Below the pieces are notes generated by a model that was not told the origin of the DNA, searched no databases, and saw only the letters and a program-made list of their open reading frames with translations. Shown here piece after piece: positions 1 to 43,465 of a DNA stretch of 43,465 nucleotides (the stretch's first letter is position 1; every line of letters starts with the position of its first letter). Source of the DNA: Pseudomonadota bacterium (GTDB lineage: Bacteria; Campylobacterota; Campylobacteria; Campylobacterales; Sulfurospirillaceae); the NCBI GenBank assembly GCA_017860615.1, contig JAGDMU010000015.1, positions 1 through 43,465 of the forward strand, written 5' to 3'. The position numbers and the translations under genes are program-made.

Positions 1-308
1 TTAGATTTCAAAGATTGAATTTGACATTGTTATTATGGTAATGAACTTGAACGCTAATCCCCAACTTTGGGCCGTTCTCTTTATCCCCGTTCTCTCAAAT
101 GGGAGGAGAATTATATATCCGTATTCCTTACAAAGAGGTTAAACTAGAAGATGATTTGAATAGTTTTTTTATTTCTCGCAAGATGATTAATTTTTTGTTT
201 ACTCTCTTTCCATATAATAGAGATCTCAAAAATTGCATTCCATCTTTTGAATTTGGTAGAATGCGTTTTGATTTAACATAGCTATTACATATTTAAAAGG
301 AGAATAAC
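1..308. other. left-edge region with no recognisable gene
   Basis: Nothing before the Bax-inhibitor gene is recognised. A 60-codon open frame (99-281, plus strand) is preceded by a purine-rich stretch but resembles no family I know, and its composition is like the surrounding AT-rich DNA, so it is not called as a gene. A small real gene or the decayed end of a gene cut by the window edge cannot be excluded. The last bases before 309 hold a good ribosome binding site (AAAGGAG) that belongs to the next gene. Confidence 0.4.
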
Positions 309-1016
309 ATGGGACTGTATGACAGAAATTACATACAACAACACTCAAATGAGAGTGCCTATGAGCATACTGGGGTCAATGAAAGTTCATTAGGACTTTT
401 CATCAAACAGACCTATCAACTGTTTGCAGCCTCACTGCTTGCTGCAAGTGCGGGTGCATATGTCGGAATTGGGATGGCAAAAGCCATTACTTCTTGGTAC
501 TGGGGACTTGTTATTTTAGAGTTTGTCTTCTTATTTGGACTTTATGCACTTAAAAGAAAAGCGGGTATCAACATGATACTTCTTTTTGGATTTACGTTTG
601 TGAGTGGCTTAACCATCGTGCCTCTGCTTTCTCATACGTTAGGAATGCCTGGTGGTGCTAGCATTGTTGCAAACGCATTTATTTTGACAACCGTAGCTTT
701 TGGGGGGCTTTCAGTTTTTGCGATGAATACAAAAAGAGATTTTTCCGCAATGGGCAAAATGCTCTTTATCACTTTGATTGTCATTGTGGTCGCAGGAATT
801 ATTAATATCTTTTTCCATAGCCCCATTTTACAATTAGCGATTGCAAGTATTAGCTCCATTTTGTTTAGTGCTTTTATTCTTTACGATACACAAAACATTA
901 TCAAAGGTGCTTATGAAACACCTATTGAAGGCGCTATTGCACTGTACTTAGACTTCTTGAATCTCTTTGTTTCATTGCTGCAAATTCTTGGAATTTTTGG
1001 CTCACGCGACGAATAA
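309..1016 (+). CDS. Bax inhibitor-1/YccA family membrane protein
   Basis: A 235-residue integral inner-membrane protein with about seven hydrophobic segments after a roughly 30-residue polar N-terminus. The C-terminal part (FILYDTQNIIKGAYETP, then ALYLDFLNLF) is the family signature and contains the conserved aspartates thought to form the pH-sensitive di-aspartyl site of BI-1/TMBIM proteins. Bacterial members such as YccA and YbhL are linked to ion leak and to modulation of the FtsH protease, but the substrate here is unknown. The ATG follows AAAGGAG at good spacing. The gene appears monocistronic and ends in a strong bidirectional hairpin terminator. Confidence 0.9.
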   Translation: MGLYDRNYIQQHSNESAYEHTGVNESSLGLFIKQTYQLFAASLLAASAGAYVGIGMAKAITSWYWGLVILEFVFLFGLYALKRKAGINMILLFGFTFVSGLTIVPLLSHTLGMPGGASIVANAFILTTVAFGGLSVFAMNTKRDFSAMGKMLFITLIVIVVAGIINIFFHSPILQLAIASISSILFSAFILYDTQNIIKGAYETPIEGAIALYLDFLNLFVSLLQILGIFGSRDE

Positions 1017-1032
1017 GCTTTCAAGCAAGCAT

Positions 1033-1073
1033 AAAAAAAGGGGCAGAGGATTTGATCCTCTCGCCCCTTTTTG
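1033..1073. terminator. bidirectional rho-independent terminator
   Basis: GC-rich hairpin flanked by an A-run on the left and a T-run on the right. The arms GGGGC-AGAGGAT and ATCCTCT-GCCCC surround a TTG loop, with one unpaired C. It lies between the convergent Bax-inhibitor gene (plus) and the rhodanese gene (minus) and can end both transcripts. Confidence 0.9.
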
Positions 1074-1091
1074 CGTTTATAGATAACGTCA

Positions 1092-2309
1092 TTAACCTAA
1101 AGGCTCATTGACCTTAATCTCACATTTATTGTTTTTATCACATTTGATATTTGCATCAAAGTAAAGCACTTTACTTACATCCACTTTCGTATCTTTAAGT
1201 TTCATATGTGCTTCCATTGCGCGTCCACCTGTGGCACAATTGATAATAGATACTTTCCCTTTTGGAAGTTTCGCTGCAAAGTCTGTTGCACTCATTTTCC
1301 CTGCTTCAATATTGATTGCACCTTTGATATGTCCATTAGCAAATTCTGTTGCACTTCGCACATCAATCACAGCTACATTTGCGGGAATTTTATCGCTTAC
1401 GATAAGTGCTTTATACCATTCACCATCCACGGTTCCTTCATCTTCACCCAGTTTAATACCATCAATAAAGGCATCTTTTTTAGGTGTCGCTGCAACAGGC
1501 TCTGCTTTTTTAGCGCCTGCTGTTGTTTGTAGTTTGGCTTCTTTCCATGCTGGGAGTCCTCCTGCATAGACACTTACTTTTGTGTATCCAAGCTCTAGGA
1601 GTTTATTGGCTACCACATGGGATTTATGGCATTCATAGCCTGCACAGAAGGTAATGATCGGTGTTTTTTTATCGGTAGGAAAACGTCCCATTAGGGCTGG
1701 TATCTCTTCATCATTCAGATAAAGAGCGCCTGGAATCGACTCTTGCAATGTTTTAGTGTAAGGTCTTGCATCAATCAAGAGGGCACTATTTTTCTTAAAG
1801 GCACTCTCAACGACGGGGGTTCCTACTTCAAGGTAGTTTTTACTTACCCATTCTGGTTCACCTGCTTGATAGAGTTTAACATTGGTAAAGCCTTTACTTT
1901 TCAAATGTCCCGCAACGATAGGGCTTTTTTCACAATCCCATCCACCGCAGAAGACAATAATCTCTTTATCTTTAGCGACTTTGTCTAATTGACCAATAAA
2001 TTTATCAATTTGCGTATCGGGAATATTCAAACTCGAAGGGATTGTTCCTCCTAGGTATTTTGGGTTAGGTCTTGCATCAATCAAGAGGGCTTTTGCACCA
2101 CTTCTGGTTCCATTCCCAATCGCTGATTTGACATAAGCGTAATCCACATTTTCGAGTTTAAACTTCTCTATTAAGCCTTTAACATGGGCTGTTGGCTCTG
2201 TGAGTACTTTTGCACTGGGTGTTGCACCTGTTGCTTCTGGCTGTGTCGTACATCCGCTGAGTAACAAGCCAGCAACAATAACACTGCTTGCGAAAACTTT
2301 TAATTTCAT
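1092..2309 (-). CDS. lipoprotein with three rhodanese domains
   Basis: 405 residues. The signal peptide has a lipobox (LLLSGC, lipidation at Cys20), so the protein should be anchored on the periplasmic side of a membrane. Three rhodanese (sulfurtransferase) domains follow, at about residues 45-160, 165-260 and 290-390. Their candidate catalytic cysteines are C121 (FCGGWDCEKS), C222 (FCAGYECHKS) and C358 (NCATGGRA). Domains 1 and 2 share an extra Cys five residues later (C126, C227), unusual for a simple rhodanese loop; domain 3 has a different loop. The gene is last in the reductase operon, 33 nt after the NrfD-type gene, with an AAGGAG site. By analogy with the Wolinella Sud protein it may bind polysulfide sulfane sulfur and hand it to the reductase. 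That role is inferred from context. Confidence 0.85.
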   Translation of the reverse strand: MKLKVFASSVIVAGLLLSGCTTQPEATGATPSAKVLTEPTAHVKGLIEKFKLENVDYAYVKSAIGNGTRSGAKALLIDARPNPKYLGGTIPSSLNIPDTQIDKFIGQLDKVAKDKEIIVFCGGWDCEKSPIVAGHLKSKGFTNVKLYQAGEPEWVSKNYLEVGTPVVESAFKKNSALLIDARPYTKTLQESIPGALYLNDEEIPALMGRFPTDKKTPIITFCAGYECHKSHVVANKLLELGYTKVSVYAGGLPAWKEAKLQTTAGAKKAEPVAATPKKDAFIDGIKLGEDEGTVDGEWYKALIVSDKIPANVAVIDVRSATEFANGHIKGAINIEAGKMSATDFAAKLPKGKVSIINCATGGRAMEAHMKLKDTKVDVSKVLYFDANIKCDKNNKCEIKVNEPLG

Positions 2310-2342
2310 GGCAATCTCCTTTTTGAGGTTTATGACTTTATC

Positions 2343-3509
2343 TTAATGATGAGCTGTTTCATCTAAATTAAATATCTTATCGGCAAGATAATACAAAAAG
2401 AGTGAAAGTCCAATACCGCCAAGCCCTATGGCAAACTCTGTGGCTGATGGAAAATACTCTACAAACGTTGGAGCTAATTCGTATTCTGCGCGTTTGAGCG
2501 TTGTCATTGGGTAGAGTAATGTGTCATGAACTAAACCATAACGCATAAAGAAAATACCTACCATCCCAGCAAGAGAAGCATAAACGGTTGCTTTTATTGC
2601 CTTTGCGTTGCTCAATAATATCACCACAAATGGAATCAACATACCCAGCGTTAACTCGCCAAACCAGAAATTTGGATGCTTGATCGCATGTAAAATGGTT
2701 GCAGCACGCTCTGGCATATCACCATAAAGCGCTGTTAAAATTTTCCATGCTTCAAAGAAAATAAGGACTGCTAAAAGCATACCTAAAATCTTCCCAAGCT
2801 TTACAAGCATTATAGCTACTTTCTCAGGAAAGTTCATTTTATAACGAAAGCCGTACATCAAAAAAATCAAGTAACATCCCGTAATCATCGCAGAGAGAAT
2901 GAAATAGACTGGGTAAAAAACGCCATTGGCTGAAGGGCGAGATACTAAAAAGCCAAAAACAGCTCCAAGATTTGAGTGCGCTGCAAGACCCACTAACAGT
3001 CCACAGATACCAAAGATTTTGGAAAGCGTGTGATTTTCTTTAATGGCTAAAAAGAAAAACTCTAGACAGATAAACGTAAGGTAAAGTCCATAAAGTGTTC
3101 CCATCCACCAAATAGCCGAAGTCAGACCTGGTGTTAAGACGTTGTAAATCAACATGGTAACAGGATGTCCAATTTCTAAGCCAATGACCGCAAACCCTGA
3201 ACTGATGGTAATAATCGCACCTGCAATGGCACGTTTACCAATTTGTTGAAACTCAGGAATGCCAAAGACGTGACCAATAGAAGAGATAATACAAAGACCC
3301 GTACTGGAGACAACAAAGAAAACATACATCGAGATCAAAAGTCCCCAAGGATGTTGTCTGGTCACATTGTACGCATGGTGTCCATGAAGTATATAATTCA
3401 CAGCTCCTGCAAAAAAAGCTGCCACCAAGGCAACGGTTACAAATGCCATGACCACATTAAGTGGTGTTTTTTCAAAATTAAAGAGTTTTTTCAAAGAGAT
3501 GGTATTCAT
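2343..3509 (-). CDS. psrC: NrfD/PsrC-type quinone-interacting membrane subunit
   Basis: 388 residues with about ten hydrophobic segments, matching the longer NrfD-family membrane anchors; Wolinella-type PsrC has about eight. It should bind menaquinol in the inner membrane and pass electrons to the four-cluster FeS subunit encoded just upstream. The start lies 9 nt past the FeS gene stop, with a GGAG site. Order catalytic-FeS-anchor is the standard one for polysulfide, thiosulfate and tetrathionate reductases. The extra helices leave the exact substrate of the complex open, so the symbol is a best guess. Confidence 0.8.
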   Translation of the reverse strand: MNTISLKKLFNFEKTPLNVVMAFVTVALVAAFFAGAVNYILHGHHAYNVTRQHPWGLLISMYVFFVVSSTGLCIISSIGHVFGIPEFQQIGKRAIAGAIITISSGFAVIGLEIGHPVTMLIYNVLTPGLTSAIWWMGTLYGLYLTFICLEFFFLAIKENHTLSKIFGICGLLVGLAAHSNLGAVFGFLVSRPSANGVFYPVYFILSAMITGCYLIFLMYGFRYKMNFPEKVAIMLVKLGKILGMLLAVLIFFEAWKILTALYGDMPERAATILHAIKHPNFWFGELTLGMLIPFVVILLSNAKAIKATVYASLAGMVGIFFMRYGLVHDTLLYPMTTLKRAEYELAPTFVEYFPSATEFAIGLGGIGLSLFLYYLADKIFNLDETAHH

Positions 3510-3518
3510 CTGGCACTC

Positions 3519-4082
3519 CTACAAGATATAAAATAGTTTTGGTTTCGTACCCAAGTGCTCTTTCACTTGGCGGTACTCTTTATTGGCAAGAAGGACAGAA
3601 ATCTCACTGTTTGGATCGTCCAAATCGCCAAAGACCCTTACTTTTGTCGGACAGGTTGCTTGACATGCTGTGGTTGTTTCGCCTGCTGCCAAGCGGGTGT
3701 CTGAACAGAATGTACATTTATCAACCGTCATCGTTCGCTGGTCAACATAACGCGCATCATACGGGCATGCATTGATACAATAGGTACATAAAATACATTT
3801 GTTTGGATCCACCATAACCATACCATCTTTGCCATAATAGGTTGCATTGGTAGGACACACTTGCTGACAAGGTGCATTATCACAATGCTGGCATTGGCTT
3901 GGATGATAGGTTTGGGAAGCAATCGAGATATTTGGAAATTGCCCTTCTGCCTCTTTAACACCTACCCAGATACGATAATGATCTTTGAGGAGTAAAACAC
4001 CATTTTCTTCTTTACATGCACTTTCACATGCTCTACAATTAATACAGTTTTTGTAGTTAAGTGCCATTCCATAACGTGCCAT
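3519..4082 (-). CDS. psrB: 4Fe-4S electron-transfer subunit (PsrB/PhsB/NrfC type)
   Basis: 187 residues with four cysteine clusters enough for four 4Fe-4S centres: C13, C16, C19 and C23 near the N-terminus, then CQHCDNAPCQQVC, CILCTYCINAC, and CTFC with a final CxxxC pair. There is no signal peptide, as expected for a partner exported together with a Tat-targeted catalytic subunit. It carries electrons from the membrane subunit to the molybdenum site. The ATG starts 2 nt after the stop of the catalytic gene, and its ribosome binding site (AAAGG) overlaps the end of that gene, suggesting translational coupling. Confidence 0.9.
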   Translation of the reverse strand: MARYGMALNYKNCINCRACESACKEENGVLLLKDHYRIWVGVKEAEGQFPNISIASQTYHPSQCQHCDNAPCQQVCPTNATYYGKDGMVMVDPNKCILCTYCINACPYDARYVDQRTMTVDKCTFCSDTRLAAGETTTACQATCPTKVRVFGDLDDPNSEISVLLANKEYRQVKEHLGTKPKLFYIL

Positions 4083-4084
4083 GA

Positions 4085-6424
4085 TTAAACCTTTCTAATT
4101 TCTACGATAGTGTCATGAAGACAGGATGATCCGTGCATCGGTTCAATACCATCTTCCAAAATAGCCGCATCATTGCCTCCATTGTTATACGCCAAAGAAA
4201 GTGCTTTGGAGTAAACACCAAACCCGTGCACAAAGAAAAGCGTATCGGGTCCAATTTTCTCTGTTGGATACGCCTTAATCGTTGTTTTACCGACTTTACT
4301 GGAGACTTCAATTTTATCGCCAAATTTGATACCCATCTTTTGGGCTACACGCTTGTTGATCCACGCATAATTTTGAGGAACCAAGTTGAGAAGCAAGCGA
4401 TTATTCGCAGTTCCTGATTGGGTGAACTGTGCATGACGTCCTGTGATAAATCTAAATTTACCCGCAGGCGTTGCCATCTCATACTCGGCTTTCCATGCGG
4501 GCATCGCATCGATTCCTTTTTTAGCAAGAGCGGGAACAGAGCACTCGATTTTGCCTGATGGGGTATTGAATTTATTATTGCGTACCGAGTAAGAGCGTTT
4601 ATGCTCAGGATAGTACTCGTACTCATTCACACCCAATTTTTTGAAATACTCATTCATATTCGGATAGAAAACGCCTTTTTCTTTGAGAATTTCTGCAGCG
4701 CCTTCGTACTTAGAAACGGCATGAACGTTGAGTTCTTCTTGGTCATGCATAAATGGCTTGGTAAGATCAAAATCTTTATAAACTGTCTCTTCGCCATCAT
4801 CTTCAATGGCACTCGCTACATCTTCATCATGTTTTTTGGTAATTTCAAAGAGTGGTTTGGAAAGCTTAGCACTCAAACCTCGCATAATTTCCATCACTGG
4901 CTTAGTCTCAAACATAGGGTCAATCGCTTTGTTACGCTGAGCGATAGAAGGCTCAATACCGCCATAAGAGACTACAGGATCGGTACGCTCTAAGTAGGTA
5001 CACTCTGGTAAAATAACATCACTGAGCATCACGGTATCGCTAGGCATGGTGTCAATCGTAACGACAAGATCAAGCTTTTTCAAAAACTCTTCGGTTTTTT
5101 TATTGTTTGGCATATTTTGCATTGGGTTGTGTTTGTAGTTAAAGAGTGCACGAATCGGATAAGGACTGCGATTTTCTAAAACCATATTTCTAAACGCCAC
5201 CCATGAACCTGAACCTCCGACAACGGCTGCTTCATTTTTTTCGATGCGCTCTTTGGCATTGGCGTACATTGGGGCAACAACATCGTGTTCAACGAGTGGT
5301 AAACTTTTACCAAAACAGATACCACCTTTGACATCAACACCCCCACCAAGGGCACTGAAAATCGCTTGAGCACGGCGAAGTTGGAAGTCATTTTTAGACC
5401 ATGTTGTACGGCGACCTTGATAATAAATCGCTTGAGGTGCATGAGCCATAAAATCGCGCGCTACTTCATAAATATCTTTAGCTTTAATACCTGTAATTTT
5501 CTCCGCCCACTCTGGCGTATAGTTGTTATTTAAAATGTGCTCTTTATAGGCATCAAATCCATTGAAATAGTTTTCAACAAACGCTTTATTGTAGCGCTCT
5601 TCCTTAATGACAACATAGGTCAGTGCTAAGACGAATGCTAAATCGGTTCCCACATTGATCGCAAGCCATTTATCACTTTTCGCTGCCGTATTGGTAAAGC
5701 GAGGATCAACCGTGATCAGTTTTGCCCCTCTTCCATTGGTACGTTTGAAAAAGTCCATGGTGTCTGGTGTAACAATCGCTTCAGCACGATTGGCACCTGC
5801 CATAATAACGTATTTGGCATTTTCAAGATCAGATTGACCATACCCACCGATGGTCAGTGCATACCCTGATACCGTAGTGGCTAAACACAAACTGGCATGG
5901 TTTAAGAAGTGAGAAGAACCGAACATCGTAAAGAAACTTTTAAACGTATGCTCCGCGATACCTTCACCTGCACAGAAAGCTACGGTTGAGCGGTTATCTT
6001 TCTCTTCATCCAAAATTTTGGTGAGTTTTTCGTTAATGTAAGCATACGCTTCGTCCCAACTGACGCGCTTAAACTTACCACTTCCTTTTTCTCCATCCCG
6101 AATCAAAGGGTATTTGAGACGATCAGGGTCATAAAGCGCTTTAATACCTGCATTTCCACGCGCACAGAGCATATTACGTGATTTTGGGAAAAGGGGGTTT
6201 GGATCGAGTTTTTCCACAACACCATTGCGTACATGCGCGATGGCTGCACATTTATTCACACACATTTCACAGAGTGTTGCTACTTTTTTATCTTCATTGC
6301 CAACTTTTTTGGCTGGTGTTGCAGCGCTCGCCATAATGGAAGAGGAACTAAGGCTCACTCCGCCAGCGACTGACATCGCCACACTACCTTGAAGAAATCT
6401 CCTTCGTGAGATCTCTACTTTCAT
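4085..6424 (-). CDS. psrA: molybdopterin oxidoreductase, polysulfide/thiosulfate reductase catalytic subunit
   Basis: 779 residues, close to the usual PsrA/PhsA length. A twin-arginine signal (SRRRFLQG, residues 6-13) and hydrophobic stretch predict folded export to the periplasm. C52, C55, C59 and C87 form the N-terminal 4Fe-4S motif. C180 (NHASLCLATT) lies where a cysteine ligand to molybdenum is expected. The C-terminal cofactor-binding region has the typical FITGRHAQFTQSGTANN segment. Known relatives reduce polysulfide or thiosulfate to sulfide with quinol electrons. The operon partner with rhodanese domains favours a sulfane-sulfur substrate, but tetrathionate or another oxyanion cannot be excluded by reading alone. 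The ATG has a strong AAGGAGA site. Confidence 0.85.
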   Translation of the reverse strand: MKVEISRRRFLQGSVAMSVAGGVSLSSSSIMASAATPAKKVGNEDKKVATLCEMCVNKCAAIAHVRNGVVEKLDPNPLFPKSRNMLCARGNAGIKALYDPDRLKYPLIRDGEKGSGKFKRVSWDEAYAYINEKLTKILDEEKDNRSTVAFCAGEGIAEHTFKSFFTMFGSSHFLNHASLCLATTVSGYALTIGGYGQSDLENAKYVIMAGANRAEAIVTPDTMDFFKRTNGRGAKLITVDPRFTNTAAKSDKWLAINVGTDLAFVLALTYVVIKEERYNKAFVENYFNGFDAYKEHILNNNYTPEWAEKITGIKAKDIYEVARDFMAHAPQAIYYQGRRTTWSKNDFQLRRAQAIFSALGGGVDVKGGICFGKSLPLVEHDVVAPMYANAKERIEKNEAAVVGGSGSWVAFRNMVLENRSPYPIRALFNYKHNPMQNMPNNKKTEEFLKKLDLVVTIDTMPSDTVMLSDVILPECTYLERTDPVVSYGGIEPSIAQRNKAIDPMFETKPVMEIMRGLSAKLSKPLFEITKKHDEDVASAIEDDGEETVYKDFDLTKPFMHDQEELNVHAVSKYEGAAEILKEKGVFYPNMNEYFKKLGVNEYEYYPEHKRSYSVRNNKFNTPSGKIECSVPALAKKGIDAMPAWKAEYEMATPAGKFRFITGRHAQFTQSGTANNRLLLNLVPQNYAWINKRVAQKMGIKFGDKIEVSSKVGKTTIKAYPTEKIGPDTLFFVHGFGVYSKALSLAYNNGGNDAAILEDGIEPMHGSSCLHDTIVEIRKV

Positions 6425-6763
6425 CGCGTCTCCTTGTTATCTTTTGCCTTTAAGTTTCGCACTTCCAAACAGTGTCTAAAAGTACGTCTTGTTATATCCA
6501 TTGTAAAGCAACTATCTTAGAAAGAACTTACAAAAGGTAAAAAAAATTAGTCAAAATAATATATAGTAGGAGTAAATGCCCTATTTAAGGGGATTTCAAA
6601 AGAGGTAAATTTAATGTTTTTTTGATACAAAAGAGGCATAAAAGTAAATTTTTATAAACTTTTTACACCATTTGTTTATGATTTTGGTTAAAAAAAACAG
6701 GAGATTATCAATTTTTATATTTAAGTTTAAATGGCTATTTGAACGGTGTTATATAAATTTTGG
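6425..6763. other. AT-rich intergenic region upstream of the reductase operon
   Basis: 339 bp without a plausible gene. It must hold the promoter of the minus-strand psr-type operon and the 3' end of the bioC transcript. The only clear element is the AAGGAGA ribosome binding site just before the psrA ATG. I looked for a full FNR/CRP-like inverted repeat (TTGAT-N4-ATCAA) and found only half-site-like stretches. There is no strong hairpin terminator for bioC. Confidence 0.5.
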
Positions 6764-7483
6764 TTATATTTTATTAACCTTTTGAGACATGTTTGACACA
6801 CCCCACAAAAAAAGAACCTCAAATTCAAGATAAGAATGAGGATAATTTTGAATCAATGCTTTGGTTTGAGCAACGCTCAAACGCTTTATGCCTCCACTGA
6901 CACCACTTTTTTTGATATAGCGAAATTTGGAGAGGTTATCGTCAAAAAAAAGACGAAACGTTTTGATTTCATGTTGACATGTGAAATAGGTTTCAAACAT
7001 AACTGCCAAAGCTTTAGCATTGGGTAAAAAGGAAGGAAGACCACTCATGGTATAAATTGTCTCAAATGTTTTATCTGTAAAAATGGCAAAAGCACCCTCG
7101 TGGCACATTGATGCCATTGTGGACATTAACGCTTCTAAGTCTTGTGCCCATTGTAGGGCAGACGATGAAACTAAAAGATCATAGGGAGGATTTAAACACG
7201 AAGAGAGAGAAGGTGACTCAAAATCCTCACAGAGAATCTCAACGTTTTCAGCTTGAGGATGGCGTTCACACATCTTGGGTGCACAATCAATTCCCGTAAA
7301 ATGCTCTACTTCCCATACAATATTTTTAAAAACAGCGCCACTGCCACACCCTAAATCTAAGATTTTTTTAGGTTTTGAATGAATATGTGAGATTAAGTAA
7401 TGTGCTATTTCTTGCTGTAAAGAGGTATAGTCATCATAACTATGAGCATTTTTGGAAAATTCTTTGATATGTTTTGCGATCAT
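6764..7483 (-). CDS. bioC: SAM-dependent methyltransferase, probable malonyl-ACP O-methyltransferase BioC
   Basis: About 239 residues. Class I methyltransferase motif I is ILDLGCGSGA, with the acidic FTGIDCAP motif following. The opening EFSKNAHSYDDYTSLQQ and the LLVSSSALQWAQD segment are typical of BioC, which methylates malonyl-ACP to start pimelate synthesis for biotin. The frame also opens at a GTG at 7501, but a TATAAT box at 7515-7520 (minus) would leave that codon with almost no leader. The ATG at 7483 follows a purine-rich AAAAAGAG stretch and is preferred. No other biotin gene is adjacent, so the BioC call rests on sequence resemblance alone; a generic methyltransferase is the alternative. 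Confidence 0.65.
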   Translation of the reverse strand: MIAKHIKEFSKNAHSYDDYTSLQQEIAHYLISHIHSKPKKILDLGCGSGAVFKNIVWEVEHFTGIDCAPKMCERHPQAENVEILCEDFESPSLSSCLNPPYDLLVSSSALQWAQDLEALMSTMASMCHEGAFAIFTDKTFETIYTMSGLPSFLPNAKALAVMFETYFTCQHEIKTFRLFFDDNLSKFRYIKKSGVSGGIKRLSVAQTKALIQNYPHSYLEFEVLFLWGVSNMSQKVNKI

Positions 7484-7514
7484 GTGCGTTGAGATGTCCA
7501 CTCTTTTTCCAAAA

Positions 7515-7520
7515 ATTATA
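7515..7520 (-). promoter_or_regulatory. -10 box of the bioC promoter
   Basis: TATAAT on the minus strand, about 32 nt upstream of the preferred bioC ATG. Campylobacterotal sigma-70 promoters usually show a clear -10 and little -35, as here. It supports the start at 7483 over the GTG at 7501. Confidence 0.5.
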
Positions 7521-7728
7521 CCCCTATCTGGCTAAAAAACGACTTTTCACTTTATTATGCAAAGTCATTGTGTTGCCTTTACATCTTAATTTTCACTGCA
7601 TCCATAGAAAAGTCATATCTTGGTCATGTTTCAGTGCTAAAGAATAGGACCATCTCATCTCCTTATGTCCGATAAAATATCATCCTAAAATAATTTTTTC
7701 TCTTTTAATGAATAGTGAGGAGCATACA

Positions 7729-9423
7729 ATGTCACAATGGGGACGTTTAGGAATTTTGATGTGTCTTGTTTTAACAACACATGTCTGGGCATCTATTGGT
7801 AAAGTTTCTCTTTTAAAAGGCGAAGCATCTGCTTCGAGAAACAACCAAACCATTACACTTGCCAATGGAATAGCCCTCGAAAAACATGATGTTATTACAA
7901 CACAGGCAAACAGTCAAATTCAGCTAATTTTTGAAGATAAAACCGTTATCACGCTTGGTAGTGAAAGTATTTTGGATATTCAAGAGTATCTCAATGATGA
8001 TCAAGAATCTAAAGCAAAATTCAAATTTAATCAAGGTACCTTTAAAACCATCACGGGTCAAATCGGTAAAAAAGCACCTGAAAACTTTAACCTTGAGACA
8101 AAAACTGCAACCATCGGTATTCGAGGCACTACGGTTGTGGGGAGTATCGGAGAAGGAGATTCACCCGATATTATTGGTTGTAGTAGTGGGCGCATTGCCG
8201 TGAGTAATGAAAATGGCTCTGTAATCATTAATGCTGGTTTTCAAACCACCGTATCCAAAATACAATCACCAACACCACCTGCGGCACTTAGTCCAACGCT
8301 ACTGATCAGTAGCAAACTAACGCCATCAGTTCCATTAGCGCAAACATCGCACGAGGTAGAACCTGTTTCCCAGTCTGCTCAAACAACAACACTAAACAAT
8401 ACAGAACTCACCCCTCAAATTGACAGCAGCAGTACAATACAAACATCTCAATCAAAGCAACAAACAGCAACAACAAATAGCATTATTACACAAGTTGACA
8501 CCATTGAAAAAGCGGTTGATAAGGCCAATGATATTGTATCAACTGCTCAGACTAGCCAGTTTGTCTATCCAACCTTTACACCTCGTCTTCAAGCCTCTTG
8601 GCGCGATGTAGGAACCGTCACGTTAAGTGGTCTTGCCACATCTTTTTATACAAGCGATGGCACAACACTCTCAAGCATAACCGATACGTTTATGCTCTCT
8701 ATTCAAAGTGGTACCAACAACCTTAATCGTACCTACAGTTATATTGCACTTGATCGTACCAATTCATTCATGGTTGACTTAACCAAATCCAGTGATGCCT
8801 CCACAATGACCTATAAACATATCAATCAGTTTTCTATCAAAGATTTTGACATATACCAAGGCTGGATGCAAACACGAAACACGTACTCCAATGACTATGT
8901 CTCTTGGGGGTATTGGGCAGTTAAACTTGATGATGATAGTAAACTTCTTGCTACAAGTAACTATTGGGTTGCAGGAGTGAACGCTGACGTTGCAAAAAAC
9001 CATATAGACTCACTTATTGCCAACAACAGCACAACAACATACGCTTATCAAGGGCATGTTATTGGTACTGTAAACGATGGTACCAATAGCTATGCAATTA
9101 ACCCAACAAAAAATAATGCCGTAGCACTCAATTTTGATTTTGGCGCAGGAACTGGGACACTAAAAAATAGTAGTTATATCACATTTCAAACAACCGCATC
9201 AACACCACAACGATGGTTTATCACCCCTTCTGGTAGCATGACAAATGGCAATTTTAGCTTCCAAAATAATGGCAATGTTGCAATAAATGGCGTAACAAAC
9301 ACAAGCAGTAGCAGTGCACTTCATGGTCAATTCTATGGTACTTCTGCCCAAGCAGTCGGTGGAACATTCAGTGCAACATCAGGAAGCAATACTGCAACTG
9401 GGGTATTTAAAGCAATACGCTAA
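7729..9423 (+). CDS. secreted FecR-domain protein with TbpB-like C-terminal barrel (paralogue 1)
   Basis: 564 residues from the preferred ATG. An in-frame ATG at 7708 lies upstream of the GAGGAG site, and the paralogue starts at the equivalent MSxWG. A Sec signal peptide ends near A21 (HVWA/S). Residues about 22-180 form a FecR domain (LANGIALEKHDVITTQ, LIFEDKTVITLGSES, ATIGIRGTTVVG). A Ser/Thr/Gln/Pro linker runs to about 278. A beta-rich domain follows, with WGYW, YWVAGV and YQGHVIG stretches, ending in GQFYGTSAQAVGGTF near residues 533-547. That ending matches the C-terminal barrel signature of TbpB-like proteins recognised by Slam translocons. No lipobox or membrane helix was seen, so a soluble or surface-retained protein is likely. 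It is probably cargo of the Slam-like gene downstream. The ligand is unknown. Confidence 0.75.
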   Translation: MSQWGRLGILMCLVLTTHVWASIGKVSLLKGEASASRNNQTITLANGIALEKHDVITTQANSQIQLIFEDKTVITLGSESILDIQEYLNDDQESKAKFKFNQGTFKTITGQIGKKAPENFNLETKTATIGIRGTTVVGSIGEGDSPDIIGCSSGRIAVSNENGSVIINAGFQTTVSKIQSPTPPAALSPTLLISSKLTPSVPLAQTSHEVEPVSQSAQTTTLNNTELTPQIDSSSTIQTSQSKQQTATTNSIITQVDTIEKAVDKANDIVSTAQTSQFVYPTFTPRLQASWRDVGTVTLSGLATSFYTSDGTTLSSITDTFMLSIQSGTNNLNRTYSYIALDRTNSFMVDLTKSSDASTMTYKHINQFSIKDFDIYQGWMQTRNTYSNDYVSWGYWAVKLDDDSKLLATSNYWVAGVNADVAKNHIDSLIANNSTTTYAYQGHVIGTVNDGTNSYAINPTKNNAVALNFDFGAGTGTLKNSSYITFQTTASTPQRWFITPSGSMTNGNFSFQNNGNVAINGVTNTSSSSALHGQFYGTSAQAVGGTFSATSGSNTATGVFKAIR

Positions 9424-9457
9424 ATTAGACTATCTGCACTTTAACTCAATACTCTTT

Positions 9458-9490
9458 GCACCACATGATTTATGTATCAATATGTGGTGC
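9458..9490 (+). other. intergenic hairpin between the two FecR genes
   Basis: Perfect 9-bp inverted repeat GCACCACAT / ATGTGGTGC with a 15-nt loop, in the 138-bp gap between the paralogues. No T-run follows, so it is not a standard terminator. It could stabilise the upstream mRNA, partly stop transcription, or be a protein-binding site. That it acts at all is unproven. Confidence 0.4.
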
Positions 9491-9561
9491 AGAGATATCA
9501 ATCATATTTTAAGAAACCTTTTCATAAAATATCTAACAATACTCATAATGAGGAGTTACAC

Positions 9562-11169
9562 ATGTCTAAATGGGGGCATTTAGGAATGGTGATGTGCTTA
9601 CTTTTAAGCACACAGGTATGTGCATCTATCGGCACAGTTTCTCTCTTAAAAGGTAAAGCAACCGCTAACCGCAATCATCAAACTATTGCTCTTGCTAATG
9701 GCACAGCACTTGAAGAACATGATCTGATCACAACACATGCAAACAGTCAAATGCAGCTGACCTTTGAAGACAAAACGGTCATCACGCTGGGTAGTGAGAG
9801 TGTCTTAGATATCAAAGAATACCTCAATGACACCCAAAACCCCAAAGCAAAATTCAAATTTAACCAAGGGACCTTTAAAACAATCACAGGGCAAATTGGT
9901 AAAAAAGCCCCAGAAAATTTTAATTTAGAGACCAAAACAGCAACCATTGGTATTCGTGGAACAACCGTTGTAGGACAAATTGGCTCAAACGGCGGAAATG
10001 GCATAGCTCCACTACCTGATCTTATTGGTTGCAGTTCTGGGCAAATCATTGTCTCGAATCCTTCTGGCTCAGTCATTCTTACGCAAGGGTTTCAAACGCT
10101 AATCCTTATAGGACAACCGCCAGCACCACCTGTTCCCTTAAGCCCAGCATTAATCAATTCTATGTATGGCAGTGCGCTGCAACAGCAAACACTTCCACCA
10201 GCACCGCCACCTTCACCTCTTGCGCCAACACTAGTAGAACAAGCAACACAGACCAATCAGCAAACAGCAACATCAAATACTATCGTTACGCAAGTTGAGA
10301 CCCATAGCAATAGTTTTTATCCAACGTTTAACCCTACATTGCAAGCATCATCTCATAATGTAGGGATTGTTTCACTCTCAGGATATGCTACTTCACACTA
10401 TAAGCAAAATGGAACAACATCCATAAGTAACACAGATACATTAAGCCTAATCCTTGATACCTCGAATGATAGTATTACTGACAGTACTATGAATTTAGAT
10501 CGATTTACACATGTAGATTCTCTTTCCTTAAACAAAAACAGTGATTCCTCTACCATGACGTATAAAAATATCAAGGAATTTTCAATCAAGGATTTTAACG
10601 AATACCAAGGATGGTTACAAACTGAAAATACCTATGCCAATGACTATGTTACATGGGGATATTGGTCTATCAAAGCCAACGATGATACGAAGCTACTAGC
10701 AACGACGAATTACTGGGTAGCAGGAGTTGATTCAGGCACAGCACATGATCATATTGCAACGTTAATAGCAGGAAATAACATCTCTTACACTTACAATGGG
10801 CATGTCCTAGGCAGCGTCACTAATGGTGCTAATAGCTATAGCATTGATCCTACCAATAACAATGCCGTTGTCTTCAATTTTGATTTTGGAGGAGGCAGTG
10901 GAAGTCTTGCAAATGGAAGCTATATTAAATTCCAAACAACACAAGCAACACCTCAAGTATGGCAAATAGGTGTCTCTGGTGGCATTGAAGGAGGCAGTTT
11001 CAATCTCGGTAATGAAGCTACGGTACAGGTGAATGGTGTAACGGATGCTTTGAGTACAAGCTCTATTAAAGGCACATTTTATGGTAGCAACGCTGAGGCA
11101 GTTGGCGGGACATTTAAAGCAACATCAGGAACAAGCACCGCTTCAGGTGTCTATAAGGCGGCCAAATAA
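9562..11169 (+). CDS. secreted FecR-domain protein with TbpB-like C-terminal barrel (paralogue 2)
   Basis: 535 residues, starting at the ATG after a GAGGAG site; an in-frame ATG at 9472 lies in the intergenic hairpin region and is rejected. It is a close tandem paralogue of the preceding gene. The signal peptide (cleavage near A21), the FecR domain and the C-terminal domain align closely, while the proline-rich linker (about 175-250) and the loop between GQIG and the conserved LIGCSSG differ. The end GTFYGSNAEAVGGTF (about 505-519) again has the TbpB-like barrel signature. The cysteine in VCAS is not in a proper lipobox. The stop codon overlaps the next start (TAATG), which ties this copy to the Slam-like gene. 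Nothing nearby resembles a FecI sigma factor, so a classical FecR anti-sigma role is unlikely. Confidence 0.75.
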   Translation: MSKWGHLGMVMCLLLSTQVCASIGTVSLLKGKATANRNHQTIALANGTALEEHDLITTHANSQMQLTFEDKTVITLGSESVLDIKEYLNDTQNPKAKFKFNQGTFKTITGQIGKKAPENFNLETKTATIGIRGTTVVGQIGSNGGNGIAPLPDLIGCSSGQIIVSNPSGSVILTQGFQTLILIGQPPAPPVPLSPALINSMYGSALQQQTLPPAPPPSPLAPTLVEQATQTNQQTATSNTIVTQVETHSNSFYPTFNPTLQASSHNVGIVSLSGYATSHYKQNGTTSISNTDTLSLILDTSNDSITDSTMNLDRFTHVDSLSLNKNSDSSTMTYKNIKEFSIKDFNEYQGWLQTENTYANDYVTWGYWSIKANDDTKLLATTNYWVAGVDSGTAHDHIATLIAGNNISYTYNGHVLGSVTNGANSYSIDPTNNNAVVFNFDFGGGSGSLANGSYIKFQTTQATPQVWQIGVSGGIEGGSFNLGNEATVQVNGVTDALSTSSIKGTFYGSNAEAVGGTFKATSGTSTASGVYKAAK

Positions 11170-12473
11170 TGAAACTCTCCCATATCGTAGCAATTGCACT
11201 GCTTGGAACACACCTTTATGCTCAAGACGTTTCCTCTAAAGAGCTGTATGACTCAGCGCAAAAAGCATACGCACAAGGTGATTTTGCCAAAGCGTACCCT
11301 CTTTTTGAACAACTCTTTGAACAAACACCCAACAGTGCTGAAATCAACTTTTTTGTAGGTCGTTGTGCCTTAGAATTACGCCAGTATGATGATGCTATTG
11401 CCGCATTTGATCGCGTTTTGATGCTCAATCCAAAGCATACGCGTACGCACCTTGAACTGGCACGCCTTTACTTTGAACGCCAACAGTTAGAATTTGCACA
11501 AACCGAACTTGATCTTGTCCTCAATGAGCAACTGCCCAATGATATACGTGATGTTGCAACCGCATTTAAGCGCCAGATCAATGAACGTATCAGTCCTCAT
11601 AAATTTGCAGGAGCCCTCATTGTGGGTGGTGGATACGATAGCAACGTAAACAATGACATTGGCTCTAAAGAGTTCATTCTACCTTCACTCAACATTCCAC
11701 TCTCGGGAGACAAAAAAGAGAAAGACGGCTACGGCTTTTCAACATTTGTGCTTAACCACAGTTATGACTTTGGCGAGCGTGGTGGATGGAGTTTAGAAGA
11801 TAGCTTCGTAGCTTATGATAAGCTCTATTCCCAATCAAGCAAAAATAATCTGGTGTTATTGGCACTCTCGAGTGCACCAACATGGAGTGAAAATAACTAC
11901 AAAATAGCGCTACCTGTAACGTTTGATCGTGTTTACATTGATGGTAGAGGTTACCTTTACAATATAGGAGCTGGTATAAAAAACAGCTACCTCATCGATC
12001 CACTCTCTCAAATTGAGGGAGGGTACAGCTTTAAACGTGGGTATTACAATGAAGAGACACATGATGTCAATGCACATCTACTTTTTGCAAACTACCGACG
12101 TGTCATAGGCGAAAATCTCTTTGCACTAGGACTTCACACAAGCTACGGTATCAATAAAGAGGTTGAGTCAGTACGTACGGATGTGCAAAACAAAGAGTGG
12201 AAATATGGGCTTGATCTCTCAAAAGAGTTTACCAAAACATTCAGAGGTTCGCTTGGTTATACGCGAACTTCAACCGATTATGATGATGTTGATGCACTTT
12301 TTCTTACCAAACGCCAAGACGACAAAGATCAATATGAGCTCTCCTTGGATTACACGCTGCAAAAGAACCTCGCACTTGGCATGAGCGTCATGTACAGCGA
12401 CAACCATTCCAACCACGATCCGTATGATTATGACAAAATCAATGCACTTGCTAGCATTATGTGGACATTTTAA
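11169..12473 (+). CDS. Slam-like outer-membrane protein (TPR + DUF560-type barrel)
   Basis: 434 residues. A signal peptide (cleavage after HLYA) is followed by tetratricopeptide repeats at about 25-150 (ELYDSAQKAYAQGDFAKAYP, then two more helical pairs). From about 155 the chain is a beta-barrel opening with GALIVGGGYDSNVNND and ending in a C-terminal Phe, the usual outer-membrane barrel signature. This TPR plus barrel order is that of Slam (surface lipoprotein assembly modulator, type XI secretion), which moves proteins with TbpB-like barrels across the outer membrane. Both preceding genes encode proteins with such a barrel, so they are the expected cargo. The start overlaps the previous stop by one base. 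A generic TPR-porin is the alternative. Confidence 0.75.
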   Translation: MKLSHIVAIALLGTHLYAQDVSSKELYDSAQKAYAQGDFAKAYPLFEQLFEQTPNSAEINFFVGRCALELRQYDDAIAAFDRVLMLNPKHTRTHLELARLYFERQQLEFAQTELDLVLNEQLPNDIRDVATAFKRQINERISPHKFAGALIVGGGYDSNVNNDIGSKEFILPSLNIPLSGDKKEKDGYGFSTFVLNHSYDFGERGGWSLEDSFVAYDKLYSQSSKNNLVLLALSSAPTWSENNYKIALPVTFDRVYIDGRGYLYNIGAGIKNSYLIDPLSQIEGGYSFKRGYYNEETHDVNAHLLFANYRRVIGENLFALGLHTSYGINKEVESVRTDVQNKEWKYGLDLSKEFTKTFRGSLGYTRTSTDYDDVDALFLTKRQDDKDQYELSLDYTLQKNLALGMSVMYSDNHSNHDPYDYDKINALASIMWTF

Positions 12474-12476
12474 CAC

Positions 12477-14693
12477 ATGCGTAAAAGCCTTACACAGCTT
12501 CTTTTCACCTTTATGGTTATGGGAAGCTGTAGCGTAGGCTATCTCTATTTTAACACCTTTTGGCAACCCTTTGAGTACAAGATCAAAGATCTGATGCTTC
12601 AAAGCAGAGGCGAGATTGTGGGTGATGAGAACATTGTGATCATTGATATTGACGAGAAGAGTCTTAAAGCTTTGGGACAATGGCCATGGAGCAGAGATAA
12701 AATTGCCAAATTGTTGCAAAATCTCTCTGATCTTGGCGTTGCCATTATTGGATTGGATGTTGTCTTTGCAGAAGCCGATAACAGCTCACCCCAACGCGTT
12801 TTAAAACAATTAGGACTTCCTTATCAAACCTTGCCCGATTACGATGCCATTTTTGCACAAACCATTGCACAAACCCCTACAGTTATCGGCTACGTTTTTG
12901 CGCTCACACCTGATGCGATGGAGCCCGAAGGTCATCCAAAGTCAGCCGCCATCATCATTGAGCAAAACCGACCTGAACACTCATCACTCATCAAGCCTTA
13001 CCGTGCTATTTTAAACATTCCACCGATTCAAAAACAAGCCTATTCCAGTGGCTATTTCAATACCATCCCCGATAGTGATGGCATTGTAAGGAGTATTCCG
13101 TTGGTGATGGAATACGATGGTGTACTCTACCCATCGCTTAGCCTTGAAATGGTGCGTATCGCATTGGGCGAAAAGAAGATTAACATTGTTTATGATGAGA
13201 GTGGACTTCATCATATTGAAATTGGTGAGCACATCATCCCTACCGATTTTTTCGGACGTTTAATGGTTAATTACCGCGGAAGCCAACACAGTTACGAGTA
13301 CATTTCAGCCATTGATATCTATAATAACAGCGTCAATCCGCTCCAAATCAAAGATAAAATCGCCCTTTTAGGTACATCCGCTGCGGGATTGCTTGATCTA
13401 AGAAGTACCCCTTTTGAGAGTGTTTATGCGGGCGTAGAGGTCCATGCCAATGCCATTGATAACATTTTACACCAAGACTATATTGCAAAGCCCATTTGGA
13501 CGGTTGGAGTCGATCTTATTAGCCTCATAGTACTTTGCCTCGTTACCTTAGCAATTCTGCTAGTACCCAGTGCGCTTTTTAGTTTCGTAGCACTTGTCAT
13601 GCTCAATCTTTGTGTGGTTTTCACACACTACTACAGTATGATTTATCAAGGGGTGTTGTTTCATACCACCTTACCATTGGTGGCGATCAATGTTCTCTTT
13701 ATCGTCGGGCAAGCCATTAATTATTTTCTTGAAATTAGGCAAAAAGAGCTTATCAAACACAAATTTGCAAGCAAAGTAAGCCCTGCTGTTATGAATAACA
13801 TTCTCTCAAGTGAAAAGGATATTTTGCAAGGTGTTGAAAAAGAGATCACGATCTTTTTCTCCGATATACGCAATTTTACGGCTATCTCCGAAGCGGTGGG
13901 CGATCCAAAACATCTCATTCATCTTATGAATGCCTATATGGATCCAATGAGTCAAATCATCATTCGTTCAGGCGGTACGGTTGATAAATTTATTGGAGAT
14001 GCCATTATGGCATACTGGAACGCACCTCTTAGCATGAAAGATCATGCGGATAAAGCCGTTACTGCGGCATTGCAACAACTACACCATCTTAAATCCCTTA
14101 ATGCCGAACTCAAAGCCACCCCTGAATTTGCTAAAATCGCTTCCATGTCTGAAGCTAAAGCTATGCCTATCATCGACATTGGCATTGGTATCAATACAGG
14201 TGTTGCGATTGTGGGCGAGATGGGAACCAGTAACCGAAGCGACTATACCGTTATCGGCGATGCGATTAATCTAGGCTCTCGCTTAGAGTCTTTGTGCAAG
14301 TATTACAATTCACATCTAACGATCTCTCACTTCACCAAAGCTAAGTTGAAAGGCTCTTATATCTTTCGCTTTTTAGATTTAGTCACGGTTAAAGGAAAAA
14401 ATGAGCCTGTTGAAGTGTGGCAAATCCACGACTTTGACACGCCTCAAGAAGAGTCACTTTACTCAGTCCGTTATGAAGAGCTCCAAGAGGAGCTAAAGCT
14501 TTATCATGAAGCGATTGCCCTCTACAAAGAGACACACTTTGACGAAGCACTGAGCTGTTTTGAAGCGTTGCAAAAGAGAGAGAATAAAACCAATGAAGCG
14601 ATTTATTCCATTTATATCGAGCGCTGTTCACACTATATTGACTTTCCGCCTCTTGCATTTAACGGTGTCTTTGTGCACACAACTAAAGGATAA
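12477..14693 (+). CDS. CHASE2-domain class III adenylate cyclase
   Basis: 738 residues. One N-terminal membrane helix (about 8-26) is followed by a periplasmic CHASE2 sensor (about 35-340, with IVIIDIDEKSLKALGQWPWS and the later YAGVEVHANAIDNIL), about three helices (345-425), and a cytoplasmic class III cyclase (about 450-645). The metal-binding aspartates D463 (FFSDIRNFT) and D508 (DKFIGDAIMAYW) are present, with N598 and R602 for the transition state. K504 and T591 occupy the base-selecting positions and point to ATP, so the product should be cAMP. A short C-terminal TPR-like tail ends near PPLAFNGVF. The gene begins 3 nt after the Slam-like stop. A periplasmic sensor in this operon suggests it reads the state of the envelope or the FecR proteins, which is inference. 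Confidence 0.85.
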   Translation: MRKSLTQLLFTFMVMGSCSVGYLYFNTFWQPFEYKIKDLMLQSRGEIVGDENIVIIDIDEKSLKALGQWPWSRDKIAKLLQNLSDLGVAIIGLDVVFAEADNSSPQRVLKQLGLPYQTLPDYDAIFAQTIAQTPTVIGYVFALTPDAMEPEGHPKSAAIIIEQNRPEHSSLIKPYRAILNIPPIQKQAYSSGYFNTIPDSDGIVRSIPLVMEYDGVLYPSLSLEMVRIALGEKKINIVYDESGLHHIEIGEHIIPTDFFGRLMVNYRGSQHSYEYISAIDIYNNSVNPLQIKDKIALLGTSAAGLLDLRSTPFESVYAGVEVHANAIDNILHQDYIAKPIWTVGVDLISLIVLCLVTLAILLVPSALFSFVALVMLNLCVVFTHYYSMIYQGVLFHTTLPLVAINVLFIVGQAINYFLEIRQKELIKHKFASKVSPAVMNNILSSEKDILQGVEKEITIFFSDIRNFTAISEAVGDPKHLIHLMNAYMDPMSQIIIRSGGTVDKFIGDAIMAYWNAPLSMKDHADKAVTAALQQLHHLKSLNAELKATPEFAKIASMSEAKAMPIIDIGIGINTGVAIVGEMGTSNRSDYTVIGDAINLGSRLESLCKYYNSHLTISHFTKAKLKGSYIFRFLDLVTVKGKNEPVEVWQIHDFDTPQEESLYSVRYEELQEELKLYHEAIALYKETHFDEALSCFEALQKRENKTNEAIYSIYIERCSHYIDFPPLAFNGVFVHTTKG

Positions 14694-14695
14694 CT

Positions 14696-17089
14696 ATGAG
14701 TTATATTCGTATTTTAGGCGCTCAAGGAAGTAGATCGAAAGAGTCTTTTACAACCTGTATTCAAGTGACAAAAAATACACTCATTGATGCGGGCAATATT
14801 ATGCACGCTCTTGGTGATGAAGCATTGCATATCAATCGTATTTTTTTCTCCCATGCCCATTTAGACCATATCATCGACACAGCGTTTATGATTGACAATT
14901 TTTTTGTCAATCGAACAGAGACACTTTCGCTTTATGGACTTCCCCACACCATTGAAGCATTGAAAAAGCATCTTTTTAACGATGTACTCTGGCCTGATTT
15001 CAGTCAAATTCACCTCGTCAATTCTACAATCCCTGCCATTACCTATGTTGAGATAGAAGTCAATCAACCATACATGATTGAAGAAGGCATTACCCTCACC
15101 CCTTTTGAAGCCAATCACACAGTTCCTTGCTGTGGTTATATCATCACCCAAAATAATAGTAGCGTACTCTTCTCTGGCGATACGTTTCACAATGATGCTC
15201 TTTGGCAGTTACTTAATAAAAAGCCTGAAATTAAAGCGCTGATTATTGACGTCTCATTTCCCAATCGCTTTGTAAAAATTGCAACGGAAAGCAAACATCT
15301 CACACCCCATTTTTTAAAAGAAGGGTTACAAAACCTCAAACGAGATGATCTGCATATCTATATCAACCATCTTAAACCTTTCTACGCAGAGCAGATTGCA
15401 CATGAACTTTATGCTATAGGTATCTCAAAAGATGCTATTTTGAATGATGGTGAAAGTATAGAGCTTGCGACAGGAGTCTTAAGCGCTAACGTCCCAAACA
15501 GTGTCGATGAACGCGTTCACAAACTCACCGAAATCGGCACAGCACTTTCTGCCAATGAAAGCCTTGATGTCTTACTAGAAATGATTGTTACAGAAGCTAA
15601 AAACCTCACGGGTGCAGACGGAGGAACACTGTATCTACTGGAAAATGATGAACTTCGTTTTAAAGTAATCCAGACAGACTCTTTAACGATCAAAATGGGA
15701 GGAACCAGTGGAAAAATCACTTGGCCACCGCTCCCACTTTACCTTGAAAATGGTGTTCCTAACAAAGCGATGGTTGCTGCAACCTGCGCACTTGAAGATC
15801 GTCTGGTTAATATTTCAGATGTGTATGAAGCGATAGGCTTTTCGTTTGAGGGAACCAAAAAATTTGATCAAGGCACAGGCTATCGTTCTAAATCCATGCT
15901 GGTTATTCCCATGAAAAATCATGAACGTGAAATCATCGGCGTTTTGCAACTGATCAATAAAATGGATCCGCAAACACATGACGTAATAACCTTTGATACG
16001 GAAGATGAAAAGATTACACTCTCGCTTGCTTCGCAAGCTGCCATTGCCATTACCAACACATCGCTTATTCAAGGCCTTGAAAATCTTTTAGAGTCTTTTT
16101 TGAAAAGCATCATTTTTGCTATCAGCAAAAAATCACCCTATACCGCTGGACATATCAAGCGTATGGTAAAACTAAGCGTTATGATCGCAGAAGCCATCAA
16201 TAAAGATACAACGTTTTATGCCCATAAACACTTTAGTGCCGAAGAGATAAAACAGATCAACTTTGCAGCGCTCATGCATGACATTGGAAAACTCGCTACT
16301 CCTGAGCAAATTATCGATAAAGCAACAAAGCTTGAGACTTTATGTGATCGTATTAACCTTATTGAAAACCGCATAAAAACACTTGAGAAAGCACTGCATG
16401 TCAAACTTTTAGAAGATAAATTCGCGCTCTTAGAAGGGAAAAAAGAAGGTGACATCGCTACGCTAGAAGAAGCCTATGCCAAAGAGATTCAAATGTTGCA
16501 TGAAGCTTTTTTACTCATTCAAACCAGCAACAAAGGTGACGCATTTCTTACCGATGAAGGCGTTGCTAAAATCCAAGCACTTGCAAAAAAGCAATGGCAT
16601 ATTGGAGATGAAAACTACACTCTTCTCACCGAAGATGAAGCCTATCATCTTAGCACTCAAAAAGGGACACTCACCTACGAAGAGCGCGAAATCATCAATG
16701 CACATGCAAAACTCAGCGTCGATATTTTAAACCGTCTCCCTTTCCCTAAAAAATACCAACAAATCCCTCAAATTTCAGGCAATCACCATGAAAAAATTAA
16801 TGGAAAAGGTTATCCACAAGGACTTAAGGGTGAAGAAATCAGCTTTGAAGCACGCATTTTAGCCATTGCTGATATTTTTGAAGCCTTAACAGCAAGTGAT
16901 AGACCCTATAAAGCAGGTATGCCACTCTCCGTAGCCATGAAAATTCTCTACACTATGGCGCAAGAAGGCGATCTTGATAAAGAACTCGTCAAATTTTTCT
17001 ATACCTCAGGCATCTATAAGGAGTACGCAAAAACCTTTTTACCACAACGCTCTATCGATGAAATCACATTGGATTTTAATCATTTATAG
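14696..17089 (+). CDS. class II cNMP phosphodiesterase-like + GAF + HD-GYP fusion protein
   Basis: 797 residues, apparently cytoplasmic. Residues 1-265 form a metallo-beta-lactamase fold with H53, H55, D57 and H58 (SHAHLDH) and FSGDTF. The stretch LYGLPHTIEALKKHLFN plus WPDF closely resembles class II 3',5'-cyclic-nucleotide phosphodiesterases (yeast PDE1, Vibrio CpdP). A GAF domain follows (about 266-450), then an HD-GYP domain with H528/D529 (LMHDIGKL) and HHEKINGKGYPQGL (GYP at 705-707), expected to hydrolyse c-di-GMP. A roughly 115-residue, helix-rich insertion (about 541-660) splits HD from GYP. It starts 2 nt after the cyclase, so cAMP synthesis and a probable cAMP-degrading domain are encoded together. 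Its 3' end overlaps the convergent type I secretion outer-membrane gene by 14 nt. Confidence 0.8.
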   Translation: MSYIRILGAQGSRSKESFTTCIQVTKNTLIDAGNIMHALGDEALHINRIFFSHAHLDHIIDTAFMIDNFFVNRTETLSLYGLPHTIEALKKHLFNDVLWPDFSQIHLVNSTIPAITYVEIEVNQPYMIEEGITLTPFEANHTVPCCGYIITQNNSSVLFSGDTFHNDALWQLLNKKPEIKALIIDVSFPNRFVKIATESKHLTPHFLKEGLQNLKRDDLHIYINHLKPFYAEQIAHELYAIGISKDAILNDGESIELATGVLSANVPNSVDERVHKLTEIGTALSANESLDVLLEMIVTEAKNLTGADGGTLYLLENDELRFKVIQTDSLTIKMGGTSGKITWPPLPLYLENGVPNKAMVAATCALEDRLVNISDVYEAIGFSFEGTKKFDQGTGYRSKSMLVIPMKNHEREIIGVLQLINKMDPQTHDVITFDTEDEKITLSLASQAAIAITNTSLIQGLENLLESFLKSIIFAISKKSPYTAGHIKRMVKLSVMIAEAINKDTTFYAHKHFSAEEIKQINFAALMHDIGKLATPEQIIDKATKLETLCDRINLIENRIKTLEKALHVKLLEDKFALLEGKKEGDIATLEEAYAKEIQMLHEAFLLIQTSNKGDAFLTDEGVAKIQALAKKQWHIGDENYTLLTEDEAYHLSTQKGTLTYEEREIINAHAKLSVDILNRLPFPKKYQQIPQISGNHHEKINGKGYPQGLKGEEISFEARILAIADIFEALTASDRPYKAGMPLSVAMKILYTMAQEGDLDKELVKFFYTSGIYKEYAKTFLPQRSIDEITLDFNHL

Positions 17090-18383
17090 CCACAAGATTA
17101 TTAAGACGCTCAATATCATGAAACGTAAGGTTCCCCGTAATATTTAAAATACTCACATAAGCATTGATAAGCGTATAAACAGCATCAATTAATTTAAATT
17201 GGGTTTCATAAAGTTTTGTCTTGGCATCTTCTAAATCAATTAAATTCTTCAATCCATGCTCATACCCTTTTTGAACAGAATAAAGATAAAGCGTAGCAGA
17301 GTTTTTGGCATCTTTTTGCAATATAATGTCTTGCAATGCTGATTCATAATTGATTCTAAGCTCTTCATATTTGAGCTTAATAGTGCGTTTTTGATCCGAC
17401 AAATCTTCTCGTGCCGCATTGAGTAACAATCGGCTCTTTTCAATCTGTGAATCGACTTTGCCTCCTTGATAAAGTGGCACTTTAAAAGATAATAAGATAC
17501 GACTATCTTTCTCGTAGTCTACGCTAACATCGTCCGTTTCATATTTTGTATGAGAGAGACTTAAATCTAAAATTGGATAATGCCCGTATTTAGAAGCTTC
17601 AACCTCTTTTTCATATATTTGTGTACTGAGCTGACTCATTTTAATATCGGGGTTGCTACTCAAGTCCTGTTCTGGTATAAAATGGAGAAAAGATGAAATA
17701 TCAAGTGTATCAAACGAAACAATGGGGATATTACCAATTTCCAGACCAATCAGTGTTTTGAGTTTCATTTTAGAAAGAGCAAGCATCTGTTCTTGTTTAT
17801 GAAGAATGATTTTAGACTGCTCATAAGCTAATTTTGACTCTAATAAATCCATTTTATTTGAAAGTTGAAGATCTAACTTTTCCATAATTTGCTGGTATCG
17901 TAAAAAGTTTGTTTTAACGTATGACTCTGCAACTAAAACACTATTTTGATATTTTAAAACAGAAATATAAGCATCTGCCACTTTATAAGCCAAATCTTGC
18001 TCTTGCTTAGAAAGATAGATACGTGCCGAATCTGCTTTAAGTTGTGCACCTTCTATTTGAGCTACTATCTCAGGTCGATACAAAACTTGTGATGCTGTAA
18101 TCGAAGCGGAATTGTAACGCTCTTTAGTTTTGAAATGGAATAAATTATCTTTATATTCTCGATTAGAGTTATCAAACGAAGCATATATTTGTGGGAAAAG
18201 TTGAGACTCTGCTTGTTTAATATCTTCTGTTTTTGCATCCACCTGATAGCTAACCGATTTTAATTTTGTTTCATAATTGAGTGCTCGCTTGTACGCTTCA
18301 CTCAATGTTGGAAACGTATCATTGGCGTTACCATGTAAACCCATTAAACTTATCATCAAAAAAGATACATACCGCATGTTCAT
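17076..18383 (-). CDS. TolC-family outer-membrane channel of a type I secretion system
   Basis: About 435 residues from the ATG at 18383, which follows GAAGAG and gives a clean signal peptide (MNMRYVSFLMISLMG, then GNA). Earlier in-frame starts (18422, 18398) overlap the adaptor gene and lack a site. The chain has the duplicated helical pattern of TolC/PrtF-type efflux proteins, with long coiled-coil stretches (AYEQSKIILHKQEQMLALSK; IKLKYEELRINYESALQD) and PLYQGGKVDSQI before the second helical hairpin. It should form the outer-membrane exit duct for the ABC exporter and adaptor encoded upstream in the same operon. Confidence 0.85.
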   Translation of the reverse strand: MNMRYVSFLMISLMGLHGNANDTFPTLSEAYKRALNYETKLKSVSYQVDAKTEDIKQAESQLFPQIYASFDNSNREYKDNLFHFKTKERYNSASITASQVLYRPEIVAQIEGAQLKADSARIYLSKQEQDLAYKVADAYISVLKYQNSVLVAESYVKTNFLRYQQIMEKLDLQLSNKMDLLESKLAYEQSKIILHKQEQMLALSKMKLKTLIGLEIGNIPIVSFDTLDISSFLHFIPEQDLSSNPDIKMSQLSTQIYEKEVEASKYGHYPILDLSLSHTKYETDDVSVDYEKDSRILLSFKVPLYQGGKVDSQIEKSRLLLNAAREDLSDQKRTIKLKYEELRINYESALQDIILQKDAKNSATLYLYSVQKGYEHGLKNLIDLEDAKTKLYETQFKLIDAVYTLINAYVSILNITGNLTFHDIERLNNLVAIND

Positions 18384-18387
18384 ATTT

Positions 18388-19701
18388 CTACTCTTCATTA
18401 AAACTACGACTAAGCATATCAAAAAATGGTTTCATCAGATAACTAAGTGCTGTTCTCTCTTCGGTTTTAATCATGACTTCTACTGGCATACCCGCAACTA
18501 AAGAAAATTGATATCCTTTAAGCTGTTCATATCCACTAGGCGTGAGCTCTAATTTCACTTCATAATAAGGCATACCTGTTCTTTGATCTGTTAAACTATC
18601 CGCAGAGACATGCACAACCTTTGCTTCCAATACATTGGTATATTTTGTATTAAACGCTGAAAAGCGAATATCTGCCAATAGATGAGGATGAACTTTATCA
18701 ATATCTGTTGTTTGAATTTTTGCACTAATCATGAAATGTACATTATGTGGAACAATATCCATAATAGGTTTTCCCGCAGCAATAACGCCACCTATCGTAT
18801 GCATTTCCAACCCAATTACAACGCCAGTAATAGGCGCTTTAACAACCAATCTCTCTGATGTGTCTTTCATTGCAACCATTCTTGATCGCAATTCCGAAAG
18901 CATGTTTTTAGTTGTAACAAGCTCATCGAACGTTTTATCTTGTATCTCTTTTTGACGCGCTAAAAATTGAGATTGTAATTCATTCATTTGCTCTTTTGCT
19001 TTTGCGATTTCGGCTTGTGAATTGGCTATATCGCCTTCAATCATCGCTTTTTCTTTCATCAATTCACGTATTTTTAACTTATCAATCAATTGTTCCGCTA
19101 AAAGTATTTTCCACTCTTCAATCTCTTCATTGATCGCTTTAAGTCGAATAAATTTACTCTGGAGTAACGCTGTAATCCCCTCTGTGTAGCGCAATAACTG
19201 GGTTGTTCTTTGTTCCGTAATGCGGGCATCGTTGATGATCATTTTTTGTTTAAGCTCAAAAATTTGCTTCTGCGTGCGTATCGTATTGAGGAGTTCAGGA
19301 GTTTGTTCTTGTGCCAAAAGCTCTTCTGAAAATTTTATCTCGTTGAAAGCATTGATTTGAGACTCTAACCTAGATTCTAAAACAAGTGCCTCACAATACT
19401 GGTTTATTAAGATATGCAATTGCGATGAAACACTACTGTTTTGAAATTTTAGAAGTACTTGCCCTTCATTAACACTATCGCCATTGCGTACTAAAATCTC
19501 TTCTACAATGCCACCTTCTAAATGCTGAACCGTTTTCTTATAAATATCTGCTGATACGCTCCCCGTTGCAACAATGGCACTTGAGAGAGGCGCTATAGCC
19601 ATCCACCCACCGATAATACAAAATACCACTATAATAACAGCCACTCCAAAGCGAATTAAATGTTGATCATTATCATCGGGTCGTAAGTTATTTTTCCGCA
19701 T
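18388..19701 (-). CDS. HlyD/PrtE-family periplasmic adaptor (membrane fusion protein)
   Basis: 437 residues. One N-terminal membrane helix (about 17-40) follows a short cytoplasmic tail. A first lipoyl half (VQHLEGGIVEEILVRNGD) leads into a long alpha-helical coiled coil (about 100-280), the second lipoyl half (VKAPITGVVIGLEMHTIGG) and beta-barrel domains, ending with the family segment GMPVEVMIKTEERTALSYL. The protein bridges the inner-membrane ABC exporter and the TolC-like channel. It starts 2 nt after the exporter stop with AAGGG upstream, and the downstream channel gene begins within a few bases of its stop, so the three genes form one operon. Confidence 0.92.
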   Translation of the reverse strand: MRKNNLRPDDNDQHLIRFGVAVIIVVFCIIGGWMAIAPLSSAIVATGSVSADIYKKTVQHLEGGIVEEILVRNGDSVNEGQVLLKFQNSSVSSQLHILINQYCEALVLESRLESQINAFNEIKFSEELLAQEQTPELLNTIRTQKQIFELKQKMIINDARITEQRTTQLLRYTEGITALLQSKFIRLKAINEEIEEWKILLAEQLIDKLKIRELMKEKAMIEGDIANSQAEIAKAKEQMNELQSQFLARQKEIQDKTFDELVTTKNMLSELRSRMVAMKDTSERLVVKAPITGVVIGLEMHTIGGVIAAGKPIMDIVPHNVHFMISAKIQTTDIDKVHPHLLADIRFSAFNTKYTNVLEAKVVHVSADSLTDQRTGMPYYEVKLELTPSGYEQLKGYQFSLVAGMPVEVMIKTEERTALSYLMKPFFDMLSRSFNEE

Positions 19702-19703
19702 TA

Positions 19704-21398
19704 TTAAGCCCTTGCCGTGGAGGGTTGCAGTTTTTGTAAAACCTCTTGCGTAGGGCCATAAAGCTGAAGTTGTCCTTGTTGTAATAGCAGTAATTTATGC
19801 GTTACTTGTAACACATGGGGACGTTGCGTAATGATAATAACCGTTGTTCCTTTGGCGTGTAATGCTTTAATGGCATCAATCAACGCCACTTCCCCAACAT
19901 CATCCAAATTAGAATTTGGTTCATCCAAAACAACAATGACGGGTTCCCCGTAAAGAGCCCGTGCTAGTCCAATACGCTGGCGCTGACCTCCCGAGAGTGT
20001 TGCCCCTCCGTTGCCAATACGCGTATTATAGCCATCAGGAAGTTTTAAAATCATCTCATGCACCCCTGCTGTTTTAGCAGCTTCCACTACCTTCTGTGCA
20101 TCTAACTCGAAAAAACGGCTAATATTTTCACTGATCGTTCCTTCAAAAAGCTCTATATCTTGGGGTAAATATCCAATATACTGCCCTAAAAAAACTTTGT
20201 CCCACTGTGCGATATCTGCCATATCAAGCCTGACTTTTCCTGATGCCAAAGGCCAGATGCCAAGAATTGCTCGTGCTAAACTAGATTTTCCAGCTGCACT
20301 AGGACCAATAATACCAACCACTTCTCCTTTTGTAATATGCAATGAAACACCTTTTAAAGAAGCTTGCTTTGAAGTAGGAGGAACAACAACAATGTTTTCG
20401 AGTAAAAGCTCTCCCGTAGGAGCAGGCAAAGCCATCGGTTTTTCTTGGTGTGGAAACTCTTTTAAGAGATAGGATAACTTTTTATAAGAGCTTCTTGCTT
20501 GACTAAAACCTTTCCAGCTTGAAATCATTAAATCAAGTGGTGCTAAAGCTCTACCCATAATGATGGATCCCGCAATCATCATACCAGATGTTATTTCGGC
20601 GTGAATTGCAAGATAACCGCCTAACCCAAGAATTAAAGATTGAAAAAGAAGTCGAGATGATTTGGTAATATTCATCCAAAAACCAGCATTATCACTGGCA
20701 ATCATTTGTGCATTTAAAAATCCAAAATATTTTTTTTGCCATAGCTTTTGAATCTCATTTTGCATTCCCATGGCATAAATCACTTCTGCATTTCTTAAAC
20801 TATTGTCAAGAAAAGCATTGGATGCCCTATTGAGTTGATTAGCCTCTTCTAACTTCTTTTTCGTTTGCTTTTCATTCATAAAAGCAAAAATAACTAAAAC
20901 AGTTCCAGCAAAAAGGGAGAACCAGCCAAAATAAGGATGAAATAAAAATAAAATTCCGCTATAAATCACAATCCATGGTGCATCAAAAAATGCAAATAAT
21001 CCATTACCTGTCAATGATTGTCGAATATACCCAAGATCATTAAAGGGCATTGAAGAGGCTTTATCAGGTGCTTTATTGGCTAATAAAAAAATGGATTCAA
21101 AAATTCTATCGCTTAATATATTATCCATTTTATTACTCATGCGTACTAAAATGCGTGATCGTACAATTTCAAGTATTGCCATTACGATAAATAGGATGAC
21201 TATAAGCAAAGTTAACATCCACAGTGTACTTTCACTTCGACTAAGCATAACACGATCATACAATTGCAACATATAAAGAGGAGATGCCAATTGTAATAGA
21301 TTAATAAAAAAACTAAAAAGCCCCGCATAGATTAACGATTTTTTTGTTTCAAAAAAAACTTCATGTATCTCTTGTCGTGGAACACTTGAGTGAGGCAT
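19704..21398 (-). CDS. type I secretion ABC exporter (PrtD family)
   Basis: 564 residues. The N-terminal transmembrane half has about six helices (residues 20-300), and a nucleotide-binding domain follows, with Walker A GPSAAGKSS, signature LSGGQRQRIGLARAL and Walker B VIVVLDEPNSNLD. No N-terminal C39 peptidase or C39-like domain is present. That fits the PrtD/AprD type that exports RTX proteases through an uncleaved C-terminal signal, rather than the HlyB type. The divergently transcribed neighbour is just such an RTX protease. The ATG follows AAAGGAG. Confidence 0.92.
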   Translation of the reverse strand: MPHSSVPRQEIHEVFFETKKSLIYAGLFSFFINLLQLASPLYMLQLYDRVMLSRSESTLWMLTLLIVILFIVMAILEIVRSRILVRMSNKMDNILSDRIFESIFLLANKAPDKASSMPFNDLGYIRQSLTGNGLFAFFDAPWIVIYSGILFLFHPYFGWFSLFAGTVLVIFAFMNEKQTKKKLEEANQLNRASNAFLDNSLRNAEVIYAMGMQNEIQKLWQKKYFGFLNAQMIASDNAGFWMNITKSSRLLFQSLILGLGGYLAIHAEITSGMMIAGSIIMGRALAPLDLMISSWKGFSQARSSYKKLSYLLKEFPHQEKPMALPAPTGELLLENIVVVPPTSKQASLKGVSLHITKGEVVGIIGPSAAGKSSLARAILGIWPLASGKVRLDMADIAQWDKVFLGQYIGYLPQDIELFEGTISENISRFFELDAQKVVEAAKTAGVHEMILKLPDGYNTRIGNGGATLSGGQRQRIGLARALYGEPVIVVLDEPNSNLDDVGEVALIDAIKALHAKGTTVIIITQRPHVLQVTHKLLLLQQGQLQLYGPTQEVLQKLQPSTARA

Positions 21399-21496
21399 TA
21401 CACTCCTTTATTCTCTTCGTCGTCATTTAAATGATATAAAAAGCTCATTTTAACACAAAAATAGATTTTCTTAATAAAAATTAAAAATATTTGATA

Positions 21497-21502
21497 TATA
21501 AT
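21497..21502 (+). promoter_or_regulatory. -10 box upstream of the RTX protease gene
   Basis: TATAAT within a very AT-rich 180-bp divergent intergenic region, about 77 nt upstream of the protease ATG. The spacing implies a leader of about 70 nt. The exporter promoter must lie in the same gap on the other strand, but no box there stands out. Confidence 0.5.
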
Positions 21503-21578
21503 CATACTTTAACTATTTTTGCTTACAATTCTTAAATATTTCTAATAATTTTAGCAATACCCTACATGAGGAATCATA

Positions 21579-24500
21579 ATGAGTAATTACACTTCAGCGG
21601 GCACAGTGTCACTTGTTTCTCAGTCATCCGATAGCAATACCAATACACTGGTATCAGGAGTCAAATGGGGAGGAGCACAAGGCACTGGCACAAGTTTAAG
21701 CTTTAGTTTTCCTTGGACAACCAATTCAACAGCATTATGGTCGAGCGACTATACGGCAACTTCAGAACCTTATGCCGCTGGACATTATGGATTAAATGCA
21801 AGCCAAATGGTAGCTGCTGAAAATGCTTTACAAAGCTGGGCAGATGTGGCAAATCTAACCTTCACTGAAGTAGCAGAAAGTGGGACAGAAGTAGGTGATA
21901 TTCGCTTTGCCTTTTCTTCTGATGTTGCTGACGCAGGAGCTTGGGGATGGAGTTACTTCCCTACTAACACATCCTCTTTAGGTGGCGATATTTGGATTAG
22001 TACCAGTTTGACAGGTATTAATATGGATTTTTCACAGGGAGGCTATGGACTAATGTCTCTTATCCATGAACTTGGTCATGCATTAGGTCTAAAACATCCT
22101 GGTGATTATTACAATGGAGCCGAAGCAGGCCCATATCTGCCTACTGCAACCGATAATCAACTCTATTCTATTATGTCCTATAACTCCCTTTCACATGACT
22201 GGTGGTATGATACACAGGAAAGTAAATTTTATTACAATGTTTATGCTGAAACACCTATGGTATATGACATTGCCGCAATGCAATATCTTTATGGTGAAAA
22301 TACAACCACAAATACAGAAGACAATGTCTATTCATATGATGATCGAGCCCCTTTTCGACTCTCTATTTGGGATGCAGGTGGTCATGATACGATTTCTGTC
22401 GCTAACTCGACACACAGCTCATTGATTGACCTTAATGGAGGTAATTTTTCAAGTATTCAAACCAGTCGTTTTTATAACTACTATGGTATTAGTAGCACTC
22501 TTGATGGAACTTACAATCTTGGCATTGCAGAAGGTGCTATTATAGAAGATGCTATTGGAGGCAATGCCAATGATACACTCATAGGTAATGAAGTCAATAA
22601 TAATTTAAGAGGCAATGCAGGCAACGATACCATCAATGCAGGTGCAGGCAGCGATACATTAGTTGGTGGAGTTGGTAATGATACAATGCTAGGTGGAGCA
22701 GGTGATGATCTTTATTATGTCGATAGTATCAATGATACAATTTATGAAACAACGACAACTTCAAACGCTATAGATGCAGGTGGCTCTGATTTTATTTTTA
22801 GTACGGTAAGTTGGACGCTAGGAAATTATTTTGAAAATCTTCGTTTAAATGGCTCAGGGGCTATTAATGGAATTGGGAATTCTTTAAACAATACCATCTA
22901 TTCAGCAAATGGAAACAATGTTTTAAATGGTGAAGCAGGCACCGATTCACTCTCTTATATCTATGCCACAACTGGAATTACTATGAATCTAGGACTGACA
23001 ACAGCTCAAGTGACAGGTGGTTCAGGTACAGATACGGTGCTCAATTTTGAAAATCTATTTGGTTCTAATTACAATGATATTCTATCAGGAAACAGTGCAA
23101 ATAATATCATTAATGGTAATATAGGCGATGATACCATAAGCGGTGGTGCGGGCAACGATTCTATCAATGGTGGTACAGGCAATGATACCATTAATGGTGG
23201 TGCGGGCAATGACACTCTTAATGGTAGTCTTGGCACTGATACCCTTTCATATTATGATGCAACTGCTGGAATTTCTATTAATCTAGGACTGACGACCCAA
23301 GCGACAGGAGGCTCAGGCACAGATACAATTTTCAATTTTGACAATATACTTGGATCTAACTACAATGATGTTTTAACAGGTAGTACTGCTAATAATGTCA
23401 TTTATGGTTACAATGGCAATGATACCATCTACGCGGGTACTGGAAATGATACGATGCTAGGAGGAGCAGGCAATGATACCTATTTTGTAGATAGTGTCAA
23501 TGATCTGGTTTATGAAACAACGACTACGGCAAGTTCTATCGATGCAGGTGGTTCTGATTTTGTTTTTAGTACAGTAAGTTGGACATTGGGAAATTATTTT
23601 GAAAATCTTCGTCTATTTTCATCAAGTGCTATTAATGGGACAGGGAATGCACTTAACAATACTATTTATGCAGGTGATGGTAATAATATTTTAAACGGTA
23701 GCGCAGGTACAGATACACTTTCATATTACTATTCAACTGCTGGAGTTACAGTTAATATTGGAATTACAACCGCCCAATCAACAAGCGGCTCTGGCACAGA
23801 TACAGTGCTCAATTTTGAAAATCTTTTTGGTTCTAACTATAATGATGTTTTAACAGGTAATACTAGCAATAATTCCATTTACGGCTACACTGGCAATGAT
23901 ATCATTAACGGTGAACTAGGGAATGATACTATGCTAGGTGGAGCAGGCAATGATACCTATTTTATAGATAGTGTCAATGATCTGGTTTATGAAACAACGA
24001 CTACGGCAAATTCTACCGATGCAGGTGGTTCTGATTCTGTGATTAGCACGGTAAGCTGGACATTGGGAAATTATTTTGAAAATCTTCGTTTAAATGGTTC
24101 AAGTGCCATTAATGGGACAGGGAATGCACTTAACAACACCATCTATTCAGGCGATGGTAATAATGTTTTAAATGGTGGAGCAGGTGCAGATACGCTTTCG
24201 TATTACTATTCAGTTGCTGGAGTTACAGTTAATATTGGGATTTCAACTGCCCAATCCACAGGTGGCTCTGGTACAGATACAGTGCTCAACTTTGAAAATA
24301 TGCTTGGCTCTAACTATAATGATATTTTAACAGGCAATGCAAGCAATAATTCCATTTACGGTTATGCAGGCAATGACTCCATAATTACAGGTGCAGGTAA
24401 CGATACTTTAGTGGGTGGCGAAGGCAATGACGTACTTACAGGTGGGGTGGGAAATGATATCTTCTTCCTTAATAGCACACTAAATGTTTCAACCAATCTA

Positions 24501-24773
24501 GACACTATCACAGATTTTACAGCAAGTGATGATACTATTTGGCTAGAAAATGGAATTTTTACAGCACTGTCTACAACAGGTACATTATCATCTGACTACT
24601 TTATCACATCAAATACGGCTTTGGACAATAACGATTATGTATTATACGATCAAACATCAGGTGCTCTTTATTATGATGCTGATGGCAATGGTGCAACTGA
24701 AGCTATTCAAATTGCACTTCTTGGTGTTGATACACATCCTACGATTACTTACGCCGACTTTACAGTCGCGTAA
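21579..24773 (+). CDS. serralysin-like RTX metalloprotease (peptidase M10), type I secreted
   Basis: 1064 residues, no Sec signal. The N-terminal catalytic domain has the metzincin zinc site IHELGHALGLKHPG (H163, E164, H167, H173) and Met-turn SIMSY (M199). The preceding AGHYGLNASQM and AWGWSYFP stretches are typical of the M10B/serralysin group. From about residue 325 the chain is built of Ca2+-binding RTX nonapeptides (GGAGNDTxx type) and modules with WTLGNYFENLRL. The C-terminus (ITDFTASDDTIWL, ALYYDADGNG, final DFTVA) is the expected uncleaved type I secretion signal. At 1064 residues it is about twice classic serralysins because of the repeat modules. It should be secreted by the divergent exporter operon and degrade extracellular protein; its target is unknown. 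No serralysin-inhibitor gene is adjacent. Confidence 0.92.
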   Translation: MSNYTSAGTVSLVSQSSDSNTNTLVSGVKWGGAQGTGTSLSFSFPWTTNSTALWSSDYTATSEPYAAGHYGLNASQMVAAENALQSWADVANLTFTEVAESGTEVGDIRFAFSSDVADAGAWGWSYFPTNTSSLGGDIWISTSLTGINMDFSQGGYGLMSLIHELGHALGLKHPGDYYNGAEAGPYLPTATDNQLYSIMSYNSLSHDWWYDTQESKFYYNVYAETPMVYDIAAMQYLYGENTTTNTEDNVYSYDDRAPFRLSIWDAGGHDTISVANSTHSSLIDLNGGNFSSIQTSRFYNYYGISSTLDGTYNLGIAEGAIIEDAIGGNANDTLIGNEVNNNLRGNAGNDTINAGAGSDTLVGGVGNDTMLGGAGDDLYYVDSINDTIYETTTTSNAIDAGGSDFIFSTVSWTLGNYFENLRLNGSGAINGIGNSLNNTIYSANGNNVLNGEAGTDSLSYIYATTGITMNLGLTTAQVTGGSGTDTVLNFENLFGSNYNDILSGNSANNIINGNIGDDTISGGAGNDSINGGTGNDTINGGAGNDTLNGSLGTDTLSYYDATAGISINLGLTTQATGGSGTDTIFNFDNILGSNYNDVLTGSTANNVIYGYNGNDTIYAGTGNDTMLGGAGNDTYFVDSVNDLVYETTTTASSIDAGGSDFVFSTVSWTLGNYFENLRLFSSSAINGTGNALNNTIYAGDGNNILNGSAGTDTLSYYYSTAGVTVNIGITTAQSTSGSGTDTVLNFENLFGSNYNDVLTGNTSNNSIYGYTGNDIINGELGNDTMLGGAGNDTYFIDSVNDLVYETTTTANSTDAGGSDSVISTVSWTLGNYFENLRLNGSSAINGTGNALNNTIYSGDGNNVLNGGAGADTLSYYYSVAGVTVNIGISTAQSTGGSGTDTVLNFENMLGSNYNDILTGNASNNSIYGYAGNDSIITGAGNDTLVGGEGNDVLTGGVGNDIFFLNSTLNVSTNLDTITDFTASDDTIWLENGIFTALSTTGTLSSDYFITSNTALDNNDYVLYDQTSGALYYDADGNGATEAIQIALLGVDTHPTITYADFTVA
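22686..24407 (+). repeat. three large in-frame RTX modules
   Basis: Direct repeats inside the protease gene, each opening with ATGCTAG at 22686, 23454 and 23931. The second unit is 477 bp (159 codons). The first is 768 bp (256 codons) because it holds an extra roughly 97-residue sub-module. The third runs to about 24407. Long stretches are identical or nearly so at the DNA level, for example around the GGAAATTATTTTGAAAATCT segment in each unit. All lengths are multiples of three, so recombination between units would keep the reading frame. Confidence 0.85.
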
Positions 24774-24785
24774 TTTTGCACAAAT

Positions 24786-24822
24786 GGCTATCGTAAAATA
24801 TCTATACTATGACGCGATAGCC
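24786..24822 (+). terminator. possible terminator hairpin after the RTX gene
   Basis: Inverted repeat GGCTATCG / CGATAGCC with a 21-nt loop, 12 nt after the protease stop. It lacks a clean T-run and the loop is long, so termination efficiency is doubtful. It is the only obvious structure before the secG promoter. Confidence 0.35.
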
Positions 24823-24875
24823 TGCCCCTTTCCTTGCCACAATTAAGTTTTAACGATTTTTTAACACGTTTTGGG

Positions 24876-24881
24876 TATAAT
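24876..24881 (+). promoter_or_regulatory. -10 box of the secG promoter
   Basis: TATAAT preceded by GGG, about 40 nt upstream of the secG ATG. It would drive secG and the closely spaced genes that follow. Confidence 0.6.
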
Positions 24882-24921
24882 CCTTAGTTCTACATTATTT
24901 TGAAAACAAAGGACATCCCTT

Positions 24922-25257
24922 ATGACCACCGTTTTATTGGTTTTACAATTTGTATTAACCGCTATTTTAACTGTTTCTGTACTGCTTCAAAAAAGTTCAT
25001 CTATTGGTCTTGGCGCTTACAGTGGAAGCAATGAATCCCTTTTTGGTGCAAAAGGACCAGCAGGCTTTATGGCAAAATTTACTTTTATCGTTGCAACACT
25101 TTTCATTGTAAATACACTCGCTTTGGGTTATTTTTACAACCAAGATAAAAAAGTATCTATTGCGGAAGATATCAAAATTGAAAAAAGCGTTGTTCCAAGT
25201 GTTCCAGCACCCGTGACATCTGCTCCATCAGCCCCAGAAGCTCCAGTATCTAAATAA
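24922..25257 (+). CDS. secG: preprotein translocase subunit SecG
   Basis: 111 residues with two membrane helices (about 4-22 and 50-70). Between them lies the family loop LLQKSSSIGLGAYSGSNESL. The C-terminal tail is rich in Pro, Ala and Ser and is longer than in E. coli SecG. It is an accessory subunit of the SecYEG channel. The neighbourhood secG-frr-pyrE is, from memory, also seen in Campylobacter, although here a deacetylase gene is inserted after secG. Confidence 0.9.
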   Translation: MTTVLLVLQFVLTAILTVSVLLQKSSSIGLGAYSGSNESLFGAKGPAGFMAKFTFIVATLFIVNTLALGYFYNQDKKVSIAEDIKIEKSVVPSVPAPVTSAPSAPEAPVSK

Positions 25258-25263
25258 TCTCTC

Positions 25264-26217
25264 ATGAAATCCTTTTGGCTTCTCTTGTGTTTAAGTGTGA
25301 TGGTATGGGCAGATGCCCATATCTTCATCTACCATCGCTTCAACGATCAACGATATCCCACTACCAACACAACGCTTGAAGAATTACGTAGAGAATTTGA
25401 CTACTTCAAAAAGAATGGCTATGAGATCATTCCACTTGAAAAGCTTGTCACAGCACTTCACAACAAAGAGAATATCCCTGATAATTGGGTTGTGCTCACC
25501 ATTGATGATAACTATAAAAGTTTTTATGAGCATGGTTTAGCGCTCTTTAAAGAATACAACTACCCTTTCACTATGTTCGTTTATGTAGGAGCTACGGAGC
25601 AAAAATACGGTGACTATATGAGTTGGGAACAGCTCAAAGAGATAGCCAAATATGGCTCTTTAGAGTTTCACTCCATGAATCACCCGCATATGACAGAGCT
25701 TAGCGATGAGGCATTGAAAAAAGATTTTGATGAAGGCTTAAGCTTATTTGAAAAACGTCTTGGTATTAAACCTCGTTACTTCTCTTACCCTTTTGGCGAA
25801 TTTAGCCCACGGGTAAAAGCTATTGCCGCAAGTTATGGTTTTGAAGCTATTTTAAATCAAACAATGGGCGCAGTCGCTTCTTTTAGCGATCCGCTTGATT
25901 TAGACCGCTCAGCGCTTGTGGGTAAAAGTAATTTAGAGGGATTTTTAAAGTATAAAGCACTTGAGGCAATATGGTATGAGCCTACCGTTTTATTAAGTGA
26001 TGGAAAACTCAAGTCATTACATGTTAAAGCTGGAACCAATGCAACTAAGGGTGGTATTTACATCAGCGAACATGGTTATTCTGAGGTGAGTTTAAGTGAT
26101 GGTGTATTTCAAGCAGAACTCAATAAAATACTCACCAAAGATCGTACACGTGTTATTGTCTCTGTGGGAAATAAAATCTCAACAAAATTGCTTGTCAAAG
26201 ACAAGTTTAGTAAATAA
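25264..26217 (+). CDS. polysaccharide deacetylase (NodB-homology) family protein
   Basis: 317 residues with a likely signal peptide (LLLCLSVMVWADA). NodB motif 1 is present as LTIDDN, a variant of the usual TFDDG that keeps the paired Asp. The metal-binding His pair is in EFHSMNHPH. Motif 3 is RYFSYPFGEF. The general layout resembles the deacetylase half of PgaB-like proteins and suggests a periplasmic metal-dependent de-N-acetylase acting on a polysaccharide or peptidoglycan. About 90 C-terminal residues look like a small beta domain of unknown function. It starts 6 nt after secG with only a weak ribosome binding site, suggesting coupled translation. The substrate cannot be told from sequence. 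Confidence 0.8.
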   Translation: MKSFWLLLCLSVMVWADAHIFIYHRFNDQRYPTTNTTLEELRREFDYFKKNGYEIIPLEKLVTALHNKENIPDNWVVLTIDDNYKSFYEHGLALFKEYNYPFTMFVYVGATEQKYGDYMSWEQLKEIAKYGSLEFHSMNHPHMTELSDEALKKDFDEGLSLFEKRLGIKPRYFSYPFGEFSPRVKAIAASYGFEAILNQTMGAVASFSDPLDLDRSALVGKSNLEGFLKYKALEAIWYEPTVLLSDGKLKSLHVKAGTNATKGGIYISEHGYSEVSLSDGVFQAELNKILTKDRTRVIVSVGNKISTKLLVKDKFSK

Positions 26218-26241
26218 TTTCAACTTACAAAGAGGTACAAA

Positions 26242-26802
26242 ATGGAACTAAGTAAAGTATATGCTGAACAAAAAGAGCATATGGAAAAATGTATCGCGGC
26301 ACTCAAACGTGACTTTATGACCATTCGTAGTGGTAAGGTCTCTATCTCAATTTTGGATAATATCCATGTTGATTATTATGGAACACCAACAGGCCTTAGT
26401 CAAGTTGCAACCGTTTTAGCAACCGACGCAACAACTATTACGATTTCTCCTTGGGAGAAAAAAATGCTTAGAGAGATCGAAAAAGCAATCATGCAAGCCA
26501 ATATCGGGGTCAATCCAAACAACGATGGTGAAAGCATTAAACTTTTCTTCCCTCCAATGACAACCGATCAAAGAAAAGAAGGTGCGAAGCAAGCCAAAGC
26601 AATGGGTGATAAAGCAAAAATTGCCATTCGCAACGTTCGTAAAGATTCTAATGACCAAGTTAAAAAATTGGAAAAAGATAAACTTATCACGGAAGATCAG
26701 TCTAAAAGAGGACAAGATGAAGTGCAAAAAATCACCGATGCAGCCGTTCAAAAAGTTGATGATCTCGTGAAAGAAAAAGAAGCTGAATTACTTAAAATTT
26801 AA
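26242..26802 (+). CDS. frr: ribosome recycling factor
   Basis: 186 residues, the standard length. Family segments are visible: [20 protein letters not shown] near residues 29-48, then [33 protein letters not shown] and [18 protein letters not shown]. With EF-G it splits post-termination ribosomes into subunits. The ATG follows a GAGG site. It lies 8 nt upstream of pyrE, probably in one transcript. Confidence 0.97.
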
Positions 26803-26810
26803 GGGCAACC

Positions 26811-27419
26811 ATGCAAATCGAACAAATTTACAAAGACGCTAATGCCCTTTTAGAGGGACACTTTCTACTGAGCAGCGGTAAACACTCTCGCTACTATCTA
26901 CAAAGTGCAAAAGTACTTGAAGATCCTAAAGTTGCAGAAAAACTGGCTGTTGAACTGGCACGTATGATTGAAGAGGCACACCTTGAAATCGACACCATCT
27001 GCTCTCCAGCATTGGGTGGTGTTTTAGCAGGTTATGAACTCGCACGTGCCCTTGGTAAACGTTTTATTTTTGCGGAGCGTGTGAATGGTGAGATGACCAT
27101 CCGCAGAGGCTTTGAAGTGAAAAAAAGTGAAAAAATCCTTGTCTGTGAAGACATCATTACCACAGGTGGCTCCGCTTTAGAAGCCGCAAAAATTGCTGAG
27201 AGTATGGGTGGAATCATCGTTGGCTTTGCCGCTCTTGCAAACCGTGGCTTCTGTAAACGCGTAGGAAGCGATCTTGTGGGTAAACCTACCTGCAAACTTC
27301 CAAACGATGCACCATTTTTTGCGTTGGCTGATTTTGAATTTGACATTTATGAGCCAAGCGAGTGCCCTTTATGTAAAGAAGGAAGCGTGGCGTATAAACC
27401 AGGCAGTAGAGGAAACTGA
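26811..27419 (+). CDS. pyrE: orotate phosphoribosyltransferase
   Basis: 202 residues. The PRPP-binding motif is [18 protein letters not shown]-terminal family segments include [20 protein letters not shown], and the flexible-loop region follows [20 protein letters not shown]. It converts orotate and PRPP to orotidine monophosphate in pyrimidine synthesis. The C-terminal CPLCKEGS pair of cysteines is common in the longer PyrE group. It is spaced 8 nt after frr with AAGGG upstream. Confidence 0.96.
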
Positions 27420-27425
27420 TTTATA

Positions 27426-27887
27426 ATGCGATGGAGAGAGACCAAAAAAGGGGGTAAGAAAGAGCCAAAAAGCTCTTTGCCTTCTTATGCCATCGCACCC
27501 TTTCAAAGACGATTAAAAGCATTTGTTATTGATTCTTTTATGCTTTTAATGCCCATTCTCTACATTGTTTTTTATCTGATTTATGGCTCACGTGAAGGCT
27601 TTGCAGCGCATATGGTTCAAGGTTGGCTTCTGATTCTTATTCCTTATGGCATTATCACGCTCATTTTTCTCAAACGCAGTGGTCAAACTCCAGGGTATAA
27701 AGCGTATGACTTAAAACTCATTGATTTGAAAAGCCAACAATGTGCTTCGATAGTACAACTTTGTGTGCGTTATTGTTTAATGCTTCTCACCGCTTTTACC
27801 ATCTTTGGACTCTTTGTGCCATTGATGCGCAAAGACAAACTCTCTCTTTATGATCTTGGAAGTCGTAGTGCTCCTGTTTGTAAGTGA
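27426..27887 (+). CDS. RDD-family membrane protein
   Basis: 153 residues. After a basic N-terminus (many Lys/Arg), FQRRLKAFVIDSFML carries the Arg and Asp typical of RDD proteins. Three to four hydrophobic helices follow, with the family loop KRSGQTPGYKAYDLKLID between helices 2 and 3 and the ending LYDLGSRSAPV. The role of the family is poorly known; some members are linked to sodium transport or stress. It starts 6 nt after pyrE and its stop is 6 nt before the MFS gene, so it is probably in the same operon. Confidence 0.85.
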   Translation: MRWRETKKGGKKEPKSSLPSYAIAPFQRRLKAFVIDSFMLLMPILYIVFYLIYGSREGFAAHMVQGWLLILIPYGIITLIFLKRSGQTPGYKAYDLKLIDLKSQQCASIVQLCVRYCLMLLTAFTIFGLFVPLMRKDKLSLYDLGSRSAPVCK

Positions 27888-27893
27888 GCATCC

Positions 27894-28985
27894 ATGATCT
27901 TTTTTAAAATTTCGGGCTTTTTCTTTTTTTACTTTGTCGTTACGGGTGTTTACGTTATCTTTATGCCGAAAATCTTACAGACACTAGGATACAGCGCACC
28001 GCAAATTGGGGCTATTTTTGCACTGGCTCCTTTAATGCGTTTTTTTGTCCCTTTTTTCTTTCTCAAACATTTTGAACTCACGCAAAAAGTCTTTTATACA
28101 GCTCTGGGTGGCGCATTTTTTGCCATTGTGATGTTTTACCCAACCATTCACCATTTTTACCTCTTTATGCTCCCAAATATGCTTTTAGGTGCCTGTTTAG
28201 GTATGATCTTACCTTACGTTGAAACCTATGCGATGGAACATCTTCAAAAAGAGCGCTTTGGAAAATCTCGTCTTTTTGGTTCGATTGGTTTTATGCTGAT
28301 TGGTATTATATTAGCACGCCATTTAGAAGACTACACTAACGGATTGCATTTCTTGCTTCTTGGGATTAGTTTAACTGCCTTTTTTGCCTACTGGCTAACC
28401 CAGAACAACCCTGTTTTTAGTGCACCACATGCGAACAAGGAAGAGGCATTTAATTTTTCACATGCAAAGTATTTATGGCTCAGCCTATTTCTCTTGCAAG
28501 TGAGCTTTGGCGCATTTTATAACTTCTTTACCATTTATGAGACAGCCCATGGCATTAGCCTTGAGGTGACCAGCTATTTGTGGGCTTTTGGAGTCATTTG
28601 CGAGATTATCCTTTTTTATTTTCAAGCACCTCTTTTGAAACGCTTTAGCCTTTTATCGCTGGTAAAACTAGGAGTATTTCTCACAGCCCTTCGCTGGTTT
28701 TTACTTTTTGCATTTCCTTCTTCCTTGTTTATCTCTTATGCAACGCAATCTTTACATGCATTTAGCTTTGCATTGCACCATACAGCAGCACTCAGCCTTT
28801 TGTACACACTGTATGTGCATAAAAAACTAGCGGCTCAATTTTACTATGGTTTTTCATTTGGTTTGGGAGGTTTTGTGGGAGCCTTGATTGCAGGTTATTT
28901 TTACGGAGAGTATCTTTATGTGTATGCCAGTTTCATTGCATTACTCTCACTTGGAAGCTTAATGCTTTTCAAGGAGAAAGAATAA
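27894..28985 (+). CDS. MFS transporter (HcaT/MFS_1-like)
   Basis: 363 residues with about twelve hydrophobic segments. The opening GVYVIFMPKILQTLGYSAPQIGAIFAL resembles the HcaT/LacY-like branch of the major facilitator superfamily; KSRLFGSIGFMLIG fits the conserved loop and helix after helix 4. The substrate is unknown. The gene is last in the secG-to-MFS run. Its 3' end overlaps the convergent FliL-like gene by 17 nt, so no room exists for a separate terminator between them. Confidence 0.85.
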   Translation: MIFFKISGFFFFYFVVTGVYVIFMPKILQTLGYSAPQIGAIFALAPLMRFFVPFFFLKHFELTQKVFYTALGGAFFAIVMFYPTIHHFYLFMLPNMLLGACLGMILPYVETYAMEHLQKERFGKSRLFGSIGFMLIGIILARHLEDYTNGLHFLLLGISLTAFFAYWLTQNNPVFSAPHANKEEAFNFSHAKYLWLSLFLLQVSFGAFYNFFTIYETAHGISLEVTSYLWAFGVICEIILFYFQAPLLKRFSLLSLVKLGVFLTALRWFLLFAFPSSLFISYATQSLHAFSFALHHTAALSLLYTLYVHKKLAAQFYYGFSFGLGGFVGALIAGYFYGEYLYVYASFIALLSLGSLMLFKEKE

Positions 28986-29427
28986 AGTTTTTAATGTAAA
29001 TTGTCTCGATCTCGTACCCAAAGGTATCTTCGAGCATTTCTATCAACTCTTGCTTCAAACGTTCTTTTCCACTTACTGTCTCTAAGCCATTAGCATCCAT
29101 TGCATTCAAATACTGTAATACAGCATTTCTAACATTTTCCATATTGCCTTGAAGTGCTTTTTTACTGTTTGCACTTTTAAGTTTTAGAGCAATATCTGCC
29201 TTTAGGATTTTGTATTTTTGTGACCTTATATTAATATAAATGGTATCAAGACTGAGCTCTTTAATATCACTACTCGTATTCGTTGCAGCGCGCGAACTAC
29301 TGGGAGAAGAGGTATATGAGGGTCTACTATCATCATCATTTAACATATAATTGATCGTAACGAAACCTACAATAATTAATAAAAGAATAAAACCTAAAGA
29401 GATTTTGAGTAGTTTTTCATTAAACAT
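28969..29427 (-). CDS. FliL-domain membrane protein
   Basis: 152 residues. One N-terminal helix (about 8-29) is followed by a Ser/Asp-rich linker and a periplasmic domain. The end of that domain (VRNAVLQYLNAMDANGLET, KERLKQELIEMLEDTFG, IYIKNFIL) matches FliL, the stator-associated flagellar protein. The ATG abuts the DUF3137 stop codon (TAAATG). Placement in a LemA/DUF3137 cluster rather than a flagellar operon is unusual, so it may be a second FliL-like protein with a different job. The identity of the domain is fairly sure; the link to flagella is not. Confidence 0.7.
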   Translation of the reverse strand: MFNEKLLKISLGFILLLIIVGFVTINYMLNDDDSRPSYTSSPSSSRAATNTSSDIKELSLDTIYINIRSQKYKILKADIALKLKSANSKKALQGNMENVRNAVLQYLNAMDANGLETVSGKERLKQELIEMLEDTFGYEIETIYIKNFILSP

Positions 29428-30396
29428 TTAGCGTTTACTCCACAATTTTTCATTGAGTTTAAATTCAGTGACAATGCCAAGAATCATCACCAAAAGTTCA
29501 AAATAGTCTTTGATGTAGTCAAATTCTAACAATGAACGTGATAATATCGGCTCAAAGAGCGGTTTGTTGTAATTCAAAGCTAAAAATAGTTTAGAATCAA
29601 CAAATGAGAGATAAAGTGATTTGTCAATTTTTTTGCGAAACTGGACAATTTTTTCCATCAAAGCATGCGATAAAATATAACGGCTGTCGATTGGATCACT
29701 TCCATAAACAACAAAAAATTTCTCAAACTCCATGTGATCCAACTTCATCAACTCACCTCTTTGAAGATTCATACCTTGTATCCATGAACCTAAAACACCT
29801 AAACTTCGCTCGGCAATATCAGGTAGAACGACTACTTTTGAATGAAATGCTTTATTAAAATCTGCTACAAAGAAAAGTCCTTGAAAAATGTCAGTCCACT
29901 CCTCTTTGCCGTTTTTGGTACGTACTTTTTTCTCTACATGTAAGTCGCAAAAATGCACTTCAACACCCTCTATCGTACCACGAATAAGATCATTCCCCGA
30001 AAAACGATCATACGATTCAAGAAAGAGCTCACTTTGCTGGTATTCATGCTCATTGATTGAATTGGTTTTGTCATAAATCAATGAAGGATCAAGAAAATGG
30101 ATAATCTTCTCAATCACCTGATCTTTGAAAAGTGAACCATAGCCAGCACTTTCATGGTGATAAATAAACATAAAAATGACCAATCCACCTATTCCTACAA
30201 TAAGAAAAGCATGTAAAGGTTTTAAAAGTGTATTTTGAGTTAAGAATAAAAAGAGAAGTGCTGCAATAGCCAAAAGAATAGCAGCGGCTTTTTTAAGTGT
30301 AAGAATCGTGTGTAAACGTTTCTCTTCTAAGACCTTCAAAGAAGGATACATCGACTCGTAATAATAATCCAGCAAAGAAGCAAGATTTGGTTTCAA
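29428..30396 (-). CDS. DUF3137-family membrane protein
   Basis: 322 residues with a paired hydrophobic segment near the N-terminus (about 35-52 and 60-78). A long soluble part holds the family pattern GTIEGVEVHFCDLHVEKK, FQGLFFVADFNKAF and the later KFFVVYGSDPIDSRYILS. The function of DUF3137 is unknown; such genes are frequently found beside lemA, as here. The start is TTG with TAGGTAA upstream, 7 nt after the lemA stop. Confidence 0.8.
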   Translation of the reverse strand: MKPNLASLLDYYYESMYPSLKVLEEKRLHTILTLKKAAAILLAIAALLFLFLTQNTLLKPLHAFLIVGIGGLVIFMFIYHHESAGYGSLFKDQVIEKIIHFLDPSLIYDKTNSINEHEYQQSELFLESYDRFSGNDLIRGTIEGVEVHFCDLHVEKKVRTKNGKEEWTDIFQGLFFVADFNKAFHSKVVVLPDIAERSLGVLGSWIQGMNLQRGELMKLDHMEFEKFFVVYGSDPIDSRYILSHALMEKIVQFRKKIDKSLYLSFVDSKLFLALNYNKPLFEPILSRSLLEFDYIKDYFELLVMILGIVTEFKLNEKLWSKR

Positions 30397-30403
30397 AGCT
30401 TAC

Positions 30404-30961
30404 CTATTTTTGAAAAAGATTTTTCACGTCAACATTTTGGCGCTCATTTGCAGGAACGCTGAAAACCTCTTTACGATCATACTTCATGAAACTCGCCATA
30501 AAATTGGTAGGAAACATCTCTATAGCATTGTTATAATCCGTCACACTTTGATTATAAGCTCGTCTTGCTGCTGAGATTTGCTCTTCCAGTTCGTTAAGCG
30601 TTCCTTGTAGATGTAAAAAATTTTCATTTGCTTTAAGCGTAGGATAGTTTTCAACTGCAACCATAAGGTTTCCAAGCATAGAAGAGAGCTGCTTTTCCAA
30701 CGCTATTTTAGTACTGTTGTCAAGATTGTCTTTGAGTGCCTGCGTGCGAAGTTCAGTGATTTTTTCAAGCGTAATACGTTCATGCACCATATATTCTTGA
30801 ACACTCGCCACAAGATTTGGGAGAAGATCATACCGTTTTTTAAGAATCGCATCAAGCCCAGCAAAAATATTTTCAACTTGATTTTTTTTGGAGATAAGCG
30901 TGTTGTACATAAACACGATAATGAGAAGAATGACACCTGCAACAATCAAAAATGTTTCCAT
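30404..30961 (-). CDS. lemA: LemA family protein
   Basis: 185 residues. An N-terminal membrane helix (FLIVAGVILLIIVFMYN) precedes the family core: NQVENIFAGLDAILKKRYDL, LPNLVASVQEYMVHE and the helical bundle ending with YNNAIEMFPTNFMASFMKYD. LemA proteins place a helical domain outside the inner membrane, and their biochemical role is unclear. The ATG follows AAGGAG. It is the first gene of a three-gene unit (lemA, DUF3137, FliL-like) with its own TATAAT box. Confidence 0.93.
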   Translation of the reverse strand: METFLIVAGVILLIIVFMYNTLISKKNQVENIFAGLDAILKKRYDLLPNLVASVQEYMVHERITLEKITELRTQALKDNLDNSTKIALEKQLSSMLGNLMVAVENYPTLKANENFLHLQGTLNELEEQISAARRAYNQSVTDYNNAIEMFPTNFMASFMKYDRKEVFSVPANERQNVDVKNLFQK

Positions 30962-30987
30962 AGTAACTCCTTGTATTGCTCAAATGT

Positions 30988-30993
30988 ATTATA
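30988..30993 (-). promoter_or_regulatory. -10 box of the lemA promoter
   Basis: TATAAT on the minus strand, about 27 nt upstream of the lemA ATG and directly after the hairpin at 30996-31022. Confidence 0.55.
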
Positions 30994-30995
30994 CG

Positions 30996-31022
30996 ATTTT
31001 GCCGCCATTTTGGCGACAAAAT
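30996..31022 (-). terminator. hairpin between typA and lemA, probable typA terminator
   Basis: The arms ATTTTGTCGCC and GGCGGCAAAAT (minus strand) pair with one mismatch around a 5-nt loop, 21 nt after the typA stop. The T-rich ends are inside the stem and no separate T-run follows. The structure overlaps the -35 region of the lemA promoter, so it may also affect initiation there. Confidence 0.5.
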
Positions 31023-31042
31023 CTTGAACATGTGAAAACTAC

Positions 31043-32842
31043 TTAACGGCTCATACGTTTACGTACGGTTGGATCAAGGTATTTTTTACGAATACGAATG
31101 TTAATTGGTGTTACTTCCACTAATTCATCGTTTTCAATCCACTCAAGTGCTAGTTCTAGGTTCATTTTGCGTGGTGGAACGATTTTAATCGCTTCATCAG
31201 CACCACTACTTCTAACGTTACTTTGTGGCTTACCTTTAATTGGGTTAACATCAAGGTCATTTGGACGTGAATGCTCACCAATGATCATACCAGAGTATAC
31301 TTTCATTTGTGCATCTACAAACAGTGTACCACGCTCTTGCAAGCTGAAGAGTGAATAACCCATTGCCGTTCCTGTTTCCATAGAAACAAGCGCGCCATTT
31401 TTGCGGTGTTCAACTTCACCACTGAGTGGGCGGAATTCTAAGAATGAGTGGTTCATAACACCCTCACCTTTGGTATCTGTCAAGAATTGACCACGGAAAC
31501 CGATAAGTCCACGTGCAGGAATTTCAAACTCAATACGTGTTTGACCATCACCTGTTGGGTTCATCGCTTTCATCTCCGCTTTTTTACGACCCAATTTTTC
31601 GATAACAGCACCTGTAAATTCATCTGGCACGTCGATAACCAAATGCTCAAATGGCTCCATTTTAACACCATTTTCTTCTCTTACGATAACTTCAGGGCGA
31701 CCTAGTGAAAACTCAAAACCTTCACGTCTCATGTTTTCAGCCAAGATGGTAATTTGAAGCTCACCACGACCTGAAACTTTAAATTTACCCTCGCCTGCAC
31801 TCTCGTATTTCATCGCGATGTTTGTTTTCATCTCAGACTCTAAACGCTCAGCGATTTTGTTTGAAGTAACGTATTTACCATCAAGTCCCGCAAATGGAGA
31901 GTCATTAACGGCAAAAACAACCGAAAGGGTTGGCTCTTCGATGTGCAATGGATCAAGTGGCATAGGATTACTTGGATCAACCAAGCTATCGCCAACATCG
32001 AGGGTTTCAAAACCAGCAACCGCTACGATGTCACCACTCTCTGCTTCGTTAATATCAATTCTATCCAAACCATGAAAACCGATCAGTTTTGATACACGTC
32101 CACGTACTTGCTCGCCATCTGCTTTTGCAAGTAAAACGGTCTCATTTTTCTTAATCGTTCCGTTAAAAATACGTGCAATACCGATTTTACCAACATAGTT
32201 ATCGTAGTCAAGGGTGAAAACTTGAAGTTGAAGTGGATTTTCTGCTTTTCCTGAAGGAGAAGGAACATGTTTGATGATCGTATCAAAAAGAGGCTCAAAA
32301 TTTTTATTTTCATCACTCATGTTGTACTTTGCATAACCATCACGCGCTGCTGCATAAATGATAGGAAATTCAAGTTGATCTTCATTAGCACCAAGGGCTA
32401 CTAAAAGGTCAAACACTTCATCAACAACACGTTCAGCATCAGCAGCAGGTTTGTCAATCTTGTTTACAACAACGATGGGACAAAGACCAAGGCTAAGTGC
32501 TTTTTTAACAACGAATTTGGTTTGTGGCATAACACCTTCTTGTGCATCAACAAGAAGTAAAACACCGTCAACCATTTTTAGAACACGCTCAACCTCACCA
32601 CCAAAGTCGGCGTGGCCTGGAGTGTCGATAATGTTAATTTTTGTCTCTTTATAACGAATGGCTGTATTTTTAGAAAGAATGGTAATACCACGCTCTTTTT
32701 CAAGATCGTTACTGTCCATTGCTCTTTCTTCTACTTTTTGGTGTGCTGTATAGGTTCCTGATTGTTTCAACAGCTCATCAACTAAGGTCGTTTTTCCGTG
32801 GTCAACGTGTGCGATCACGGCAATATTTCTAAACTCTTGCAA
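31043..32842 (-). CDS. typA: translational GTPase TypA/BipA
   Basis: 599 residues, the usual length. GTPase motifs: G1 AHVDHGKTT (residues 10-18), G3 [11 protein letters not shown]4 NKIDK. The C-terminal region contains the TypA-specific segment [20 protein letters not shown]. It binds ribosomes and supports 50S assembly and stress adaptation. The start codon is TTG with a strong GAGGAG site; no ATG is nearby in frame. A TATAAT box at 32924-32929 (minus) gives a leader of about 75 nt. Confidence 0.96.
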
Positions 32843-32923
32843 AAAATTCTCCTCGTAAACTTTAACTTTTACATCTTATAAAACGTACGTGATTGGTGTA
32901 GTTTGATGAAGTAAATATGCTTC

Positions 32924-32929
32924 ATTATA
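32924..32929 (-). promoter_or_regulatory. -10 box of the typA promoter
   Basis: TATAAT on the minus strand in the gap between typA and the divergent fliK gene, about 82 nt before the typA TTG. Confidence 0.5.
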
Positions 32930-32995
32930 CCACGTTCTTACTAAAATTAAAATATCCTTATATGTAAAACCATTTTGGCACTTATTTTTAAAAAA

Positions 32996-33011
32996 TGGAA
33001 TGAGTATTGCT
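32996..33011 (+). promoter_or_regulatory. sigma-54 (RpoN) promoter of the fliK-flgD-flgE unit
   Basis: TGGAATGAGTATTGCT fits the sigma-54 pattern TGG-N8-TTGCW, with GG and GC ten bases apart as required. Transcription would begin about 12 nt after the GC, near 33022, downstream of the first in-frame ATG of fliK (33000). Middle flagellar genes in Campylobacter and Helicobacter are RpoN-dependent. Confidence 0.75.
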
Positions 33012-33059
33012 TGTCAAAAGAGTGGAATTATCTCTAAAATCAACATTAAGGCAACGGCA

Positions 33060-34655
33060 ATGCAAGATATTCTCTCTTTTGTTCAGGCTTCAAGCCCTTT
33101 AACTCTTGCGCCTTCTACAACCGAAACCATGAAAACTCAGGGCAATGATGGCTCATTTTCAGAAAGTTTTTTTTCAATGATTCTTGGACAATATACTGAA
33201 GAAAGCGAACAAACAGCACTCAGTGAACTAACGTCAGAGCTTCCTATAACAACACTAGGGGAAGGAACACTAGATCTTACCACAGAACAAGAAGCTAAAA
33301 GTATTGATGAACATCTTTTGGATGATCTTTTAAGTGTGGTCAATGCACTGCAACAAGACCCTCAAACAACAACCTTTCCAACACTCAATGCTTCTCCAAC
33401 TTTAGAAAAACTTCTTGCCAGCGAAACAACACGCCAAGAATTTGCAAGTGTTAAAAGTGTGAGTGATTTGATGGATTTATCGCAAAAATACAATCTTGGA
33501 TTGGAAAAAATATCTATTTCTACTGAAAGTGTTCAAAGCCTTCAAGCCAAATTTCCAACATTAGCGCAAAATAATTTTTTTGATGATCTTCAAACCGCTC
33601 TAAACACGGCACAAAGCACATTAGAGAGTGATGTGAGTTTACCCACAACGACTTCAAATGTCATGAATATTTTGGATAAACAGCCTACACAAGCACCAAC
33701 AGCACCTGTAACGTCTATTTTAAGTGAACTTATCTCCAAAGAGATCACAACCGAACCTAAAAAAGTACAAACAACAGAACTTGATAACGCAGATAGTGGT
33801 GAAGTCTTGATTGAAGAAGAACCACTTAAAGTAAATGAAAAGCAACAAAGTGCGGTAGCGCAAATCGTAAAAGAAGAGACAACGGAAGTCTCTACGAAAC
33901 CCCTTGAGAGTGTTATTCAAAAAGTAGCCAACACCAATGAGACAAAAAAAGTTGAGACACCAATCCAGACAGAGGTTATTGTAGAAGAAGAGCCTATTCA
34001 AGTAGCTACAACACGCGTTAGTGAGGTTAAATCAGAAGATGAAAACGCGAAAGATTCAAGCCTTGATACGGTTCTTAGAACCATCAAAACGGATAAAGTT
34101 GCTGACGAAGTTGCCGAAGAAGAGATAGCACAAACTCAAAAAATAACAGTCAAAGAAGAGACAGAAGTAACCCAAACTTCTTCAGAAGAGACACAAACAA
34201 CCATTGATGTTAAAAATGATGTTAAAACAACGCTCAAACAAGATATAACTTCGAAAACCGCTACCGTTAAAGAGAGTCTTAATCAATTTGCAACTGACCT
34301 TAGAGAGAAGATAGAAGCTTACAAACCACCTATTATGAAAGTAGAACTCTCTTTGAGTCCTAAAAATTTAGGTGATGTAGATGTAACCTTGCTTACAAGA
34401 GGGAACAATCTTCATGTAAACATCTCTTCCAATACCAATACCATGTCACTTTTTACCCAAAATCAAGCCGAAGTTAAAAATGCTCTCGTGAATATGGGAT
34501 TTACAAACTTAGAGATGAACTTTAGCGATCAAAGCAACAAAGAACAAGCACAACAACATCAAAAACACAGTAGTGGAAGCTTTGATGAGTTTACCACAGA
34601 ATCAAGCGAGGAAGAGACAGCATTGTTAGAAATCGTCATTCCTCAATACGTCTAA
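33060..34655 (+). CDS. fliK: flagellar hook-length control protein FliK
   Basis: 531 residues from the ATG at 33060. A long, low-complexity region rich in Thr, Glu and Ser (roughly residues 20-420) acts as the ruler. The C-terminal Flg_hook domain (about 430-510) is shown by VELSLSPKNLGDVDVTL, the following LHVNISSNT and VKNALVNMGFTNLEMNF. FliK measures hook length and switches the flagellar export gate. The frame also has an ATG at 33000, but it lies inside a sigma-54 promoter and upstream of the predicted transcript start; the chosen ATG has an AAGG site. flgD follows 19 nt downstream. Confidence 0.88.
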   Translation: MQDILSFVQASSPLTLAPSTTETMKTQGNDGSFSESFFSMILGQYTEESEQTALSELTSELPITTLGEGTLDLTTEQEAKSIDEHLLDDLLSVVNALQQDPQTTTFPTLNASPTLEKLLASETTRQEFASVKSVSDLMDLSQKYNLGLEKISISTESVQSLQAKFPTLAQNNFFDDLQTALNTAQSTLESDVSLPTTTSNVMNILDKQPTQAPTAPVTSILSELISKEITTEPKKVQTTELDNADSGEVLIEEEPLKVNEKQQSAVAQIVKEETTEVSTKPLESVIQKVANTNETKKVETPIQTEVIVEEEPIQVATTRVSEVKSEDENAKDSSLDTVLRTIKTDKVADEVAEEEIAQTQKITVKEETEVTQTSSEETQTTIDVKNDVKTTLKQDITSKTATVKESLNQFATDLREKIEAYKPPIMKVELSLSPKNLGDVDVTLLTRGNNLHVNISSNTNTMSLFTQNQAEVKNALVNMGFTNLEMNFSDQSNKEQAQQHQKHSSGSFDEFTTESSEEETALLEIVIPQYV

Positions 34656-34674
34656 AAAATTAAAAGGACTTATT

Positions 34675-35367
34675 ATGGCAACTGGATATGAAAATCTTAT
34701 TTCAGGATCATCATCAACATCAAATACGACAACAAGCACAACAACATCAAGCTCTTCTTCAACATTAGGAAAAGATGACTTTTTGGCACTGCTTTTGGTA
34801 GAGCTGCAAACACAAGATCCAACCGACCCAATGGACAGCGATAAAATCTTAACGCAAACCGCACAACTCGCCTCTTTAGAAGCTTCTGAAAATACAACAG
34901 CAGCACTTGAAGACTTAGCGGAACAACTCTCAGCATCAACCGACTTTAACGCCGTATCCACCATTGGTAAGATGGCAAGCCTTGGTTCTAGTTCTGTTCC
35001 TTACGAAGGTGAAGAAATAACCTATGAAATCTATTTCCCAACAGCAATTAAAGATGGAACCCTCACGATTAAAGATTCCGATGGTAATACAATTAAAACA
35101 GTTGACCTTGGCGATGAAGCCGCAGGAGAAAGTGGTGTTGTTTCCTTTACATGGGATGGAAAAGACAGTGACGGTAACTTGGTAGATAATGGTAATTACA
35201 GTATCACCGCTACATACACCGATGCTAATGGTGCCTCAAAAGATACTGCCGTAGGTGTTTACCCTGTTGAATCTGTACGATACTACGATGGTGAAACTTA
35301 CCTTAAATTAGGCTCCGTTTATTATCCAATGAGTAGCGTTGTCGAATATTATGAGCAAAATTCATAA
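34675..35367 (+). CDS. flgD: flagellar hook-capping protein FlgD
   Basis: 230 residues. The N-terminal signature is LGKDDFLALLLVELQTQDPT, then TAQLASLEASENT. The C-terminal half holds the FlgD Ig-like domain (VVSFTWDGKDSDGNLVDNGN, ITATYTDANG). FlgD caps the growing hook and is needed for FlgE polymerisation. The ATG follows AAAAGGA. Order fliK-flgD-flgE matches other Campylobacterota. Confidence 0.93.
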   Translation: MATGYENLISGSSSTSNTTTSTTTSSSSSTLGKDDFLALLLVELQTQDPTDPMDSDKILTQTAQLASLEASENTTAALEDLAEQLSASTDFNAVSTIGKMASLGSSSVPYEGEEITYEIYFPTAIKDGTLTIKDSDGNTIKTVDLGDEAAGESGVVSFTWDGKDSDGNLVDNGNYSITATYTDANGASKDTAVGVYPVESVRYYDGETYLKLGSVYYPMSSVVEYYEQNS

Positions 35368-35385
35368 CACAAGAGGAATAAACCA

Positions 35386-37086
35386 ATGAACACCTCTTTG
35401 TATAACGGTATTTCTGGTCTTAAAAGTAGCCAATTTTATATGGATGTCATAGGCAATAATATCGCCAATGTCAGTACCAACGGCTATAAAGGCAGTACAG
35501 CAGAAATTTCAAACCTTTTTTCATCAACGCTTGCAGGAACTCATAACGCATCCTCAAACAATATTGGTCTTGGTGCCAGTCATCTTGCAACAGCACTCGA
35601 TATGTCACAAGGTATTCTTCAAAACACGGACAATACCTTTGATCTAGCGCTAAGTGGAGAGGGTTGGTTTGGTGTTTTAGGCGCCGATGGCAATACTTAC
35701 TATACAAGAGCGGGTAGCTTTTCGCTTGATGGTAGTGGTAACTTAGTCGATGACAGTGGTAACTATCTTTTAGCAACACTGGGCAATAATATTGCAACAA
35801 CGTCACTTGATGCAGAGACACTTGCAAAATTTGGGCAATATTATAAGAATGGAACTACTACCTCTGTAACTCCTTATGCCGTAACAGCCCTTGATAATGT
35901 CCCGTTAGGAACGGTTGGAAATCAGAGTCGTGTCACCCTTCCTGATCTTCTCTACTATCCACCCGTTGCAACATCCGAAGTCTCTTATGGTGCCAATCTT
36001 GATCCAACCATTACTGTTGATAAAGTAACACTAGCCCTTGATAGTGCTGATTATCCAGCTACCGTAACAGCTTCTGCAACAAATACGGTAAGCTTAAATG
36101 GTACGGTTTCAAATACAACGGCAGCTTATCAACCAAAAGAAGGCGATGTCATATCTGTAACGCTTAGCGATATCAATGGCAATACCATGACGATCAATAC
36201 CACACTGGATGAAAATTTGGAGTGGAGCATCTCCAACTACGATGCGAGTGCACTTGATCTTAGCCAAGCGTTAGAAGTTAGTGCCGCTACCATCCAAACA
36301 GAGCAAGAAGTTGCTACTGAGAAACACTATACTGTTAGTATTATCGGACCCGATGGCGATAAAGATCTTTTAGATATGACCTTTACCAAAGTAGTACCGC
36401 AAGGCTCTTCGGGCACAATATGGAATGCTGAAGTAAATGTGTATAGCTTTTATGAAAATTACGATAGTACTAAAACCTACGATCCTGAAGAGTACTATGT
36501 TGATGAATCCACCAATAAAGTCTATGAAATTGTCGATACCCAAACAGGTGTTCTTACTTTTGGAGGAGCTGGAGAGTTAACAAGCAACACCATTCCAACA
36601 CTCGATAATGGTGGAACATCCCTTGAACTCGATCTTGGAACCATTGGTGGATACGATGGACTCATCTCCAGCACCAGTATTGCAAAATCCAATGTTGTAA
36701 CTTCCAATGGAACAGTAGAAGGCTTTTTAACAGGGTACGGGATGGATGAAAATGGCAATGTCATTGCTGAATTTAGCAATGGTAAAAGTGCTGCTGTTGC
36801 CAAAGTAGCTGTCTATCACTTTCAAAATGACCAAGGGTTAACTTCTGTCTCTTCCAACCTTTTTGCACAGTCTGCCAATAGTGGCGAAGCCATTTTTTAC
36901 ACTGATAAAAATGGTGAAACATTTTTGGGAACAACCATTGCCAGCAATACACTCGAAGGCAGTAACGTAAGCCTTGCGACGGCTTTAACCGAGCTCATTA
37001 TTGTCCAAAAAGCGTACAGTGCAAGTTCAAAAAGCGTTACTACCAGTGATGAACTTCTTAAAAATGCTATTAACATGAAATCCTAA
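35386..37086 (+). CDS. flgE: FlgE-type flagellar hook protein (first copy)
   Basis: 566 residues. The N-terminal flagellar rod/hook motif is present (YNGISGLKSSQFYMDVIGNN, then IANVSTNGYKGS), as is the C-terminal domain LTELIIVQKAYSASSKSVTT. The middle carries variable hook domains. It starts 19 nt after flgD with an AGAGGA site. It differs at the N-terminus from the second copy, which has the MMRSLWAGVTGLQAHQ form typical of the main epsilonproteobacterial hook protein. This copy may therefore be a minor hook or hook-filament component; that division is a guess. Confidence 0.85.
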   Translation: MNTSLYNGISGLKSSQFYMDVIGNNIANVSTNGYKGSTAEISNLFSSTLAGTHNASSNNIGLGASHLATALDMSQGILQNTDNTFDLALSGEGWFGVLGADGNTYYTRAGSFSLDGSGNLVDDSGNYLLATLGNNIATTSLDAETLAKFGQYYKNGTTTSVTPYAVTALDNVPLGTVGNQSRVTLPDLLYYPPVATSEVSYGANLDPTITVDKVTLALDSADYPATVTASATNTVSLNGTVSNTTAAYQPKEGDVISVTLSDINGNTMTINTTLDENLEWSISNYDASALDLSQALEVSAATIQTEQEVATEKHYTVSIIGPDGDKDLLDMTFTKVVPQGSSGTIWNAEVNVYSFYENYDSTKTYDPEEYYVDESTNKVYEIVDTQTGVLTFGGAGELTSNTIPTLDNGGTSLELDLGTIGGYDGLISSTSIAKSNVVTSNGTVEGFLTGYGMDENGNVIAEFSNGKSAAVAKVAVYHFQNDQGLTSVSSNLFAQSANSGEAIFYTDKNGETFLGTTIASNTLEGSNVSLATALTELIIVQKAYSASSKSVTTSDELLKNAINMKS

Positions 37087-37104
37087 CCGTCAATAACAAT
37101 TTCA

Positions 37105-37120
37105 TGGAATAAAAATTGCT
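37105..37120 (+). promoter_or_regulatory. sigma-54 (RpoN) promoter of the second flgE gene
   Basis: TGGAATAAAAATTGCT has the same TGG-N8-TTGCW layout as the element before fliK, with correct GG/GC spacing. It lies 55 nt upstream of the start codon and would give this hook gene its own transcript beside read-through from the operon. Confidence 0.75.
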
Positions 37121-37174
37121 TTCATTTGATACGAAATTAAAAAAACAAAAAGTAACTCTAAAAAAGGATACGCT

Positions 37175-39664
37175 ATGATGAGATCACTCTGGGCCGGCGT
37201 TACCGGATTACAAGCGCACCAGATTGCAATGGACGTAGAAGGCAATAACATTGCTAACGTTAATACCACTGGTTATAAATATTCTCGTGCAAACTTTTCA
37301 AACCTTTTAAGCCAAACAGCCAAAATTGCTACAGCACCTCAAGGGGAACTGGGTGGTAAAAACTCGATGCAAATTGGTCTTGGAACAACGGTAAGCACGG
37401 TAACAAAGATTTTTGAACAAGGTTCTATTGAAACCACCGATAAAGATACCGACCTTGCTATCAGCGGTGATGGCTTTTTTGTCGTTTCACCCGATGGAGG
37501 AAGTACCTATAAATACACCAGAAATGGTGACTTTAGTTTTGATGCCAATGGTAATTTTGTTGATTCAAACGGCTATATCATCCAAGGCTGGTTAAAAGAC
37601 GAAGACACAGGCGATATTGACACCACTTCACCTATTTCAAATATCACCATTCCTCCAGGGCTTACCACACCTGCAAATGCGACCACCGCCGTAACCGTAA
37701 AAGCCAATCTTGACTCAGGCAGTTCTGTTGGAAAACTCAAATCAACGATCTACGCTTTAGACTCCTACAGTGGTTGGGTGGATAAAAACAGCGATGGCAT
37801 TATGCAAGCCACTGAAGTTCATAATGAAGATGACACGGGTGACAATGAGTTTAATACCGATAAAGAGCTTTATGAACGAGGTATGGACTTTGGCGTTCTC
37901 TTTGATCCTGATGGTAATGCACTCAATCTAACCGATGGACAAGGTGCATGGATCAGTTATGCAAAAGCCCAAACCAATACAACAACCATCGTACATGATG
38001 CCTCAGGTACCACAACAATTGATATGAACATTAACGGTACCGCTATTAGTGGAAGTATTACTTCAACGGATGATGCCGCTGTTGCGACGTACATCGCAGG
38101 ACTCATCAACGCTCAAACAGGTGTTACAGGTGTCGAAGCGAGCATTACAGGTGGTACAGGTCTTTATTTGACCAATGACAATCAAACAGGTACCGAAGCC
38201 GCAACTAAAAATATCAAATTAACGGTTGCTGGTACCGATACCACAGGTATGGCAAGTACCGATGTTATCACAGCGTATCAGTACACTTACAGCGATACTC
38301 CACTCAATACCACACACAGTTATGACGACAGCATGGCGCGAACTTTTACCACAACTGAAGATTTTAGAGAAGCAATGCAAAGAGACGCAAGGCTTTGGGT
38401 TGATTATTCAGGTAATGGCACCGCTGATAAAAATGATGGTGTAACGGTAACCGTCAATGCATCGGGTCAATTTGAAATTGCTAACCCAACTGGAGATGCT
38501 TTAAATGCAGATGATGGCGACGTTATTGATGATACATTGGTTACACCTATAACAATCACAGCAGATACTGTCACGACTCAAGATATTACATTTCCTGTAG
38601 GAACTGTTATTCAAGCAGGTACAATTCTTTCTGCTGCTACTGTTATTAATGGTACATCTTACCCAGCTGGAGCACTTGCAGTAGCTATTACACTGACAGA
38701 ACCAGCTACAATACCTTCAGGTTCAACACTGGAAGCTAGTGTTGGTACTCCAATGACTTACCCAGCTGGAACAAACTTTAAATCAACCGATGATCATGAT
38801 CTATATATTACAGTGACAGGTTTAAGTAATGCTACCAATAATGTTTCAGCCAATGAGAGTTTTACCACAACGATCAATGCCCTTCAAGGAACACTGACTT
38901 CAGGTACATCAACAAGGACTTCTCAAAGTGTTTATGCCGCAACACTCGCTTCTAGTACCGATGTTTATGACTCTTTGGGATCAAAACATACCGTCAGATT
39001 TGAATTTACCAAAACAGGTTTTACCAGCAGCGGTGGTACGGAGTGGTCTATTATTATCTCTGTACCAGAACCAGGCGATATTAACCTTGGAAACTACCCT
39101 GAAAATATCGTAACAGGTTCTATCAGTTTCAATTCCGATGGTTCACTTGCAACCTTTACACCAAGAAACTTGACCTATACTGCTAATAACGGTTCAACCG
39201 CAAACCAAAATATCGAAATTGATTTTGGTACATTGGGACAATTTGATGGTATTACCAGTTTTGATAAAGATTCAAGTACCTCAGGTATTTCACAAGATGG
39301 TTATGCAGGTGGTGATATCAATGGTCTCAGCGTTGATGAAACAGGAACCATCATCGGTAGTTTTACCAATGGTAGAAGTTTTGCTCTAGCACAAGTTTCC
39401 ATGGCAACCTTTACCAATAATGGTGGTTTAGAGAGCGATGGCGGTAACTGTTATGTCCAAACTTCCAACTCAGGTGATCCTATTGTTGGACAAGCAAGTA
39501 CAGGTGGTAAAGGTACTATTCAAGCAAGTTCACTGGAAATGAGTAACGTGGATCTTTCACGCTCATTGACACAGCTTATCGTTATTCAAAGGGGTTATCA
39601 AGCTAACTCAAAAACGATTACAACCGCAGATGAAATGCTTAACACTCTTCTACAACTTAAATAG
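37175..39664 (+). CDS. flgE: flagellar hook protein FlgE (second, large copy)
   Basis: 829 residues. The start MMRSLWAGVTGLQAHQIAMD and following NNIANVNTTGYKYSR are the form seen in the principal hook protein of Helicobacter and Campylobacter. The C-terminal D0 region is LTQLIVIQRGYQANSKTITT. Between them lie large variable surface domains (roughly 180-660), including a Pro/Gly/Thr/Ala-rich stretch at about 459-538. It has its own sigma-54 promoter and an AAAGGA site. It is probably the structural hook subunit, exported by the flagellar type III apparatus and capped by FlgD. Confidence 0.9.
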   Translation: MMRSLWAGVTGLQAHQIAMDVEGNNIANVNTTGYKYSRANFSNLLSQTAKIATAPQGELGGKNSMQIGLGTTVSTVTKIFEQGSIETTDKDTDLAISGDGFFVVSPDGGSTYKYTRNGDFSFDANGNFVDSNGYIIQGWLKDEDTGDIDTTSPISNITIPPGLTTPANATTAVTVKANLDSGSSVGKLKSTIYALDSYSGWVDKNSDGIMQATEVHNEDDTGDNEFNTDKELYERGMDFGVLFDPDGNALNLTDGQGAWISYAKAQTNTTTIVHDASGTTTIDMNINGTAISGSITSTDDAAVATYIAGLINAQTGVTGVEASITGGTGLYLTNDNQTGTEAATKNIKLTVAGTDTTGMASTDVITAYQYTYSDTPLNTTHSYDDSMARTFTTTEDFREAMQRDARLWVDYSGNGTADKNDGVTVTVNASGQFEIANPTGDALNADDGDVIDDTLVTPITITADTVTTQDITFPVGTVIQAGTILSAATVINGTSYPAGALAVAITLTEPATIPSGSTLEASVGTPMTYPAGTNFKSTDDHDLYITVTGLSNATNNVSANESFTTTINALQGTLTSGTSTRTSQSVYAATLASSTDVYDSLGSKHTVRFEFTKTGFTSSGGTEWSIIISVPEPGDINLGNYPENIVTGSISFNSDGSLATFTPRNLTYTANNGSTANQNIEIDFGTLGQFDGITSFDKDSSTSGISQDGYAGGDINGLSVDETGTIIGSFTNGRSFALAQVSMATFTNNGGLESDGGNCYVQTSNSGDPIVGQASTGGKGTIQASSLEMSNVDLSRSLTQLIVIQRGYQANSKTITTADEMLNTLLQLK

Positions 39665-39689
39665 ATTTTTTCAGTAAATCTATACTACA

Positions 39690-39717
39690 ATGAGTCCCAA
39701 AAAAACTTGGGACTCAT
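39690..39717 (+). promoter_or_regulatory. strong hairpin just before the thyX start codon
   Basis: Perfect 11-bp stem ATGAGTCCCAA / TTGGGACTCAT with loop AAAAAC, ending 3 nt before the thyX ATG. A possible -10 box (TATACT, 39681-39686) would place the transcript start inside the left arm. No Shine-Dalgarno sequence is visible upstream of the ATG. The hairpin may terminate flgE transcription, control thyX translation, or both; there is no T-run on the plus strand. Confidence 0.5.
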
Positions 39718-39720
39718 CAC

Positions 39721-40335
39721 ATGAAAATCACACTCAACCACTACACTCCCCTGCTTATTTGCGCTGATGCTATTCGTACTTGCTGGCAAAGTTTTGACAA
39801 AAGCGACGAAGGTGGCGAAAAAGACAAAGAACTCATTGACCGTGTTGGCAATAAATTTAAACACGCTTCAACCCTAGAGCATTTAGTCTATAACTTCTAC
39901 ATTGAAGGTGTCTCTCGAGCACTTCTCCAAGAGCTTGCACGTCACCGTATGGCTTCTCTTTCAGTCAAGTCAACACGTTATACACTTAAAGAGTTAAAGA
40001 ATGAAGAGAGCTTTACAGATAAAGATGTGGAACGTGCATCAAAATACTTGGTTTTAACAGGTGTTGATATGGTAGATGTTATGAGTGTTAAAGCGCTTGA
40101 AAACCTTCGTTTAGTCTTAGTTGAAGGCATTAGCAACGATAAGGCAAAATATTGCCTTCCAGAGAGCTACAAGACCGAACTAACATGGACGATTAATGCC
40201 AGAAGCCTTCAAAACTTTTTAACCCTTCGCAGTGATAAAAGTGCGCTTTGGGAGATTCAAAATCTAGCCCATGCGCTTTACGATGCACTCCCAGAAGAAC
40301 ATAAATACCTCTTTAGCATTAAAGAGCCTGCTTAA
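39721..40335 (+). CDS. thyX: flavin-dependent thymidylate synthase ThyX
   Basis: 204 residues. The ThyX signature RHR-X7-S is present: R74, H75, R76 and S84 ([11 protein letters not shown]). The N-terminal segment [20 protein letters not shown] and the later [21 protein letters not shown] also fit. It makes dTMP from dUMP with methylene-tetrahydrofolate, FAD and NADPH, replacing ThyA. The ATG fits the family start but has no ribosome binding site and follows a stable hairpin. The last four bases overlap the convergent ruvC gene. Confidence 0.95.
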
Positions 40336-40805
40336 CTAACTTTCACCCTTTGGGCATGTGTGATGGCTATAGCAATAGCGTCCGTAATGTCCAAAGGTTT
40401 GATCTCTTGTTTAATGCCCAAAATCTTCTTTACCATAAACGCTACTTGCTCTTTAGCAGCTTTACCATTACCCGTCACTGCTTTTTTCACTTGAAGAGGC
40501 GTGTACTCACTAAAATTGCCAAAAACCTGTAAAATCTTTAAGCTCAGTGCTCCTCGAAATTGTGCCAACTTAAGTACCGTTTGTGGGTTATAAGCGTAAA
40601 AAATATCTTCAATGGCAACTTCATCAATGGTATGCTGTTTAAAGATGGTATCAAGCCCTTCAACAAGCTCCATAATTTGATGTTGAAGTATCTTTTCTTT
40701 TATTTTTATCAACCCCGCTTCAATCAAAATAAGGCTGTTTTTTTCTTTTTTTAAAATAGAATATCCACAGTTACGCGTTCCTGGATCAATACCTAAAATA
40801 ACCAA
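40332..40805 (-). CDS. ruvC: Holliday-junction resolvase RuvC
   Basis: 157 residues, normal length. The catalytic acidic residues are visible: D7 ([14 protein letters not shown]), E66 ([12 protein letters not shown]), D139 and D142 ([13 protein letters not shown]). It cuts Holliday junctions with RuvAB. It is transcribed away from dnaA, with the origin region in between. The start ATG lies beside the leftmost DnaA boxes, so the ruvC promoter probably overlaps the origin. Confidence 0.96.
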
Positions 40806-40810
40806 TTTTT

Positions 40811-40964
40811 TGTCCTTTATTCACAGGGTTGTTCACAGGGTGAATAACTTTTTTCACATTATACCCATACGCGCTTTAACATATAACTAATAATAGTTTA
40901 GATAAAATAAAACAAACTTATTCACATGATATTCACAGGGTGAAGACTTTTTTAAGGAGTATGT
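40811..40964. other. oriC: chromosomal replication origin region oriC (DnaA-box cluster upstream of dnaA)
   Basis: The gap between ruvC and dnaA holds several 9-mers with the campylobacterotal TTCACA core: TTATTCACA at 40817-40825 and 40918-40926, TTGTTCACA at 40829-40837, TTTTTCACA at 40850-40858 and ATATTCACA at 40929-40937. A reverse copy (GGTGAATAA) lies at 40839-40847. The pair at 40829-40847 forms a near-palindrome. Between the two groups, about 40870-40917 is very AT-rich and a good unwinding candidate. The same boxes can autoregulate dnaA. A second small cluster lies after dnaA. Confidence 0.8.
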
Positions 40965-42290
40965 TTGTTAGCAGATACTGTCATAGAACTTTTAAAAGAA
41001 GAGATCTCTTCTTTAGAATATGATCGCTATATTAAACAACTCAAATTCCATGAAAAAGCCTCTAATTCGGACCAAATGGTCTTTTTAGCTCCTAATATTC
41101 TCATCGCAAATTGGGTAAGAACCAAATATGCTGATAAAATTGCTCATCTCTTTGAACTCAAAACGGGTAAAAAACCTGAAGTGAAAATTGTCCTTAAAGA
41201 ACATCTTAAAACAACCAAAGCCAAATCAACACCTGTTGAGATGATTGATGCTATTAAAAACACTAAAAACACTATTTTAAACCCATCCTACACGTTTAAC
41301 AGTTTTGTTGTGGGAAGCTCAAATCAATACGCTTATACGGCTGCTAAATCCATCGCTGAAAAACCAGGCGTCATGTACAATCCTGTTTTTATTTATGGAC
41401 CTACAGGACTTGGTAAAACACACCTTATTCACGCTATTGGAAATTATGCTCAAGCAAAAGGTAAAACCGTCATTTATGCAACCATTGAGCAATTTATGAA
41501 TGACTTTACCTATAACCTTCGCAACCAATCCATGGACAGATTTAGAGAAAAATACCGTAACTGCGATGTTTTGCTCATTGACGATACTCAATTTTTATCC
41601 AATAAAATTCAAACGCAAGAAGAGTTCTTTCATACCTTTAATGAACTTCATTCTGCGGGTAAACAGATCGTTTTAACCTCTGATAAACCACCAAAAATGA
41701 TCAATGGACTTGAAGATCGTCTTAAGAGTCGCTTTGAATGGGGTTTGATTGCAGATATTGGCTTACCAGAATTAGAAACCAAAATTGCCATCATTAAAAA
41801 GAAGTGTGAACTCGATGGTATTAATCTAAACAGCGACATTGTCAATTATATTGCTGCTAATATGGGCGATAACATACGTGAAATCGAGAGTGCTATTATT
41901 AATCTCAATGCGTATGCATCGCTGATGCGTCAAGAGATTACCCTTGATTTTGCAAAGAATGTTATGCGTGAACAGATTAAAGAGCGTCGGGAAAATATTA
42001 GCCTTGAAGATATTATTCAAATTATTGCAAAAGATCTCAATATTAAACCAAGTGAAATTAAATCCACAAAAAGAAGTAAAAATATTGTAGAAGCTAGACG
42101 TATTGGTATCTATTTGGCTCGAACACTGACACCAAACTCTATGCCATCTTTAGCAACATACTTTGGAATGAAAGATCACACAGCGGTTTCACACAATATT
42201 AAAAAAATTAACGAACTTATTGAAACCAATGAGTCCTTTAAACTCAAAGTTGAAGATCTTAAAAATAAAATTTTAACCAAGCAGATGTAA
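40965..42290 (+). CDS. dnaA: chromosomal replication initiator DnaA
   Basis: 441 residues with the four usual parts: an N-terminal DnaB/partner domain (1-80), a short linker, an AAA+ domain with Walker A GPTGLGKTH (145-153) and Walker B LLIDDTQFL, and a C-terminal DNA-binding helix with FGMKDHTAVSHNIKKI. The start is TTG, 5 nt after AAGGAG; the ATG at 40961 is out of frame and too close to that site. It binds the flanking TTCACA-type boxes to open the origin. Confidence 0.97.
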   Translation: MLADTVIELLKEEISSLEYDRYIKQLKFHEKASNSDQMVFLAPNILIANWVRTKYADKIAHLFELKTGKKPEVKIVLKEHLKTTKAKSTPVEMIDAIKNTKNTILNPSYTFNSFVVGSSNQYAYTAAKSIAEKPGVMYNPVFIYGPTGLGKTHLIHAIGNYAQAKGKTVIYATIEQFMNDFTYNLRNQSMDRFREKYRNCDVLLIDDTQFLSNKIQTQEEFFHTFNELHSAGKQIVLTSDKPPKMINGLEDRLKSRFEWGLIADIGLPELETKIAIIKKKCELDGINLNSDIVNYIAANMGDNIREIESAIINLNAYASLMRQEITLDFAKNVMREQIKERRENISLEDIIQIIAKDLNIKPSEIKSTKRSKNIVEARRIGIYLARTLTPNSMPSLATYFGMKDHTAVSHNIKKINELIETNESFKLKVEDLKNKILTKQM

Positions 42291-42317
42291 AAAGTTTTGA
42301 TGACAAACGTGATGAGA

Positions 42318-42388
42318 TGTGAAAAACTCACAACAAATCTTTCACGCGAATAATCCCTAGTTTGAGGTATAATGTTGATGTTTTCACA
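42318..42388. other. second DnaA-box-like cluster between dnaA and dnaN
   Basis: Three weaker boxes: TTTTTCACA on the minus strand (42318-42326), TCTTTCACG (42338-42346) and GTTTTCACA (42380-42388). They flank the dnaN promoter. Two-part origins on either side of dnaA are established in Helicobacter pylori, so this could be a second origin part or only a regulatory site for dnaN. Confidence 0.45.
42368..42373 (+). promoter_or_regulatory. -10 box of the dnaN promoter
   Basis: TATAAT preceded by GAGG and followed by G, about 75 nt upstream of the dnaN ATG. It sits between two DnaA-box-like sequences, so DnaA could affect dnaN transcription. Confidence 0.6.
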
Positions 42389-42446
42389 AATTCATCCCAT
42401 TCTACTACTTCATCTATTTTAATTTAAATAATAAAAAGGAGACTCT

Positions 42447-43465
42447 ATGAAAGTTTCGATTAAAAAAAGTATTTTAGAAAACATGTTACTGAACATTCAA
42501 CCCTATTTAGAAAAAAAAGATTTGAGTCAGATTACATCTCATGTTTTACTCATAACCGAAGAGGGACAATTTACGCTTAAAGCAACCGATTATGAGATTG
42601 GTCTTTCTTACCATACTCCTGAAATCAAAATCGTTACAGAAGGCAATGCAACCGCTAATGGTAAAAAGCTTTTAGATATTATTAAAAGTTTAAAAGATGA
42701 CGAAGTTGTTTTAGAAACGATCAATGATTACCTCTACATCAAACAGAATAGCTCCAAATTTAAACTTCCGATGCTTAACCCAAGTGATTTCCCACCTTTC
42801 CCAGAAATTGCCAACAAACCAAAATTTGACATCAATAGCAACACGCTGGTTCGCTCCATTAAAAAGATAGCTCCAGCTATTGACAGCAATAACCCAAAAT
42901 TTGAACTTAATGGCTCTTTGATTGATATTAAAGATAACAGTATCAATTTAGTCGCTACAGATACAAAACGTCTTGCTATTATGCAGCTTGAACAACCAAC
43001 TGAACATAACTTTACACTGATCATTCCTAAAAAAGCTATTAGTGAAATTCAAAAACTCTTTTTTGACAATATTGAAATTTTTTACGATGAAAATACTCTT
43101 ATTGCTTCATCAGCTCATTTTACGTTTTACACAAAACTCATCAATGGAAAATTTCCTGATTACCAACGCATCATTCCTAAAACTAAAAACTACAGAATTT
43201 TACTCAATCGTGAATCTATGATTGATGCTATTAAACAAATTTCGATTATCTCTCCTGAAATTAAAATCACCTTTAAACCTGAAAAAATTGTCTTTGAAAG
43301 TTTAAATGATGATAATATTGAAGCAAAAACAGAAATTGATTTTAAAACGGGACTTGATAGCGATATCTACCTTGCAGTTAACAGTCGTTATATTTTAGAT
43401 TTTTTATCCAATATCGAAAATAGTAACTTTACCTTAGGTTTCAATGACAGTGGTCTTCCTTTCAC
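42447..43465 (+). CDS. dnaN: DNA polymerase III beta subunit (sliding clamp), 3' end beyond the window
   Basis: The frame is open for 339 codons from the ATG (site AAAAAGGAG) to the window edge, with no stop. A typical beta clamp is about 355-375 residues, so only the last part of domain 3 is missing. Recognisable segments are the start MKVSIKKSILENMLLNIQPY, FTLKATDYEIGLS, KLPMLNPSDFPPFPE (domain 1 end), LVATDTKRLAI (domain 2) and FPDYQRIIPK. The clamp encircles DNA and tethers polymerase III. The position directly after dnaA is the common bacterial order. Confidence 0.97.
   Translation, partial: MKVSIKKSILENMLLNIQPYLEKKDLSQITSHVLLITEEGQFTLKATDYEIGLSYHTPEIKIVTEGNATANGKKLLDIIKSLKDDEVVLETINDYLYIKQNSSKFKLPMLNPSDFPPFPEIANKPKFDINSNTLVRSIKKIAPAIDSNNPKFELNGSLIDIKDNSINLVATDTKRLAIMQLEQPTEHNFTLIIPKKAISEIQKLFFDNIEIFYDENTLIASSAHFTFYTKLINGKFPDYQRIIPKTKNYRILLNRESMIDAIKQISIISPEIKITFKPEKIVFESLNDDNIEAKTEIDFKTGLDSDIYLAVNSRYILDFLSNIENSNFTLGFNDSGLPF

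Follow-up and report, generated by a model that had tools for sequence, protein, structure and literature searches.

Do the five consecutive genes at 7729–17089 of the window (the whole 43,465-nucleotide stretch analysed) make up one system that reports events at the cell envelope through cyclic nucleotides? As shown in Table 1, gene calling on the window placed all five on the plus strand, with the FecR genes 138 nt apart and gaps of −1, +3 and +2 nt thereafter, in agreement with the preliminary description, which had four of the genes packed at −1 to +3 nt. The FecR genes were taken to start at 7729 and 9562, each preceded by a GAGGAG motif; the starts of the longest ORFs lie further upstream (7708 and 9472). 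A scan returned 24 promoter-like sites (26.7 expected) and 3 terminator-like sites (7.6 expected). Our tentative answer, to which we assign a probability of roughly 0.4, is a two-module envelope-to-second-messenger operon, with an FecR/Slam-like input and a cyclase/phosphodiesterase output.

Table 1. Genes of the locus and their domains, in window coordinates
Feature	Position	Strand	Detail
FecR/TbpB-barrel protein 1	7729..9423	+	564 aa
FecR protein 1, FecR domain	about 7888-8190	+	Pfam
FecR protein 1, C-terminal TbpB-type barrel	about 9031-9417	+	end motif FYG..A...GGTF
FecR/TbpB-barrel protein 2	9562..11169	+	535 aa
FecR protein 2, FecR domain	about 9721-9978	+	Pfam
FecR protein 2, TbpB barrel	about 10783-11166	+	Pfam
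Slam-like outer-membrane protein	11169..12473	+	N-terminal TPRs, SlipAM barrel
Slam-like protein, SlipAM barrel	about 11745-12470	+	Pfam
CHASE2 receptor adenylate cyclase	12477..14693	+	CHASE2 + cyclase domains
Cyclase protein, CHASE2	about 12540-13550	+	Pfam
Cyclase protein, cyclase domain	about 13839-14426	+	Pfam
Dual phosphodiesterase	14696..17089	+	class-II cAMP PDE, GAF, HD-GYP
Dual phosphodiesterase, class-II cAMP PDE	about 14777-15340	+	HxHLDH intact
Dual phosphodiesterase, cNMP-type GAF	about 15563-16051	+	Pfam, solved relatives
Dual phosphodiesterase, HD-GYP	about 16076-17086	+	HD and HHE..GYP motifs intact

Predicted functions of the five proteins

Pfam calls (scores in bits, against the gathering cut-off) exceeded the cut-offs for the gene identities proposed earlier, namely FecR/TbpB proteins, a TPR/barrel protein, a CHASE2 receptor cyclase and a PDE/GAF/HD-GYP protein. 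For FecR proteins 1 and 2, the FecR domain scored 44.5 and 41.4 (cut-off 24) and TbpB_B_D scored 30.3 and 35.3 (cut-off 26). Protein 1 is laid out as signal peptide, FecR domain, low-complexity Pro/Ser/Thr/Gln linker, variable region and TbpB-type barrel, and protein 2 is its tandem duplicate (62% identity). Judged by eye, both have an N-terminal signal peptide without a lipobox (the Cys close to the cleavage site of protein 2 lies outside any lipobox context), so both look secreted and non-lipidated. The predicted structure was confident in the FecR domain only, with block-mean pLDDT values of 21–39 at the C-terminus. The FecR pair described earlier does exist here, but as a local duplication seen in 2 of the 10 FecR-bearing Sulfurospirillum loci (G000 and G155). 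A third locus (G167) combines a single FecR/TbpB gene with a tail-bearing ORF that has no FecR match, and on these grounds we discarded the idea of a functional heteropair.

The Slam-like protein passed the cut-off for SlipAM (PF04575, 30.1 vs 22) and those of generic TPR families, and it missed that of TPR_Slam (PF24575, 25.8 vs 35.2). Its AlphaFold model (pLDDT 82.6) has a 14-strand barrel after the TPR helices, if segments 244–247 and 250–257 are treated as one strand. A 14-strand barrel and a periplasmic TPR domain make up the Slam outer-membrane protein. In a Foldseek search the barrel model matched best the polysaccharide exporter BcsC, with porins also among the first hits; when the family profile was compared with solved structures, all of the matches listed (60 of 278) aligned in the TPR part. 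Of the 18 Slam-like proteins outside Sulfurospirillum, 14 were scanned, and 7 of these passed the SlipAM cut-off. Both adjoining FecR proteins carry the TbpB_B_D domain of Slam/T11SS cargo; they are the genome's only two TbpB_B_D proteins, and they adjoin its only SlipAM gene. Against the NCBIfam model for Slam-dependent surface lipoproteins (NF041636), they scored 23.6 and 23.9, below the equivalog cut-off of 80. From its sequence, the TPR protein of this CHASE2 cluster belongs to the Slam/T11SS barrel family, as had been proposed, with a putative role in secretion.

For CHASE2, a widespread sensor domain, few inputs are known. In the cyclase protein it scored 225.2 (cut-off 26.3) and Guanylate_cyc 71.1 (cut-off 21.9); the nearest solved structure was CyaB (3r5g, 3.1e-32). 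D463, K504, D508, T591, N598 and R602 were invariant in an alignment of 12 homologues, and we take them to be the metal-binding Asp pair, the Lys/Thr and the Asn/Arg expected of class III cyclases, which makes the protein a predicted CHASE2 adenylate cyclase. At three other loci (L053, L056 and L175), CHASE2 was fused directly to HD-GYP, with a short FecR gene adjacent or one gene off.

The last gene also fits its earlier label of a dual phosphodiesterase, and its motifs are intact. PDEase_II scored 49.7 (cut-off 23.7), and the HxHLDH motif is that of class-II cAMP phosphodiesterases; the sole solved relative found for this domain was 3',5'-cyclic-nucleotide phosphodiesterase 1 (4ojv, 6.6e-10). 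HD_5 scored 139.5 (cut-off 27.2), and with its HD and HHE..GYP motifs this domain is a predicted c-di-GMP phosphodiesterase, whose best solved match was a 3'3'-cGAMP phosphodiesterase. The GAF domain between them (47.6, cut-off 22.4) had as best solved relatives the cyclic-nucleotide GAFs of an adenylate cyclase (1ykd, 4.4e-17), PDE5A and PDE2A. Two of the genome's three other GAFs served as controls, with queries shorter than that of the operon's GAF: one matched NLH1/NLH2 regulators first (1.5e-6) and a PDE GAF (5w10) at 3.7e-5, and the other had no matches. The operon's GAF thus falls in the same sequence group as those of the 1ykd cyclase and mammalian PDE2/5, and differs from them in being flanked by a class-II cAMP PDE and an HD-GYP domain.

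The predicted PDE and GAF-HD-GYP parts occur fused in two opposite orders and also as adjacent split genes; an MBL pattern was not found at one locus, L086. A relaxed form of NKx(n)Fx3DE, presumably the signature of cyclic-nucleotide GAFs, was present in the GAF of 21 of the 23 fusions in the window's order (22 distinct, since L085 and L173 appear to be one contig of 13,533 bases). It was absent from the 4 reverse-order fusions, which counts against the two-module reading. With its closest relatives and this motif, the domain qualifies as a cNMP-type GAF that is predicted to bind cAMP, meaning that cAMP may gate c-di-GMP breakdown.

Distribution of the tail, the barrel and CHASE2

In a class sample of 150 genomes, CHASE2 was found in 19, the class-II PDE in 23 (all of the 19 included), SlipAM in 8 (all among the 19) and TbpB_B_D over its cut-off in 6 (all among the 8). 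FecR was found in 21, including 17 of the 19 with CHASE2, in a genome-level count that takes in FecR genes elsewhere, as in G109. The SlipAM gene lay at most two genes from the CHASE2 gene in 7 of 8 cases; the eighth was on a different contig, the end of which cuts its FecR gene.

Among FecR loci, the tail profile matched 17 of the 27 that have a Slam-like barrel and none of the 30 in which no such barrel is seen, some of the latter being cut by contig ends; outside Sulfurospirillum the counts were 7 of 17 and 0 of 29. From these 57 loci L092, on the same contig as L055, had been dropped beforehand (L063, likewise marked for removal, gave no FecR match). A strict tail pattern matched 0 of 1,649 other ORFs, and a relaxed one 6 of 1,323 other ORFs longer than 150 aa, 17 of 27 barrel loci and 1 of 30 loci without barrel, both patterns having been composed after inspection of the tails. 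At L089 the tail pattern occurs without a visible Slam-like gene, and a contig end cuts the FecR gene. Hypergeometric and Fisher values on these counts ignore genome kinship and are not usable as probabilities. The E-values from our own profiles err on the optimistic side, since each round of iteration drew on members recruited in earlier ones; a more stringent test is given by the Pfam cut-offs. These comparisons show the TbpB-like tail to be associated with the presence of a Slam-like barrel gene. The FecR proteins of 10 of the 27 Slam-like loci had no tail-profile match (at L046 and L127 they show no barrel by eye), and at L203 a Slam-like gene adjoins a tail-less FecR; both observations count against the two-module reading.

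FecR lay at most four genes from CHASE2 in 29 of 66 named loci, and the Slam-like barrel in 10 of 66; here L064 was skipped, L092 and L055 were both counted, in different groups, and the denominators omit 14 of 80 named and 2 of 25 class loci without a called CHASE2-cyclase or CHASE2-HD-GYP gene. The FecR–CHASE2 neighbourhood recurs in many taxa; that it holds at only 29 of 66 named loci counts against the two-module reading. FecR thus accompanies CHASE2 over a wider range of loci than Slam, and we regard CHASE2, contacted in the periplasm, as the probable core partner of FecR. The 30 of 57 FecR loci that have FecR beside CHASE2 and no visible Slam-like gene likewise argue for a periplasmic FecR domain, and they go against the earlier proposal of surface-exposed FecR modules; at most, exposure is likely for the C-terminal part.

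The set recurs in other genomes, and some genomes scatter its parts. Within Sulfurospirillum, the cyclase was present in 14 of 24 genomes, 10 of which had FecR/TbpB, Slam-like, cyclase and PDE genes together; the other 4 had cyclase and PDE genes but neither FecR nor barrel. These four form one nested clade (support 100/100; enclosing forks 93/98 and 100/98), so the FecR and barrel genes were most simply lost together once. Two further genomes (G156 and G160) have SlipAM and lack CHASE2, which speaks against the two-module reading, as does the survival of cyclase and PDE in the four. The preliminary description would have fallen had related genomes rarely kept these genes together; the counts favour linkage, the exceptions being the four Sulfurospirillum genomes and some scattered parts.

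Sequence identity in the genus declines towards the cell surface. In nine of the ten full loci (G167 left out), mean identities were 79.5 for the cyclase, 79.2 for GAF, 73.7 for CHASE2, 72.7 for HD-GYP, 69.6 for PDE, 61.6 for FecR, 57.1 for the Slam TPR, 49.8 for the Slam barrel, 38.9 for the FecR C-terminal part and 30.9 for the FecR middle (the last from 28 pairs, not 36).

A possible route from envelope to second messengers

In the two-module reading, the C-terminal TbpB-type barrel would mark the secreted FecR protein for export through the Slam-like (T11SS family) pore encoded next to it; its variable C-terminal part would reach the cell surface, and its N-terminal FecR domain would meet CHASE2 in the periplasm. 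An altered FecR–CHASE2 contact would lead the cyclase to make cAMP, which the class-II PDE domain would hydrolyse, and the HD-GYP domain would cut c-di-GMP, probably gated by cAMP bound to GAF. On this view a surface event, the presumed signal, would set off a pulse of cAMP and lower c-di-GMP (or raise it, if gating is inhibitory). A more specific version, which we consider quite improbable, makes the pore itself the signal wire: the low-complexity linker of FecR would remain inside the Slam-like barrel, leaving the variable domain and TbpB-type barrel outside the cell while the FecR domain is held against CHASE2 in the periplasm. Export, binding of a ligand or blockage of the pore would then be registered as cAMP and, via the cAMP-gated GAF-HD-GYP, as c-di-GMP.

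Much of this has precedents, and the locus can hardly be called a new system. Campylobacterota cyclases carry CHASE2 and are mostly clustered with a cAMP phosphodiesterase, an FecR protein and a TPR protein (PMC9239204, 2022), the same four gene kinds as here, for which those authors also inferred one horizontally spread pathway. The text of section 9 of that paper is without Slam/DUF560, TbpB barrels, GAF, HD-GYP or a mechanism; the link to an export pore and the make-up of the putative dual-messenger phosphodiesterase seem to be new details. The T11SS/Slam literature (PMC8406197, PMC12282271) describes the same arrangement of a TPR-bearing SlipAM-family barrel and a neighbouring non-lipidated cargo that ends in a TbpB-type barrel; the operon's putative cargo differs in bearing FecR rather than a known effector domain, and in being followed by cyclase and PDE. 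The words FecR, cyclase and Campylobacter are absent from the main texts of both papers. In Sinorhizobium meliloti, the barrel protein NsrA has been studied experimentally together with the CHASE2 cyclases CyaD1, CyaD2 and CyaK and with Clr (PMC13001267, PMC7529298, PMC5498481). There, too, an outer-membrane barrel and CHASE2 cyclases turn an outside signal into cAMP, but the barrel is residues 600–1200 of a much larger protein. Clr targets include FecR-domain and TPR proteins, and the FecR-domain protein SMc02177 is not needed for signal perception (same sources), which by analogy counts against the two-module reading; the main texts of PMC13001267 and PMC7529298 are without the word FecR.

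NsrA and its CHASE2 cyclases (PMC13001267, PMC7529298) also lend themselves to a different account, in which FecR is a wholly periplasmic CHASE2 ligand and the TPR-barrel an outer-membrane receptor like NsrA, not a translocon. The wider reach of FecR than of the barrel around CHASE2, the short tail-less FecR proteins of barrel loci L046 and L127 and the weak TPR_Slam and NF041636 scores would all fit. We nevertheless hold it to be somewhat unlikely, given the link between the TbpB-like tail and the barrel gene, the adjacency of the genome's only TbpB_B_D and SlipAM genes and the FecR/TbpB plus Slam-like pairs that in other genomes (L196, L199 and L200) stand apart from any cyclase gene in the 14–15 kb examined. 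Such separation would suit yet another possibility, unlikely in our view, that functions unrelated to each other share an operon: a T11SS pair secreting an FecR-domain adhesin or nutrient binder, and a pair of cAMP/c-di-GMP enzymes that sense a different cue. Genomes G122, G060 and G007 have a Slam-like gene and a tail protein at a distance from the cyclase (with no FecR match in G007), and G156 has such a pair while lacking CHASE2; the Sulfurospirillum clade reduced to cyclase and PDE and the dispensable SMc02177 point the same way. Against it stand the FecR–CHASE2 neighbourhood across many taxa, the presence of CHASE2 in each of the 8 class-sample genomes with SlipAM and the single pathway inferred in PMC9239204. 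A relic of FecI/FecR cell-surface signalling, with FecR as anti-sigma factor, is hardly credible, despite the FecR domain and the occurrence of ECF242 systems in Sulfurospirillum (PMC9239204). The FecR proteins have neither a cytoplasmic anti-sigma region nor a membrane helix after the signal peptide, and no sigma factor or TonB-dependent receptor gene was found among the ten genes scanned (6764–24773); we rejected this reading on those grounds.

If FecR proteins serve as periplasmic CHASE2 ligands and, in some lineages, are brought to the surface by T11SS, they would provide a testable route from the outside of the cell to cAMP. The predicted T11SS cargo would then gain an FecR-bearing kind, and the dual phosphodiesterase would be a single enzyme through which cAMP could exert direct control over c-di-GMP. 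Sulfurospirillum offers a natural control in the clade that retains cyclase and phosphodiesterase without FecR and barrel.

The locus and its flanks

The five plus-strand genes claimed in the preliminary description are present at the place and with the spacing that it gave. They encode two FecR proteins with a C-terminal TbpB-type barrel (the tail), a Slam-like TPR/barrel protein, a CHASE2 adenylate cyclase and a fusion of class-II cAMP phosphodiesterase (PDE), GAF and HD-GYP domains. The last four are tightly packed (-1, +3 and +2 nt), and GAGGAG precedes the likely start of each FecR gene. All named domains scored above the curated Pfam cut-offs, among them the TbpB_B_D domain of each FecR protein and the SlipAM domain of the barrel protein. 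The genome measures 2.79 Mb in 31 contigs.

Just upstream lies a divergent gene for a BioC-like methyltransferase, whose score of 126 bits falls short of the equivalog cut-off of 185; a divergent gene of similar size also flanks the locus in L039, L040 and L042, three of the compared loci. On the other side, a secretion block separates the PDE gene from genes for 111 and 317 residues. Since L039 and L040 have genes of like size directly after PDE, this block looks like an insertion in the window's locus.

Positions of features in the window and in compared loci (L numbers; G numbers are genomes)
Feature	Sequence	Positions	Strand
Five-gene locus	window	7729-17089	plus
Likely start, first FecR gene	window	7729	plus
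Likely start, second FecR gene	window	9562	plus
BioC-like methyltransferase gene	window	6764-7501	
Type I secretion set and RTX protease block	window	17076-24773	both
TolC-like, HlyD and PrtD-type ABC genes (type I secretion set)	window	in 17076-24773	minus
Serralysin-like RTX metalloprotease gene	window	in 17076-24773	plus
Slam-like gene beside a tail-less FecR	L203 (G060)	7598-10696	
SlipAM gene and adjoining tail-protein gene, CHASE2 absent	L202 (G156)	3606-8430	
CHASE2-HD-GYP fusion	L053	6371-8278	
CHASE2-HD-GYP fusion	L056	5966-7738	
CHASE2-HD-GYP fusion	L175	6115-8052	

The FecR/TbpB tail and the Slam-like barrel

Among 57 FecR-bearing loci, the tail profile matched in 17 of the 27 with a Slam-like barrel, as defined by our own profile, versus none of the 30 without it; outside Sulfurospirillum, the figures were 7/17 and 0/29. 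A short tail pattern gave 17/27 versus 1/30, the exception being L089, where the contig ends within the FecR gene. Of the 28 Slam-like genes in these loci, 27 have a FecR or tail gene as a neighbour and 18 a CHASE2 gene. Over stretches in which no cyclase gene was seen, G060 has one FecR/TbpB and Slam-like pair (L196) and G122 has two (L199 and L200); G007 (L197), likewise lacking a cyclase gene over the stretch covered, has a Slam-like gene and a tail protein without a FecR match. The same anatomy is seen in the gammaproteobacterium Nitrincola tibetensis (L087), where TbpB_B_D scored 25.9, just below the cut-off of 26, and no PDE match lies within 22 kb.

Some observations run counter to the link between tail and barrel: L046 and L127 have a Slam-like barrel, yet their FecR protein is short and shows no barrel tail by eye. 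In L203, the Slam-like gene that adjoins a tail-less FecR codes for 1,032 residues, the usual size being 430-550. As for the Slam identity itself, the window's barrel protein is predicted to comprise TPR helices and 14 strands; against this identity, the solved folds nearest to the model are BcsC and porins, and 7 of the 14 proteins scanned, from 18 Slam-like proteins outside the genus, reached the SlipAM cut-off.

Within Sulfurospirillum (9 of the 10 full loci), mean identity drops from the cytoplasm to the surface, from cyclase (79.5), GAF (79.2), CHASE2 (73.7), HD-GYP (72.7) and PDE (69.6) through FecR (61.6), the Slam TPR (57.1) and the Slam barrel (49.8) to the C-terminal part (38.9) and middle (30.9) of the FecR proteins. 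This is as expected if the fast-changing parts face a variable outside, although loose constraint predicts the same gradient.

Distribution, and the probable partner of FecR

CHASE2 occurred in 19 of 150 genomes drawn from the class, all of them included in the 23 with PDEase_II (22 above the cut-off). FecR was found in 21, 17 of which belong to the 19, in a genome-level count that includes FecR genes elsewhere (that of G109, for example, is on another contig and has an in-frame stop). SlipAM matched in 8 genomes, all within the 19, and undercounts the barrel: our profile detected Slam-like genes in G008, G047, G060 and G122, where SlipAM had no match. TbpB_B_D matched in 8 genomes at E ≤0.01, and the six above the cut-off all had SlipAM and CHASE2.

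A cyclase of the locus kind is present in 14 of 24 Sulfurospirillum genomes, ten of which have FecR/TbpB, Slam-like, cyclase and PDE genes together and four the cyclase and PDE only. These four group as a single clade (100/100) nested in the others, with 93/98 and 100/98 at the forks that enclose it, so that one joint loss of the FecR and barrel genes is the simplest account. Eleven genus members have SlipAM, nine of them with CHASE2; in the other two, G156 and G160, the SlipAM gene gives a stronger match (6.3e-26 and 3.5e-26). The gene in G156 adjoins one whose 1,165-residue product carries a TbpB-like tail but gives no FecR match, likely an ordinary type 11 secretion system (T11SS, Slam) pair.

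A FecR gene was found no more than four genes from CHASE2 in 29/66 named loci, 17/23 class loci (three of them Sulfurospirillum) and 8/12 further genus loci, compared with 10/66, 8/23 and 7/12 for the Slam-like gene. FecR beside CHASE2 is thus not universal, yet commoner there than the barrel, so that in general it probably pairs with CHASE2, in the periplasm, with the Slam/TbpB part as an add-on. This argues against a FecR domain wholly at the surface, where the preliminary description had placed it, and for export of the C-terminal part alone. A Pro/Ser/Thr/Gln-rich stretch (0.60 and 0.56 in the densest 50-residue block) joins the two parts.

L053, L056 and L175 each carry a direct CHASE2-HD-GYP fusion and, next to it or one gene removed, a short FecR gene; this is perhaps a c-di-GMP-only form of the pathway. 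Betaproteobacterial loci (L097, L106 and the similar L094, L109 and L113) mostly have a pair of CHASE2 genes, one of them for a protein of about 900 residues, together with a stand-alone class-II PDE or GAF gene close to the cyclase, the GAF product in L097 being a GAF-MshEN-T2SSE ATPase.

The cAMP cluster and its predicted dual phosphodiesterase

A Campylobacterota cyclase cluster has been described (PMC9239204), so the core was already known and "new system" was too strong a term; the locus is a fresh version of that cAMP cluster. For a T11SS-type input to it, we found no earlier report. The words FecR and cyclase are absent from the main text of two T11SS papers (PMC8406197, PMC12282271), and our literature search, as far as the texts were accessible, found no paper linking FecR, TbpB and Slam, the sole text with all three words concerning Lysobacter siderophore production. 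In Sinorhizobium meliloti, according to the portions consulted of PMC13001267 and PMC7529298, CHASE2 cyclases answer an outside protein signal via the outer-membrane barrel protein NsrA. The mechanism proposed for our locus is read from sequence and gene order.

Cyclase motifs were invariant across 12 aligned homologues, the nearest solved relative being CyaB (3r5g). In the remarkable dual phosphodiesterase, both the class-II PDE and HD-GYP sites are intact in 9/9 aligned proteins. Among the loci surveyed, the window's order, PDE-GAF-HD-GYP, was found in 23 proteins (22 distinct) and the reverse, GAF-HD-GYP-PDE, in four; L060 encodes them in two neighbouring genes, PDE in one and GAF-HD-GYP in the other. 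The occurrence of both orders means that breakdown of cAMP and, presumably, c-di-GMP was paired at least twice or rearranged. HxHxDH is present in 22/23 and 4/4, respectively.

The window's GAF is closest to cyclic-nucleotide-binding GAFs. Of the genome's three other GAFs, two served as controls with shorter queries; one matched NLH regulators first and a PDE GAF weakly, and the other gave no match. An NKx(n)Fx3DE-like motif occurs in 21/23 window-order proteins versus 0/4 reverse-order ones, so that cAMP gating of GAF-HD-GYP, if real, would belong to the window's kind. With six matches to cNMP-binding domains (five above the cut-off) and 50 to GGDEF, the genome would plausibly supply readers and makers for both messengers.
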